Of a stretch of DNA of 64,000 nucleotides, positions 1 through 64,000 are shown in pieces. A program made the translations under genes and the position numbers. Position 1 is the stretch's first letter. Every line of letters begins with the position of its first letter. Location: contig NC_092678.1 of NCBI RefSeq assembly GCF_964355755.1, positions 2,939,922 through 3,003,921 on the forward strand, in the 5' to 3' direction. The notes beneath the pieces are model-generated. The model saw only the letters and a list, made by a program, of their open reading frames with translations, searched no databases and was not told where the DNA came from. Origin of the DNA: Antedon mediterranea (Eukaryota; Echinodermata; Crinoidea; Comatulida; Antedonidae).

Positions 1-316
1 AGCGAAGTATACAATATTTAATGTATTATTTGCTAGTGAAACAAAATATCTTCTTATAGGAAAATAAATTCATTTAAAAAATAATTAATAGGGTTGAATT
101 AACCATTATATTATAGATAAAATAAAATATATAATAAAATAATTAAACAAATTTATTGAATTTGTTTCTAAGAAAGTTAATTAGTATTTACAAATGTTAA
201 TGTATTCTATATAAAATTGAATGTATTATATATTAATGGAATATTCCATTCAAGGAAGTTCATTTCTAATAATAAAAGTTTCGCAATTATGCATTTGATG
301 ATTATACATTGCCGTC
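1..316 (+). promoter_or_regulatory. Upstream region of the first Ig receptor, cut by the window edge
   Basis: The window opens inside the conserved block that precedes every receptor: GAAGTATACAATATTTAATG at 4-23 matches the putative start-site region upstream of the second gene. A second conserved element, GGAATATTCC followed by AAGGAAGTT, lies at about 238-261, roughly 60-80 bases before the ATG. GGAATATTCC is a perfect palindrome containing GAAnnTTC, and GGAAGT fits an ETS-type core. The conservation is seen directly; the factor assignments are inference from motif shape. Confidence 0.45.
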
Positions 317-2176
317 ATGGTAGGGAAGAAAATTGTTGATATTTTGTGGATAATTTCACTCATAACAAATGTGTTGCCAACAAACCAAGAGGAATCTAGA
401 CAACTTGTGATAGGAGGAGAATTCCCTCAAGCTATAGATTCTAATATAGGTGACATAATTGACTTTAAATGTACTGATCAAACTTTCACAGAGGAACATT
501 ACGTCATCTGGATCAGAACAAAATCTTATACTTTAGATGAAACAGAGATTTACAGAAATGGAACACTGCTGTCCTCTGACCTTGGCCAAGAAGCACTGGC
601 ATACTCACTTAACCACTCCATTGAAGCTGAATTTACAATAACAATCCCAAGAGGACTTGCGCATATTCTTAACTTAAACAATTATAGATGTGCAGTAATA
701 GCAACTAGTACTGGTAATGCATTAATAACTGGTTATGTCATTTTGTTAGTAGAATATCCACCACCAGCACCATATCCTCTTTGTACTTCTACTGGTTATC
801 AGAGTGATTTAATTGGACAAAATGTTATCTTGACCTGTATAACACAGCCAGGAAATCCAACCATAAGCATTCAATGGTGGAGAAATGATGTAATGGTTTT
901 AAATAGAGATATAGCATATAATAATAGAGCGAGATTTACAGAATACTCATTGGACTATACCTTTATTCTTCAACAAGAAGATTTAGAGGCAACATACCAA
1001 TGTAGGGTCACATGGATGGAGGATGTTACAACATGTACAGTAAATGAAACATCTCAGACAACAATATTACCAACAACAGAAGAACCAACCAGTGGAACGT
1101 TTAGACATCAAACAAATATTGAATCGACAGTTTCTGAATATAACAGGATTAAGACAACAATTAGCAGAAACACATTGACTATAACACCAACAATTTATCA
1201 GACAACATTTATAATGGAACACACTACAATTTCTGATAGGTCATCAAATGCAGTGACTACACCAACCATCCTTCAGACAACATCTATAATGGAAGACACT
1301 ACAAGTTCTGATAAGACTACAACTTCTAAGTCAACAATTAAAAGAAACACATTGACTACACCAACAATTTATCAGACATCTCAACCGGAAGACACTACAA
1401 ATTCTGATAAGTCAACAATTAGCAGAAACACATTGGCTACACCAACAATTTATCAGACATCTCAACCGGAAGACACTACAAATTCTGATAAGTCAACAAT
1501 TAGCAGAAACACATTGGCTACACCAACAATCTATCAGACAACATCTCAACTGGAAGACACTACAATTTCTGATAAGTCAACAATTAGCAGAAACACTTTG
1601 ACTACACCAACAATCCATCAGAAAATATCTATAATGGAAGACACTACAATTTCTGATATGTCAACAATTAGCAGAAGCACATTGACTACATCAACAATCC
1701 ATCAGACAACATCTACAATGGAAGGCACAACAGCTTCTGATAAGTCAACAATTAGCAGAAGCAGATTGACTAAACCAACAATCCATCAGACAACATCTAA
1801 ACTGGACGACACTACATCTTCTGATAAGTCTTTTACCATGGGATTGTCTCTTGGTGCAGTTATTGTTCTTCTGATAATACTTCTAATAATCGCTTTACTG
1901 TACAAGAGAAATCAGACAAATCAGATGCCAAATAATGATCAAAAGATGGCAGAAGTAACAGAATCATACAGCACACCAGTATACATCAAACCAATTGAAA
2001 TGAACACTGAACATGTCTATCATGAAGTTGAAGAAGGAAAAGAGCACATCTACAACACCATCAAGGAAGAAAAGAAGAATCATGTATATGATAATGTCAA
2101 GGAGGAAAGGAAAAAAGATCCAGAAGATACAGTTTACTGTACGTCAATACAACCAAATCATAAGCAAAACAGGTAG
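317..2176 (+). CDS. Two-Ig-domain transmembrane receptor, class A tail (619 aa), gene 1 of the array
   Basis: This is a probable cell-surface receptor encoded by one uninterrupted frame. Residues 1-23 form a signal peptide. Ig1 has Cys52, Trp65 and Cys125; a PPPAPYPLC linker lies near 148-156; Ig2 has Cys174, Trp187 and Cys229, with Cys156 and Cys240 as a possible second disulfide. Residues 247-507 are a Ser/Thr-rich mucin-like stalk, the longest in the family, built from tandem 27-28 residue units. A transmembrane helix near 508-531 ends in LLYKRN. The tail has YHEV, YNTI and YDNV separated by 7 and 8 residues, the ITAM spacing. N-glycosylation sequons are present. The ATG was chosen because the family shares MVGDKLVDILWIISLI here. 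The Ig fold is clear. The ligand and any signalling role are unknown, and I recognise no named orthologue. Confidence 0.85.
   Translation: MVGKKIVDILWIISLITNVLPTNQEESRQLVIGGEFPQAIDSNIGDIIDFKCTDQTFTEEHYVIWIRTKSYTLDETEIYRNGTLLSSDLGQEALAYSLNHSIEAEFTITIPRGLAHILNLNNYRCAVIATSTGNALITGYVILLVEYPPPAPYPLCTSTGYQSDLIGQNVILTCITQPGNPTISIQWWRNDVMVLNRDIAYNNRARFTEYSLDYTFILQQEDLEATYQCRVTWMEDVTTCTVNETSQTTILPTTEEPTSGTFRHQTNIESTVSEYNRIKTTISRNTLTITPTIYQTTFIMEHTTISDRSSNAVTTPTILQTTSIMEDTTSSDKTTTSKSTIKRNTLTTPTIYQTSQPEDTTNSDKSTISRNTLATPTIYQTSQPEDTTNSDKSTISRNTLATPTIYQTTSQLEDTTISDKSTISRNTLTTPTIHQKISIMEDTTISDMSTISRSTLTTSTIHQTTSTMEGTTASDKSTISRSRLTKPTIHQTTSKLDDTTSSDKSFTMGLSLGAVIVLLIILLIIALLYKRNQTNQMPNNDQKMAEVTESYSTPVYIKPIEMNTEHVYHEVEEGKEHIYNTIKEEKKNHVYDNVKEERKKDPEDTVYCTSIQPNHKQNR
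1341..1830 (+). repeat. Coding tandem repeat in the stalk of gene 1
   Basis: An 81-87 bp unit encoding NTLTTPTIYQTTSxxEDTT followed by xSDKSTISR repeats about six times, with degenerate copies starting near 1150. Two adjacent copies at about 1350 and 1431 are almost identical over 81 bp, which suggests recent unequal exchange. Gene 2 has about two units and gene 3 has none, so stalk length varies with copy number. Confidence 0.85.
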
Positions 2177-2339
2177 ACAAAGCATGGGATTGTCCTGCCA
2201 TCATAATCAGAACAGGTAGACAAAGCATGGGATTGTCCTGCCATCATAATCAGAACATGTAGACAAAGCATGGGATTGTCCTGCCATCATAATCAGAAAA
2301 GGTAGACAAAGCATGGGATTGTCTTGCCATCATAATCAT
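2168..2339 (+). repeat. Four tandem 43-bp units spanning the stop codon and 3' flank of gene 1
   Basis: The unit starts AACAGGTAGACAAAGCATGG and ends CCATCATAATCAG. Copies begin at 2168, 2211, 2254 and 2297. The TAG stop of gene 1 lies inside the first unit. The sequence corresponds to the last coding bases and early 3' flank of gene 2, where the same stretch is read in another frame. Confidence 0.85.
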
Positions 2340-3091
2340 CTGACAGATTACATGATATAGCCAACTGATAATGCCAACTGATAAATTTAATTTTAGTCAC
2401 CTGTGGAAAGTCTCCAAAAAAGAGGATTGTGTATAAACTTGATCTCTTTTGTGTATGCATACAAGAACCAGTGCTCTCCCACTATTGAGGGTGTACAGAG
2501 TTGTTTTCCAGTTGGAATTAAACACCATGAAAGCCTGATGGTCTAATCAAGATGAAGTGCTTTTAGATATTGTTGGGGACTTTCATCATATATATATTTT
2601 TACATATTAGAGTATCTCAATATTAGAATTTAATTATTTTCTTACAGATAATATCAGTATAGTAGAATATATAATTGTACTGAAAAAAAAAATACCTTAT
2701 CAATGCATATTCCGGTATAAGTCCATCACTAAATGATGACTTGATTTGTCTAATGGACAATGTGTAACTTATCATTTTTGTGACAAAATCAGCAAAATCA
2801 TATATTACGAATATCTATTAAAAGATTTATAGGAATAAAGTCAATATTTAGAGATAACAGTACAATATCATAGTTTTATTTTCATCATTTTGTATTCATA
2901 GACTTTACACATTTCTAGCTTTAAACTATCCCTTTCAATTTATTTATTTTTTACCTTTGACATAAATTATGATGTCATACTTTATCTATTTAACTGAATG
3001 ATTGGTGTGCATTTAAACAGTGTATGGAATATAAATTCTATCCACTGTTTAAATGCAGAGCACCGTGTGATTAGTAAGGCTTCCATACTAA
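2340..3091. other. Intergenic spacer between receptor genes 1 and 2
   Basis: No coding signal is seen. The part around 2390-2560 resembles the 3' flanks after 10545, 13150 and 16010 (for example CTAATCAAGATGAAGTG), so it is probably a shared 3' UTR. A perfect inverted repeat lies at 3008-3057. Confidence 0.5.
3008..3057. repeat. Perfect 15-bp inverted repeat with 20-nt loop
   Basis: TGCATTTAAACAGTG at 3008-3022 is the exact reverse complement of 3043-3057. It sits about 90 bp upstream of the promoter-like block of gene 2. Confidence 0.8.
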
Positions 3092-3429
3092 CGCACATAA
3101 AAGAAGAACTACAGTTTTGTTTAGTAAATAAACATGTTGAATACTCAGCTAAGTATACAATATTTAATGTATTATTTGCTAGTGAAACAAAATATCTTCT
3201 GCAGAAAAAAAAATGTTAAAATACGATTGAATTATATTTAAAAAATTATAGAAAAAATAAATATAAAAAATAAATTAATTGAATTTGTTTCCAAAATATT
3301 CTTCAAGAAACTTAATATATTCACAAAATTTAATTTATTCTACATTAATGGAATATTCCACTTAAGGAAGTTAACTTTGAAAATTCAGAAGTTTGAGAAT
3401 TGAGCATCAGATGATTACCAATTGCAGCT
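3092..3429 (+). promoter_or_regulatory. Putative promoter and 5' flank of receptor gene 2
   Basis: An ACATAAAAGA box near 3095 is followed by the conserved AAGTATACAATATTTAATG block, then by GGAATATTCC and AAGGAAGTTAA about 80 bases before the ATG. ATTGCAGCT immediately before the ATG resembles a splice acceptor, but no matching GT donor is obvious after CTTCTGCAG near 3202. Confidence 0.45.
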
Positions 3430-4986
3430 ATGGGAGGAGATAAACTTGTTGATATTTTGTGGATAATTTCACTTATAACAAACATTGTGCCAACAACACA
3501 AGAGCAATATAGAGGACTTGTGACAGCAGAATCACCTGAAACTGTATATGCTAATGAAGGTGATATATTTGATTTCAAATGTTCTGATCAAACTTTGACA
3601 GAGGAACATTACATTGTCTGGATCAGAAAAGATTACTATACTGAAGATAATGCAGAGATTTACAGAAATGGAATGTTGCTGACCTCTGACCTTGGACAAG
3701 AAGCACTGGCCTACTCACTTAACAACTCTACCAAAGCTGAATTTACAATAACAATTGAAAAAGGACTTAGGCATATTCTCCGCTTCAAAAATTATAGATG
3801 TGTAGCAATAGCAACTAGTACTGGTAATGAATTATTAACGGGTTATGTCGTTTTTTATGTATATTTTCCACCGCCAGCGCCTTATCCCCTTTGTACTTCT
3901 ACTGGTTTTCAGAGAGATTTAGTTGGCCAAACTGCTACCTTGACCTGTAAAACACAGCAAGCTAATCCACTACTATGGATTCAATGGTGGAGAAATGAAG
4001 TCATGGTTTCGAGTAGAAATGTTGCATTTTTGAGTGGAGAGAGGTTTACAGAATATCCATTGGATTATAACTTTATTCTTCAACAAGAAGATTTAGATGC
4101 AACATACCAATGCAGAGTAACATGGTGGGGCCCGGGGGATATTACAACGTGTACAGCAGAAGAAACATCACAGACAACAATATTACCAACAGAACCAATA
4201 ACAGACCCAGAAACATTGACGACAAAAGCCAGCAAAACTACTTGGTATCAAACAAATATTGCATCAACATCGATTGTTTCAACAATTAGCAGAAATACAT
4301 TGACTCCACCAACAATCCATCAGACAACATCTAAAATGGAAGTTGCTACAACTTCTGATAAGTCAATAATTAGCAGAAACACATTGGCTACACCAACATT
4401 TTATCAAACAACATCTACTACAACTTTAACTTCACAGTTTTTAATCATTGGATTGTCTCTTGGTGCAGTTATTGTTCTTCTACTGATATTCCTAATAATC
4501 TCATTACTGTACAAGAGAAATCCTAGAAATCAGATGCTAAACAATGGTGTTGCTGAAGTAACTGACATATACAACAAATCAATTGAAATGAACACTGAAC
4601 ATGTCTATAATGATGTTGCTGAAGAAAAAGAACATGTCTATAATGATGTTGCTGAAGAAAAAGAACATGTCTATAATGATGTTGCTGAAGAAAAAGAACA
4701 TGTTTATAATGATGTTGCAAAAGAAAAAGAACATGTCTATAATTATGTTGCTGAAGAAAAAGATCATGTCTATAATTATGTTGCTGAAGAAAAAGAACAT
4801 GTCTATAATGATGTTGCTGAAGAAAAAGAACATGTCTATAATGATGTTAAGGAAGAAAATAACAAGGAACATGTATATTACAATGATGCAGGAGATAAGG
4901 TCTACATTAATACTACCACATCTGGACATAAGGCTAATAAGAAACAGGTAGAAGATATAAAGTATGAGATTACATTGCCATCATAA
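3430..4986 (+). CDS. Two-Ig-domain transmembrane receptor, class A tail with eight YxxV repeats (518 aa), gene 2
   Basis: This member has the same plan as gene 1: a signal peptide, Ig1 (Cys in FDFKCSDQ, Trp in IVWIRK, Cys in YRCVAIATS), the PPPAPYPLC linker, Ig2 (LTCKTQ, IQWWRNEV, TYQCRVTW), a short Ser/Thr stalk with about two of the gene 1 repeats, and a transmembrane helix ending in LLYKRN. The tail is dominated by EHVYNDVAEEK repeated eight times, plus a degenerate ninth unit. Each YNDV is followed by 7 residues and the next tyrosine, so consecutive units form YxxV-x7-YxxV, the spacing of an ITAM with Val in place of Leu/Ile. The helix has no basic residue in its core, so nothing suggests dependence on an adaptor chain. 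A signalling function is inference. Confidence 0.85.
   Translation: MGGDKLVDILWIISLITNIVPTTQEQYRGLVTAESPETVYANEGDIFDFKCSDQTLTEEHYIVWIRKDYYTEDNAEIYRNGMLLTSDLGQEALAYSLNNSTKAEFTITIEKGLRHILRFKNYRCVAIATSTGNELLTGYVVFYVYFPPPAPYPLCTSTGFQRDLVGQTATLTCKTQQANPLLWIQWWRNEVMVSSRNVAFLSGERFTEYPLDYNFILQQEDLDATYQCRVTWWGPGDITTCTAEETSQTTILPTEPITDPETLTTKASKTTWYQTNIASTSIVSTISRNTLTPPTIHQTTSKMEVATTSDKSIISRNTLATPTFYQTTSTTTLTSQFLIIGLSLGAVIVLLLIFLIISLLYKRNPRNQMLNNGVAEVTDIYNKSIEMNTEHVYNDVAEEKEHVYNDVAEEKEHVYNDVAEEKEHVYNDVAKEKEHVYNYVAEEKDHVYNYVAEEKEHVYNDVAEEKEHVYNDVKEENNKEHVYYNDAGDKVYINTTTSGHKANKKQVEDIKYEITLPS
4597..4860 (+). repeat. Eight in-frame 33-bp units encoding YxxV motifs
   Basis: The 33-bp unit beginning GAACATGTCTATAATGATGT is repeated eight times without frame loss. 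Most differences fall at few positions (D to Y in YNYV, E to K in AKEK, E to D in DHVY), and every tyrosine is kept. High identity between units points to recent slippage or unequal exchange. Confidence 0.9.
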
Positions 4987-5711
4987 TCACCTGACAGACG
5001 ATAATGACAACTTGTAATAACAAATCTTAAACCTAATAAACACAGGAATATTAGTATACACACTTACTTTTTAACATCTGGTTATACTGCCTTTAGTGTG
5101 TAAAAACCATTAATACATGACTCAAAATTTCTTATGAGAACATTTGTGATTTTACAAACTGTTTCTACTACACAAAGCTACAATATGTACGATAAATCAA
5201 TTTATTGATAAAATAAAGAAATTTATATAACACCTAAATAGATTTCTGTCATATATGAAAGGACGATTGTGGGTCACATGAGGCATATATAAAACCTAAA
5301 TAGATTGTGACGATTGTGGGTGGATGACAAAAAGAGACATATATATTATCATGATTATCAAGTTTTAATTTTGGTTGGGGAACTTTTATTTTGCTCTTGC
5401 ATTTACTCATTATTATAACAACTGTGCAGTAGTTATAGCTGAATATATAATGGAACTGAAGGCAAATAATCTAACTGATGTAAATAAAGCATATTACAAA
5501 GTACAAGCCTATCACCAAAATAGCCGAGTAGTACTACAGTATTCCTGTAAGATGATTCATATAACCAACCTACTATATTTTGTACTCAACTTTGTTCATA
5601 TTTGACTCATACATGGTTTGAAATTGCTAAAAGAATCTAGTCTAGTCAAGCTAATTATAAAATACCTATAAACAAGAAAATGTATTCATTCATATTTATT
5701 TATTTTATTCA
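4987..5711. other. Intergenic spacer after gene 2
   Basis: No gene is seen. Two partial copies of CCTAAATAGATT followed by GACGATTGTGGGT occur at about 5233-5315. The end of the spacer is marked by an abrupt rise in GC content at the next element. Confidence 0.4.
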
Positions 5712-6139
5712 GTTGACACCCAACAGCGATGAAACCAGCGGTGGCGCCAGGATCTTTCCGACGCGGGGGCTAAATTCCCCGACGGAGGGGCTATACGAGC
5801 GAAGCGAGCATCGCTAGGCTGGGGGCCAGGGGGCCGCCAAGGGCCCCCGGTGCAACGCGTTATATCGTAATTTGAGGCCGTTTTAATCAGATTTAGGGTA
5901 GCCAACTTTTTCCATTAGTATATAGATAAAATACTGTGCGATAAAACACATTGCACGAGATCCGATGCGATGACTGTGTAAATCCATTCTTTCAATTTTA
6001 AGAATGAAGTTCAATATGCATATCATAGAAAATATACGCGGGCCAAGATGTATATCGTTATAATCGCAGAGGCGTAGGCAGGTTGCTGTCTGGTGGTGGT
6101 GCGAAAATTGTAAATGCGCGAGACTAACACCCATGGGGT

Positions 6140-6910
6140 GATCTGTAAGAACATTTTGAAAAATAGAGCTGCTAGGTCCCCGGAAATTGCAATTATACAT
6201 TGATATATGAAAACAAATTACAAGTCTACCAGAGAACCATCCCACCGAGGTTGAGATAGAGCTAAGAACATTTAAACAAGTACAGTTGTTAGGTCCCCGG
6301 AAATTGGATTATAGTATTTCGAAAAAAAAGAAACAAAATATATACGTCTCCAGGACCAGCTACCATTAGGGATGAGCTGCCAAGAAAATTGTGAAAAATA
6401 GAACTGCTAGGTACCTGGAAATTGCACTTATATAGGCCCATATTGATAAATGAAACGAAATTATAAGTCTACAGGACCAGCCCGCTATGGATGGTTGGGT
6501 GAAGCTAAGAAAATTTTGAAAAATAGAGCTGCTAGGTCCCTGCAAAACATTGAAATACGAAACGAAATTATAGGTCTACAGGACCAGCCCACCATGGTTG
6601 GGGTGGAGCTAAGAACATTTTGAAAAATAGAGTTGTTAGGTCCCAAAAATTAACGTATTATACTTCGAAGCATAAAACAAAATATATACCGGTACGTCTC
6701 CAGAACCAGCCCTAACATGGATATGGAAAAAAAATTGAAAAAAAAAGAGAGCTCTATGTTCCCAGACAATGCACTAACTGTATATTGTACATCGAAATAT
6801 GAAACAAAATGTATAAGTATCCATGACCAGCTCTATAATTGGGGACGATTGAGCTAAGACAATTTTGAAAACTAGAGCTGCAGGTCTTCAAAAACTACAC
6901 TTATGATTTT
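6140..6910. repeat. Minisatellite, about seven units of 105-125 bp
   Basis: The block TTTTGAAAAATAGAGCTGCT followed by AGGTCCC recurs near 6153, 6272, 6390, 6512, 6617, 6737 and 6862. Between blocks the text is also shared: GAAACGAAATTATAAGTCTA, then CAGGACCAGCCC and a purine-rich GGAGCTAAGAA. Units have diverged by substitutions and small indels. Confidence 0.8.
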
Positions 6911-7084
6911 AAAAAATTCAGGCTTAAAGGCCTAAAAAAGTCCCCCTTTTTACCTTTTATTTGGAGGGGAATGCATCCGCAAGCGTAGACCATTTTCCTT
7001 CGGGGAAAATCAGTTTATTTCCCAGATGTGAATCTGGAATTTCGATGTATGATGAGCAGTTCATGACATACAGGACATTGGAAA

Positions 7085-7625
7085 TTATGTAATAACTTAG
7101 CTTCGTCAATGTCATTAATAAGATAGAGAAAATTCAAAGAAGGGCAAGTCGATTTATCCTTCATCAACGAATCTTAGATCAGCCATATTCTGACCAATTA
7201 ACTAGATTGAATTTGATGACAGCCGAATCAAATCGAGATTATTTTACCGTTATGACTTTTAAACATCTTGCATCCAAAACTGATAGTGGAAAGTATTGTA
7301 TCCCAACCAGATTTATTCGTCTGTGGAATACACTACCGGTCAATATTACAGACGCCTTTGTTTGCGGAAGTTGGGTACAATTTAAAAACATGTTAATGGA
7401 CCACTTTAAAAACACTATGCCTCTTTAATGTATATAATCATAGTATTTATATTACTTATTTACATTGTTTTATGTTTTATTGTATGCTTTGAGTGCTGGT
7501 GTGGCACGCCTTATGGCGACAGTGATCCTTCGACCTCTTTTGCCACTCCTTGGCACACTCAAAGTCTATGTATTGTTTTAATTGCTAAAATTAATAAAAT
7601 AAAATAAAAATAAATAAATAAATAA
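7085..7625 (+). mobile_element. 5'-truncated non-LTR retrotransposon (LINE) 3' end
   Basis: The open frame from about 7088 to 7428 encodes KIEKIQRRASRFIL, then RLNLMTAESNRDYF, FIRLWNTLPVNI and VQFKNMLMDHF. That order (KxQRRAxRFI, L.L...E.RR, WN.LP, FK..L) is the usual C-terminal end of LINE reverse transcriptase polyproteins. The frame ends in TAA, is followed by about 130 bp of 3' UTR, and finishes in a TAAA-type tandem tail at 7594-7625. The endonuclease and catalytic RT domains are absent, so the copy is dead. The clade cannot be assigned from this tail. Confidence 0.8.
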
Positions 7626-7666
7626 GTATAATAAGATGCTGGAAAAATGTTTGTTTAGTGCGAGTG

Positions 7667-7867
7667 TTAGGCGAGCCTACATAATTCGTACCCTTTTGCT
7701 GTATAGCGTACGTCGATACACAGTTCACAATGTAACGCTTCGGTAAAGTTCGCCTGGATACTAACAGTACACATTCTGGTCCCTGGATGGAACATGATAT
7801 CACGCGTAAACCGCAATGGGCCGGGCCCAATGTTAAACGATTCGTACAAAGGGACACCGCCAGACAA
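7667..7867 (-). pseudogene. Open minus-strand fragment of unknown origin inside the composite repeat
   Basis: About 66 codons are open, containing LYESFNIGPGPLRFTRD, FHPGTRMCTVSIQANF and ALHCELCIDVRY. Alternating hydrophobics and three cysteines look like part of a beta-sandwich exon. There is no ATG, and stops lie on both sides. It may be a captured host exon or chance; I do not recognise the family. Confidence 0.25.
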
Positions 7868-8423
7868 GTGCGTACCTATTGTTTATTAGATCACCGGCAA
7901 TAATGCATGCAAAAAAGTGTAATAGCTCTCCGTCCGATGTACTAAAAAAATGTAATGTCATGGTTTTCTAGGCGCTGAAGCTACGAAGTGAAAGCGAATG
8001 ATTTTTACTGTATATTATATTCCCCGACGAAAAGTACTCGCGTTCCCCGACGGGGGGCTGGGCTCCCCGACGAGGGGGCTACAGCCCCCGTAACCTTTGA
8101 CATTCATATTTCTGTTTAGGAAAACAATTTTTCCATGTACACTTTTTTATGGAACAAATAGAGATTTTATTTGATTATTCAACTGCATAGAGCATCTTTA
8201 TATTTGATCATTACCAAATGAGCAATAATTTCAATGGAATGATAAATTAATCTTGTTCTGTTCAAATGAATGCTACACTATTATTTAGGCCCATTCTATG
8301 AAGGTAGATAAAAGAAGAATAGTTTTGTTGGCTATATAAACACACATAAAAGAGAAGTATATAATATTTGGTATATTCTTGGATAGTAAAACATCAAATA
8401 TCAAGTTCTTATGTGGAAAAAAG

Positions 8424-8582
8424 GATTATTTCACTAATAACAAACATTGTGAAACAACACAAGAGGAATCTAGACGACTTGTAACAGAAGACTCACCTAT
8501 ATCTACTGCTTCAAATTAAGGTGATATAATTGACTTCAAATGTACTGATGAATTTTTAAATGAGGAATATTACATCTCGTCT
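8424..8582 (+). pseudogene. Relic of an Ig receptor 5' end
   Basis: The text matches the signal peptide and start of Ig1 of the family (WIISLITNIV, EESRRLVTE, then GDIIDFKCTDE). It lacks the ATG, has a frameshift just after the signal peptide, and has an in-frame TAA at 8517-8519 where functional copies have a Glu codon. Homology stops near 8582, before the Ig1 tryptophan. The upstream GAAGTATATAATATTTGGTA block at about 8355 is the family promoter, so promoter and exon start were duplicated together and then decayed. Confidence 0.85.
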
Positions 8583-8784
8583 AATCAAAGATAACGTATT
8601 GTTCTAGTTTTAATTGTGGTTGGAAAACGTTTATATTGTTTCGTAGACTTGCATCCCTTGCTATTGTATAAAGCATGTATGAAATATAACAAATGTGCAA
8701 TAAAGTACAGTAATTTCAATGCTGTTCAAATTAGTGAATTAATCATGCGTTGATCTGTCATACTATTTTTGCGACACATGGTAG

Positions 8785-9117
8785 GTAAACAAAGGCATAT
8801 AAAAAGTTCATTGAAGTATACAATACTTTTGATATGTATATTCTTAATTTCTACACAAAATATAAACAGTTCTTTGCAGGTAAAAAGATTCATACTGTAC
8901 TTTAATATAAATAACCAATCAATAACATTTAATACCCATAGGAATTTTTTTTTTTAATTGTTTACAAAAACAAAATTATTTACAACATATTTTTGGCCAG
9001 AAATATTTATTTTAAAACCAAAATGTGTATTCTACAGTAATGGAATATTCTATTTAAGGAAGTTAATTTCTAATATTAGTTTGACAATTGAGCATTAGAT
9101 TATTACAAACTTCAGTC
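8785..9117 (+). promoter_or_regulatory. Promoter and possible 5' UTR intron of receptor gene 3
   Basis: GTAAACAAAGG at 8785-8795 (FOX-type) abuts CATATAAAAAG at 8796-8806 (TATA-like) and the start-site block GAAGTATACAATACTTTTGA. TTTGCAG|GTAAAA at 8874-8885 is a good splice donor and ACTTCAG|TCATG ending at 9115 a plausible acceptor, giving an intron of about 236 bp in the 5' UTR. GGAATATTC and AAGGAAGTTAA lie inside that intron. Splicing is inference. Confidence 0.5.
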
Positions 9118-10185
9118 ATGGTGGGAGATAAACTTGTTGATATTTTGTGGATTATTTCACTTATAATAAACATATTGCAAACAAATCAAGAGGAATCTAG
9201 ACGACTTGTGACAGGAAAGAAATTTATTGATGCCACTGAAGGTGATATACTTGACTTCAAATGTACTGATCAAACTTTTATGCAGGAACATTACATCATC
9301 TGGTATAGAAAAATGGATGGATATGCTGAAGATGAAACAGAGATTTACAGAAATGGAACACTACTGACCTCTGACCTTGGAGAAGAAGCATTGGCATTTT
9401 CACTTAACAACGCCAATGGAATTGAATTTACAATAACCATTGTACGAGGGCTTGAACATTTTATACACTTAAATATTTATAGATGTGAAGTAATAGCAAC
9501 TAATACTGGTAATGAATTAATAGATATAACTGGTTATGTCATTTTGTTAGTAGAATATCCACCCCCAGCACCATATCCTCTTTGTACTTCTATTGGTTAT
9601 CAGAGTGATTTAATTGGACAAAATGTTACCTTGACCTGTATAACACAGTCAGGTAATCCAACAATAACTATTCAATGGTGGAGAAATGAAGTCATGGTTT
9701 GGAATGGAAATGTAACATATGATAGTCACTTGAGATTTAAAGAGTACTCATTGGACTATGCCTTCGATCTTCAACAAGAAGATTTGAATGCAACATACCA
9801 ATGTAGGGTCACATGGAAGGAGGATGTTACAACATGCAATGTACAGGAAACATCTCGGACAACAATATTACCAACAACAGAACCAGCGGAATTGGCAACA
9901 AAAACCATAAATCAGACAAATATTGCATCAACATCGTCTTTAACCATTGGATTGTCAATTGGTGCAGTTATTGTTCTTCTTCTAATACTACTAATAATCT
10001 TATTACTGTACAAGAGAAATCAGACGCCAAATAATGCTGTTCAAAAGACGGAAGATGTCACTGAAGTAACAGACATCTACAACAAACCAATTGAAATGAA
10101 CAAAGACCATGTCTATAATGAAGTTGCTGAAGAAAAAGAGCATGTCTATATAAATTATGTCAAGAGAGAAATGAACAAGGTATGA
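9118..10185 (+). CDS. Two-Ig-domain transmembrane receptor, class A tail (355 aa), gene 3
   Basis: The start is the ATG of MVGDKLVDILWIISLI; the frame is open 30 bases upstream but only from a TTG. The protein has a signal peptide, Ig1 (LDFKCTDQ, IIWYRK, YRCEVIATN), the PPPAPYPLC linker, Ig2 (LTCITQ, IQWWRNEV, TYQCRVTW, TTCNV), almost no stalk, a transmembrane helix near residues 285-310 and a short tail with IYNKPIEMN, DHVYNEV and EHVYINYV. The second tyrosine motif is disrupted by an inserted residue, so only a partial ITAM-like pair remains. The ectodomain is closest to gene 4 (shared EEALAFSLNN and VWNGNVTYDS), whose tail is of the other class. Confidence 0.85.
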   Translation: MVGDKLVDILWIISLIINILQTNQEESRRLVTGKKFIDATEGDILDFKCTDQTFMQEHYIIWYRKMDGYAEDETEIYRNGTLLTSDLGEEALAFSLNNANGIEFTITIVRGLEHFIHLNIYRCEVIATNTGNELIDITGYVILLVEYPPPAPYPLCTSIGYQSDLIGQNVTLTCITQSGNPTITIQWWRNEVMVWNGNVTYDSHLRFKEYSLDYAFDLQQEDLNATYQCRVTWKEDVTTCNVQETSRTTILPTTEPAELATKTINQTNIASTSSLTIGLSIGAVIVLLLILLIILLLYKRNQTPNNAVQKTEDVTEVTDIYNKPIEMNKDHVYNEVAEEKEHVYINYVKREMNKV

Positions 10186-10324
10186 TAAGTTATAAAGTAT
10201 GAGATTACATTGCCATCATAATCACCTCACAGATGATGACAACTGATAATAACGAATCTTAAATATAGTAAACACTGGAATATTATTTTACACAGTTACC
10301 TGTTAACATCTGGGTATACTGCCT

Positions 10325-10545
10325 CTAGTGTTTCAAAAGAGAAACCATGAAAATCAGACACCAAACAATAGTGATCAAACAATGGCAGGTGTCACTGAAG
10401 TAACAGACATCTACAACAAACCAATTGAAATGAACACAGAACATGTGTATAATAAAGTTGAAGAACATAATAATACTAAGGAAGAAAAAAACATGTTTGT
10501 TGCAATGAGCCAGAAGATGCAGTTTACCAAATCAAAAGATTAAAA
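10325..10545 (+). pseudogene. Duplicated class A receptor tail relic
   Basis: Just after gene 3, this stretch again encodes the juxtamembrane and tail text (KRNHENQTPNN, VTDIYNKPIEMN, TEHVYNKVEE) without Ig domains or a transmembrane helix. After KEEKN the homologous frame shifts: EPEDAVY, the gene 1-like end, continues in another frame. It is a leftover of a partial duplication. An alternative is a spliced tail exon for gene 3, but no acceptor or frame continuity supports that. Confidence 0.7.
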
Positions 10546-11184
10546 AAACAAAAAATGCCAATGTCATTTCATGTTAGTCACCTGAATAGAACTCTGAAAA
10601 GATGATTGTATATCAATTTGATCTCTTGTGAGCAAGATTACAAGAACTGGTGCTCTAACTGTAGCTCATTGAGGGTTTACAGAGTTTAATTGTCTATGGC
10701 ATCAAATTCCATAGAAGCTCTGTGGGTCTAATCAAGATGAAGTGTCCTAGTTATAATTTTGGTTGGGGAATTTTTATCATATTATTCTCACTTTATACTT
10801 ATAGCATTTAATCATTATCTTACTAAATATCTGAACATTTTAGTGGTATATATAATGGCTCTGAAAAAAACCAAACATACTACTAAAGTATATCTAGAGG
10901 TATACTGTAAGCCCACCACAATATAATAATATATATATAATACAATAACAATAACAATAACAATAATAGGCTATGAAACGACTATTGATAAATAAATTTA
11001 CAGTAACACTGTACACGTATAATTGGAGTGTCATTTGTTTTCATAGACTTGCATGTCCACTACTATATAAAGCATATATATGTATGTAATACACCAAATG
11101 AGCAAACATGTAAATGATGTCATAACTGAGCGATTAACCAGGTGGAGCGTAAAAGTATTTCTAAGACACATTGTATTTACAAAG
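10546..11184. other. Intergenic spacer between genes 3 and 4
   Basis: The first 200 bp resemble the 3' flank of gene 1 (shared CTAATCAAGATGAAGTG), so it is a probable 3' UTR. An AT-rich microsatellite with ACAATA triplets lies near 10919-10965. No coding signal is seen. Confidence 0.45.
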
Positions 11185-11505
11185 GTAAACAAAGGTATAT
11201 AAAAGGTTCACTAAAGTATATGATACTTATGATATGTATACTCTTTTCTAGACGAAATATAAAAAAGTTCTTTGCAGGTAAAAATATTCCTACTGTACTT
11301 TAACATAAATCATAATAACCAATCAATAGCATTTAATTACCCATAGGAATTAAACAAAATTGTTTAATTTATTTACAAAATATTCTTGGCCAGAAATATT
11401 TATTTTAAAAGCAATATTATAGATTAATGGAATATTCCATTTAAGGAAGTTAATTTGTAATATTCAGTTTGACAATTGAGTATTAGATTATTATGAATTG
11501 CAGTC
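11185..11505 (+). promoter_or_regulatory. Promoter and possible 5' UTR intron of receptor gene 4
   Basis: This is the clearest copy of the family promoter: GTAAACAAAGG at 11185-11195 followed directly by TATATAAAAGG at 11196-11206 and the AAAGTATATGATACTTATGA block. TTTGCAG|GTAAAA places a donor at 11278, and GAATTGCAG|TCATGG an acceptor ending at 11503. GGAATATTCC and AAGGAAGTTAA lie at about 11430-11452. Confidence 0.55.
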
Positions 11506-12831
11506 ATGGTGGGAGGTAAACTTGCTGATATTTTGTGGATTATTTCACTTATAATGAATGTATTGCAAACAAATCAAGAAGAATCTAGACAACTTGTGAC
11601 AGGAGAATTACAAAATGTTTTTGAAGCTACTGAAGGTGATATATTTGACTTAAAATGTACTAATCAATCTTTGACAGAGGAACATTACATCATCTGGTAT
11701 AGAAAAATTGATGGATTTTCTGAAAATGAAAAAGAGATTTACAGAAATGGAACACTACTGACCTCTGACCTCGGAGAAGAAGCATTGGCATTTTCACTTA
11801 ACAACGACAATGAAATTGAATTTACAATATCAATTGCAAGAGGGCTTGGACATTTTATGCACTTAAATGTTTATAGATGTGAAGTAATAGCAACTAGTAC
11901 TGGTAATGAATTAATAAATAAAGGTGGTTTTGTCATTTTGTTAGTAGAATATCCACCACCAGCACCATATCCTCTTTGTAGTTCAACTGGTTATCAGAGA
12001 GATTTAATTGGACAAAATGTTATCTTGACCTGTACAACACAGCTAGGTAATCCGACCATACTCATTGAATGGTGGAGAAATGAAGTCATGGTTTGGAATG
12101 GAAATGTAACATATGATAGTAACTTGAGATTTAAAGAGTACTCATTTGACTATGCTTTCAATCTTCAACAAGAAGATTTAGATGCAACATACCAATGTAG
12201 GGTCAAATGGAGGGAAGACGTTACAACATGTACAGTACAGGAAACATCTCTGACAACTATACTACCAACAACAGATGGAAACACAACCTCTACCAATGGA
12301 CCTAAAGAATCTCAAGTCAGCATAATAATATATCTATTTGCTATTCCAACCGTTATTTGCATTTGTCTTCTAGTTGCAATTTGTGTTGTCTTGAAAAAAC
12401 AAGCTGGAAAAGGTGGTGATATAGTACAGATGAAGTATTGGAAAAACCACAAAAACCTACAACAGAATTCAGGTAAGAGTCATGGATTATACAGAGAGTC
12501 TAATTCCATGTATGATGGATCAGCTACAAAGAATCAACCACAATTTATGATACAGCCAGATCTGAAGACATCATCTAACACACGCAATAGAAGCGGCACC
12601 TATGCTCAAGTAGTTCCAAAATCAATAAGAAATTCCAAATTACAGCAAGATAAGGAATATCCTACAGAAGATGACAATGGTATGGTTGATAATAACATAT
12701 ATGAAGGTGGGTTTGAAGTTACTAAATCACAGAATGGAAGCTTGAGAATTTCCAATATGCAGCAAGATAAGGAGTCAGAATGCCCATCGGATGATGATGA
12801 CCATGTAATGGAGGAGGAGTGTAATCTATGA
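11506..12831 (+). CDS. Two-Ig-domain transmembrane receptor, class B tail (441 aa), gene 4
   Basis: This is the first class B member. It has the family signal peptide, Ig1 (FDLKCTNQ, IIWYRK, YRCEVIATS), the PPPAPYPLC linker and Ig2 (LTCTTQ, IEWWRNEV, TYQCRVKW, TTCTV), with a very short stalk. The transmembrane segment is of a different type, SIIIYLFAIPTVICICLLVA, followed by LKKQAGKG. The tail has GLYRES, NSMYDG, TYAQVVPKS and NNIYEGGF. TYAQV resembles the inhibitory YxxV motif of mammalian paired receptors, but position -2 is Gly rather than Ser/Ile/Val/Leu, so it is only ITIM-like. The ectodomain is nearly that of gene 3. Confidence 0.85.
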   Translation: MVGGKLADILWIISLIMNVLQTNQEESRQLVTGELQNVFEATEGDIFDLKCTNQSLTEEHYIIWYRKIDGFSENEKEIYRNGTLLTSDLGEEALAFSLNNDNEIEFTISIARGLGHFMHLNVYRCEVIATSTGNELINKGGFVILLVEYPPPAPYPLCSSTGYQRDLIGQNVILTCTTQLGNPTILIEWWRNEVMVWNGNVTYDSNLRFKEYSFDYAFNLQQEDLDATYQCRVKWREDVTTCTVQETSLTTILPTTDGNTTSTNGPKESQVSIIIYLFAIPTVICICLLVAICVVLKKQAGKGGDIVQMKYWKNHKNLQQNSGKSHGLYRESNSMYDGSATKNQPQFMIQPDLKTSSNTRNRSGTYAQVVPKSIRNSKLQQDKEYPTEDDNGMVDNNIYEGGFEVTKSQNGSLRISNMQQDKESECPSDDDDHVMEEECNL

Positions 12832-13791
12832 ACTACAGAAATAACACTAATAATATATTTATATATTCAAATTCTATTTATGTAACAATTTGATCTGAAA
12901 ATTGTTTATGTCAACTTAAAACAAGTAAATATAGATATAGAAATATTGAGTAACGATTTTACACACCTACTGTACAGTTGATTTGATTTTCTTTTTGTCT
13001 AATTAAATAACTAGTAGTACTGATACTCATATATTAGACAAATTTTTATATAAGTAAAAACATCAACTAGTGATGTTACAAACTGTCTCTAATATTTACT
13101 AAAGTAAGCTACATACATATGTATGTATTACATTATTGCCAAGATAAAGGCATCATCGAGAATTTTCTTGTACTTTATAGAGGGTGAAAACAGTTGCTTT
13201 CCAGTTGCATTTAATCAAGATGAAGTGTCATAATTTCATTCTTATTCTAAGATTTTCTTAATTCCTAGTATCTTACTATTCATACACATGAAAACTTATG
13301 AATGAGACTAACAGTCTATGCTGATGCAAATGTAAGCCCATCCTGGGGTACAGCTCACACCAAAACTATAATAATATTGATGTAAGATAATTCATATGAC
13401 TGACTTACTACATTCTATATTCAAGAAGATGCTAATCCAATTCAGTGTAAAGTTGGAAAAAATATTCCACTTGACCTAATCTATGAAACAAATATTAACA
13501 AATAAATATACAGTAATACTGTACAAGTATAAATGTAAATAAAACATATTATTATAGTATTATCTTTTTGTATTCATAGGCCTAGATCTTCCTCACTTTA
13601 AGGTACAAAATCTAAATCTATCTAAATATGGCTTGTGACAGTCAGCTGTATGAAGCATACAATATTAAATACACAAAATGAGTAATATCAAAAAGAGTGA
13701 ATTAATCAGGTGGTGGTTATAAATATACTATTCTATACACTGTTTAAATAAAGGGTGCCACACTATTTTTAAGATCGATTGTGTTATAAAT
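12832..13791. other. Intergenic spacer after gene 4
   Basis: The sequence is AT-rich and non-coding. A fragment near 13150-13230 (AGAGGGTG, CTTTCCAGTTG, AATCAAGATGAAGTG) matches the shared 3' flank of the family, so it is probably 3' UTR or a duplicated remnant. No open frame of note is present. Confidence 0.4.
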
Positions 13792-13900
13792 GTAAACAAA
13801 GGAATATAAAAGGCTCACTGAGGTATACAATACTTTTATTTATGGAGATGTGATTGATGTTACTGAATCACAGAATGGAACAATTCCCTTAATTGATTAA
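13792..13900 (+). pseudogene. Promoter fused directly to a class B tail end
   Basis: A family promoter (GTAAACAAAGG, AATATAAAAGG, GAGGTATACAATACTTTTAT) runs within a few bases into TTTATGGAGATGTGATTGAT and a tail end encoding IYGDVIDVTESQNG with its TAA stop. Everything between promoter and last 20 codons of a gene 7-like copy is missing. This looks like an internal-deletion relic. A separate tiny gene is unlikely. Confidence 0.75.
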
Positions 13901-14092
13901 GTGTTCAAATTATAAGAATATTTCAGGGTATAAGCCCACCAATAAACATTCAACTCAGCCTAGGCTACAAATCATCTATTAATGAATAACTGTTCAGTAG
14001 TACAGTGTCCCTTGCTATTGTATGCAGCATATAGTGCATGCATAAAATATACTGACAATGAGCAATAATGAAATTTTGAGTAAATTAATCAG

Positions 14093-14473
14093 GTGGAGTG
14101 TCATACCATTTTTAAGACCCATTGTGTTACAAAGGTAAACAAAGGCAAATACAAGAATCACTGAAGTATACAATACTGTTGGTATGTGTACTCTTTTCTA
14201 GTGTACAAATATCAAGTTCTCTGAAGTTAAAAACAGATTCATAACTGCATAATATGAATAACTCGCAAAGCAATAAGTTTTATTTAATTATAATTACATG
14301 GGAATAAAAAAGAAGCAGTTGCAGAATTTATTTCAGAAATATTCTTGACAGAAATAATTATTATTTAAAAGCAATATTTCTATTCTACAGTAATGGAATA
14401 ATCCATTTAAGGAAGTTAAACTTCAAATACTAAGTTTGAATTATTGAGCATTATATTATTACAATTTGCAGTC
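14093..14473 (+). promoter_or_regulatory. Promoter region of receptor gene 5
   Basis: The conserved upstream block (GGTGGAGTGTCATACCATTT, TTGTGTTACAAAGGTAAACA) is present, with the FOX-like motif at about 14135. The TATA-like box is degraded to CAAATACAAG. The start-site block GAAGTATACAATACTG follows. The GGAATATTCC element is altered to GGAATAATCC at about 14395, before AAGGAAGTTAAA. Confidence 0.45.
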
Positions 14474-15979
14474 ATGGTGGGAAATAAACTTGCTGATATT
14501 TTGTGGATTATTTCACTCATAACAAATATATTGCAAACAAACCAAGAGGAATATAGAATATTGATAGGAGATTCACATGAACGTGTACCTGTCACTGAAG
14601 GTGATATAATCCACCTCCAATGTACTGATCAAACTTTGACAGGGGATCACTACATCATCTGGAACAGAGCCATTCTGTTCAATTCAGATAAAACAGAGAT
14701 TTACAGAAATGGAATGCTATCGACCTCTGACCTAGGACAAGAAGCATTGGCATACTCACTTAACAACTCCACTGAAGTTGAATTTACAATAACCATTGCA
14801 CAAGGGCTTGAACAATATCTTAACTTAAATGTGTATAGATGTGAAGTAATACCAACTAGTACTGGTGATGAATTAAAAGATATAACTGGTTCTGTCCTTC
14901 TGGAAGTAAGATATCCACCACCAGCACCATATCCCCTTTGTACTTCTATTGGTTATCAGAGTGATTTAATTGGACAAAACATTACCTTGACCTGCAGAAC
15001 ACAGCCAGGTTATCCATCAATAACAATTCAATGGTGGAGAAATGAAGTCATGGTTTTGAATGAAAATGTAACATATGATAGTAACTTGAGATTTACAGAA
15101 TACTTATTGAACTACACATTTACTCTTCAACAACTAGATTTAGAGGCAACATACCAATGTAGGGTCAATTGGATGGAGGATGGTAAAAAATGTACAGTAG
15201 CGGAAACATCTCAGACAACAATACCAACAACAGAAATATTCACCACATCAATACAAGAGACATTGACCACATCAATACCAGAGACATTGATCACATCAAC
15301 ATCAATTAAGTTGGCTACTGCAGGTAAAATTACTCTGAAGCTGCAATCCTCTGTGACAGATGGAACCACAGCAAACACAACTTCTACCACTGACACTGAA
15401 GAAGAATCTTCTAATGACGGCAGCATAATAATATATCTATTTGCTATTCCAGCTGTTATTTGTGTTTGTCTTCTAGTGTTTCTAATTTGTGGTGTCTTGA
15501 AGAAACAAGCTGGAAAAGGAAACTCTACAACAAATGGTGATAAAATGCAGATGAAGCATTCCACTAAAAGTAAGGGATTATACAGAGAGTCTAACCCCAT
15601 GTATCATTTATCAGCTTCAAAGAATCAACCAGAATTTATGATACAGCCAGATCTGAAGACATCATCTGACACACGCAATAGAAGTGACGCCTATTCCCAG
15701 GTAGTTCCAAAATCAATGAGAAATTCCAAATTACAGCAAGTTAAGGAGTCTGAATATCCTACAGAAGATGACAACGGTATGGTTGATAACAACATATATG
15801 AAGGTGGGTTTGAAGTTACAGAATCACAGAATGGAATCTCGAGAAATGCTAATATGCAGCAAGATAAGGAGTCTGAATGTCCATCAGAAGATGACCATGT
15901 AATGGTTGAAAACAACAGTTATGGAGGTGTGAATGACATCACAGAATCACAGAATGGAGAAATACCCGCAATTGATTAA
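14474..15979 (+). CDS. Two-Ig-domain transmembrane receptor, class B tail (501 aa), gene 5
   Basis: The family ATG (MVGNKLADILWIISLI) is used; the frame runs 30 bases further upstream from a TTG only. The protein has a signal peptide, Ig1 (IHLQCTDQ, IIWNRA, YRCEVIPTS), the PPPAPYPLC linker, Ig2 (LTCRTQ, IQWWRNEV, TYQCRVNW, KKCTV), a Thr-rich stalk of about 65 residues and a SIIIYLFAIPAVICVCLLVF helix. The tail has GLYRES, NPMYHL, AYSQVVPKS, NNIYEGGF and NNSYGGV. AYSQV replaces AYAQV. The 3' half and flank are almost the same as the truncated copy at 16608, showing recent tandem duplication. Function is inferred only from architecture. Confidence 0.85.
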   Translation: MVGNKLADILWIISLITNILQTNQEEYRILIGDSHERVPVTEGDIIHLQCTDQTLTGDHYIIWNRAILFNSDKTEIYRNGMLSTSDLGQEALAYSLNNSTEVEFTITIAQGLEQYLNLNVYRCEVIPTSTGDELKDITGSVLLEVRYPPPAPYPLCTSIGYQSDLIGQNITLTCRTQPGYPSITIQWWRNEVMVLNENVTYDSNLRFTEYLLNYTFTLQQLDLEATYQCRVNWMEDGKKCTVAETSQTTIPTTEIFTTSIQETLTTSIPETLITSTSIKLATAGKITLKLQSSVTDGTTANTTSTTDTEEESSNDGSIIIYLFAIPAVICVCLLVFLICGVLKKQAGKGNSTTNGDKMQMKHSTKSKGLYRESNPMYHLSASKNQPEFMIQPDLKTSSDTRNRSDAYSQVVPKSMRNSKLQQVKESEYPTEDDNGMVDNNIYEGGFEVTESQNGISRNANMQQDKESECPSEDDHVMVENNSYGGVNDITESQNGEIPAID

Positions 15980-16201
15980 GTGCTCTTATAGAATCATTCC
16001 GCATTGGTACTGTGATTTAGAAGAAGATAGTGTATCAATTCTATCTCTTTTGCACATGCACAATATTAAAGAACTAACATTGTATATAATTGCTTTCCAA
16101 TTGGACTTAAACATCATGAATGCCCTGTAGTGTAACCAAAACAAAGCATCTTAGGTTTTATTTTGGTGGGTGAGTCATGGTTTTGAGTAGGTGGCACTTA
16201 A

Positions 16202-16607
16202 AGACCCCTTCCCTGCAATTTTGGACGTTTTTTGGAAAATAATACATATATATCACTTTAAAAACATTAAACCATGTCATTCCTCGTCTTAAATGTACGT
16301 TTTATGGTAAATTATGATAAAAAGTGAGAAACCATGCACTACCTAAGTAGCTCGCGGCGATCGACCTCTCGTGGACGGTCTTAGGCCTAGCCTAGCTAGG
16401 CTTAGTTTTGTAGGCCTAGCTGGTAAACATCGATAACGTACGAACATCGTACGCTAGCTATATACCTAGCCTGACGTTGTATAGTTGCTGCATTAATTGT
16501 CTTTCTATTTTTGCCAGACTCCGTTGATACAAATTGGGGAAAACCCGGTATTTTCGCTGAAAAGTTAGGAGTCTTCCATTTGTTTTGGCTTCACGATCGA
16601 TCGAAAA
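16202..16607. mobile_element. Foreign segment replacing the 5' half of the next receptor
   Basis: The 3' flank of gene 5 matches that of the next copy up to the TTAA at 16198-16201. It then switches to unrelated sequence starting AGACCCCTTCCCTGCAATTT, with AGGCCTAG-rich text near 16383-16425. At about 16610 it switches into the middle of Ig1 of the next receptor. It looks like a remnant of a mobile or rearranged segment joined to the array. No second terminal repeat is visible, so the class is unknown. Confidence 0.5.
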
Positions 16608-17933
16608 GTGGGCGAATTACTGGCATACTCACTTAACAATTCCACTCAAGTTGAATATACAATATCAATCACAAAAGGGCTTGGGCATATTCTTCACTTA
16701 AATAGGTATGAGTGTAAAGTAATAGCATCAAGCACTGGTGATGAATTAATAGATATAACTGGTCATGTAATTCTGCCTATAGAATTTCCGCCACCAGCAC
16801 CATATCCTCTATGTACTTCTACTGGTTACCAGAGTGATTTAATTGGAAAAAATGTTACCTTGACCTGTACAACACAGTCAGGTCATCCAACAATAACTAT
16901 TCAATGGTGGAGAAATGAAGTCATGGTTCGGAGTGGAAAAGTGGAATATAATAGTAACATGAGATTTACAGAATACTCATTGGACTACATCTTTAATCTT
17001 CAACAAGAAGAATTAGAGGCAACATACCAATGTAGGGTCATTTGGATGGAGGATGTTACAAAATGTACAGTACAAGAAACATCTCAGACAACAATATTAC
17101 CAACAACGGCAGAGATATTTACCACACCAACACGGAAGACATTGACCACATCAACACTGGAGATATTGACCACACCAACACGGAAGACATTGACCACATC
17201 AACACTAGAGATATTGACCACATCAACATCAGAAACATTGACCACACAAAAACTGGAGATATTGACCACATCAACTGCAGGTAAAACTACTCAAAAACTG
17301 CAAACCTCTATAACAGATGGAACAACAGCAAACACAACCTCTCCTAATGGCACTGAAGAATCTGCTTCTAATGACGGCAGCATAATAATATATTTATTTG
17401 CTATTCCAGCTGTTATTTGTGCTTGTCTTCTATTGTTTGCAATTTGTGTTGTTTTAAAGAAACGAGCTGCAAAAGGAAAGTCTACAACAGATGGTGAAGT
17501 ACAGATGAAGTATTCCAATAAAAGTAAGAGATTATACAGAGAGTCTAACCCCATGTATAATGGATCAGCTACAAAGAATCAACCAGAATTTATGATACAG
17601 ACAGATCTGAAGACATCACCTGACACACGCAATAGAAGTGACGCCTATGCTCAGGTAGTTCCAAAATCAATGAGAAATTCCAAATTACAGCAAGTTAAGG
17701 AGTCTGAATATCCTACAGAAGATGCCAATGGTATGTTTGATAACAACATATATGAAGGTGGGTTTGAAGTTACAGAATCACAGAATGGAATCTCGAGAAA
17801 TGCTAATATGCAGCAAGATAAGGAGTCTGAATGTCCATCAGAAGATGACCATGTAATGGTTGAAAACAACATTTATGGAGGCATGAATGACATGACAGAA
17901 TCACAGAATAGAGAAATACCCGCAATTGATTAA
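16608..17933 (+). pseudogene. 5'-truncated class B Ig receptor, copy 6
   Basis: The frame begins in the second half of Ig1 (LAYSLNNSTQVEY, YECKVIASS) and continues intact through PPPAPYPLC, Ig2, a Thr-rich stalk with 24-bp repeats (about 17110-17280), the SIIIYLFAIPAVICACLLLF helix and a class B tail with AYAQVVPKS, NNIYEGGF and NNIYGGM. No ATG, signal peptide or first Ig1 cysteine precedes it: the frame upstream meets a stop at about 16569, and 16608 is only a GTG. The family promoter is also gone. About 440 codons remain without damage, so the truncation is recent. It could still be expressed if spliced to a new 5' exon, but no frame-compatible acceptor was found. Confidence 0.75.
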
Positions 17934-18150
17934 GTGCTCTTATAGAATCATTTCCGCATTGGTACTGTGACTTAGAAGAAGATAGTGTATCAATTCTATC
18001 TCTTTTGCACATGCACAATATTAAAGAACTAACATTGTATATAATTGCTTTCCAATTGGACTTCATGAAAGTCCTGTAGTTTAACCAAAACAAAGCATCT
18101 TAGGTTTATTTTTGGTGGGTGAGTCATGGTTTTGAGTAGGTGGCACTTAA

Positions 18151-19275
18151 AATGGACCTGAAATGGAATTTCGATTTTCAAGAAATTCACACATGTTATT
18201 TAAATGTATCAAATTAACACAAACCCATACAAATAAAAACAAAATGTATAGTATTTTGAGTAAAAACGAAATTTTAAGATACCATGGTAAATTAGCGAAA
18301 ATTACTCACGCCATTGCAATATTCTATTTCAACGGCCGTCGGAAGCCTCTATATTCACGATGTCACATATACACACGATGATATCGAGAGCGTGTATGCC
18401 GCCAGATAGTCAGTGAATGATCGACGGCCTGGAAAGATACGCGAAGCGTTGACACTAATACTAATTTATTCAATATCTAATGTTGTTGAAATATAGGTCC
18501 CTAAAATGTACTTCGTTTGTTCTAAAACCCGAATTTAGAAGGCCTACCTCCCAAACCTTTACTAGGCCTAGGCCCCCAATCCAGTGCGCGGAGTCGATCC
18601 ACCACCCACATCATGCGGCGAGGCTCCGTTTCATGTGCATCCAAGGACCAAAGCGATATCAACAACTTGCTGCGCTCATTGTCAAGCCAAAGTAAAATGA
18701 ATAAAATTTGTTTTCGAACTGCCTGATTCGTGACAAATAAATTATCATCTCATATTACTAATTTAATTCTGCTAAACTAAAAACTAAAGAAACTAACACA
18801 TTTTAGCAGTATAAATTACGAACGATACAAAATACACGAACGGAAAATATGGATACGCATCATTGCGCACGGAGCTGTATCCCGGACAACGTTGCCAGGC
18901 CAACTTCGGTATTGTCAGAAAAAAACCGTTGATTTTAAGATTTTAAATCGTCATTTACTCGATGAATAACCGTTTATACGGTAATAATTTTATCTAAAAA
19001 AATTCTAAATACGTTTCTGCAAATGCACAAGCATTTTTTAGAAAATACTCCATAGATTTCAAGAGTTATAGCCAAAAAACTGCAAATTGTCCATTGGAGG
19101 GATAGGAATATATTCGCAAAGTGACGTCACCCGCGAATTTTTTTGATTTTCAAATGGGGCTTTCCCCAAAAGGGCCAATTTATATTTTGTAACAATATAC
19201 ATTCTAGCAACACCTAATAGCCCCCAAAACATCATTCTAAAATGAAAAAAATCGAAAATCCATTTCAGGTCCATT
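18151..19275. mobile_element. TTAA-flanked inverted-repeat DNA transposon, non-autonomous
   Basis: The left end AATGGACCTGAAATGGAATT (18151 on) is mirrored at the right end (up to 19275) as TCCATTTCAGGTCCATT, and the terminal inverted repeat extends about 30 bp with one mismatch. TTAA occurs immediately outside both ends (18147-18150 and 19276-19279). Precise TTAA duplication is typical of piggyBac-type elements. The 1.1 kb interior has no transposase frame, so it is a MITE-like derivative. Confidence 0.7.
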
Positions 19276-19429
19276 TTAAAGAAATAAAGAATTGAACAAT
19301 GCAAATATAAGCATATTAAACAGCAATTAATAAATAACTTTACAGTAGACTTGTCCCTTGCTTTTGCATAAATCATATACTGCATGTACGAGTAACAATG
19401 TAATTTCAATATTAATTGAAATAATTCAG

Positions 19430-19804
19430 GTGGAGTGTCATACCATTTTAAGATCCATTGTGTTACAAAGATAAACAAAGGCAATAAAAGGCTCAGTGAA
19501 GTATATGCAATACTTTTGGTATGTGTACTCTTTTTCTACACAAAATATAAAAGTTCTTAGAAGAGAAAACCAGAGTCTTACTTGCATATAAATAACTGAA
19601 GCAATAGGATTTAATTCACTATAGCATGGAAATAAAAAAAAACAGTTGCAGAATTTATTTCAACAATATTATTGACAGAAATACAGTAATTATTATTTAT
19701 AAGCAATATTCATATTCTATATTAATGGAATATTCCATTTAAGGAAGTTAATTTCTAATATTTAAGTTAGACAATTGAGCATTAGATTATTAGGAACTTC
19801 AATC
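19430..19804 (+). promoter_or_regulatory. Promoter region of receptor gene 7
   Basis: GGTGGAGTGTCATACCATTT, then ATAAACAAAG (FOX-like, about 19471) and GCAATAAAAGG (TATA-like) precede GTGAAGTATATGCAATACTT. GGAATATTCC and AAGGAAGTTAA lie at about 19726-19750. No clear donor is seen after GTTCTTAGAAGAG, so a 5' UTR intron is doubtful for this copy. Confidence 0.5.
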
Positions 19805-21367
19805 ATGGTGGGGGATAAACTTGTTGATATTTTGTGGATTATTTCACTCATAACAAATGTATTGCAAACAACACAAGAGGAACATAGAATATTGATAGGA
19901 AACTCAACTGAATTTGTACATGCCACTGAAGGTGATATAATCAACCTCCAATGTACTAATCAAACTTTGATTGAGGATCATTACATCATCTGGTCAAGAG
20001 AAACTCAATATTCTGGAGCTGAAAGAGATATTTACAGAAATGGAACACTATTAACCTCCGACCTTGGCCAAGAAGCACTGGCCTACTCACTTAACAACTC
20101 CACTGAATTTGAATTTACAATATCAGTTGCAAGTGGACTTGAACAATTTATTAACTTAAATAATTACAGATGTAAAGTCATAGCAACAAATACTAGTAAT
20201 GAATTAATAGATATAACTGGTGATGTCACTCTGTCTATACAATATCCACCACCAGCACCATATCCTCTTTGTAATTCTACTGGTTACCAGAGTGATTTAA
20301 TTGGACAAAATGCTACCTTGACCTGTACAACACAGCCAGGTTATACAACAATAAGCATTGAATGGCAGAAAAATGATGCAATGGTTTTGAGTAGAGATAT
20401 AGAATATAATGATAGAGAGAGATTTACAGAATACTCATTGAACTACACTTTTACTCTTCAACAAGAAGATTTAGAGGCAACATACCAATGTAGGGTCACA
20501 TGGAAGGAAGATTTTACAACATGTATAATACAGGAAACATCTCTGACAACAATATCAACAACAGATGGAAACACAACCTCTACCAATGACACTAAAGAAT
20601 CTTCTTCTTTAAATGAAGTCAGCATAATAATATATCTATTTGCTATTCCAGCTGTTATTTGTATTTGTCTTCTATTGTTTCTAATTTGTGGTGTCTTGAA
20701 GAAACAAGATGGAAAAGGAAAGTCTACAACAAATGGTGATAAAATGCAGATGAAGTATTCCAATAAAAGTAAGGGATTATACAGAGAGTCTAACCCCATG
20801 TATCATTTATCAGCTTCAAAGAATCAACCAGAATTTATGATACAGACAGATCTGAAGACATCATCTGACAAGCGCAATAGAAGTGACGCCTATGCTCAAG
20901 TAGTTCCAAAATCAATAAGAAATTCAAAATTACAGCAAGATAAGGAGTCTGAATATCCTACAGAAGATGACAATGGTATGATTGATAACAACATATATGA
21001 AGGTGGATTTGAAGTTACAGAATCACAGAATGGAAGCTTGAGAAATAACAATATGCAGCAGCATAAGCCATCTGAAGAAGACAATGGTATGGTGGAAAAT
21101 AACATTTATGGAGATGTGATTGACGTTACAGAATCTCAGAATGGAAGCTTGACAAATGCTAATACGCAGAAAGATAAGCAGTCTGAATGTCCATCTGAAG
21201 AAAACAATGGTATGGTGGAAAATAACATTTATGGAGATGTGATTGACGTTACTGAATCCCAGAATGGAAGCTTGAGAAATGCTAATACGCAGAAAGATAA
21301 GGAGTCTGAATGTCCATCTGAAGATGACCATGTAATGGTTGATAACAACATATATGACGGTGTATAA
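19805..21367 (+). CDS. Two-Ig-domain transmembrane receptor, class B tail with repeated NNIY units (520 aa), gene 7
   Basis: The start is the ATG of MVGDKLVDILWIISLI. The protein has a signal peptide, Ig1 (INLQCTNQ, IIWSRE, YRCKVIATN), the PPPAPYPLC linker and Ig2 (LTCTTQ, then IEWQKNDA, where the usual WWRN has become WQKN while the core Trp is kept, then TYQCRVTW and TTCII). The stalk is short and the helix is SIIIYLFAIPAVICICLLLF. The tail is the longest of class B, with GLYRES, NPMYHL, AYAQVVPKS and then four tandem units of about 36 residues, each with NNIY followed by EGGF, GDV, GDV or DGV. It is the last gene of the array and faces the GRAMD4-like gene tail to tail. Confidence 0.85.
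   Translation: MVGDKLVDILWIISLITNVLQTTQEEHRILIGNSTEFVHATEGDIINLQCTNQTLIEDHYIIWSRETQYSGAERDIYRNGTLLTSDLGQEALAYSLNNSTEFEFTISVASGLEQFINLNNYRCKVIATNTSNELIDITGDVTLSIQYPPPAPYPLCNSTGYQSDLIGQNATLTCTTQPGYTTISIEWQKNDAMVLSRDIEYNDRERFTEYSLNYTFTLQQEDLEATYQCRVTWKEDFTTCIIQETSLTTISTTDGNTTSTNDTKESSSLNEVSIIIYLFAIPAVICICLLLFLICGVLKKQDGKGKSTTNGDKMQMKYSNKSKGLYRESNPMYHLSASKNQPEFMIQTDLKTSSDKRNRSDAYAQVVPKSIRNSKLQQDKESEYPTEDDNGMIDNNIYEGGFEVTESQNGSLRNNNMQQHKPSEEDNGMVENNIYGDVIDVTESQNGSLTNANTQKDKQSECPSEENNGMVENNIYGDVIDVTESQNGSLRNANTQKDKESECPSEDDHVMVDNNIYDGV
20982..21364 (+). repeat. Tandem coding repeat in the class B tail
   Basis: A unit of about 105-114 bp encoding NNIYGDVIDVTESQNGSLRN followed by KESECPSEDD-type acidic text is repeated three to four times. 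The central two units are nearly identical. Genes 4, 5 and 6 have one or two such units, so tail tyrosine number varies with copy number. Confidence 0.8.
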
Positions 21368-21887
21368 TTTATCAAGTAAAAACACAGAAATGCCACTAAC
21401 TGAACTAAATTATATTTAATACAGTTGAATATGTTAATAGGGCAACTATGTATGTAATTTGTTTATATGAGAGAATTTATTAGTAAAAATAAGTATTGGA
21501 TTAAGGAAGTAAAATAGGTGCACTAATTTAAAATGATGAATACAGTAAAAGTTCTTACTCAACCAGGCATATCTTAGTGCTTCTAAATACATACTGTTGA
21601 AAACCACCAATTTTCCATACCAGGTCTGTAAAATCTTTGTTAATTGCAGTGTGAACAATTCTTTTGTTAAGTATTGCTTTAACAACCAATATAAAAAAGA
21701 GATAACATCAACCTGTGGTTTCCTTATCATCCAATAAAGGAAGTACTGTATATAAATTCACATTACTGCAGAATATGTATATATTGGGAATTAAAAATAA
21801 TTGTTATTCTATATTATATTCTATATTTGGTATGTTTCAATGCCAGTGAAAATAAAGGAAGTCTAAGTCTAAATTTACATTACTTTA

Positions 21888-22040
21888 GAACTATGTATAT
21901 TTAGGGGAACTATGTATATTTGGGGGAACTATGTATATTTGGGGGAACTATGTATATTTAGGTGAACTATGTATATTTAGGGGAACTATGTATATTTGGG
22001 GGAACTATCTATATTTGAGGGAACTATCTATATTTGGGGG
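21888..22040. repeat. 19-bp tandem repeat, about eight copies
   Basis: The unit GAACTATGTATATTTGGGG starts at 21888, 21907, 21926, 21945 and onward with exact 19-bp period. The last two units read CTATCTATATT. There are no spacers, so it is a minisatellite, not a CRISPR. Confidence 0.9.
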
Positions 22041-22210
22041 AATTCCTATTATTTGTTTTATTCTATATTTTATATATTTTATTTTGTTAGTAAAAATAAA
22101 GCATTCTTTAAAATATTGAACAATATTTTAAATAAATTTAATTTAGTATTATATATTATGTTATAATATGTGATCCTCACTAAAGGCCGATCACCACTTG
22201 ATTTACATTT

Positions 22211-22308
22211 AAAGCTCTGTCTACACTATCAAACTAGTTTGACAAAAAGTGTGATGTGCCCAAATATGGTAGTGATATGACATCATCATGTACATATATG
22301 GGCTTAAG
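22211..22308. mobile_element. MITE family copy 1 (one end only)
   Basis: It begins AAGCTCTGTCTACACTATC, then AAACTAGTTTGACAAAAAG, TGATGTGCCCAAATATGG and ATGACATCATCATGT. The right terminal repeat is missing, so the copy is truncated. Confidence 0.75.
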
Positions 22309-22535
22309 TTAACTACAGTAAATTTTATAGTTTTAGTTTTGTTATCATTATTAGATAAAGTTATGTTAAAAAGTGTATGTAGTGTAGTGTATACATCTAT
22401 ATTGTTTATCACATAATCACTAAAAATAATTTCATCGCTATGTGCCTAAATATATATTAAATAAACAATCAAAAAATTGTCAGGAAAAGCATTCAATAAT
22501 AGCTGAAATAAAAGATAATTGTGTAAATGTATTAC

Positions 22536-25500
22536 CTGTCTTCTCTGTGAAACAATTTTGCATTGTACTTTTTGTTCGTTCGTTGGCAGCTTCTTCCACA
22601 TCTCAGCTGTCGTGTCATACTTCTGTTTCAGGCGAGGATATTTTCGATACAGGTTTTTGGTAATAAATAACTTAACGCCAATAAAAAAACCTTTAAAAGT
22701 GCAATGAAAAAATAAGTTTTATATATGATAGAATAAAGGTTTACATTGATGATGATGCTGTTGATATGATGATGACCTTTACGTTGATGATGATGATGAA
22801 AATGATGATGATGAAAATGATGATGATGATCTTTATGTTGAGGATGATGAAAATAATGATGATTTTTACATTAATGATGATGAAAATAATGATGATTTTT
22901 ACGTTGATGATGAAAATAATGATAATGATCTTTACGTTATGATGATGAAAGTAATGATAATGATCTTTCTGTTTTAATGATAATGATCTTTACGTTGTTG
23001 ATGATGCTGTTGATAATGATGTTGCTGATGTTACAACAAAAGAATCACTCACCTGCATAGGTAAGAAGCGTTGAAGCCGAAACAAAAAGTGATAATATAA
23101 AGCCAGCACATATATTTTTATAAAGAGATTTTGTAACTTGTACGTCACTCCATGATATTAAGCTAAAATATATAAAACATTATCATTATTTTACTTTACT
23201 TCTCAGAAACATGCTGCAATATAATATAATATTTTTGGGAAGAAAATAAATATAAAAATACCCCAGTTCCCAAAAACATTGCAATGAATTTTAAGAAACA
23301 GACTACAATACAAAAATGGGAAAGATATCACAAATCGTTTTTAAAGTTGAAAATAAAAATAGTTTGAAAGTTTTTTTTCTTAAATTAATCTACAAAAATT
23401 TTTTTTTTAATGCAATAAGTTTGTTTAGCAGTAATTATTTACAATGAACATGATTTCAGGCCTATTAATATCATACTTTTGTAGTTTTTCAAGACCATCA
23501 GCAACATCTCCAAGCAGGTTTTGAGCCTTCTTTGCAACCTGTAAGACTAGGTGAAATTTGTCTGGCATGCCTAATGATTTTTCTTCTTCAGTATCCTGAA
23601 TTAATGGTAAAGTAAAAAACATGATAAAAAGATTCTTCTTGCAATAATGCAACATAAAGTAAATAAATAACCTGACAAAGACTGTTTTTCATTCATAAAA
23701 TGTTGTAACAAAAAAGTTGCACAACGTAACTTGCCTCTTCAATAGTATGGTAGGGCAAAAGAGAAAACTCTATATTCCAACCTCTGAAAAAAGAATGACA
23801 AAAAAAGAAGAGAGATATTATATACATGATTTAAATTGATTTCTTAGATGAAAATGGAAATACAGAATTAGGTATGAACTGTAACAAAAAACATTTGAAA
23901 GATATTTGATAGTTAATATACATGACTAATTAGGATAATTAGAGCTAACTATCTAAAAGGTGTATGATAGAGAACATATATTGATTTGTATTGGGACATT
24001 GGATTTGAAACTGCTAGAACTACATACACTTTAGCCGCAAACATTCATTGCTTAGTAATCTTTGAGCAAGTATAAAATAATGGTGATTCTTACCTGGATA
24101 TTAAGTACGTTTTTGAGAAATGCCAGAGAATTAAACCAAACAGGACGGTGAGAAACCAGCCACTATAGATGGCATACATGTACAGCTAAAAAGAAAAGAA
24201 AATTAATCTAATTAATTAGCCTGTTTTACGCCACTTGAAATTGAGGTAGCACAACGGTGAGTTAATTGTTTAAGGAAAATTTAAAGTAATTTAAAAATAT
24301 TGACATGGACTGAGTTTACAGTATAGTTATCTGGTACTACAGTACTACAACAAAACAAAACATCTGCACATGCACCAAACAAAAATATATTTATTGTAAA
24401 AAAGTTTTAGAACTTATGATAAACTGTGTATGTGTACGCTTATATCAATTTTGTTAAGTTTTTAATCATGCACAGATGTCGGACATGCTTGACTGCTTTC
24501 ATAGCCTATTTAAAGCAATGACACATAATAATATTGATAACTACACAACTCATATTCATTAACGTTTTCTAATAATTACACTTCCAGAAAAATAATCATG
24601 ACTAGATGGAATTAATGACAAGAATATTGTACAATGTTATATAAAGTGTAATTATATATTACAAGAAATGTCAAGGGCAATAAGTATGTAAATTAAAATT
24701 CGTCTTAATGTTTTTTCCGTCTCCGGTTTTGTCTTTAATGGGCCTGGGTGTCTACAACTGGGTGTCTGAGTTACATTTTTTGTGGATTCTTTCTTTGTGT
24801 TATGTAATTGTTTTCTCTGTAAATATATATGTGTGTATTACCACAGATAAAGACAATTAAAATCAATGGGAATTGATTATGGCATAATTGGGTACCATGG
24901 ACAGAGTGAAACACTAAAGTGAAAGCAACAAAAATGCAATTTAACAATCTGCTCATTAAATGCCTTAATGAGATCTAAATAATTTGAATTACAAGATATC
25001 AACTTCTAAAAGAAGATTTTTTTGTTTTTTGTTTGTTTTTTTTAATTCATTTCAACAGTTAACTCTTGTATATCTATGGGCTTCAAAAATATCTGATTTA
25101 CCTGGCATACATTTTAGAATGAAACTACAGCCACTTTGCCAAATATTTGATGCCATTGTAGTTTTAAAATAAAATAATTTGGATAGATGACAAAACACAT
25201 AAATAATACATTAATTGCACTGATGAAGGGCTATTGTTGCCAGAAAGCTCTGAAAATTGTTTTGGCTGTTTTACTTTATCGTTTTGATTTAGCTTTTTGT
25301 GTATTTTATATCCCATTGGGATCTAGCCACTGATACCCACAGCATTGTAATTGTTTACAGTATCTTGCCTTTGGATTAATACTACATTACTTAAATAATG
25401 TAGTTTATTTACTGATGTCTTTTAAACTCACCATAAACGCAATAAACGTTGAGGCAGGGGATTGCCACGACATCAACGCAGATAAAACTTTTAAGTACAA

Positions 25501-28500
25501 CATTGGTGGTCCAGCTCCAGACTCTGAAAAAGGACATTAGTTATATTATGAAAATAATGACAAATGGAAATGGCGATTTTATCTTAAAAATTATAATTTA
25601 ATTTTGATATTAAACAATTATGCCATTTTTTGTTTTGGTATTTTTATTGAAAGTAGTGGATGATTAAACTTACTAAATCTCCTCAAATTTTCTTTTAATC
25701 TGAAAAAAATAAAAAGATGAAAAAAGTTTATTGCACACAACACATAATATAAAAGTATTTGTTAAATAATAAATACATTGTGTATAAATATTTCATTACT
25801 TCTTGGCAGGAAACTCTAACTAAAATACATGTAATTTATCCTATCCTAATTTAGCCTACATAAGTAAAAGGACCACCAGGAAGAACAATAGAAAACTGGT
25901 TAAACCAAATAAAAAATGTAGATTTTAGCACAATAACAAACTATCCTGCCCAAACCAGAAAAATATGGAACCAAATCGCGGAAAGTGTAATGTTGGAAAA
26001 GGTTTCAACAGAGAGAGAGGAACTTGATCTTATTGTAGTTTATCCCTACAATATTTTGACTTGATACCGCTCTCATGTTTTATAAAGTATAACTCACTTC
26101 CGTACGGATAACTCTTGCTCAATTGTAGGGGTTACCTCTTCAAGATCACTATCATCGGAAAAATCCTGCAGGAATGTCAAAATCTTGTCCTCCATCCACC
26201 TGTAGAACCGGTTTCCGCGACTGGAATTACGCGTTGATTCTAAAGAGCCTAGAAGATATACAAAATAAAAAAGCGACACATTAAATTAAAATTGTATATA
26301 GCGCCATCTATGTTAAAAAATCGTCGTCTATGTTGAGTTAGGCTTACCTGTACTACATCAAGCATAAAATACAAATAAACATAGGCTTAGGCTAATTAGG
26401 TTCAAATTAATTATAGTCCTTAGCTATTTTTCTCCAAAATAATTCTGAATATTTTTATGGATGCGCGAGAAATAGCCACGTATGCATGAGGCATAAATAA
26501 TCCGTGAGAGTTGGCAGATATGTTTGTATAAGCCCACCGCATTTGTAGACACTCAATTATAAGCCCATGTTAGGATGCTAGACACACAATTATAAGCCCA
26601 TGTTAGAATGCTAGACACTATTTCTTTAAGATACCTGTTTCTTCTGTGTTTATAAGATTTTCTCTTCTAGGTAAATCAGCCTCATCTGACATTCTAGATA
26701 ACAAGAGAAACAGTAAAGACAAATTTAAATTATTTTTAATCAATTAATTGGATAATCTACACTAGTACCTCACAGCTGCAAAAAAGTAACAACTTGTAAC
26801 CAGGCAAAATCCCAAGAGTCCCCTGACAAAATACACCAGTGAGAGGCATGTTTTTTATTCCAAGATTTTCCAAGTATGTTAATTCTGTCCTAATGACAGT
26901 ACATTATGCTAATGAAATCAATAATTTCTCATGAGATTTCATGATGTTTATTATGCAAGTATGAAAAGTGTAATAAATCAGGAGATTAAAATATGTTACA
27001 ACTTGTTAAAATATTTAATGAATGGTGTTATTAAACGTGTTAGAATATGTATTTTCATATATACAATATGCAAGTTCATACAAAACCTTTCGTTCATTGA
27101 CGTCTCTTCAAGTTCCAAGATTCTTGCATTTAACTCATCATTTTTACTCTTTTGTTCTTTCAGTTTTTTATAAAGCTGGTCAACATGTTTTTCTTCTTTT
27201 AATTGTTCTAATTCTTTGGCTTTGAAATGAAATTATGAAAAACATAATTTATGTGAACAATATATATTTCAATAAAGCTCTGTCTACACTATCAAACTTT
27301 ATGTGACAAAAAAATGTAATGTGCCTATATATGGACACGATGATGTCATATCACTACTATATTTAGGCAAATCAAACTTTTTTTGTCAAACTAGTTTGAG
27401 CTTTTAAAACCAAGAATGAACACTTCACATTTAAAAGAGTTTTTAACTTAAGAATGACAAGGAAAACTTTTTCTGAAATGACATGTGCCGTTATATTTTG
27501 CTTACTAAGTTTTTGATTAGAAATCATTGTAGCCACCAATTGCTCTTGCAGGTTTGACAGCTGCATTTCAAACACTCCTCTGTCGTCAAAGTTATGCCAT
27601 TCATCGGTCAACTAAAAGAAATAGTAAATATTTTTTTAACAATAAAATATTGAATTGCAGTATTCGCTAAATCATTTGATGTATTATTGGCCTATACAGT
27701 TACCATACAAAGTCCATCCTTAAACAGAAAATGTCAAATGAAATGGCATTCAATGGGAAAGGAAGGGGCAGAGGAATAGGTTGGGTATAACAAATAGGAT
27801 GAGGCATTTATTTAAAAAAAAATGTTTTTTTGTTTCTTGTGAACTTTATTCAATCAATCGTTAATAATAACCATAATAACGTGTATAGTGCAATGATTTT
27901 TACAAAAAAATATTAATTATAAAATATGTACATTGATTATTAACAGTAATGAGAATGACTATATAATAATAATATAATGACTGACTATATCGCCTAAAAT
28001 TTATAATTTAAATCTACGATACTTAGTATTGTATATTCAGGAATAGCCGCTCCATAGTCTCTTTGCTTTTCTTCCTTATAACTTTTTCTTATTAACTCAA
28101 AATTATTTTTACTAACAAACATTACTATTTGTATGCCTAGTGTGTAAACATTATTGACATAATTTCATAAACATCTTCATGTCGTACAACTACTCGTAAC
28201 ATTTTTTCTCAACTTTCTACCATCTAAAAGTCGTAGTTAGTCATGCCTCGGGTCACATTCTATGGTCACCGTACAGGTAGGCTACTACATGAGTACTTCT
28301 ATGAATGGATGACTAGCCGGTGACAATAACGCTAGTTGGTCATACCCAGTACCGTTTTGATTTTACGATCATTTGGGAAACCACCTCACGACGACTGACT
28401 ATTTTGAATTGAATTATACAGAAGTTGAATAAAAAAATATGTGGTGTTACTGTAGTTTGGAAGGCAGTCATTTTGGCCACTGGTCATGGAACGCCTCAGT

Positions 28501-29727
28501 TCATGTCGCTTTATTCTTATCATTATTTCATAGTTTACTCAATAATGACCTCAAAAGGTTGAAATATCGTACATTTGCTTGAGTGTGACCTTTTTTGTTA
28601 AATTTTAATGCAGAAAACAACACAATACATAAAATTGTAAAGCGGGAAAAAGGGAGAAAGTGTGAAAAAACGGTAGCACGATTTTAGCCGGAAGACAAGT
28701 CCAAAATATGGGAGTCTCTCCAAAATGAAAGGGTTGGCATATGAATGAAGTTGATAAATATTTGGCTTTTGGTGGAGCACCATGAATTTTGGCATTCCAT
28801 ACACAGGGGTCAAATACGAATGGAGACCAATATGCACTGTTTGTTTTGTTTTTTTTATTGGTTTTCCACACACAAATAAATACAATCTCATATAATAATA
28901 ATATAGTATTCGATAACTGAAATAACAAAATTAGGATAAGGTGGTGTGTGGATGGAGGCCAAAATAAGTTTGTTAAAAAAATATAGCAGATAACATACGT
29001 CACAGGCAGTCTGATTTAACAAAGACTTTAAAGAATTAAAGACATACTGCATCATTGAAACAAAAAAAAATAAATAAAAAAAAATGATTAGTTCTGTTTC
29101 GGTTTCTTTGTTGTATGATGGCAGTGTGTCTTGAAGTGACTCCAAGCAGTGGAAAAACAAATATTGGAATTAAGAATAAATAATAAGATTATAAGTCAGC
29201 ACAGGCGCACAAAACTGGAAAACTACATGTATATGAGGATCCATAAACAGGACAGAAAGTTTACCTGCCATACACCGAGACCAGACACTTTTTAGATTAA
29301 ATTTAAAAGAATAAATATTGGGTAGTAGAGATTTTTAAAAAATATCTAAAGAATTCCACAATTTGGGCCCATTATAAAAAATAGATTTTTTTTTGAGAGA
29401 TGATGTATATTTTTCTTTTGTAAATCTAGTTTTGTAGTCATGAGTATCAGACTGCTGTTTAGGAAATAAGGTAGACATGTGTTGTTCTTATAACGATACA
29501 TAAAAGTAAGGGTTTGTAACTTATTTAGGTCAAAAATATTAAGGACATTAAATTATGAAATAAATGTTTGGTATGCGATAAGCCTTTCAAATTACCGTAT
29601 CCGCATCCCCCACAGATACTTGTCCTTCGTCTCCGTACTCAGATGATTCTTGCATGGAAGCGCCTTGGTCATTTCGTTCGTTTGCATTCGGTCGAAATTT
29701 GGAGCGTAAAGCATGCCTTAATGACAT
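22536..29727 (-). CDS. GRAMD4: GRAMD4-like membrane protein, N-terminal 12 exons (3' part not found)
   Basis: Exons, 5' to 3' on the minus strand: 29727-29596, 27611-27506, 27219-27087, 26693-26635, 26248-26098, 25699-25674 (26-bp microexon), 25523-25432, 24185-24094, 23783-23735, 23595-23477, 23162-23053, 22690-22536. All phases agree and give 408 codons. The start is ATG at 29727 (MSLRHALRSKFRPN). Exons 2-3 encode a coiled coil (ELEQLKEEKHVDQLYKKLK). Exons 5-12 follow vertebrate GRAMD4: RFYRWMEDK, LKENLRRF, LSALMSWQ, YAIYSGWFLTVLFG, RGWNIEFSLLP, KFHLVLQVAKKAQNLLG, ISWSDVQVTKSLY, YRKYPRLKQKYDT, SQRRQ. GRAMD4 of vertebrates is an organelle-membrane, pro-apoptotic protein with a C-terminal GRAM domain. 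That domain is not found downstream. The intron after exon 9 has a GC donor, and exon 3 has a weak GTTTTG donor. Confidence 0.85.
22743..23028. repeat. GATGAT-rich imperfect microsatellite in a GRAMD4-like intron
   Basis: Runs of GATGATGATGAAAATGATGA alternate with CTTTACGTTGATGATG, giving a loose higher-order period of 30-45 bp. It lies in the last intron seen, 25 bp from exon 11. Confidence 0.8.
23729..23735 (-). other. Non-canonical GC splice donor of GRAMD4-like exon 9
   Basis: On the minus strand exon 9 ends ATTGAAGAG and is followed by GCAAGT rather than GTAAGT. The next exon begins after a normal AG (ATTCAG|GATACT), and the join keeps the GRAMD4 frame. The only nearby GT (GTTACG) would create a stop, so a GC-AG intron is the best reading. 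Confidence 0.7.
27274..27405. mobile_element. MITE family copy 2
   Basis: The left end AAAGCTCTGTCTACACTATC is followed by AAACTTTATGTGACAAAAAA and GATGATGTCATATCACTA. The right end is shortened to AAACTAGTTTGAGCTTTT. It lies between coiled-coil exons 2 and 3. Confidence 0.8.
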
Positions 29728-32700
29728 TTTTTTTCTTTTCTGAAAAACAGAGATGTATTAAATTTACAATAGAAATGAAAACATGCACTACAGTTTGGTT
29801 AAGAGAACTAGGGAATTATTCTGGCATGGGTTTCTAAATGTGTAGGCCCCTGGTTGTTCCATGTTATTTCCTCGTAACAATGACGCCGGTCATTGATAGT
29901 GTAGCCGCCTGGTGGTCGGTCAGTCAGTGATGTGGTTCACTGTTTTGTTTATTGGGCCCCAGCCTATTAGGCCTGGCCCAGCCTAACGGCGCCTAATAAC
30001 TTCATATGACTATTCCAACAACTCATTAGATATTATTTTCAATCTATTTACGTATTATTTATTACAATATTATTATTTATACAAACTCACAGGGTATATT
30101 AATTGCCACAAGATTTAATAACAAGATTTATAAAGCTAAAATACGCACATTTCATTTATTTTGCATGTCCCTTTAAAAAAAATGGGCATGTTTATAGAGG
30201 GCGTGCTTCTGTTTACTCAAGCGTGAACAAATATGGAACGCTGAAAGAGACACAAGATGCGAGAGGATTGAAAAGTAACTTATTTTCTATTTAAAATTTA
30301 TTGACAGCAAATACATATATGATAACGAATGTGCTATATGATATAATTATGATGATTATTATGAATGATATATTGCATACGATAAAAATAATGATTATGT
30401 TATGTGAGATGATACGATAATAATAAAGATGATAAATGTGATATATATAATTATAAATGATGAATACGATGCGCGCGGCGGATGACGACGATTGTTTAAA
30501 ATAAAGATAGAAAACCAACCAACCAATTCATTCTTTGTGACAATTAATATTGTAAACAAATCTTCATGCATGTACACTCGTACAATAATGTTAAATTAAT
30601 GCAACAATATCGCGTAAAACATTCGCCATACATCACGAATTTTGCCCGAAGAGACTGAAAATGAACAGAAACAAAAGAAGACAAACGTGTAACAGATATT
30701 TTCATTTTTATTCATTTGACATTTTGATTACTGTAGCTTCTTTCTACATAATATTGTATTTCATTTTAAACACATACATGTTTACTATCTATAGCTTTAA
30801 AAGGGTCGAATGCCACGTACATTATACAACATTAAAACATCCTTGAATAATGTTTTTATTTAAGAAAAATATTAGCACATAGCAACACATTATGACATGG
30901 TATTCTATCATCCCCCGTCGTCCGCCCATCCCAACCTACCACACCCATGGTATTCTATCATCCCCCGTCGTCCGCCCATCCCAACCTACCACACCCATGG
31001 TATTCTATCATCCCCGCCCGTCCGCCCATCCCAACCTACCATACCCACTTCCATGATTCACGAGTTAACCGAATTATTGAATATCTTTCTTGCGCGAAAG
31101 TTATATATACAAGCGCAAATATTTGTGATATATATTCTATTTGTTTTCACTACACAAGAAAAAAACCAAGATTATATATTTTAATTGTGTCGGGCGTGGC
31201 ATCGGTATATTTCAACACGATTAACGCAATGAAATATGTGGTATTAATATGAAATGGCTGCGTACGTCGCATATACACATTTGTATATTAGGTGGGGGAA
31301 ATTAGTAAAGAGATTATTTCGTTTCCATCGTGCGCCGACCGTTTTTAATCGAATATTTTGTATTCGATATAACAGTATTCAAATTACCAAAAAATAGCGA
31401 ATTTAAAAATATTCTTTTAATAATCGGTTATTCATTTTTTCAGTAAAATGTTTAATAACGAATTAGAAATTAATTTTGCGAGTTGAATCATTAAATAGTA
31501 ATGTAACGCGAGTTTAGTTACACGGAGAATAATTATTTGCGAAGTCTATCTCCCATTATCAGTGGCTGAATATATATTTATTAATAGCTCATTGAATTCT
31601 TCATATAATTACAAATGCTAACGTCTTCGAATATTGCACAATTCGAGTTAAATCGTGCAATAAAAATCAAATTAATATTTCGATATAGCAACGTCCAGAT
31701 ATAAGAGAATAATTGAATTGTGTTTAGTGGCGAATGGGCGAGTTACGCCTTTCTTAACGCGATTACCGAAGCTGAAATAATATAATAAATTAAAATAATA
31801 CATTGTACTTTTTATGTTGTTATTGTTTGTGTTGTAACAGTTGTACTGACGACAGAAACGATCTCCGGCGGTAATATTTATCATATGAACGCATTTTATA
31901 TTTGTCACCTTTGAAATAATTTTAATTTTTGAGAACAAAAAAAGGAACACTGGTGGTTCTGAAGCGAAGACCAATTTTGTCCGAAAAGCAGATCGACAAG
32001 TCCCCAATTTTCACAGAAATGGGTGTAATAAAATATTCATGAGAAACTTGGCTACATTATTCAATTTGATAAACGTAAAATTAGCAAAATTTTTCAAAAT
32101 TGTATTTGTTGATTCTTGGTGCGCACGACGCCTATATTAAAAAACGTTGTAAAATGTTGATTGGATCGAGGTTAATAAATCAGTATTCTTTAAAAGGATT
32201 ATTCGAGAATATTTTCACAATATACCTGAAATTGTTGCAGACAATCTTGGCTAGTACTTTGTTGTAAAAATGACTGCGAATTGGCGCAATATGACAAAGG
32301 AACTCGTCTGCCTTTAGGGGTCTCTGACCCAATTGCCTAATTGTACAAGAGTATAAGGCTCAGAAACAGCAGCATGTAATCTCTCTCTGCTTCTTTATGA
32401 TTTTGTAAATGAATGCACGTTACAATTTATTACCCGATGTAAATAAACTCCAGAAAAACAATTTTGAAAATCAATGGGTTATTCACACGATTTTTCTAGA
32501 GGTTATAACATAATGTCATAATAATGCATTGTTTACGCTAATTTCATATTTTTAATATAAAAATAATATTGATTATTTCTTGTAATTAATCATCCGTCTA
32601 AAATAGTCACACACGATCTTCTACTAAAGTAATAAAAATGACATAAAAATGTAGTAATCCGTTGATATCGATTAGAAAAATGGTTGATTTATGATTTAAT

Positions 32701-34132
32701 TGGAGAATATTGCCATGTAAAATAAAGTATAAGCCCTAGATTCTGTATGTAAAAGTGTCATGTACGTTAAATGCACAAATCCTCAGTGGCACTTTTGACT
32801 GGTGGTTGCCTTTCAATCTCTTGGGTTCAAATCTTGCTTAAGTACAAACATGCTATTATCAAGCATAAAATATCACCACTATCAAAGTGGACTTAGTTCT
32901 TATACCTTAATTGCTGATTAAAAATACTGCTGGATGCACAAAACGATCACTTTGTATAATCACTGAAAATCTTCTACAATTTTTTTTCCAAAACTGATGG
33001 TATTTTTCTACACAACAAGATTAAATTTCAAAAGACTTTCAATAACATTTATAAATTCTCAATAAGAAGAATAGTAGACTAATAACTAGTTGATATCACA
33101 ATGTTATCTTTCACAATATATAACAAGTTTTTTATGAAATATAAAGAGCGATTTATTTAAGATTACAATATTATAATGTCAATAATTTCTGATTATATGC
33201 TTAATTGAGGCTAATGGGTAAGCTGGGGTAATGGGTAAGCTGGGATGGGATTACATTTGAAATAGCGTTTTTTTATGTCATAATGCTACAAGTTTGCTAA
33301 AGAATTGTAAAATGCTACCAGAAACAAATTTCATATTTATTGCAATACAGGTTTGTTTCCAATTAAAGACCACAAGTCTTATCCCGACTAAAAACAAATT
33401 ATAATTCACCATATGATTGAAGTGATTATATTTAAAGACCACAATTACGCCCCTCCCCTCACACACTATAACTAACATTATAATTAAAATAATTATAATA
33501 ATTGAGAATAATCGGACGTTTAACCCACAAAGTTGTCTTTAATTGGAACAAGACTTGTATCCAATTTTGTATAGATATCTATTAGCTAATCAACAGTTAC
33601 GGACAGAACTTAGTAATATATTGCTTTTTAAAATTCTCATTCACTCATCACTCTCTCTCCTTCACTCATTTTATATAATTCTTGCACTATAGTTGCTCCG
33701 TCGTCACACGCTCTCAAACTCTCACGGTGGCAAATATCGTACAAGCATTGCAAGATACAACTTCATACTAGCTCTATTTACAAACCAAATATACAATAAT
33801 TTACAGAATGCTTTATCGGGAGAAGTAAACAAAATGCTTTGGCTAAGCCTTGCACCCAAAACACATACATCTACAAATTGCATTGGATTTTGTACTGCAT
33901 TTTACATACAGCATTTAATCAAACATACTTGCGTAAAATCATTTAATGTACACAAATTTCTATATTAAATAAATTTTTCCAAAATTCAATGCAACTTTAG
34001 ATTATCATTTAATTTTTAAAATACAATTTTTTAAAAATCACATATGGACATAATGTTGCTAAGCAACCATTTTGGGTGATGCATTGTGGGACAAATTTCA
34101 TACACACTAAACCATACAGGTATCATTATAAT
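29728..34132. other. Intergenic region between the GRAMD4-like and LRIG genes
   Basis: Both flanking genes are on the minus strand, so this holds the upstream region of the GRAMD4-like gene and the LRIG 3' UTR. Apart from a 50-bp triplicated GC-rich repeat at 30896-31047, no convincing gene or transposon was recognised. Short open frames here lack homology and are AT-rich chance frames. Confidence 0.5.
30896..31047. repeat. Three tandem 50-bp units
   Basis: The unit begins CATGGTATTCTATCATCCCC and continues with CGTCGTCCGCCCATCCCAAC. Copies start at 30896, 30946 and 30996. It is C-rich on the plus strand against an AT-rich background. Confidence 0.9.
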
Positions 34133-36499
34133 CTACACGTTACTTGATGTTGCCACACCATTTGTTTGTGAGTGTGGAACATTCCGCCGACCTTTGAACT
34201 GTTGCGAGTGCTCGTTAGGAGTTGCTTGGCAGGTTGGAATGTTAAATTGTGGGATAAATTCTTGTGGCTTGTCAGCGCTTTTCTTATGTTGGTGTAACGG
34301 TGATATGTGATGCTTAGGTGATTTTACTTCTGATAAGTTACTATTTGGTAAGTGTCCATTTGCTGTCAATTCTAAAAGAACAAATTAAATACTAAATCAT
34401 TTGCATGGTCCTCAAAACACTGTAATAATATTACTAAAAAATCAAGAAATTACAAATTGAATTAAACTACAATAAGTTAAGATAAGTATTTAAACCTACC
34501 AGTTTTTTTCTGGCAATCCTTTGGGTTATTTGAATACTGCTTTTCACTTAAGTTTTTGTTAACCAATTCCGCGTAACTCGGAGGACTGGATGGAGGATGC
34601 AAGTCATCTGTCAGGTTTCCCGCAGGTCCCGATGACATCCCTGGGAACGAGTTGGCCACACTTTCAGTTGCCTCTGGCTCGAAAGCCGGATAACTTGCAC
34701 ATTGATATTGGTTGCGATGTTTGTCCTGCTGCTGTGGGAGTTCCTTGTACATGTCCTGAGCAGTCAATGGATCAATTTCTGATTGATATCCCATAGTAAC
34801 GTGTGGTGCTGAAGCACTCTGATTGGTCAGTGAGTGATTAAGAAGTGGAAAGCTACTGCCATCATGGACTAAAAAAGGGAAAAGAAGAATAAAGTGGAAA
34901 CATTGTAACTAATAATTCTGTTAATCACACTTCAAATTTACCATTTATTCTACTGCAGTAACGACATTGTGTTTAACACAAATTGTTTATCCAATTATTT
35001 CATTTATGGTAATCATAGTACATTGTTGCAGTGATTTTGTTATAAACAATTACATTGAAAACATCTAAAATCATATCGTGCAGTATTTCAGTAAAAAATT
35101 ACTGCAGTAACTGTTGTACAATAACTTTGCCATGATTACTTAAATTAGAAAAATTATAGAACCATAATGAACAGGTGAAAAATGGTGCAAAAATGACAAT
35201 AAAAAGTGATTTAAGACCGTTTCTAAAGTATACATTACAAGTATAATTTGAAATCTTATTACTGAAAAATTTAATGTTTATTTTGAAATTTGATGAATTT
35301 AACAACTATGTAATTTCCATGAGAACGACGATCATTATGTATAATTTTCATTTCAAATTTTGTTTAAATCGAGAATTTTTATATTCGTGTAATCTTATCC
35401 AAGGTTTCGTAATGGGTTTGACATTTTTAAGTTTTATTGCAAAACATAAATTTCTCATTCGTAATAAATAATAATTCAGTTGTATAGGTAGACATCACAA
35501 AGGGAAAAAACATATATTTCAGACAATATCTGTGTCGTATCTGCAGTATATATGTTAACATTTATTAAATGTCAGTCACCAAAACAGCGATCCATTCCAT
35601 AATATTTTTCTAGCTTTCTCTTTCCCAACATGACACAATTTCTTCTGGTATATGCTAATCATTATTTTCATTAAATGAAATAATTTTAATGACATCAGTC
35701 ATTTACTAAAACCTTACTTTTTCCTGTAATTCATATTTACTACTCTTTTTGCCCCTTATATTTCTTTCTTCTTTCTATTTTAATTCCCTGGTTACAGATT
35801 GTTCCTGTAAGCGTTGTTTTTAGCTGATTTCTATTCTTAACATATGTGTTGCTTGTGTTAAGCGCATTCACCATTTCCTTCCTCCAAATAATGAATACAA
35901 CATATTGACCTTATGACCTTATGAACGAGTCATTTACTTTCTGGGTTTGTGTCCCTCAATTAAATTCAAATCTATTACCCACAATTCATATCAATTCATT
36001 ACCCAAAATTCAATTAAAATGCAACAATTTAATGCATTACCCACAATTCAATGTAACATCACAATTCGTTGTTGTCCCTTGCCCAGATGTTGTAGTTTAT
36101 GTGTATTTTTTTTTTCATCTGATTCAGTTTCGTTTTACTGTTTGATTTTAGCCCCAAGATTCTATTAATAGTTTTTCACCTTTATGTAAAAGCAGTTTCA
36201 GATAACATGACTAACAAATGAAACTTTTAAGATGTCTAAAGTGTAAAATCAATATGGAAACGTTATTGAAAGCCAAAACTAAATCAGTTATACAAAAAAC
36301 AAACAAAAATAGGTAAATTTACCATTGCTTTCATCATAGTTACGACTGAAAGTAGTCAAATGCATAGGCTCATCGCCACGCCCATCACTCGGGAAACCAG
36401 CTGAAGTACGAAAACGTTGCGGCGGTCGGTATGAAGCATGAAGAGTTCCATCTATAGAATCATCATCGCTTAAGTTATCCATTTGATATTTATCAGTGG
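34133..36499 (-). CDS. LRIG: LRIG cytoplasmic-tail exons 11-13 and stop codon
   Basis: Exon 11 (36499-36323) encodes DKYQMDNLSDDDSIDGTLHA, exon 12 (34868-34500) a Pro/Ser-rich stretch with SSPPSYAELVNKN, and exon 13 (34371-34133) LTANGHLPNSN near its start and TSSNV at the end, with TAG at 34135-34133. NGHLPN recalls the SNGHLPK text near the end of vertebrate LRIG1. PSYAELV is a PPxY-like element (SPPSY) that could recruit WW-domain proteins; that role is inference. Exon joins are in phase 1. Confidence 0.85.
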
Positions 36500-39400
36500 C
36501 TGTTTAAAAAAAAAGATATATATAAATATTTGATTGACAGATTATATCTTCAGAGAGTTGTTGTCGCTAAAAAACTAGGACTGAAGAAATTTAAACTTTA
36601 TAAATTAACAACAATTGTTGTCTCTTGTGGCAGATAGAAATCAATGCAAGGTTTTAGTTGCAGAAAAAATTGCAGTAATCATTGGTTGGTGAGTCAGAGA
36701 AAACGATACCTCTTGGAATACGCGAGTGATGTTTGCGCACAGCTACAAACGTGTTGGTAGACTTTTAACGTCAAAGATTCACTTTAGTACTTTCCCTTAG
36801 GCATTATCTTATATGAATATTGTCAATGTTTATCAAACTCACTTTAAAACAAAATCTTTACTTTAAATTACCGATTGTAATACTAGATCTAAGAATTTGT
36901 TACATGAAAGGAAACTACTTCTACTGTGGTGTTTATATTACATACTACTAATTAATATATTTTATTCTGCAAAAAGTAAAAATACAACATTAAAATTTCG
37001 TTTTTCATCTATGTTATCGGATATAATCTTATATTGATTAAATTGTGATTGAAAGATGAAGAGAAAGATAAATATATTGATTAAATTGTGATGGACAAAC
37101 GAAAAGATGAGGAGAAAGACAGATAGAATTCAAACCATACAGACAGGCTGACTAGCATTGATGAACAGATAGACAGAGATACAAAGATAAAAGAGAGGGA
37201 GATTATATATAATAGATATATAATAGATAAAACTAGTACGCATCAATAAATATAGAGTAATAGAAAAAAGATAGACAAGATAAGAGAGATAGATGGACAG
37301 CTGGTTTTGTATCTTCTTAAATGATTCAATAGGCTAATTTTAATATATATACATTGTTTCCTTCACTCTGTGGCCCTGGACAAACAAAAATATATATGGT
37401 TGCCCCCACAATATAAAAGCTGGGAAGACCTGGACACTGGAGAGACCTAGAGAAAGACCTAGACACTGGAGAGACCTGGAGAGAGACCTGGAAAGAGACC
37501 TGAACACTGGAGAGAGACTTGGACACTGGAGAGACCTAGAGAAAGACCTGGACACTGGAGAGACCTGGAGAGAGACCTGGACACAGGAGAGAGACCTGGA
37601 CACAGGAGAGACCTGGACACTGGAGAGACCTGGACACAGGAGAGACCTGGACACTGGAGAGACCTGGAGAGAGAACCGGACATTGGAGAGACCTGGAGAG
37701 AGACCTGTATATAATATAAAAGTAAACATACCAGAGCTTGAGACACCGCTGCTGGTCTCCTGTTGTATTGTTCCCTCTGACCCATTGTACATCATGCTTG
37801 GTATCTCCTCCGGTAACACAGGATCGTCCACTGGTGTTGTGTTGTACCGGCGCCTACGTTTGCGACTATGGTAGATAATCACTACCCAGATGACCGAAGT
37901 GCCAACAACACCGCACACCACCGCTATGATTATGATACCGGTGAAAGCTCCGTTGCAGATACTGTTCTGTGATTGGCCAGGCTGTGGTGATGTACAAGAA
38001 TCTAAAGAAAATTGATAAAATACTTTTAATGATCTCATCCAACAATTATTTAATTACAATTTGTGTCATGTAGCTGAACTTTAACCTTATATATCCCAAC
38101 AACCATTTAGGTCAGGCTCGTTGAATGACATGAAATTAAGGTTCTTGATTTACGTTGGGTGAGCGATTTTGAGTTTGCATGATAAATGTATGTTGCCAAA
38201 TAAGGTTAAAGTTCAAATGATGAATCAAAAAATTACTAATAAGTTAGAAACTACTATTATAAGTACACTAAATAGTTTTAATATAAATTTAGCTCTTTTG
38301 AAAGAGTTAAACTTCTCTATATCGATTGTAAATTAAAAACCTTTTTCCAGAAAAAAAAAATGTGTGTTAAAAATTGTGTGTTAACAGTCCAATAAATAAT
38401 AATGCATTTCAATAGATTAACATTTTTATAAGTTGGATTAATCAAAAGGATGTCAGTGTTAAATTTTTATTATTTCAATTGAAAACCTGATCGCCACAAT
38501 AATTGGGTAATAAATCTAATTTGTACTTGCCACCATAACATATTTATGGGTTTGGCTAATTAAAATTTCAAATGCTATTTGGAATAAATTTAGCCATGTA
38601 GCAATAATAATTACAAGGCCTGTCCAATATCGTTGAAAGGAAATGAACATTTTTCAAACTTTAAGATAAAACTTTGCTTTAAAAACTCTGTACCATGTTG
38701 CTTTTAACAATTTTTCTTTCTCTAGAATCTAGTATGTGTACAGTATTGATATGTTTAAAAAATTAAAGAGATTTGTTATAAAAGAGGTTATCTCTAGAAA
38801 AGAAAATCTTAATTTAAATCTCCTGCGAAAAGATCATTTCAGTTAAAAATACTTACCACTATTAACTGTAAGGTCAATTGTTCCAGTTACTTGTCCAAGA
38901 ACATTTGACAGAGAGCAGGTATAGCTGCCAGCATCCTCTACTTTGACATCTGTCACCAACAAAAGTTGGTTACTGCTCACAAGATGAATCCGATCTGATG
39001 CCACCACACTTTTACCATCTTTTTTCCAAGAGATGTTTGGCATGGGACTCCCTGATGGCTTGCATTGGAGCATTGCGGTGTCGCCTGCTCTCGCAGTAAC
39101 ATCTTTTAAGTTCTCCGCAAAGGATGGTTCCTGGAGAACTTGGATGGTGGCATTCGTGACAATGGTTCCGGCGTTATTGCTAGCGATACAGGAATACACT
39201 CCCATGTCTTCAACCTTACTTTTGGCAATGAAAAAAGTTTCTTCATTGGGAAAGATGTGCATTCGACGTTCTCGAGCAGCAGGGAAATTTACACCGCCGT
39301 CCTTTTGCCACGAAATATCCGGTTGTGGATGACCAGTAGCAGCACATGCAAGAGGTATAACTTCTCCAACTTCAACAGTCTTATCGGTGGGCGTTTTAGT

Positions 39401-42320
39401 AAACACTGGAAAAACTGAAATTAAATTTGATAACTTTATTAGCCTGTTTCTTTCAAAATAACCTGAATAATTTTTCAGTACCAATAATAATCACAAAGAT
39501 TTTCACAGCGTAGTGATGTCACAGGGCAGAGAGTCGATACAAAAACCCCATCGATAAGTGAAATACTTCCTCGTGAACTTTTGGCACGTTTGTAATAATA
39601 TATCAAAGCATGACAAAAGGGAGGCAGTGTCAATGAACGATCACTTTCAAACAAAGTTTAACACTCAATCATTAGTCAAAATAAATTTGTAGCTGTTTAT
39701 ATCTAAGAAAATCTATGATAACAAACAGCAGTAGTAACAGGAAGATTTATTTAGCTTCGTACTGTTTTCAATGCAATTATATTTGAAATCTTGTTTTGAA
39801 CTTAATACTTTGTCTACACTATCAAACTTTAGGTGACAAAAAAATGTGCCCATATATTTTGTGATTCACTACCATATTTGGTACACACATTTTTTATGTC
39901 AAACTAGTTTGATAGTGTAGACAAAATTTAGGTCAATCACATTACAGTTGCAAAATATTGATAAAAAAATAATATTACTTAAACTTGGTTCCCACTAGAA
40001 CGTAACGCAAGGACGTAAACGCAACGCAAGCGTTTTAACCAATGACAAGCGAAGTTATAGACAGTTAGCAATCACAAGCGAATAAGCCATCGCTTGTGAT
40101 TGGTCAATTCACTTGCATTGCGTTACGTCCTTGCGTTGCGTCGCTAGTGGGAACCAAGCTTTAATGAATTTTAAAATCAATCAAGATTAATTTTAAACAT
40201 GAATGTATTATATTAAACAATTAGAAGAGAGCCAACTTCAACAAAATCACAGTTTAAAAACAGTGTCAACATGGAGAGGGACCACCTAATAATATTATTA
40301 AGGTTACATCTCAATCAACTAAAACAATTTCAAATATTGATCATACCATTGACAGTTAACTTGGCTTTGTTGGAATAGGAGGGTCCAAAATGATTCGAGA
40401 TGACACATTGGTACCGCCCCTCGTTCTCATCCTGTAAGTTGGTTAAACGCAAGACGCTTGTCACCTCGGTAACGCCCCCTTGCATTTCCTGCTTTGTTTC
40501 CACAAAGGTTTTAGGCAACTCCTAAAAAAGAAACAGTAACACAAATAGAAACATTAAATGAATGACTCATTTTTTGTTCTAACTAGATTCTCAATCTTGA
40601 CTTCAATGTCTTCGAAAAATATCTTCTCACTATTGAGGATGATCAAAGTATATTGACGTAACGTAAAGAAACTCAACAGTTCTTTTCAGAAATATATGTG
40701 ATATACCGCAAATTTTATATCAACACAACAATTCCTTTATTTTACAGTAGTTATGACACATTTGCTATTATTTTTATCAAATAAAACATATTAAAAGTAC
40801 TCTATATACCTTGTTATCTTTCTTCCAGATAACTTCTATATTATGGCCCCCGTTACTTGCTGCCTGGCACAGAAACTCTACATCTCCACCGCGTAGGGCT
40901 TTCTGAGCCTCTGGATGCATTATGATGTACGGTTTAGGATAATCAGCTGAGGATAAAAAAAAAAATAAATGTAGGTTTAAAGAAATAATAAAAAGGTGGT
41001 TAGTTGGTAGTGTCTAAAATTAACTATGTTTCAATGTAAAAAAGTATTTTAAAAATAAATTATTTGTCCAATTCATAGGCAAGTTCCATGATACAGTGTT
41101 ACAAGTGCATGAAATGTTCCATTTTCTTGACATTGTTCTTATATTGTCTCACATGTGACGCTGTATCACATAATTTGTCTATGATACAGGACAAACACAG
41201 ATACAGTACTGAGAATCGGCTCACTGAAAAACATTTCTTACCACATGTAAAAAGTGAGATGTTTGCTCCTAGAACATTCTGTCCCTGCACATTTTCTGGG
41301 TGTGCACATTTTGCGACAACATCTTGTGCAAATGGTTGATCAACCAGCCAGAATGGGAACCAGGTGAGCTGACAATCGCATACTAAATTAGAAGTATTCA
41401 ACATTCTGCAAAAAGAGCAAAATTTAATAATAATTTGTTGTACTTGATTAAATAAAAATTTACAAGGAAGTTTATTTTGAATTGAAATGCCAGAGAGATT
41501 AAAATATTGGACTACAATAGAACCTCTAATAAGAGGACACTTGCAAGACCCAACAAAGTGTCCCTTTAATAGAGATGTCCACTAAATAGAGGTTTCCTAA
41601 TGGAGTGGTTCCATTATGACAAATATACTGCATTATATATACTGTATACTATTGTAAATTGTATATACTACTGCATTAATTTTCAGATCCAATTATATTT
41701 TACACGGCTGAAAAGGATCACACTACGATAAAATCGGCAATAAGTTTTTTTTAAGTTCTGGACTCGTCACATTTGAGTGGAATCAAACATGCTATCTACA
41801 GTTTGATCACCACCCATCAAACAGTAGTAGCAGTGACGTTAAAATTAGGAAGGAATTTAAAGAGCATTTTAAACATGAATAGCCACGGGCAAAGTACTGC
41901 TCAGAAGTTATTAAATTGATGCGTGATGAGTGAGTGTTGCTTTTTTTTGTATATTTCTCTGAAATAGTGGATGCTATGATAATTTATGTGGACAGTGCTA
42001 GTAAAACTGTTCAATAACAAGATAGTGTTGATGATGATGATGATGATGATGAAGATAGTAATGATGATGATGATGATAAAGATGATGATGATGATGATGA
42101 AGAAAGTATGATGAGATGATGATGATGATGATAATGATGAAGAAAGTTTGATAACGATGATAGCAATCAGATGAAGAAAGTATGATAATAATGATAATGA
42201 TATAGAAAGTATGATGATAATGATGATGATAATGAAGAAAGTATGATGATAACGATTATGATAAAGAAAGTGTGATGATTATGATAAAGAAAGTATGATG
42301 AAGATGATGAAGAAAGTATT

Positions 42321-42364
<44 letters not shown>

Positions 42365-45300
42365 AAAGAAAGTAGGATGATGATGATGATGATGAAAATA
42401 ATGATTATAATAGTCATATCATTTACTGCTACTAAGGAAAGATTTTTCTGATATCCAAAATACTTTATTTCAAATGGCAAATATAAAATGCTAGAAAATT
42501 TAAGGATAGGTGGGTTGCTTATGACTCATAATTTTAAACTATCAACAAAATAACTCAGGACTCCTGTCTGAAATGAAATATCATGTAAACATGGTAGTTA
42601 ATCTGAATCATGTAATCATTTTCTAATTGATTATGATTAATTACTATGGATTTTATTAAAGGATATTAGTTCCAAGGCCAAGAACATGTAAGCCAACTTC
42701 CTAGATAAAGTTAATATAAGGAAAGTTATATGAAAGATTTTTTTCTGAAGCTAGGCAACCTTGAGAGTCTTCTTAACAGGAACTGTGGCACAGACACTCA
42801 CGGATTGGCGGCATCCTTCAAACTGGGCCTACATCAAACACTGATGCGAAAGTACAAACCAATGTGACTCATTTTACCTATTGATAATTGCTTAAAAAGA
42901 GTCTGATGTTTTTGTTTAATTTAACGTTAAGGACTTAGCTGAAATGGACCATTAGGTATTAATGTTTCACTTCTAATCACATCCTACATATTATTAACAA
43001 CTATAGTAATTTTATTTATATCAAATAAAAATTAAACTACGAACTAAGTTATCTGATAATTCAAGTGTAAAGGCCCATTTACACTAGGACGATGACTATA
43101 ATATATAAACGTGCATTTTTTTTACATAAAACAAAATAAATTAGAAAGGTTTTCGTTCTAGAACTATAGGATAATCATTTATGCTGTCTTTGATAAAAAT
43201 AATATTTTTTAAATTCCAATCAAATGACGTCATGATAAATAAAAACAATAAAATCGTTGTATTTTCACGATATTATTGCTCTTACTAATCATGACGTCAT
43301 TTAATTGGACGTGTGAAAATATAATTTTCATCAAAGGAAGCATAGAAGGTTATTCTATAGTTCTACAATGAAAAGCTTTTATATTTCTTTTGTTTTATGT
43401 ATGAAAAATGCACATTTGTCTATTTATCGTCGATCGTTATCGTCCTAGTGTAAATGGGCCTTTAAGGAGAAAGTAGTTGCCATACTTGTTACTAAATAAT
43501 GTTTTATATATATAAAATATTTTATATACATAAAATTTGTAACTATATTTCGAGGAAATTCACTGTACTTTAGTGTTGTAAAATAATTATGCTCGTTTGT
43601 AGATAACGTACAGTTTGTAAATCCTGTTAATTTTGCTTGCCTTAATTTTCAGGGGGAAATTAATTAAGCGAACAAATATTTAGTAATAATATACTAATTA
43701 AGAATGTTTATCATTAGCCTTGATGAGGAGGTCATACAAATGTAATCAAAATTGAAAACACTGACAATTATACATACATGCAGTTACTGTTCTATGCAGC
43801 ATCCTAAAACTTTATAATAAAGTTTAAATTATGTTAAAACGTAATACAAATTTATACTAATAATATTATTTAATGCTCATGTCCTTGAGATTGATTGTAA
43901 ATCCAATCGAGGGAAGGGTTCATTACCTGATAGGGGTGTTTAAAAATGTTTATATATTAAAGTTGTAGCTCATTTCTTAGAGAGAATAGGCCAATGTCGG
44001 TTTTTCCAGGTAAGCTAGGCACGAAATAGACTGTAAAAACCTACATACTGAAGATACCACTTTCTAAAATGATTCATAACACCTTCAGAATAAGCCCACA
44101 TTGGGCATGGGCTTATACTCAACGTTTAACTACGATGCTCTATTCTCAGTAATGGTGAACAACAAATACAAAAAATATTCTGCGAAATGACTTGCTATAT
44201 TAGTAACTATCCATTCATGCGATTACCTTTGCCCAGTCAGTAGTAGTAATCTTTGCGTAAAGCAATTAACGTAAGCACATGACCTTGACAACTAATGTAC
44301 AAACGACCTTCGCAATTACCATTAAAGTGACAATTTTGTCTGGGGACAACACAAGCAAAATATTTCTGACTCAAAGTAATTTTTTCTCGTCCAACAACTG
44401 TACTTGTCTTAAATGAATGAGATCATATCTCTTGAGTGACTGTAAAAATGCCTAGAGACAAATTTTGAATATTTCACTAAAAGCCACTGGATTAAATTAC
44501 ATAAATTCCCCCTTTAAATTAATGTCTTTATTGAATGTGTGATTCAGAAATTATGTTTTACACATTCAATGTACAAAGCAATCGGCTTGTACCATTAATG
44601 AATAGGGATGTTAAAACTTAAATTAAATCTTTATTCATACCATTTTGATGAGTAACAGTATACATGGAATTATATATTTTAAGATCTAGCACAGTCTATT
44701 ACCTACAACTAAACATTTGGAATGGTTCACCATTAAAAATTAAATAAATTTACTGAATGCATATTCCTTTGACATCATGATTTATAATATTATCCAATCA
44801 AAGGCTTTAATTTACGAGGTCAGAAAAACTATAGACATTTCTGATAGTTCATGCAGAGTTTTAGTTGGCCAGAAATGTTTACTGACACAGTTCCCTGTGT
44901 ATTGGAAATATTTTAATTAAAAGTCTAAACATACTTTGGGAGAAAAATTGTAATAACTAATAAGAATAATGTTCGAACCTATAGACAAGGTGCTTGAAGC
45001 GATTAATATTGATTATACTGATTGATGATGCAATATATTCATTTCATAAATGTGGAATAAGATTACAAGAACCTTGTCCTAAATATGTCTCCGGTACATG
45101 ACAGATGATTATCACGCATCTCATTTATTTATATGAATCAATCCGTCATCCCAGAAGCATATTCTTCTACATGGAAATATGTAAACTAGTGTAGCACTCA
45201 CCACACCAAATGTCTCCGTGAGGAGAGGGGCATATGGATGTCTACTGGTTTTGTCATGTCATGATACAAATGGTCTCCACACCAAACTTCTCTGTGTGAA

Positions 45301-48300
45301 GAGGGTATGTGGAAACCTACAGGTTTTGTCTTTTTATGTTAACAGACAAATAGTAAAACCTCACCAAACTTCTCTGTGAATACGTAACTGATTTAGTCAT
45401 GACATGTTAAGAGAAAGTGGTAAACCAATAAAAGACGCACTCATAGAAAACATAGTTCTTTTTTTACTTACAATTCTTTCAACTTTGGTAAACTTGAGAA
45501 GGAATTTGCTTGAATAGCTGTGATCATGTTATCTGTCAAATCCCTAATGTAAAAAATAAAACACATCATACAACAATTCTTATCTTTCTTTCTTAATCAT
45601 AATATTAACTACATTTTTGTGTTAAGCTCTGTCTGCACTATCAAACTAGTTTGACAAAAAAGTGTGATGTGCCCAAATATGGTAGTGCTATACCCAAATA
45701 TGGTAGTGATATGACATCATCATGCACGTCCCATAAAGTTTGATAGTGTAGATAGAGCTTTAGAGTCTGCTGTTTAAAAAATATTCTTACAGTTGTTGAA
45801 GCTCAGTAAGATCTGAGAAAGACTTTCTGGTGATAGATGTAACCTTGTTTCCTGCCAGCCCCAGACGTAGCAAGGATGTCAGGCCTTTGAAAGCACCCGC
45901 TGCATCTTCTATCGTCCATGAAATATCATTATGATCCAATAACCTGTACAGAATATTAAGAAATATTAATGAAGAAATATGTATGATTGAACAAAATTGA
46001 AACTTTGAGACACAAATACTACAGTATAACAAAACAGTCATTATGCGTGTTAAAAAAAATCACAATTTTTTTGAGTAGATAAATGTAGAAAGCTCTTCTG
46101 ATAAATTTAATTTTAAAATGGATTGTTCAAATTAATTTTCTTGTCTCGTCTATATAGATGTGATTTATACATGGATTATCTGTAAAATGTGAAAACAAAA
46201 TGTGCTGAAAATAACGCTATATGTAAACCTCTAAATTATAGAGAACATTTTTTTAATTTTCAAATCACAAGAATAACATTTTCAGAACTTTTCTTTATTT
46301 TTGTAGTCAAAATTTTTGTAGTCAAAATTTCATTAAATGGATTAACTACTACCAACAGCTGAAAGTTATTATCGATTAAAAATAAAAATTCTGATCGAAG
46401 TAACAGTTTAATGATATTTCTTTAAATCACCTGTTTTCGGTAACGAAAGAACGTAAATGCTTTGTAAGAAATGTAATAAAGTGATTATTGGAGTAATTTG
46501 AAGGTATTTATCAAGTAATAAAATTGTGAATTAAGTCTTTTCATCCATGAAACAATGTAATAACATGACTACCTTCTGTAAATTACATAATCTATATGAA
46601 TTCATTAAAAACAAATTATTATTTTATTATCTGATAGATGATTGAAATGAATAATATCATTTGCTTGATGTTCTGTGAATATTGTTAATTTGTATTAATA
46701 AGAATAAAATTGATATTCAATTATTTTATGATGACGTGTTTTATTTTCTATATCGCAGTTTGAAAAACTGTAGCATTGAGTATTACTAACAAATTTAACA
46801 TTCCCTTAAGCTCTGTCTACACTATCAAACTAGTTTGACAAAAAAAGTGTGATGTGCCCAAATATGTTAGTGATATGCTTAAATATGGTAGTGACATGAC
46901 ATCATCATGTCTATATATGGGCACATCACAAAGTTTGATAGTGTAGACAGAGCTTTATACTAATGAAATGGTCAAATGCACCAAATTCAGTAACTGATCC
47001 AGGATTTTGAAAGGAAAGGTTGAAAGGACTATAAACTTGCTGAACTTAACAGACTGCATTGTAATTTTCGAAAGTTTTAGGTAACTACATTAAGTGATAA
47101 TAAAAAGGTTCAGTTTAAAAATCAATAATAAAAATATAAAATTTACGTACAATTCTGTTAAAGATACTAAGCCACGGAATGCACCGTCTTCGAAGCTTGA
47201 CAGAAAGTTATGGCCGAGGTTCAAGCTCTGCAGCTCTGTCAATTTCTCAAAGTTGTTTTCCACAAGACTCACTAACTGGTTATAACTGAGATCAAGAGAC
47301 TGAAGCTTTGCACAGAATGACATGGGATCTGTGAAGTTAATACTGTTGTTATTAACCGAAAGATGCTTCAACGTTTCCAGTCCGTACAACCACCCTTTAT
47401 TTATCGATGACAGTTTATTGTTATCGAGGTATAGCTCTTCCAGTCTTTCAAGCCCATAGAAGGCGCCATCTTCCAGTAAAGAGATACCGTTTCGTCGCAG
47501 TTTCAAAACTCGAAGTTTCTTCAGCTTCAAGAAGGTTAAACTCTCGACTTTCCGCAGCCTATTCTTATTCAATTCTCTGAAGAAGAAAAAAACAATTAAG
47601 ATTGACAGAAAAATAATGCTTTCATTTTTTGAACATAAATATCCTGTGTCATTGGAAAATAAAAATGTGGAATTGATAATAATAATAGAACACAAGAAAA
47701 ACAATAGAAAACAGTTAAGTTAGCTGAACTAAAATATAATAGATTATAATTGAATGATTTCCCTATCGCATATATCAACCTTTCACAGATGCTTTCACCT
47801 TTGTTTCTACAAGCTAACATAGCTTGTACAAAACTTGCACTTTAATTCCATCCAATTAAAGTATAGTTTATTGCAGTGCAGAGAGATTCCAAATAAACAT
47901 TGGATGCTACTGCAGGCTAAACATAGTGGAATGGTAACCAGGCCTCTTTACAGGGTTTTATGGAACAGAGTTCACTGCAGTTAATTCATCTACATGATCT
48001 GAAGAAATCAACATTTTGTCATTGAAAATTGACAAAACAATAATTTCACTGAAGATTTAGTGGTTTTTATAATTTATTTAAAATGAATTTGGTGTTATAA
48101 AGTAAATGGATATATAATTGAATATCATTTTAGATGTGCTTATTTAAGATTTTTGAGTATCTGATTGAAATTACTGATAAACCTGCTTTGACTAATCACT
48201 AAATATGTAAAATCTTAATCATTTTTGTCATTATTAAGTTTAACTGTGTGTGTCAGTGGAGAAGTCAAAAAGCATTCAGCACCAACACCTGGACTACAAA

Positions 48301-51300
48301 CAATTTACAGTTTATTACTGTGTTTTTGTATACTGTTTATTTTGACTTAAGATCGTTCTTACTTTAGTCTTACAAGACTAGAGTTTCTGTATAGAGATGC
48401 TTATTATTCTTTCTCCTATAAACATGGCAGAGCGATAGAAATATTTATTGCGGAATTCGAACAAGTACAGTAATGATGAAAAGAGAAAGTGCAGCGCTAT
48501 CTAGTTTGGAACCATAAAAACCTTTATCAAAATTTGAACAACAGACTATAAAATGGAATAATGGTCAACGAATTCAGCAGAGCAACCGCATTTAGGATTT
48601 ATTTTATTTTATTTAGGTAATTACTTTCAGTGATGATTGAAACATAAAAAATGGAGCACTGAGGAGAGACAAGAACTGTAAAAGACAACTATCGCCAAAC
48701 CAAAGGGCGTGTCTCTCCAATTTATTAAACTATTTAAACATTTATTTTAAGGCTTGATGTGTCACTAGCCCCTGAGCTGGTGTAACTGTAAATTTCACTA
48801 GTTCACTTCCACTTTTGGTAGCCCAACTCCAAAATAAACGTAATTGCATTTTTACTACAGTATAATTGACTTGGGAGACACATACTGTATAAAACTATAT
48901 TACTAAAATCAGAACCATATAATATTAGATAAAATAATAATAAGTTAGCAATGATTTTAAATTTCTGTCTGGTGACAAATGATTGATCTATTAACAACAA
49001 CAAAGAGTGGAACTACAAAAGACATGTCGAGAATAAATGATAGATTTAATGCAAGCAAATTTGCAAACTGTTGTTAATAATTCTGACAACAAAGCAGTGT
49101 ACAGTAAAAGATAATATTAATAGATCTAGTTTAGGAAATGTACTTGAAGTTATTCCATCAAATGCATTTCCTAGGCATTTCCCTTAGCTGTAGTATTACT
49201 ATGATAAACAATAAGAGCCTTTAGGTCACTTGGAAGGCATACTTTACAGTTAATCAATGTGTTATATTTCTTATAGTTGCAATATTTCTTTGTCTCTCTC
49301 TGACGACTGCGTTGTGTTTTACTGGTGAATCTTATAATCAAGAATGAGTATCAGTGTCATTATTTAAAGTGTCGCATTACATTTATCACTGAAATGTATT
49401 GATAAAATGGCAACCAAATTGAGAGAAAACATTTCAAGCATTTAAAAGGTTAAAAAATCGTTTCTATTTCTATTATAAAAATGTCATATGCATAATACTA
49501 TTTCCTAAACTTTGTCTACTGTATCAAACTAGTTTGGCAAAAAAAAGTGTGATGTGCCAAAATATGATAGTGATATGCCCAAATTTATAGTAGTGTTATG
49601 ACATCATCATTTCCATATATGGGCACATCACATTTTTTTTGTCTCATAAAGTTTGATAGTGTAGACAGAGCTTAACATCTATCTAGTAGAACAACATTAT
49701 GTATGAAAAAATCAATTTAAATAATTTTTATTCTATAAAAACTAAAAATTCAAACAAAAAATTCCACTAACAAATTGTATACAAAGTCTATGAATAATAT
49801 TCATTCCTTTTTATGGAAATGAATGCTACGCCTCCATGTATCAGTTAATATTGATGGCATAAGATTGACCTAGTATTTTTAAAGATGTTCTGATATCATT
49901 TTCTACAGGCGAATACAAGAGATTTCTAAACAATAGTATTATTATTGATATCTTAGTAAAAGACAAAAATCCAAGTCACCTTTAGGGAAACGAACAAAAT
50001 CAATAGTAGTAGAAGTATAGATTAATTTCTTCCTAAAATGTTGCTATTTTAATGTTAAATGAATGCTCTGGTATCTTGCCAAAAGTTGATTGATCACCTG
50101 ACAAGGCAATTGATCACATGACAGGCTTATTGATCACTTGACTAATGTATTGATCACCTGACCCCCTAAGGCTACCCTACATAATTTAATCATGTTTGAA
50201 TATAAAAGAGGACATAGTTGAAACTAGAAATCACTATGTCCAACAAAATATTATTACCATTCATATCTGAATGAAAAAAAACATTGCTTTTAATTAAAAT
50301 TAATGTTGAGTGTTATAGTTATTAGAAAGCTAATGTACACATCAATTTCATTAATTTTCATTTATTGTTCCAAATAGCTTTTTGTAAGTGAATATAGCTA
50401 ATTTAGATTCTTAACAAACGTAATTAATAAATCAGGTCATTTAACTAGAGTAATTAGGTCATGTTTGTTCGCAATTGATTTTCCAATAAAACAGCCAATC
50501 ATTTTTAAGTACTGCAAACAAAATAGTAAATATTCAATATGTTTTTTTAGTCATATTCTTGATTGATTTTCTATTTTACTAATTTTGCAACAATTCAAGC
50601 AATTCTGCATTCATTTTAACTTTAATCATACTATTTTTTACCATTCTGTTTATAAATAGCAACAGACTTAAGCCAATAAATGACACTTAGTACAAATAGA
50701 CAACGTTTCAAGATTACCATAACACGGTTTTTCGCTAAAAATGGCGTAATCCTTTCTAAAGATAAACACAGATTATATTCATCACGGATGCATACATATA
50801 GTCAATCATTTACCTTGTATATATTGTTATTGATTATATTTATATAGAAATGTTATTAAATATTACATTAATGTATGACTCATCTAAATAGTTCAACACT
50901 AGAAGATGTGTAAAGATGTTCTTTGAGTATGTTGAGATGAGAAGTTTGTGGTCACACTTGAAATCTGCATAACCTTGGCATTCTTTTGCCATCATCATTA
51001 TTTAAACCACAAAGTTAAGTTGATATCATCAACTCATTGAGTCATTTAAGACATGATTATATAAATATGTAGAAATGGTTTAAAGAACTTAAAGCTCAGG
51101 AACAGGCATAAACTATCCACTGACAAGAAAGTGCTTATTTTCAACAAAATCATGAATGTACAACTTACTACTGTATATAAGACATTAAAAATCCCCAAAA
51201 AGATGACACACATAGGAAATTATAGATCGATAATTATTAGAATGTATGATAGAAATTCTTTGCCCGCACCTGGCCTTTAATTTTAAAAGGGTGTTATAGG

Positions 51301-52391
51301 ACAATCAATTTAGAACTGAAGGCATTGTGAAACAATATAAAAACATCAATACTTACAGAATGGTTAGATTTGCCAAAGGTTCAAACATGTCTTTTGGCAG
51401 TTTCTTCACAGAGTTCTTGTTGAGTTTTAAAGTTTTCAGATGAGTTAAGTTTATCATTGCATTCTCGTATATGCTTGATATCTTATTGCTGTTCATGTAC
51501 CTGTGTTTTAAATTAATTGGTAATTAATATAAAAAAAGAAAAGATAGTACAATTTGTTTGTAAGATTTAGGATTCGGAAAAAGCTTCTGATCGGATCCCT
51601 TGTGAAATGCATCTTCACCTGGGAATAAACGGTCAGCATGGCGTATTAACTTGGCCTACAATGGACATAAATTAGATTTGTTTGGGAATATTCCAGGTTC
51701 CTGCATTTTAACATTGTGTACATAAGATAAAACTACCCAGTATAATGTTAAAAATATAAATTTGTAATGAATGGTAAGGATGATGAATAAATCAGTGAGA
51801 TTGAAAACAAGGTCGCTCAATTAAGTATTTATTATTATATACTATTTTTAACCAGGTAACTGAAATTGTACTTTAGCTGATAACAATAAAGTACCCACAG
51901 GCTGATGAGTATACCATTCACAAACAACATTTACAACTCATCAAAATCTACCATACAAAAAAACAAACATTAACTTGTACACACTTCCCCAGGGAATTTA
52001 GTTAATAAATGAATCAATACAAATCGTTAAAAAATATTTTGCCAAAGTAAAATGCAAATTCATATCTGCTATGATGATATATATAAAAACAATATTTTTA
52101 GAATAATCGTGATAACATTCGTTGTATAATTGCTTTGCCTTTCATAGTGAATAATATAAATTCATAAAGGCATCATAAATAATATAAATTTGCGCGAATA
52201 TAATCCAAGCAATGAATTACTGTTAACTGTTACCAAACGGCAGCATCACTTACAATCTTTGGATGTTGTTGATCGCCGGGAATGAGCCGTTCCTTATTAC
52301 TGTGAACTCGTTGAAATTCAGATCAAGGGTTTCCATATTTGGAAACATTGCAATGGCCGCCCCGTCAATACTACTTATGCGATTATGATTC
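34133..52391 (-). CDS. LRIG: LRIG family transmembrane protein, 13 exons (5' end outside window)
   Basis: Exons, 5' to 3' on the minus strand: 52391-52254, 51500-51357, 47576-47151, 45943-45791, 45543-45472, 41405-41242, 40946-40810, 40521-40347, 39414-38857, 38001-37732, 36499-36323, 34868-34500, 34371-34133. All splice borders are GT-AG and phases agree: LRR exons are joined in phase 2, Ig, TM and tail exons mostly in phase 1. The product seen is about 1006 residues: about 13 LRRs, LRRCT, three Ig domains, a TM helix and a tail, the LRIG order. Text such as CAATGHPQPDISWQKDGG and PAARERRMHIFP closely follows vertebrate LRIG1/3. Known LRIGs modulate receptor tyrosine kinases at the cell surface. 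The signal peptide, LRRNT and about two LRRs lie upstream, beyond a first intron of at least 11.6 kb. Confidence 0.93.
37426..37709. repeat. GACCTGGACACTGGAGA minisatellite in an LRIG intron
   Basis: Units of about 14-17 bp (GAGACCTGGACACTGGA and GAGACCTGGAGAGA) are repeated about 17 times, starting only some 20 bp past the donor of the TM exon. Read on the minus strand it stays open and adds over 100 Ser/Leu/Val-rich codons to the TM exon frame. Confidence 0.85.
37732..38001 (-). CDS. LRIG: LRIG transmembrane exon
   Basis: This exon encodes a short juxtamembrane linker, a hydrophobic helix (IIIIAVVCGVVGTSVIWVVI), a basic stop-transfer run (RKRRRRY) and then DDPVLPEEIPSMMYN, which lines up with the VVPPDVPSYL text after the TM of vertebrate LRIG1. 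GT-AG borders and phase 1-1 are clear. Confidence 0.9.
38857..40946 (-). CDS. LRIG: LRIG Ig-domain exons 7-9
   Basis: Ig1 is split over 40946-40810 (DVEFLCQAAS, VIWKKDNK) and 40521-40347 (EGRYQCVISNHFG). Ig2 and Ig3 share one 558-bp exon (39414-38857): PLACAATGHPQPDISWQKDG and YSCIASNNAG, then MLQCKPSGSP, ISWKKDGK and YTCSLSNVLG. All six canonical cysteines and three tryptophans are present. The order and spacing match LRIG. Confidence 0.92.
39808..39925. mobile_element. MITE family copy 3
   Basis: The left end CTTTGTCTACACTATCAAAC and right end GTTTGATAGTGTAGACAAA form the family inverted repeat with slight decay. It lies in the LRIG intron between exons 8 and 9. Confidence 0.85.
39984..40158. 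mobile_element. Short palindromic element with CTTGGTTCCCACTAG ends
   Basis: CTTGGTTCCCACTAG at the left is mirrored by CTAGTGGGAACCAAG at the right. The inverted match continues inward through CGCAAGGACGTAA-type text for about 45 bp, and then as AACCAATGACAAGCG against CGCTTGTGATTGGT. The element is 175 bp with no coding. Target duplication is unclear. Confidence 0.75.
41159..41230. repeat. Dispersed repeat next to the LRRCT exon
   Basis: CTGTATCACATAATTTGTCT and GATACAGTACTGAGAAT match a second copy at 52677-52740 (CTGTATCATATAATTTGCTT, GGTACAGTACCGAGAAT). The first copy sits just past the donor of LRIG exon 6. Confidence 0.6.
41242..41405 (-). CDS. LRIG: LRIG LRRCT exon
   Basis: This exon encodes the C-terminal cap of the LRR region: NLVCDCQLTWFPFWL, then VAKCAHPENVQGQNVLG and LFTCG. 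The four capping cysteines (CDC, KCA, FTC) are present, as in LRIG (FLCDCQLKWLPPWL). It enters in phase 2 and leaves in phase 1, switching from LRR to Ig exon phase. Confidence 0.92.
42029..42412. repeat. GATGAT microsatellite with AAGAAAGTATGAT interruptions, LRIG intron
   Basis: Long GAT runs are broken at intervals by GAAGAAAGTATGATGA-type text, giving a degenerate compound repeat of almost 400 bp. Confidence 0.85.
43068..43464. mobile_element. Fold-back MITE with TAAAGGCCCATTTACACTAG ends
   Basis: The left end TAAAGGCCCATTTACACTAG is mirrored at 43445-43464. The inverted match extends inward along most of the 397-bp length, including the central ATGACGTCAT pair near 43225 and 43295. There is no coding. 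Target duplication is not clear. Confidence 0.75.
45196..45412. repeat. Three degenerate tandem copies of a 75-85 bp unit
   Basis: Blocks starting CTCACCACACCAAATGTCTC, CTCCACACCAAACTTCTCTG and CTCACCAAACTTCTCTGTGA are each followed by GGTTTTGTC or ATTTAGTCATG text. They lie in the LRIG intron just downstream of exon 5. Confidence 0.65.
45472..52391 (-). CDS. LRIG: LRIG leucine-rich-repeat exons 1-5 of the window
   Basis: Five exons of 138, 144, 426, 153 and 72 bp encode about 13 repeats of roughly 24 residues, joined in phase 2. Examples are METLDLNFNEFTVIRNGSFP, LKTLKLNKNSVKKLPKDMF, LEELYLDNNKLSSINKGWLY and LLDHNDISWTIEDAAGAFKG. The last corresponds to LDHNEISGTIEDTSGAF of LRIG1 and is a strong family marker. 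The LRR region of LRIG is the extracellular interaction surface. Confidence 0.9.
45623..45761. mobile_element. MITE family copy 4
   Basis: TAAGCTCTGTCTGCACTATC at the left and GATAGTGTAGATAGAGCTTT at the right. The inner CCCAAATATGGTAGTG block is duplicated in this copy. It lies between LRIG LRR exons. Confidence 0.85.
46806..46956. mobile_element. MITE family copy 5
   Basis: TAAGCTCTGTCTACACTATC at the left, with GATAGTGTAGACAGAGCTTT at the right. It is intact, about 150 bp, in the LRIG intron after the 426-bp LRR exon. Confidence 0.88.
49506..49674. mobile_element. MITE family copy 6
   Basis: The left end CTTTGTCTACTGTATCAAAC is decayed; the right end GATAGTGTAGACAGAGCTTA is intact. About 169 bp, in an LRIG intron. 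Confidence 0.85.
50090..50162. repeat. Four copies of TTGATCACNTGAC at exact 20-bp period
   Basis: Copies start at 50090, 50110, 50130 and 50150 (CACCTG, CACATG, CACTTG, CACCTG variants). The seven bases between motifs vary. Each contains an E-box-like CANNTG within a longer near-palindrome. Confidence 0.8.
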
Positions 52392-52548
52392 CTGAAAGAG
52401 ATAAAAATTATTTTAAAATTTGTTATGATTTCATATCAATAAAAAAAAGCACAATATTTTGGATAGCGTTCTGTTTTTCTCCTTCACAAGAGGCAAGCTA
52501 AAATTTGTTCTGTGTTGTCGCATTATGTCCAGTATGAAATTATTTAAT

Positions 52549-52680
52549 ACAGCAGTGTCATTATGCTAGGTTTTGTGATACAGGTGTCACACACAGCAGT
52601 GTCATAATGCTAGGTTTTGTAATACAGGTGTCACACACAGCAGTGTCATTATGCTAGGTTTTGTGATACAGGTGTCACAC
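52549..52680. repeat. Three tandem 44-bp units
   Basis: The unit starts ACAGCAGTGTCATTATGCTA and continues GGTTTTGTGATACAGGTGTC. Copies start at 52549, 52593 and 52637, and differ at only a few positions. It lies about 160 bp upstream of the first LRIG exon seen. Confidence 0.9.
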
Positions 52681-54105
52681 TGTATCATATAATTTGCTTA
52701 TGATACTGTAGAATGTATAGGTACAGTACCGAGAATATGCAGCTAAATGTTCTGTATCTATTCATATGTATTCCAAATAGTGGATACTAAAGCCTTTTGT
52801 ATGAATCACGATGTTTGGCTATACTGATTTACAATTATAACTCAAAGATCTTAATTAAAGCAACACAACATGATAAGCCTCTATCGACAATACCCTATGG
52901 CAAGAATTTAATCTGAGGGACTTCCGAGCCGATCTCCGCACAATGACCTAACGTCATTCCTTTTCCCCACCTTCTAAAGTACGAACTACAATAACACGAC
53001 ATGTTTGTTATCGTTCTGGTGTGTAATGTTTAAAAATCGTATGAATCATCTACGCCAGTGTATCCAGTCTCTGGGGACGTGGAGAGAAGCCTTTTTGACC
53101 TGCTGGTGTCATATCCAATATATGAATAGATGAGTTAGCAAGACGAAATGTGTGAACAGAGCCAAACACAGCTAGACTGATTCCCTCCTGATGTTCCATG
53201 GGCCATAGTGTACCTGGATCATTACTGTACTATATAAGCTATATACTTAATATATATAGGGATATGTTTAATTCTACATAAAGAAGGTAACTTTGAATTG
53301 AATTCTTTATACCTTTAAACTTGGTTAGATTCTGTCTACATACTAATATTTTAAGGTTTAGAAACCTATCTTTAAGTTGTTATATTGGAAACATAAGGAG
53401 ACACATTCCAAAGTTACCCTCTTTAGTAGAGGTGTTAACCAATTCTGGGTATTCCAAATTAGGTGTTTTATTGTATTGGAAAGAACACCAAATTAAGGAA
53501 ACAAAATTCAAATTTTGTTTTAAGGCAACAGTAACGTATTAAATAATAATAATACATAATTTTTAATAAAGCAACCTTGTTAAACAATTCCACAAGGGTT
53601 TTGTGTTATTAATTCAACATGGTTCTAATTGGGTAACGTAAAGACAAAGGTCAACAAAAAAGGTCATCATGTAAAAAGGAAAGAGAGCAAAAAGAGTCAT
53701 CAGCATTCTACCCGTGTACAAATGGATTCATTCTGATTAAACCCACATGTCATTAGTACTTATTTTAGGATTTAAATGTCGTTGTCTTGTGATCTGGGAG
53801 TTTGGGTCGGATAAGCCTTTATCTTGCTAGACAGTATGGGAACATGAATAGATCACACTCAACCTTTCATCTTTTGCGACTATCGTTAAATACCATGGAC
53901 ATGAAGAAAACATTTAAAACGTTTTAATTCTGCATTAATAATATAAAACATGCAACACGCATATTCTAAAATTTAAATGATACAATACAAAAAAGTGTGT
54001 TTATCATCTGTAGTATGAATAACATGTAAAATGCTCTAATAAAACAAACAAAATTGTTTTCTTGTATATTTTTGTTTACTTATTTAATTTTTTTTATTAT
54101 ACATT

Positions 54106-54387
54106 TTTATACTGGGTGACCTCTTCAGTCAAAGACTGGTCTCTCAGTTATGATCAGTGGCTGTGAGTGACAGTGACTGTGTGTGTACTAGTACACCGGG
54201 ATAAACCCCTACTCATCTTAAAAGATGTACTACAGTACTAGTAGGTTCATATGAGCCAGATGTGTACATTGGACCTACGGTTTATAGTCCTATAGAACCA
54301 TGGAGCGAGTGAGCCTCGAACCCTTGCCAAAGTTATGGCTATGTAATTACAGTTCCACTGTCTTAACCGCTCGGCCACTCACTCGCT
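54106..54387 (-). mobile_element. tRNA-derived SINE
   Basis: On the minus strand the head starts at about 54387 with GAGTGAGTGGCCGAGCGG, a pol III box A of the Ser/Leu tRNA type (TGGCCGAGCGG). Box B, GGGTTCGAGGCTC, lies at 54323-54311. The 3' CTCACTC pairs with the 5' GAGTGAG. The anticodon and T arms do not fold properly. About 200 bp of unrelated body and an AT-rich tail follow. This is a SINE, not a working tRNA gene. Confidence 0.7.
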
Positions 54388-54553
54388 GAAATAAATTATG
54401 AATAATATCTAGGTAACTATTACTATAATTGTTGCAGATTGATTGATAATCTATTGTGTTACAAAAACGTGAGTTTAGACTGAACCACTGACTCAAACAT
54501 CACAAGCAAATAACAATTGTGTACTTTAGGTCACAAACCAAAAATAAAAACTG

Positions 54554-55641
54554 GGGTGTCACGAAAGCTCAGACCACGAAAGCTCAGACCCCCTAAGACC
54601 TAAGATCACGAAAGCTAAGACCCAACACCTAAGATTACAAATACTAAGATATACTACAGCTTAAAAACAATACTTGTTTATCCATACATAATTTTAAACA
54701 CAGTAGGTTTCATTTATTACCATAAATATAATTTAATACTACCGCAAAACATAGATAAACTCACATTATTTTCGCCCGTTGAGTAAATGTATATTTTTTC
54801 TTTACAACAAACAAACTTGACGGGTTGTTTGTTGGTATATATTTACTCCATTGTGTTGGTTCAGAGGATGTTTTTCTTACGCACCTGCCTTTCTTGTATT
54901 TTGACTCCAAATTTGTTGACTAACTTTATCCTGAACACCACACATTAAAATTAGGACTTATAAGTACTTTCAGAAGGAGAAACACATAATAACAAATAAA
55001 TAAATCCTTTAAATTGATGATTTTACAGATGTGTTTCTTTGTATACTGTATAAATGTAACTCCTCGAGCTCCCCATCATGCTCAATGTTTTTGTTTCTAT
55101 GGAGCGCCAAAAGAGCAACAATAATAGTACAAGTATAAAAACAGAAAGAAAACGAAACAAAAAAACTTATCATGATTTTTAAATTAAAATTTATTTGCCA
55201 GTATTTATTTCTTCGTACTTGCATGATTATACTATTATCATTACAATTTTAATTTTACATTGTTCCATCCACACTGTAGATGGACTCCACAGAGTTTTCA
55301 GCCCTCTATATAATTTTTGCTCTTTTGACGTTCCATAGAAACAAAAACATTGAACATGGCCCATGGGGTAGGCCTACTGTACTGTAGGCTAGTCATTTTG
55401 TGTGCGAGAAAAACGTCTGTAAAATCATCAATTTAAAAATGTATTTGTTACTTTTTATGTGATTCTTTTTCATGAAAGTGCCAATTCTAAGAGGTGTGGT
55501 ATTCAGAATAAATGTTAGGAGTTAAAATACAAGGCAGGTGCGAAAGATAAATATTTGTAATCTTAGGTGTTGGGTCTTAGCTTTCGTGATCTTAGGTCTT
55601 AGGGGGTCTGAGCTTTCGTGGTCTGAGCTTTCGTGACACCC
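54554..55641. mobile_element. Mutator-like fold-back element with 10-bp target duplication
   Basis: The left arm begins GGGTGTCACGAAAGCTCAGA and the right arm ends in its exact reverse complement. The inverted repeats are about 100 bp long (including CCTAAGACCTAAGATCACGA), and further inverted matches extend inward (GCACCTGCC near 54889 against 55533; the GTTTTTGTTTCTATGGA block near 55088 against 55339). ATAAAAACTG flanks both ends (54544-54553 and 55642-55651). Long TIRs with a 10-bp target duplication fit a non-autonomous Mutator-like element. No transposase frame is present. Confidence 0.8.
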
Positions 55642-56019
55642 ATAAAAACTGGGGGTGCTGAATCTCAAAAACTTCCAAGAAATGTGTTTTGAGAACCTAG
55701 TTATTATTACCATTCCTTCCACCATACTAATCATAATGCATATTGTTGGCTAACATTTCATAGTACAATGACTATTGAAAAAACATACAGTGATAGACAT
55801 ATGAATATTGTTTACCAGTTGCTTGATTGACAGGTAGAAGAGAACTAGGGCTGATAAAACCAATGACATGAATTTGTCAACGAGCCTGTGAGTGACATCC
55901 AATCAAATCGTTTCTATGTACCTTCAAACTCCCTGGCCTATTTTCATTTATCTACCCTTTATTATAGTTTATTTATACAATATACGACTATAGTTTGATG
56001 CTAATATGTACTTCACAAA

Positions 56020-56330
56020 GCAATGACCTCATCCGCTAAGCCTGAGGTGTTGTTATAATCACCAGAGGTAGAGGTTCTTTTCCAGCTTCTAGTGGGAGGT
56101 TTTTCCTAGATTTGCATATTGCCTAGCATGGGGTAGACACAGCCGCAGTTAGCCTAGGTGTACTCTTTTACCTACAAACTTCATGTATTGAAGCAGAAGG
56201 GCTAGACCTCGGACGCTGAGCCAGGCAGATAACTAAACAGTGGGTGTCTTAGAGGTAGCGCGTTGGGGATGCATGGCCTGGCTTTTAGCAAGGTCTTCTC
56301 AGCAGTATAGTTTCTACAACTCCCTTGGCA
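56020..56330. other. GC-raised non-coding block, possible old repeat
   Basis: This 300 bp is clearly less AT-rich than its surroundings (CCAGAGGTAGAGGTTC, GGTAGCGCGTTGGGG). It has no open frame, no terminal repeats I can see, and no second copy in the window. Confidence 0.25.
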
Positions 56331-57345
56331 TTGTTTCTAATAGAATTCAAACTCTTGAAACAACGCTTAAATGAACTAAACCCATCCATTACTTATGTCT
56401 ATGATTAACGTTACACTGAAAAAACTTACTAAAATACTGAGATGGTTAAACATGTTCTTATCAGGTGAACAACCATCTATAATTGATTCCTGATGTAATA
56501 TCATCTATTGTTCCAACCAATTCTGTGTTTTCCACAATTTGTTTATTAAAATAATACAAAAACAATATAAGTGTGTAGCTTATTAGTAGCCATCTCAGAT
56601 TCATACAAAAACTGACCATGAACAGTCATATCACTAATCTTCCCTATGGTGAATATAAACCACATGACCATGATATCTCCATGGTTACAGCATCATTTAT
56701 ATTATACTGCTTCCCTATACTTCGTAAAGTTAACGTCCTGAGAGTGATGTTAAATGGATCATTGGTTTGCACCAAGCAATACAAACTGAAACAGGTTCTA
56801 TAAAATCCTGACAGAATGTGCCCAGGTTAAAACCAGTACTTTGCCAAATAAATAAAAAAAAAGTTTATTTGTTGTATTATTGTTGATAATTGAGAAAATA
56901 AAGTACCAAACATATAATACATATTAATGAATCCGAATAGTCCTAACTTGTACCATTGTATAGTTAGTTACCATAGAAATCATCAACAATGCTGACCTTA
57001 TGACCTGAGAAGTGAATTATTAGTTTGTTGAGTAATATGGCACCTTTTGACCAATCAGCTGCCAGAGGTGTTGTCAATGTCCTTTAACAATAACCAAACA
57101 CACAATTATAAATCCATTAAAAAAAGAAAACTAAGGGTCGGTTTCCACTGGAAAAGTCAAAATGTATTACTGTATTTATAACCTCAGTTTCAATTTTCCA
57201 TTTTTAGAACACACATGTCATGTTAAATAATAATTTCTCCAACAGACATTAAAAATCGCAAAAAACTATAACAATATTTCCCACAGACATTAGTTAGAGT
57301 ATGTCCTCATTCCATATTTACAACTAATATCAACATTGTCAATGT

Positions 57346-57483
57346 TAAGCTCTGTCTACACTATCAAACTTTATGTTATGTGATGTGCCCATATATGGAC
57401 ACGATGATGTCATATCACTACCATATTGGTATATCACACTTTTTCTTCTCTAATAACTAGTTTGATAGTGTAGACAGAGCTTA
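57346..57483. mobile_element. MITE family copy 7, intact and TTAA-bordered
   Basis: TTAAGCTCTGTCTACACTAT at the left is the reverse complement of the right end ATAGTGTAGACAGAGCTTAA. It is about 138 bp and the best preserved copy. Both borders read TTAA, fitting either a TTAA duplication or a TA duplication inside the repeat. Confidence 0.88.
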
Positions 57484-60273
57484 AGATTAATAGTTGACAT
57501 GAATGGAACATAACAGAAAGACAGAGTAAAAGTAGTCCAATGTATAAATAACCCTGTACATAACCTGTGCATGTTTCATAAATCATAAACATCAAGTGAA
57601 GACCTATAAAGTAGGGTATAGACAAGTCATAACCCACCTTAAATCTATTACCTTTAATAGCTTAAAATTAGCCATGCATTCCCTAAGGAATCTGTGTCCT
57701 AGGAATTTAACCAGGCATTACTTTTGTATGTACTGTACCAGTATCAGAATCATTGGTAGCTGGGGAATGAAATGGCTAGGCTACTCTTTATCACAATGGT
57801 CTCAGATCTTTTTTTTAGTGATGTATCTATCAACCATTTATTTCTTGTTCCCAGAATATAAATACGCAAAATTCAACAAGCAGAAAAAAAAATAATAATA
57901 ATAAAAATGCTGAAAACACATTAACTTATAAGAAATATTATGTATGATTGTATGATGATGTTGTACGGCGCTGAAAAGGCAATTTAGGAGAGTGTTGAAT
58001 TGAAACATACAACATTTTAAGAAGAATATGATACATCGTACCTAAATTAAATGGATGAAAAATCTAAAATTATCATTCTCTACCTGTATGTAATCACTTT
58101 CCATTACTATACATGACCTGAAACATGTACTTTGCTAAACAACTTTGTGTTATTTATAAGATTTTACCCAATTGAGAAATTTTAAACTGGGACAATGTTC
58201 TAGTAAGGAATAATTATGTTATATTATTCTATAGTACTGTAGTGTAGAAATACTGTCTTTTTTGGCACCTGAGAGATACTGTATATTAAGTGTCATTAAA
58301 AAAATGTATTAGCTTCAATAAAAAAAATACAGTATAAAGTTAGGCTAACCAACTACATTTTTGGTCCTTTGGTATATAGTCACATGCCTTACAATCTATC
58401 AATCCTCTAATAGCATAAAGTTAAGAGAGATGATTACGTGAGTATTTCTTAATTTGCGCAGATTTACTACAGATGATAAATTATTACCAATCATCAATTA
58501 CTGTAGATAATTAATATTTTCTCTTCATAATTGTTAATTACAATTTGATTGATTTTGACACTGAAGAAAGCATGTCAGTCAAATTAGTCAAATTATAATG
58601 AATGCCTTCTCCGATATGAAATCTTCGTAGGAGTCTAGAAACACTTTGTACACTACTTATTGTTTTATTGTCATAATTTAATATGCCAAGCAAAATGAAT
58701 TTCCATTTTAAAGTGGACTGTATTTTGCCTCATTCAAAAATATTGTTATTATCATCACAGAAGGAAAGGTAATGTATAGGCCATGGGCAATAGGAAAAGG
58801 TCAAAACGGTTAACCTGAACAAGTTGTAGAGACCAAGAGGTCATCAGAGGTGAGAGCAATAACAGATGGATTTATGCTTCACATCACTGTTTATCACAGT
58901 AAAAATAATCTATATCCTAGAAAAAATATAGTTAATGAGATGAATACTTAATAATCTTATAACATACACGTTAGCTCTGCCATTACAGTAAGTAACATTC
59001 ATATTTAGTGGAAAACTTCAAAAATCGCATTAGGCCTACCAATAAATTAAAATCAACTAGCTCATAGAAAAAAAACCCTTCATTTAAATTACTTTGCTCA
59101 TTTTAAAAAAATACCTTATTACTTCCCTCATACTAAATAAAACCCTATCGAAATTAAATCCTTCATATTGAAAAAAATTGTAATTTTAAAAGTTTAAAAT
59201 TTCCTCATCATAAAGAAGAAAAGAAAGAAAAAGAAAAATAAATAACACAGGGTTACAAGTTCAGGTTCTGTAGAAAATATATTATAGCAATGTAAATTTA
59301 AATATTTCACATCTATTATTCCATCAAATGGAATGGGTCAAACATGTTACATACAATGCAGATTTCCAAAAGAAGCCGGCGAGATTAGCGAGGATAGAAA
59401 TTAAAAATATATGCACTTAAAGAACAGAAATCAAGAGACACACTGTAAGGATATACCTAAGGCTTTCTGAGGTTTAAGTAACCGTGTACGTATTTGAGCG
59501 GTTAACGACTATATTGGACAAATTGCAAATTATTCCTGAAATAAATTGCAAACGCATGAAATATGTTGAAGACTATCATAAGAGGCAGTGCGACGTGTAT
59601 TCCCCTGACGGCCGTATCAGATATGGACTACTTTTTATACTTCATTTACCAGATATCCACAAACATAACAACACTAATTACGATAGTAATTATATCTTTT
59701 AATACGTTCTAACAAAAACAATAAATGTTTTGAAAAACCATATAAAAGTCATAATCGGTTAAAGATGTCATAACTGATGATGATGGTTTTATTTTTAACC
59801 TCCTCATCAAGTTTATAACTGTGTATTCATTTAAACACAATTACATTTTTGTAAATATAATTTTTAGCCGAACATCATAAAACAGCATGTTTATATATAG
59901 ATAGACGGACAAGCTTGTTAGACTAGCTGTCTCCAAAATTAAAACGTAGGGTGTTTAGGTCAGTGGATATGAGTTTCTCCAATGCAAAGCAGGTGGTGGC
60001 AATTTTAACACCTCATTAGATACGAATCAAAAGTGAGTTGGCTCATCACTGCCGGTCTAGCAAAGTCATTCCCAACAGCCGTAAATGTTTCATGACATCA
60101 GGAAAGTGTTAGTGAGTAAGCATCGCTTAGCCAAGCCTCTTACATTCTTAGTTAAGCAACCTGCCTTATCGATATCATTTTGACCCAGATGGAGATTATT
60201 TTAAGCACAGCAGTAAAAAAAAGTTAAATTCTTTAAAGTGTTAAATATTATGGAATAAATAAACAATTTCGTT

Positions 60274-60788
60274 CAAATAATTACTCAATCAATAAAGTAT
60301 TCAATCAATCAAATAATTAATCAATCGAATATTCAATCAATCAAATAATTAATCAATCAATCGAATATTCAATCAATCAATTATTCAATCAATCAAATAT
60401 TTAATCAATCAATAAAGTATTCAATAAATCAAATAATAAATCAATCAATTAAATATTCAATCAATCAAATATTCAATCAATCAAATAATTAATCAATAAA
60501 GTATTCAATCAAACAAATAATTAATCAATCAATCGAATATTCAATTAATCAAGTATTCAATCAATCAAACAATTAATCAATCAATAAAGTATTCAATAAA
60601 TCAAATAATTAATAAATCAATCAATCAAATATTCAATCAATCAAATAATTAATCAATCAATTAATCAAGTATTCAATCAATCAAATATTTAATCAATCAA
60701 TCAATTAAATATTAAATCAATCAAGTAAACAATTAATCAATCAATAATGTATTCAATTAATTTATAATTCAATCAATAATCAATGAAT
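60274..60788. repeat. AATCAATC satellite-like repeat
   Basis: About 500 bp are built from ATTCAATCAATCAAATA and ATTAATCAATCAAT modules, with an irregular higher-order period of about 40 bp. The bases are almost only A, T and C on the plus strand. Confidence 0.9.
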
Positions 60789-63397
60789 TATTCAAACAAG
60801 AGAAAAAAAAAACTATAAAATTGACAAAGAAAACCGAAAATCTGTTTTTAAAAATAAAATTTCTTATCAGACCAAGAAATTGAAACAATAGAAACAAATT
60901 TATTTGTTTTTCTTTTAAATCTTTGTTTTAATAAACTCCACAATTGAAGAGTTTCACTTCAGAAAGGTAATAAAAAAAAACATTTTAGAATTTAAAAACA
61001 TAAGGAGGTTATCTAAAGATAAATGTATTGTATTATAATTTGGCATTGTCTTCAGCAACACATCTGATCACTTCCATACAACACTTATCAATAATTTAAG
61101 ACAACATATGTTTTCAAGAAGATAAAATATAGAAAAAAATAATCCAGGGTTGTGAAAAATAAGATATGATTTCAGGAAAACAAAACAATGAAAACAGTTA
61201 CTTTACTGGATGAACGCATTATTTGTGTTCATACGCATTAGAGTTAACCATGCATAGAACTAGTTTAAGTTGGTCTGTAGTTTGTGATCAGTTTACTCTT
61301 TAATATATTTGGGTGGTTAACTCTGATACCACACTGATGCAACTCTTATAACTCCAATAGGTTTCAGAGGTATATCCGATGTAAATGTTTTATACCACAC
61401 ATGTTTGAAAGGTAAAAAATGATTTAAGCACTGTGTTTTGTAACTCCGGTAGTGATAGAACATGAACAAGCATAGCTTTATTTAAGCTAGCTAAAGAATG
61501 GAATTAAGTTTGTTGCATAACATCGCATCAAGCTGTTTTTAAATTCTGGCAACGTGACAGAGCACAGGATTCGGACCTATCCCATAGGATATGCAAGTAA
61601 AACATGTTAACCTACCAAGCTAGTAACTGTACACTTCCACAACAATTATTTGATTTAAATTTATCGTTCAAAACAGACCATTATAATCTTGATAAATTTT
61701 CTTATCTTAAATTAATTGAGAAAACCATAATATTGCATCAGATAAACTTTGTAGGGTCACGCAAAACAAAGCATACGAACAAAGGAATAAATCAAACAAC
61801 GTATATAAATAGGTAAATTTTAGATCCAGGTGCGTATTGGCCAAACTTACCCTGGTAGTTTCGATTTTAAGTGAAACACGGTGCTGGCCCAGTCATACAA
61901 CACAACCCCTGGGAGTATACAGTACCTTGCCTGTCAGGAAATTGGTTATGAGTTTCAAGTCATAGTTTAGATATCGCCAATGCATGCTCGTTGATGACTT
62001 TGACATGTATTTCGGTAAGCTGCCATTGTTTCGCATAACGTCTTAATTAGCACACAGGTGAGGTGGAACTCAACACGGGGATGATGAATTTCACCAGATT
62101 CTATGATGTCATGATCTTATGAAGGAATACACCCAGAAAATCAAGTGTACTGTTATCCAGATTTTGCTAAGAAAATGGAGTACAGCAAGTAGAGTACAAC
62201 ACACTATTTTAAGAACTGACATTTCCTAGCAGCAGAAACAGATTTTTTTAGGAATCTACACTATTCTATTATTTAAAAAAAACTTTTATAGAATTTTAAA
62301 ATTATTTGAATGTAAAGAAATTTAAAACTTTACAATTCTATTCTAATGCAATGGCTCAAAAAGTTGCGATATTAAAAAATGAAAATCTCACAATTTGAAA
62401 ATTAACGTGTTTTTATAAATTATCGTATTGCCACATGCACAATATCTGTCATGTACATGGAGTTTCAACTGTCATATACACAATATTACGGTAATACTAA
62501 ACACATAACTCTATTTTAATGTCACTTTATCATGCTTCTTGAATTCTGCTTCTAAATAAAATCTGACATTTAGAAATGTCAAACCTACCTGATAATGTTA
62601 TTTAATGTTTAAGGACTCTTCATAATTTCACAATTTATTTAAAGAATACAAATGATTTAAAAGGATTTGAAATAATGCATTTATACAGCCGCACATTTAA
62701 GACTCTTTACGAATGCAGTTTACGTTGTGCAATATTGTTAATACCGATTACAGTTATCACAATAAATTCACTGATAAAACAGTAAAAATAAAATTTAATG
62801 AAATAAAAGCAATAAAAATGGAGCACTGAGATTGAGAATGGATAGGAAATGAATATGCAGAAATGGAATTTTGAGAAAATGATTCAAATTAAACAAGTGC
62901 ATATTGTGATTGTACAGTATGATAATGTACAATCCAAAGTCACATTATTGTTCAACAACGTTCAGTGCTCTACCACTTCCTTTAACTTTTTGTTGAGATA
63001 GCTTAGTGCTTTCACCCCATTTATCATCTTATCTGACCATTCTTATCAGAAGTAATTGGTCATAAACACCAGTCTACAAACACAAATATAATCTAGCAAT
63101 TGGCGCGCTTGGAATCGTAGCAACTGAAGACCACATCAGGTGGGAAGGCAGACTAACCAATAGCAAAATTGCACCTTACAAACAATAAGTGTGTTGAGTA
63201 AATTGACAAATATGCACTTTGCACAAACGATTCGATAACAAACATACTGAGATGGCGGATTGTTTGCCATTGGAATATAGTCTAGTACATTTACAGATTA
63301 GTAAAACTATTTTTAGGGAAATGGGTTAGAGGGATTGGAAGTTTAAATTAAAGGGAGGGGAAAAAAAATCTGTAAATCCTATGCCTTCTTTTTATTC

Positions 63398-63503
63398 TTA
63401 AGCCCTGTTTACACTATATGGTAGTGATATGACATTATCATGTCCATACATGGGCACACCATGATGTTGTCACATAAAGCTTGATAGTGTAGACAGAGCT
63501 TAA
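63398..63503. mobile_element. MITE family copy 8
   Basis: TTAAGCCCTGTTTACACTAT at the left and GATAGTGTAGACAGAGCTTA at the right, about 105 bp with a shortened interior, again bordered by TTAA. Confidence 0.85.
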
Positions 63504-64000
63504 ATTAAAACAGTATTGCCATATACTTTAACTATTATGTTTAAAATAAAAATTGCTACTACAGTATGGCAAGTAAAAAAAAACTTTTCCACTTTAGAGC
63601 CATCAATAAGGAGGCGTGTGTTGGATACGGTCAATAGACTCTCACTCATTAATCAAAGTATCAATTAATTAAGTACAAATTCCATAGTAGTTTTTAGCTT
63701 TCAAGCATGAGCCAACAGAGTGTATTGTATTATTAGCTGAAACTTGCAGGGTTAAGAATAACAGGAATTGTTAATGTTACTTCAAGTATATTTTGATGAC
63801 TAAACTTTTATTAAACTTATAACGTTGTGGGAGATATCAATATTCCTAATCGCTAATATTTAAAATATGAGTAATTAAAGCTAATAAAATTGATTGAGTA
63901 CAAATTCTATGTTTGCCATGATCATACGAGAAGTTGACATTTTCATAGTGGGCGTTATGTTTAATGTTCGATAGGTTTGAATAATATTTATTTATCAAGG

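Follow-up and report, generated by a model that had tools for sequence, protein, structure and literature searches.

Adjacent two-Ig receptor genes of the crinoid Antedon mediterranea carry closely matched ectodomains on two unlike classes of tail

Two neighbouring genes of Antedon mediterranea, g3 and g4, have the most similar ectodomains in the analysed stretch of 64,000 nucleotides (the window) but unlike transmembrane helices and tails, and a second adjacent pair, a4 and a5, repeats this arrangement upstream. Recombination between heads and tails is well supported. We consider it likely that the genes form a germline array recombining head modules with two older transmembrane-tail modules, A and B, and that the members of a pair are co-expressed, bind related ligands and engage different partners.

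A same-strand array of single-frame genes

At least 15 two-Ig receptor genes, g3 and g4 among them, form a same-strand array; 12 are intact as single open frames and 14 have a tail of class A or B. The window holds class A genes (g1 to g3), class B genes (g4 to g7) and remnants, at the following positions:

317..2176, + strand: g1 (ORF, 619 aa), with signal peptide, two Ig domains, a 258-residue Thr-rich stalk and class A helix and tail
3430..4986, + strand: g2 (ORF, 518 aa), on the plan of g1, its class A tail having a 33-base repeat that gives tandem EHVYNDVAEEK
8448..8576, + strand: ectodomain N-terminal remnant with a stop, upstream of g3 (tblastn, translation)
9118..10185, + strand: g3 (ORF and trees, 355 aa), with a head like that of g4, a helix of class A and a shortened tail
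10310..10489, + strand: remnant of a class A tail following g3, with 57.7% identity to the g3 tail across 52 residues (tblastn, open frame)
11506..12831, + strand: g4 (ORF and trees, 441 aa), with g3-like head and class B helix and tail
13832..13900, + strand: remnant of a class B tail end following g4, 22 codons plus stop (noticed by eye, then translated; absent from the tblastn matches at E 0.001)
14474..15979, + strand: g5 (ORF), class B tail with NPMY and YSQV
16605..17933, + strand: g6 (ORF, tblastn), class B, without signal peptide and the first half of Ig1
19805..21367, + strand: g7 (ORF), tail of class B in which NNIYGDV units recur

Both g3 and g4 are open without interruption on the + strand. 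The earlier note had considered that their tails might be alternative exons of one gene. This did not appear: head and tail seem to be read in one frame per gene, which would make each a single coding exon, and the sole family protein found in the database is letter-identical to the single ORF of a gene about 8 kb upstream. A candidate 5' UTR intron was dropped because its GTAAA donor is found in g3 and g4 only and its AG acceptor is absent in g1 and g7 (alignment). Broken genes in the array are a2, a7 and, probably, g6. The tail and ectodomain remnants between genes count for recombination.

Heads and tails are grouped differently

The exact strings EEALAFSLNN, VWNGNVTYDS and RFKEYS occur in g3 and g4 and are absent from the remaining five genes of the window (alignment). 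The two ectodomains share 200 of 250 residues, and their DNA identity of 90% is the highest in the 15 pairwise comparisons of the six intact genes of the window. Ectodomain trees make g3 and g4 sisters with support of 100/99 (whole), 99/98 (signal plus Ig1) and 96/91 (Ig2), while a grouping of g1, g2 and g3 is rejected for the same three alignments (p-AU 2e-5, 0.005 and 0.0015). When splits were counted, g3+g4 exceeded every split parting g3 from g4 in 1743 of 2000 resamples. The ectodomain is nevertheless a mosaic in which the likeness is not uniform. Of 23 sliding windows along it, g4 alone is nearest to g3 in 15 and tied in 2, g1 is nearest in 5, which cover the domain linker and the start of Ig2, and g5 in 1. 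Genes 1-3 and 4-7 as two clean clades were ruled out by ectodomain trees of both the window and 18 genes.

Behind the matched heads lie different tails:

9949..10182, + strand: transmembrane helix and tail of g3, class A, with a single YxxV; repeats are fewer than in g2, and a deletion precedes the stop
12322..12828, + strand: g4 class B transmembrane helix and tail, including an NSMY

The g3 tail combines GLSIGAVIVLLLILLIILLLYKRN with YNEV, and that of g4 combines IIIYLFAIPTVIC with TYAQV and NNIYEGG. Tails of the two classes match weakly and only within the hydrophobic helix, as evidenced by a best A-B BLASTP E of 0.006 and an hhalign profile comparison with probability 12.8% and E 0.0022 over 33 columns. 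When the g1 tail was used in a region search of 180 candidates, no class A tail was found in other proteins at E 0.001. The earlier note's claim that g3 and g4 join the closest ectodomains to unlike tails is thus borne out, and so is the incongruence of head and tail groupings that it had named as a sign of tail swapping; congruent groupings, its refuting case, did not appear.

The borders of the common part were located with blastn. In both g3/g4 and a4/a5, homology begins some 0.5 kb before the ATG, extends into the stalk and ends ahead of the membrane helix. For g3 and g4 the modules are:

8639..9881, + strand: g3 head module common with g4, comprising 0.48 kb of 5' flank, signal peptide, Ig1, Ig2 and the first stalk residues (84% over 1272 aligned columns)
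11039..12275, + strand: g4 head module common with g3

At 33 diagnostic sites the 5' flank of g3 is B-like in 24 and A-like in 5; the tree of the 5' flank alone does not reject a g1, g2 and g3 grouping (p-AU 0.081). The 3' flank of g3 matches the class A genes g2 (85%, 137 columns) and g1 (84%, 292 columns), with no clean split by class, as those of g2 and g4 are also alike (83%, 197 columns).

These borders suggest a head module of about 0.5 kb of 5' flank, signal peptide, Ig1, Ig2 and stalk start that would be joined to tail module A or B, with the repetitive Thr-rich stalk as the likely exchange zone. The hybrid would most likely be g3, with its g4-like front and class A back. Of the 26 ectodomain sites that tell g1/g2 apart from g5/g7, 15 are A-like and 9 B-like in g3, against 16 and 8 in g4; these sites point both ways and so do not settle which member is the hybrid. 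Since the 5' flank moves with the head, co-expression of the members of a pair would be expected, as would binding to related ligands, and their tails may recruit different phosphotyrosine-binding partners.

A second pair and the pattern across the array

The upstream genes a4 and a5 form a second adjacent A/B pair (ectodomain DNA 93% identical, 220 of 251 residues), which probably arose by the same kind of head-tail exchange. In the 18-gene ectodomain tree both a4+a5 (100/100) and g3+g4 (100/99) join an A gene to a B gene, and a single clade of class B is rejected (p-AU 2e-87); support is weak on 10 of the 15 inner branches. Ectodomain identity tracks distance in the array (Mantel r 0.52, p 1e-4; 15 genes, near-copies a2/a3 included) and does not track tail class (p 0.29, 14 genes). 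When tail classes were relabelled at random, both close pairs came out as A/B in 29% of cases, so that a preference or selection for A/B pairing is not supported.

This pattern is also what neutral birth-and-death would leave, with duplication, unequal crossing-over and gene conversion making neighbours alike and A/B pairs arising as by-products without paired function. We regard this account, which invokes the same recombination mechanism, as a real possibility though not the probable one. Likeness follows position; a2 and a3, both of class A, are near-identical (99%); broken genes and scars are present in the array, and the chance figure fits. Against it, tails are conserved in both classes (dN/dS 0.40-0.57 in 8 of 9 pairs, Fisher p <0.05 in 5 of 9), Ig2 is conserved within g3/g4 and a4/a5 (p 0.02 and 0.04), and the frames of all four paired genes are still intact. 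For Ig1, pooling the three window sister pairs gave pN 0.166 and pS 0.159, and positive selection was rejected, with no departure from the neutral ratio in g1/g2, g3/g4, g5/g7 or a4/a5.

Ig domains and a possible adhesion role

Ig-family Pfam models score above cut-off in five of the seven window proteins (g1, g3, g4, g5 and g7), best over the second domain, and g2 and g6 fall just under it. The assignment of Ig1 is based on its cysteine pattern and weak V-type PDB matches (E ~0.02). No sushi family is among the Pfam matches to E 1 in the seven window proteins, and phage records searched with g3 gave no match. Two AlphaFold models were too poor for use (mean pLDDT 42.9 and 35.0).

In the PDB, g3 is closest to SYG-2 (E 3.4e-6 with the single sequence), a nephrin-type adhesion protein. 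Together with a further single-exon Ig array on C3, this match would fit adhesion or cell-fusion proteins akin to the intronless echinoderm KirrelL rather than immune receptors. We think this improbable, as the SYG-2 match drops to E 0.0078 with the family profile, and recognition families are the more usual setting for heads that evolve without constraint, for two classes of tail and for expansion in copy number.

Signalling motifs

The earlier note had proposed activating versus inhibitory polarity. This was not confirmed: none of the seven window tails has an ITIM (I, L, V, S or T at -2), ITSM or ITAM pattern, and the g3 tail is shortened. ITAMs with I/L are also absent from g3, g4, a4 and a5. 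Window helices have no charged residue save a lysine where the class A helix meets the cytoplasm, with none in g4; those of a4 and a5, inspected by eye, likewise lack a charge for an ITAM adaptor.

Selection for opposite outputs on one ligand, with class A tails as ITAM-like activators and class B tails as dampening or adaptor-binding, would nonetheless be compatible with recombination. In its favour, YxxI/L/V pairs occur at ITAM-like spacing (6-8 residues between) twice in g1 and seven times in g2, a count that 0 of 2000 shuffles reach in either case, and the two adjacent A/B pairs have the closest heads in the array after a2/a3. However, the +3 position of the g1 and g2 motifs is mostly V rather than I/L, and ITAM-like spacing is absent from g3 and a4, the class A members of both pairs; the g3 tail lacks the ITAM-like repeat of g1 and g2, and its single YxxV is no more than shuffles give. 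Neither g4 nor a5 has an ITIM, the one ITIM-pattern site (VKYEIV, by eye) being in a4 of class A, and the relabelling result also argues against selected pairing. True paired activating and inhibitory receptors seem unlikely to us.

Comparison with known receptor families

Paired receptors are best known from vertebrates. Those of the CD300A/CD300C type are clustered Ig genes with matching heads, kept alike by gene conversion, and different tails, according to PMC12447643, and the Antedon array likewise has clustered Ig genes with matched heads and unlike tails. In the vertebrate receptors an ITIM tail is set against a short one whose helix has a charged residue for ITAM adaptors, and shared ligands are established. 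In g3 and g4 both tails bear tyrosines, neither has an ITIM, the helices are uncharged inside and each gene would be a single coding exon.

The earlier note's suggestion that such a cluster would be new in an invertebrate was overstated given the Botryllus FcoR and Hydractinia Alr precedents, as presented in PMC12065747. Botryllus FcoR is described there as an Ig-family cluster with ITIM, hemITAM and core YxxI/L/V tails and gene-content variation; its heads comprise V-Ig, sushi and two C2-Ig domains and motifs are also swapped by alternative splicing, whereas the Antedon genes have two Ig domains and are separate and single-framed. For Hydractinia Alr candidates the same paper gives ITAM and ITIM motifs as reported, and the likeness to the Antedon array concerns this description of tail motifs alone. 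KirrelL is, per PMC8903837, an intronless Ig-family surface protein that is present in a crinoid and acts in cell fusion during skeleton formation. The Antedon genes, read as single open frames, may share its lack of introns; the one sequence link seen to the KirrelL and nephrin group, a match to SYG-2, is weak. Among the titles and abstract openings listed for open-licence papers, none deals with this receptor family.

A bolder version of head-tail recombination would make the array an independently evolved echinoderm counterpart of NK-receptor clusters, in which a promoter-plus-head cassette is copied between two ancient tail classes via the stalk, repeatedly making co-expressed, same-ligand pairs with different outputs; we hold this to be doubtful.

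Overall, the allorecognition families of ascidians and cnidarians offer partial parallels, and the Antedon array, in which two pairs of neighbours combine matched heads with different tails, would contribute an independent case in echinoderms. The mutational route is directly visible in module borders and scars of single-frame genes, with the stalk as candidate exchange zone. This makes it testable whether chance recombination yields different-signal pairs that are then kept by selection.

Receptor genes of the window

The window opens with seven Ig-receptor genes (g1 to g7), all on the + strand and within its initial 21.4 kb:

317-2176, + strand, g1, intact
3430-4986, + strand, g2, intact
9118-10185, + strand, g3, intact
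11506-12831, + strand, g4, intact
14474-15979, + strand, g5, intact
16605-17933, + strand, g6, 5'-truncated, front missing
19805-21367, + strand, g7, intact

In all six intact genes a single frame spans signal peptide, two Ig domains, Thr-rich stalk, helix and tail, and six ectodomain cysteines occupy matching positions. The Ig domain exceeds the Pfam cut-off in five of the seven (g1, g3, g4, g5 and g7) and falls slightly under it in g2 and g6; the best Pfam Ig match is to the second domain. Tandem repeats inside the coding frames of the g1 stalk (84 bases, window 1327-1830), the g2 tail (33 bases, 4597-4859) and the g7 tail (123 bases, 20949-21356) mean that stalks and motif number could change via slippage. 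A 1.1 kb segment between g6 and g7 (18147-19279), whose 32-base terminal inverted repeats are 97% complementary, is probably a DNA transposon. LRR and I-set segments (Pfam) with a helix segment at 34477-47719 on the - strand resemble an LRIG-type gene.

The genes belong to an array of at least 15 members across 51 kb of contig C9, 12 of them intact; the window itself spans C9:2939922-3003921. Tail classes (helix plus cytoplasmic part) were assigned by reading and BLASTP, and for a2 by reading alone. The order upstream of the window is a1, a2 A, a3 A, a4 A, a5 B, a6 B, a7 A and a8 B, followed by g1, g2 and g3 (A) and g4 to g7 (B). The short tail of a1 belongs to neither class; a2 carries an in-frame stop, its frame ending shortly after a class A-like helix, and a7 has one stop and one frame change.

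Heads and tails group differently

The earlier note named incongruent trees, with g3 and g4 sisters only in the ectodomain, as what would support tail swapping, and the groupings are incongruent. The ectodomain tree of the six intact window genes pairs g3 with g4 (100/99) and rejects {g1,g2,g3}, the set defined by the tails (p-AU 2e-5; 0.005 for Ig1 alone, 0.0015 for Ig2 alone). A protein tree of eight sequences agrees (g3+g4 90/95; {g1,g2,g3} p-AU 0.042). The 18-gene DNA tree, with weak support on 10 of its 15 inner branches, has three starred sister pairs, namely a2/a3 (A/A), a4/a5 (A/B) and g3/g4 (A/B), and rejects class B as a single clade. Tail label (16 rows labelled A or B) needs five changes on this tree, three of them forced by starred branches; shuffled labels average 5.4-5.5 changes, and 245 of 500 were as low as observed. 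Ectodomain identity tracks array distance (Mantel r 0.52, p 1e-4, 15 genes) and does not track tail class (mean 0.763 for same, 0.758 for different, p 0.29, 14 genes). Both close pairs come out discordant in 29% of random labellings, which gives no sign of preferential A/B pairing.

g3 and g4 resemble each other over a stretch that starts 0.48 kb ahead of the ATG and ends at window 9881/12275, a few residues inside the stalk. The likeness of a4 and a5 (1520 columns, 87%) similarly starts about 0.5 kb upstream, reaches into the stalk and stops before the helix. The 3' flank of g3 matches those of g2 and g1, both class A, and g2 and g4 match there too. On the 5' flanks g1 and g2 form a group of their own (100/100), with g3 and g4 placed with g5 and g7, and {g1,g2,g3} is not rejected on this flank alone (p-AU 0.081). 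Ectodomain diagnostic sites of g3 and g4 are mixed between classes, and the g3 head is mosaic, its linker resembling that of g1. As the simplest account, a g4-like front would have been joined to a class A back, giving g3. Three remnants look like scars of head-tail exchange: a piece of ectodomain ahead of g3, a piece of class A tail 3' of g3 and, by eye, a class B piece 3' of g4. Tandem repeats occur in the stalks of g1, g5 and g6, and the repeat-bearing stalk is a probable exchange zone.

Constraint and motifs in the tails

Eight of nine tail comparisons give a dN/dS of 0.40-0.57, the exception being g5-g6 at 1.17, and five of the nine are significant. In Ig1, by contrast, the ratio is close to neutral, and Ig2 shows constraint within g3/g4 (p 0.02) and a4/a5 (p 0.04).

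The earlier note deduced opposite polarity, activating and inhibitory, from motif type. The tails of the window genes contain no ITIM, ITSM or ITAM, and their motifs do not give polarity. Class A tails of g1 and g2 repeat YxxI/L/V with ITAM-like spacing, far exceeding shuffles; g3 lacks this and has fewer repeats and a deletion ahead of the stop. Class B tails carry YAQV or YSQV and NNIY units, with NPMY in g5-g7. Upstream of the window, a single ITIM-pattern site is present in a4 and another in a8 (17 tails scanned). The class A helix and tail of a3 (C9:2918533-2920002) include no cytoplasmic tyrosine, and a1 (C9:2909872-2913066) ends in a 23-residue tail without tyrosine; by sequence, both may be decoy-like members.

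Relatives and known systems

Genome-wide counts of relatives are lower bounds. Outside the array, class A-like helices recur in dispersed relatives on C9 (two of them, one only weakly so) and on contig C2, and more distant long-frame relatives are found on C7. The C9 relative at 1320134-1323538 has a repetitive stalk of great length and a tail in which ITIM-pattern sites occur three times and an ITAM-pattern pair once. The C2 relative (34878453-34879826) has a class A-like tail with VYDYM repeated and six matches to YxxM, a PI3K-type motif. Contig C3 holds a separate tandem array of single-frame Ig genes (11883001-11893000; five ORFs, 487-498 aa), with varied heads and, by eye, a near-invariant tail.

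Searched with the g4 protein, 3219 candidates yielded a single match, to an uncharacterised protein of Antedon mediterranea; a profile of that protein and the six intact window genes returned the same single match among 6727. The protein is letter-identical to a6 (C9:2931098-2932852; 584 of 584) and corresponds to one uninterrupted frame. The tests made place the family no more narrowly than the broad immunoglobulin superfamily. Intronless Ig genes are of old standing in echinoderms, as KirrelL illustrates (PMC8903837). The earlier note regarded such a cluster as new for an invertebrate; the Botryllus FcoRs and Hydractinia Alr candidates, both ITIM/ITAM-type receptor clusters according to PMC12065747, are precedents.

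In a distant C7 relative (30401546-30402619) the tail contains VDNFIYDGY, similar to the class B motif NNIYEGG; the BLASTP match is weak (best E 0.01) and hints at a class B older than the array. In CD300A/CD300C, gene conversion keeps heads alike across different tails (PMC12447643), and the Antedon array is alike in genomic habit, with similar heads on different tails.
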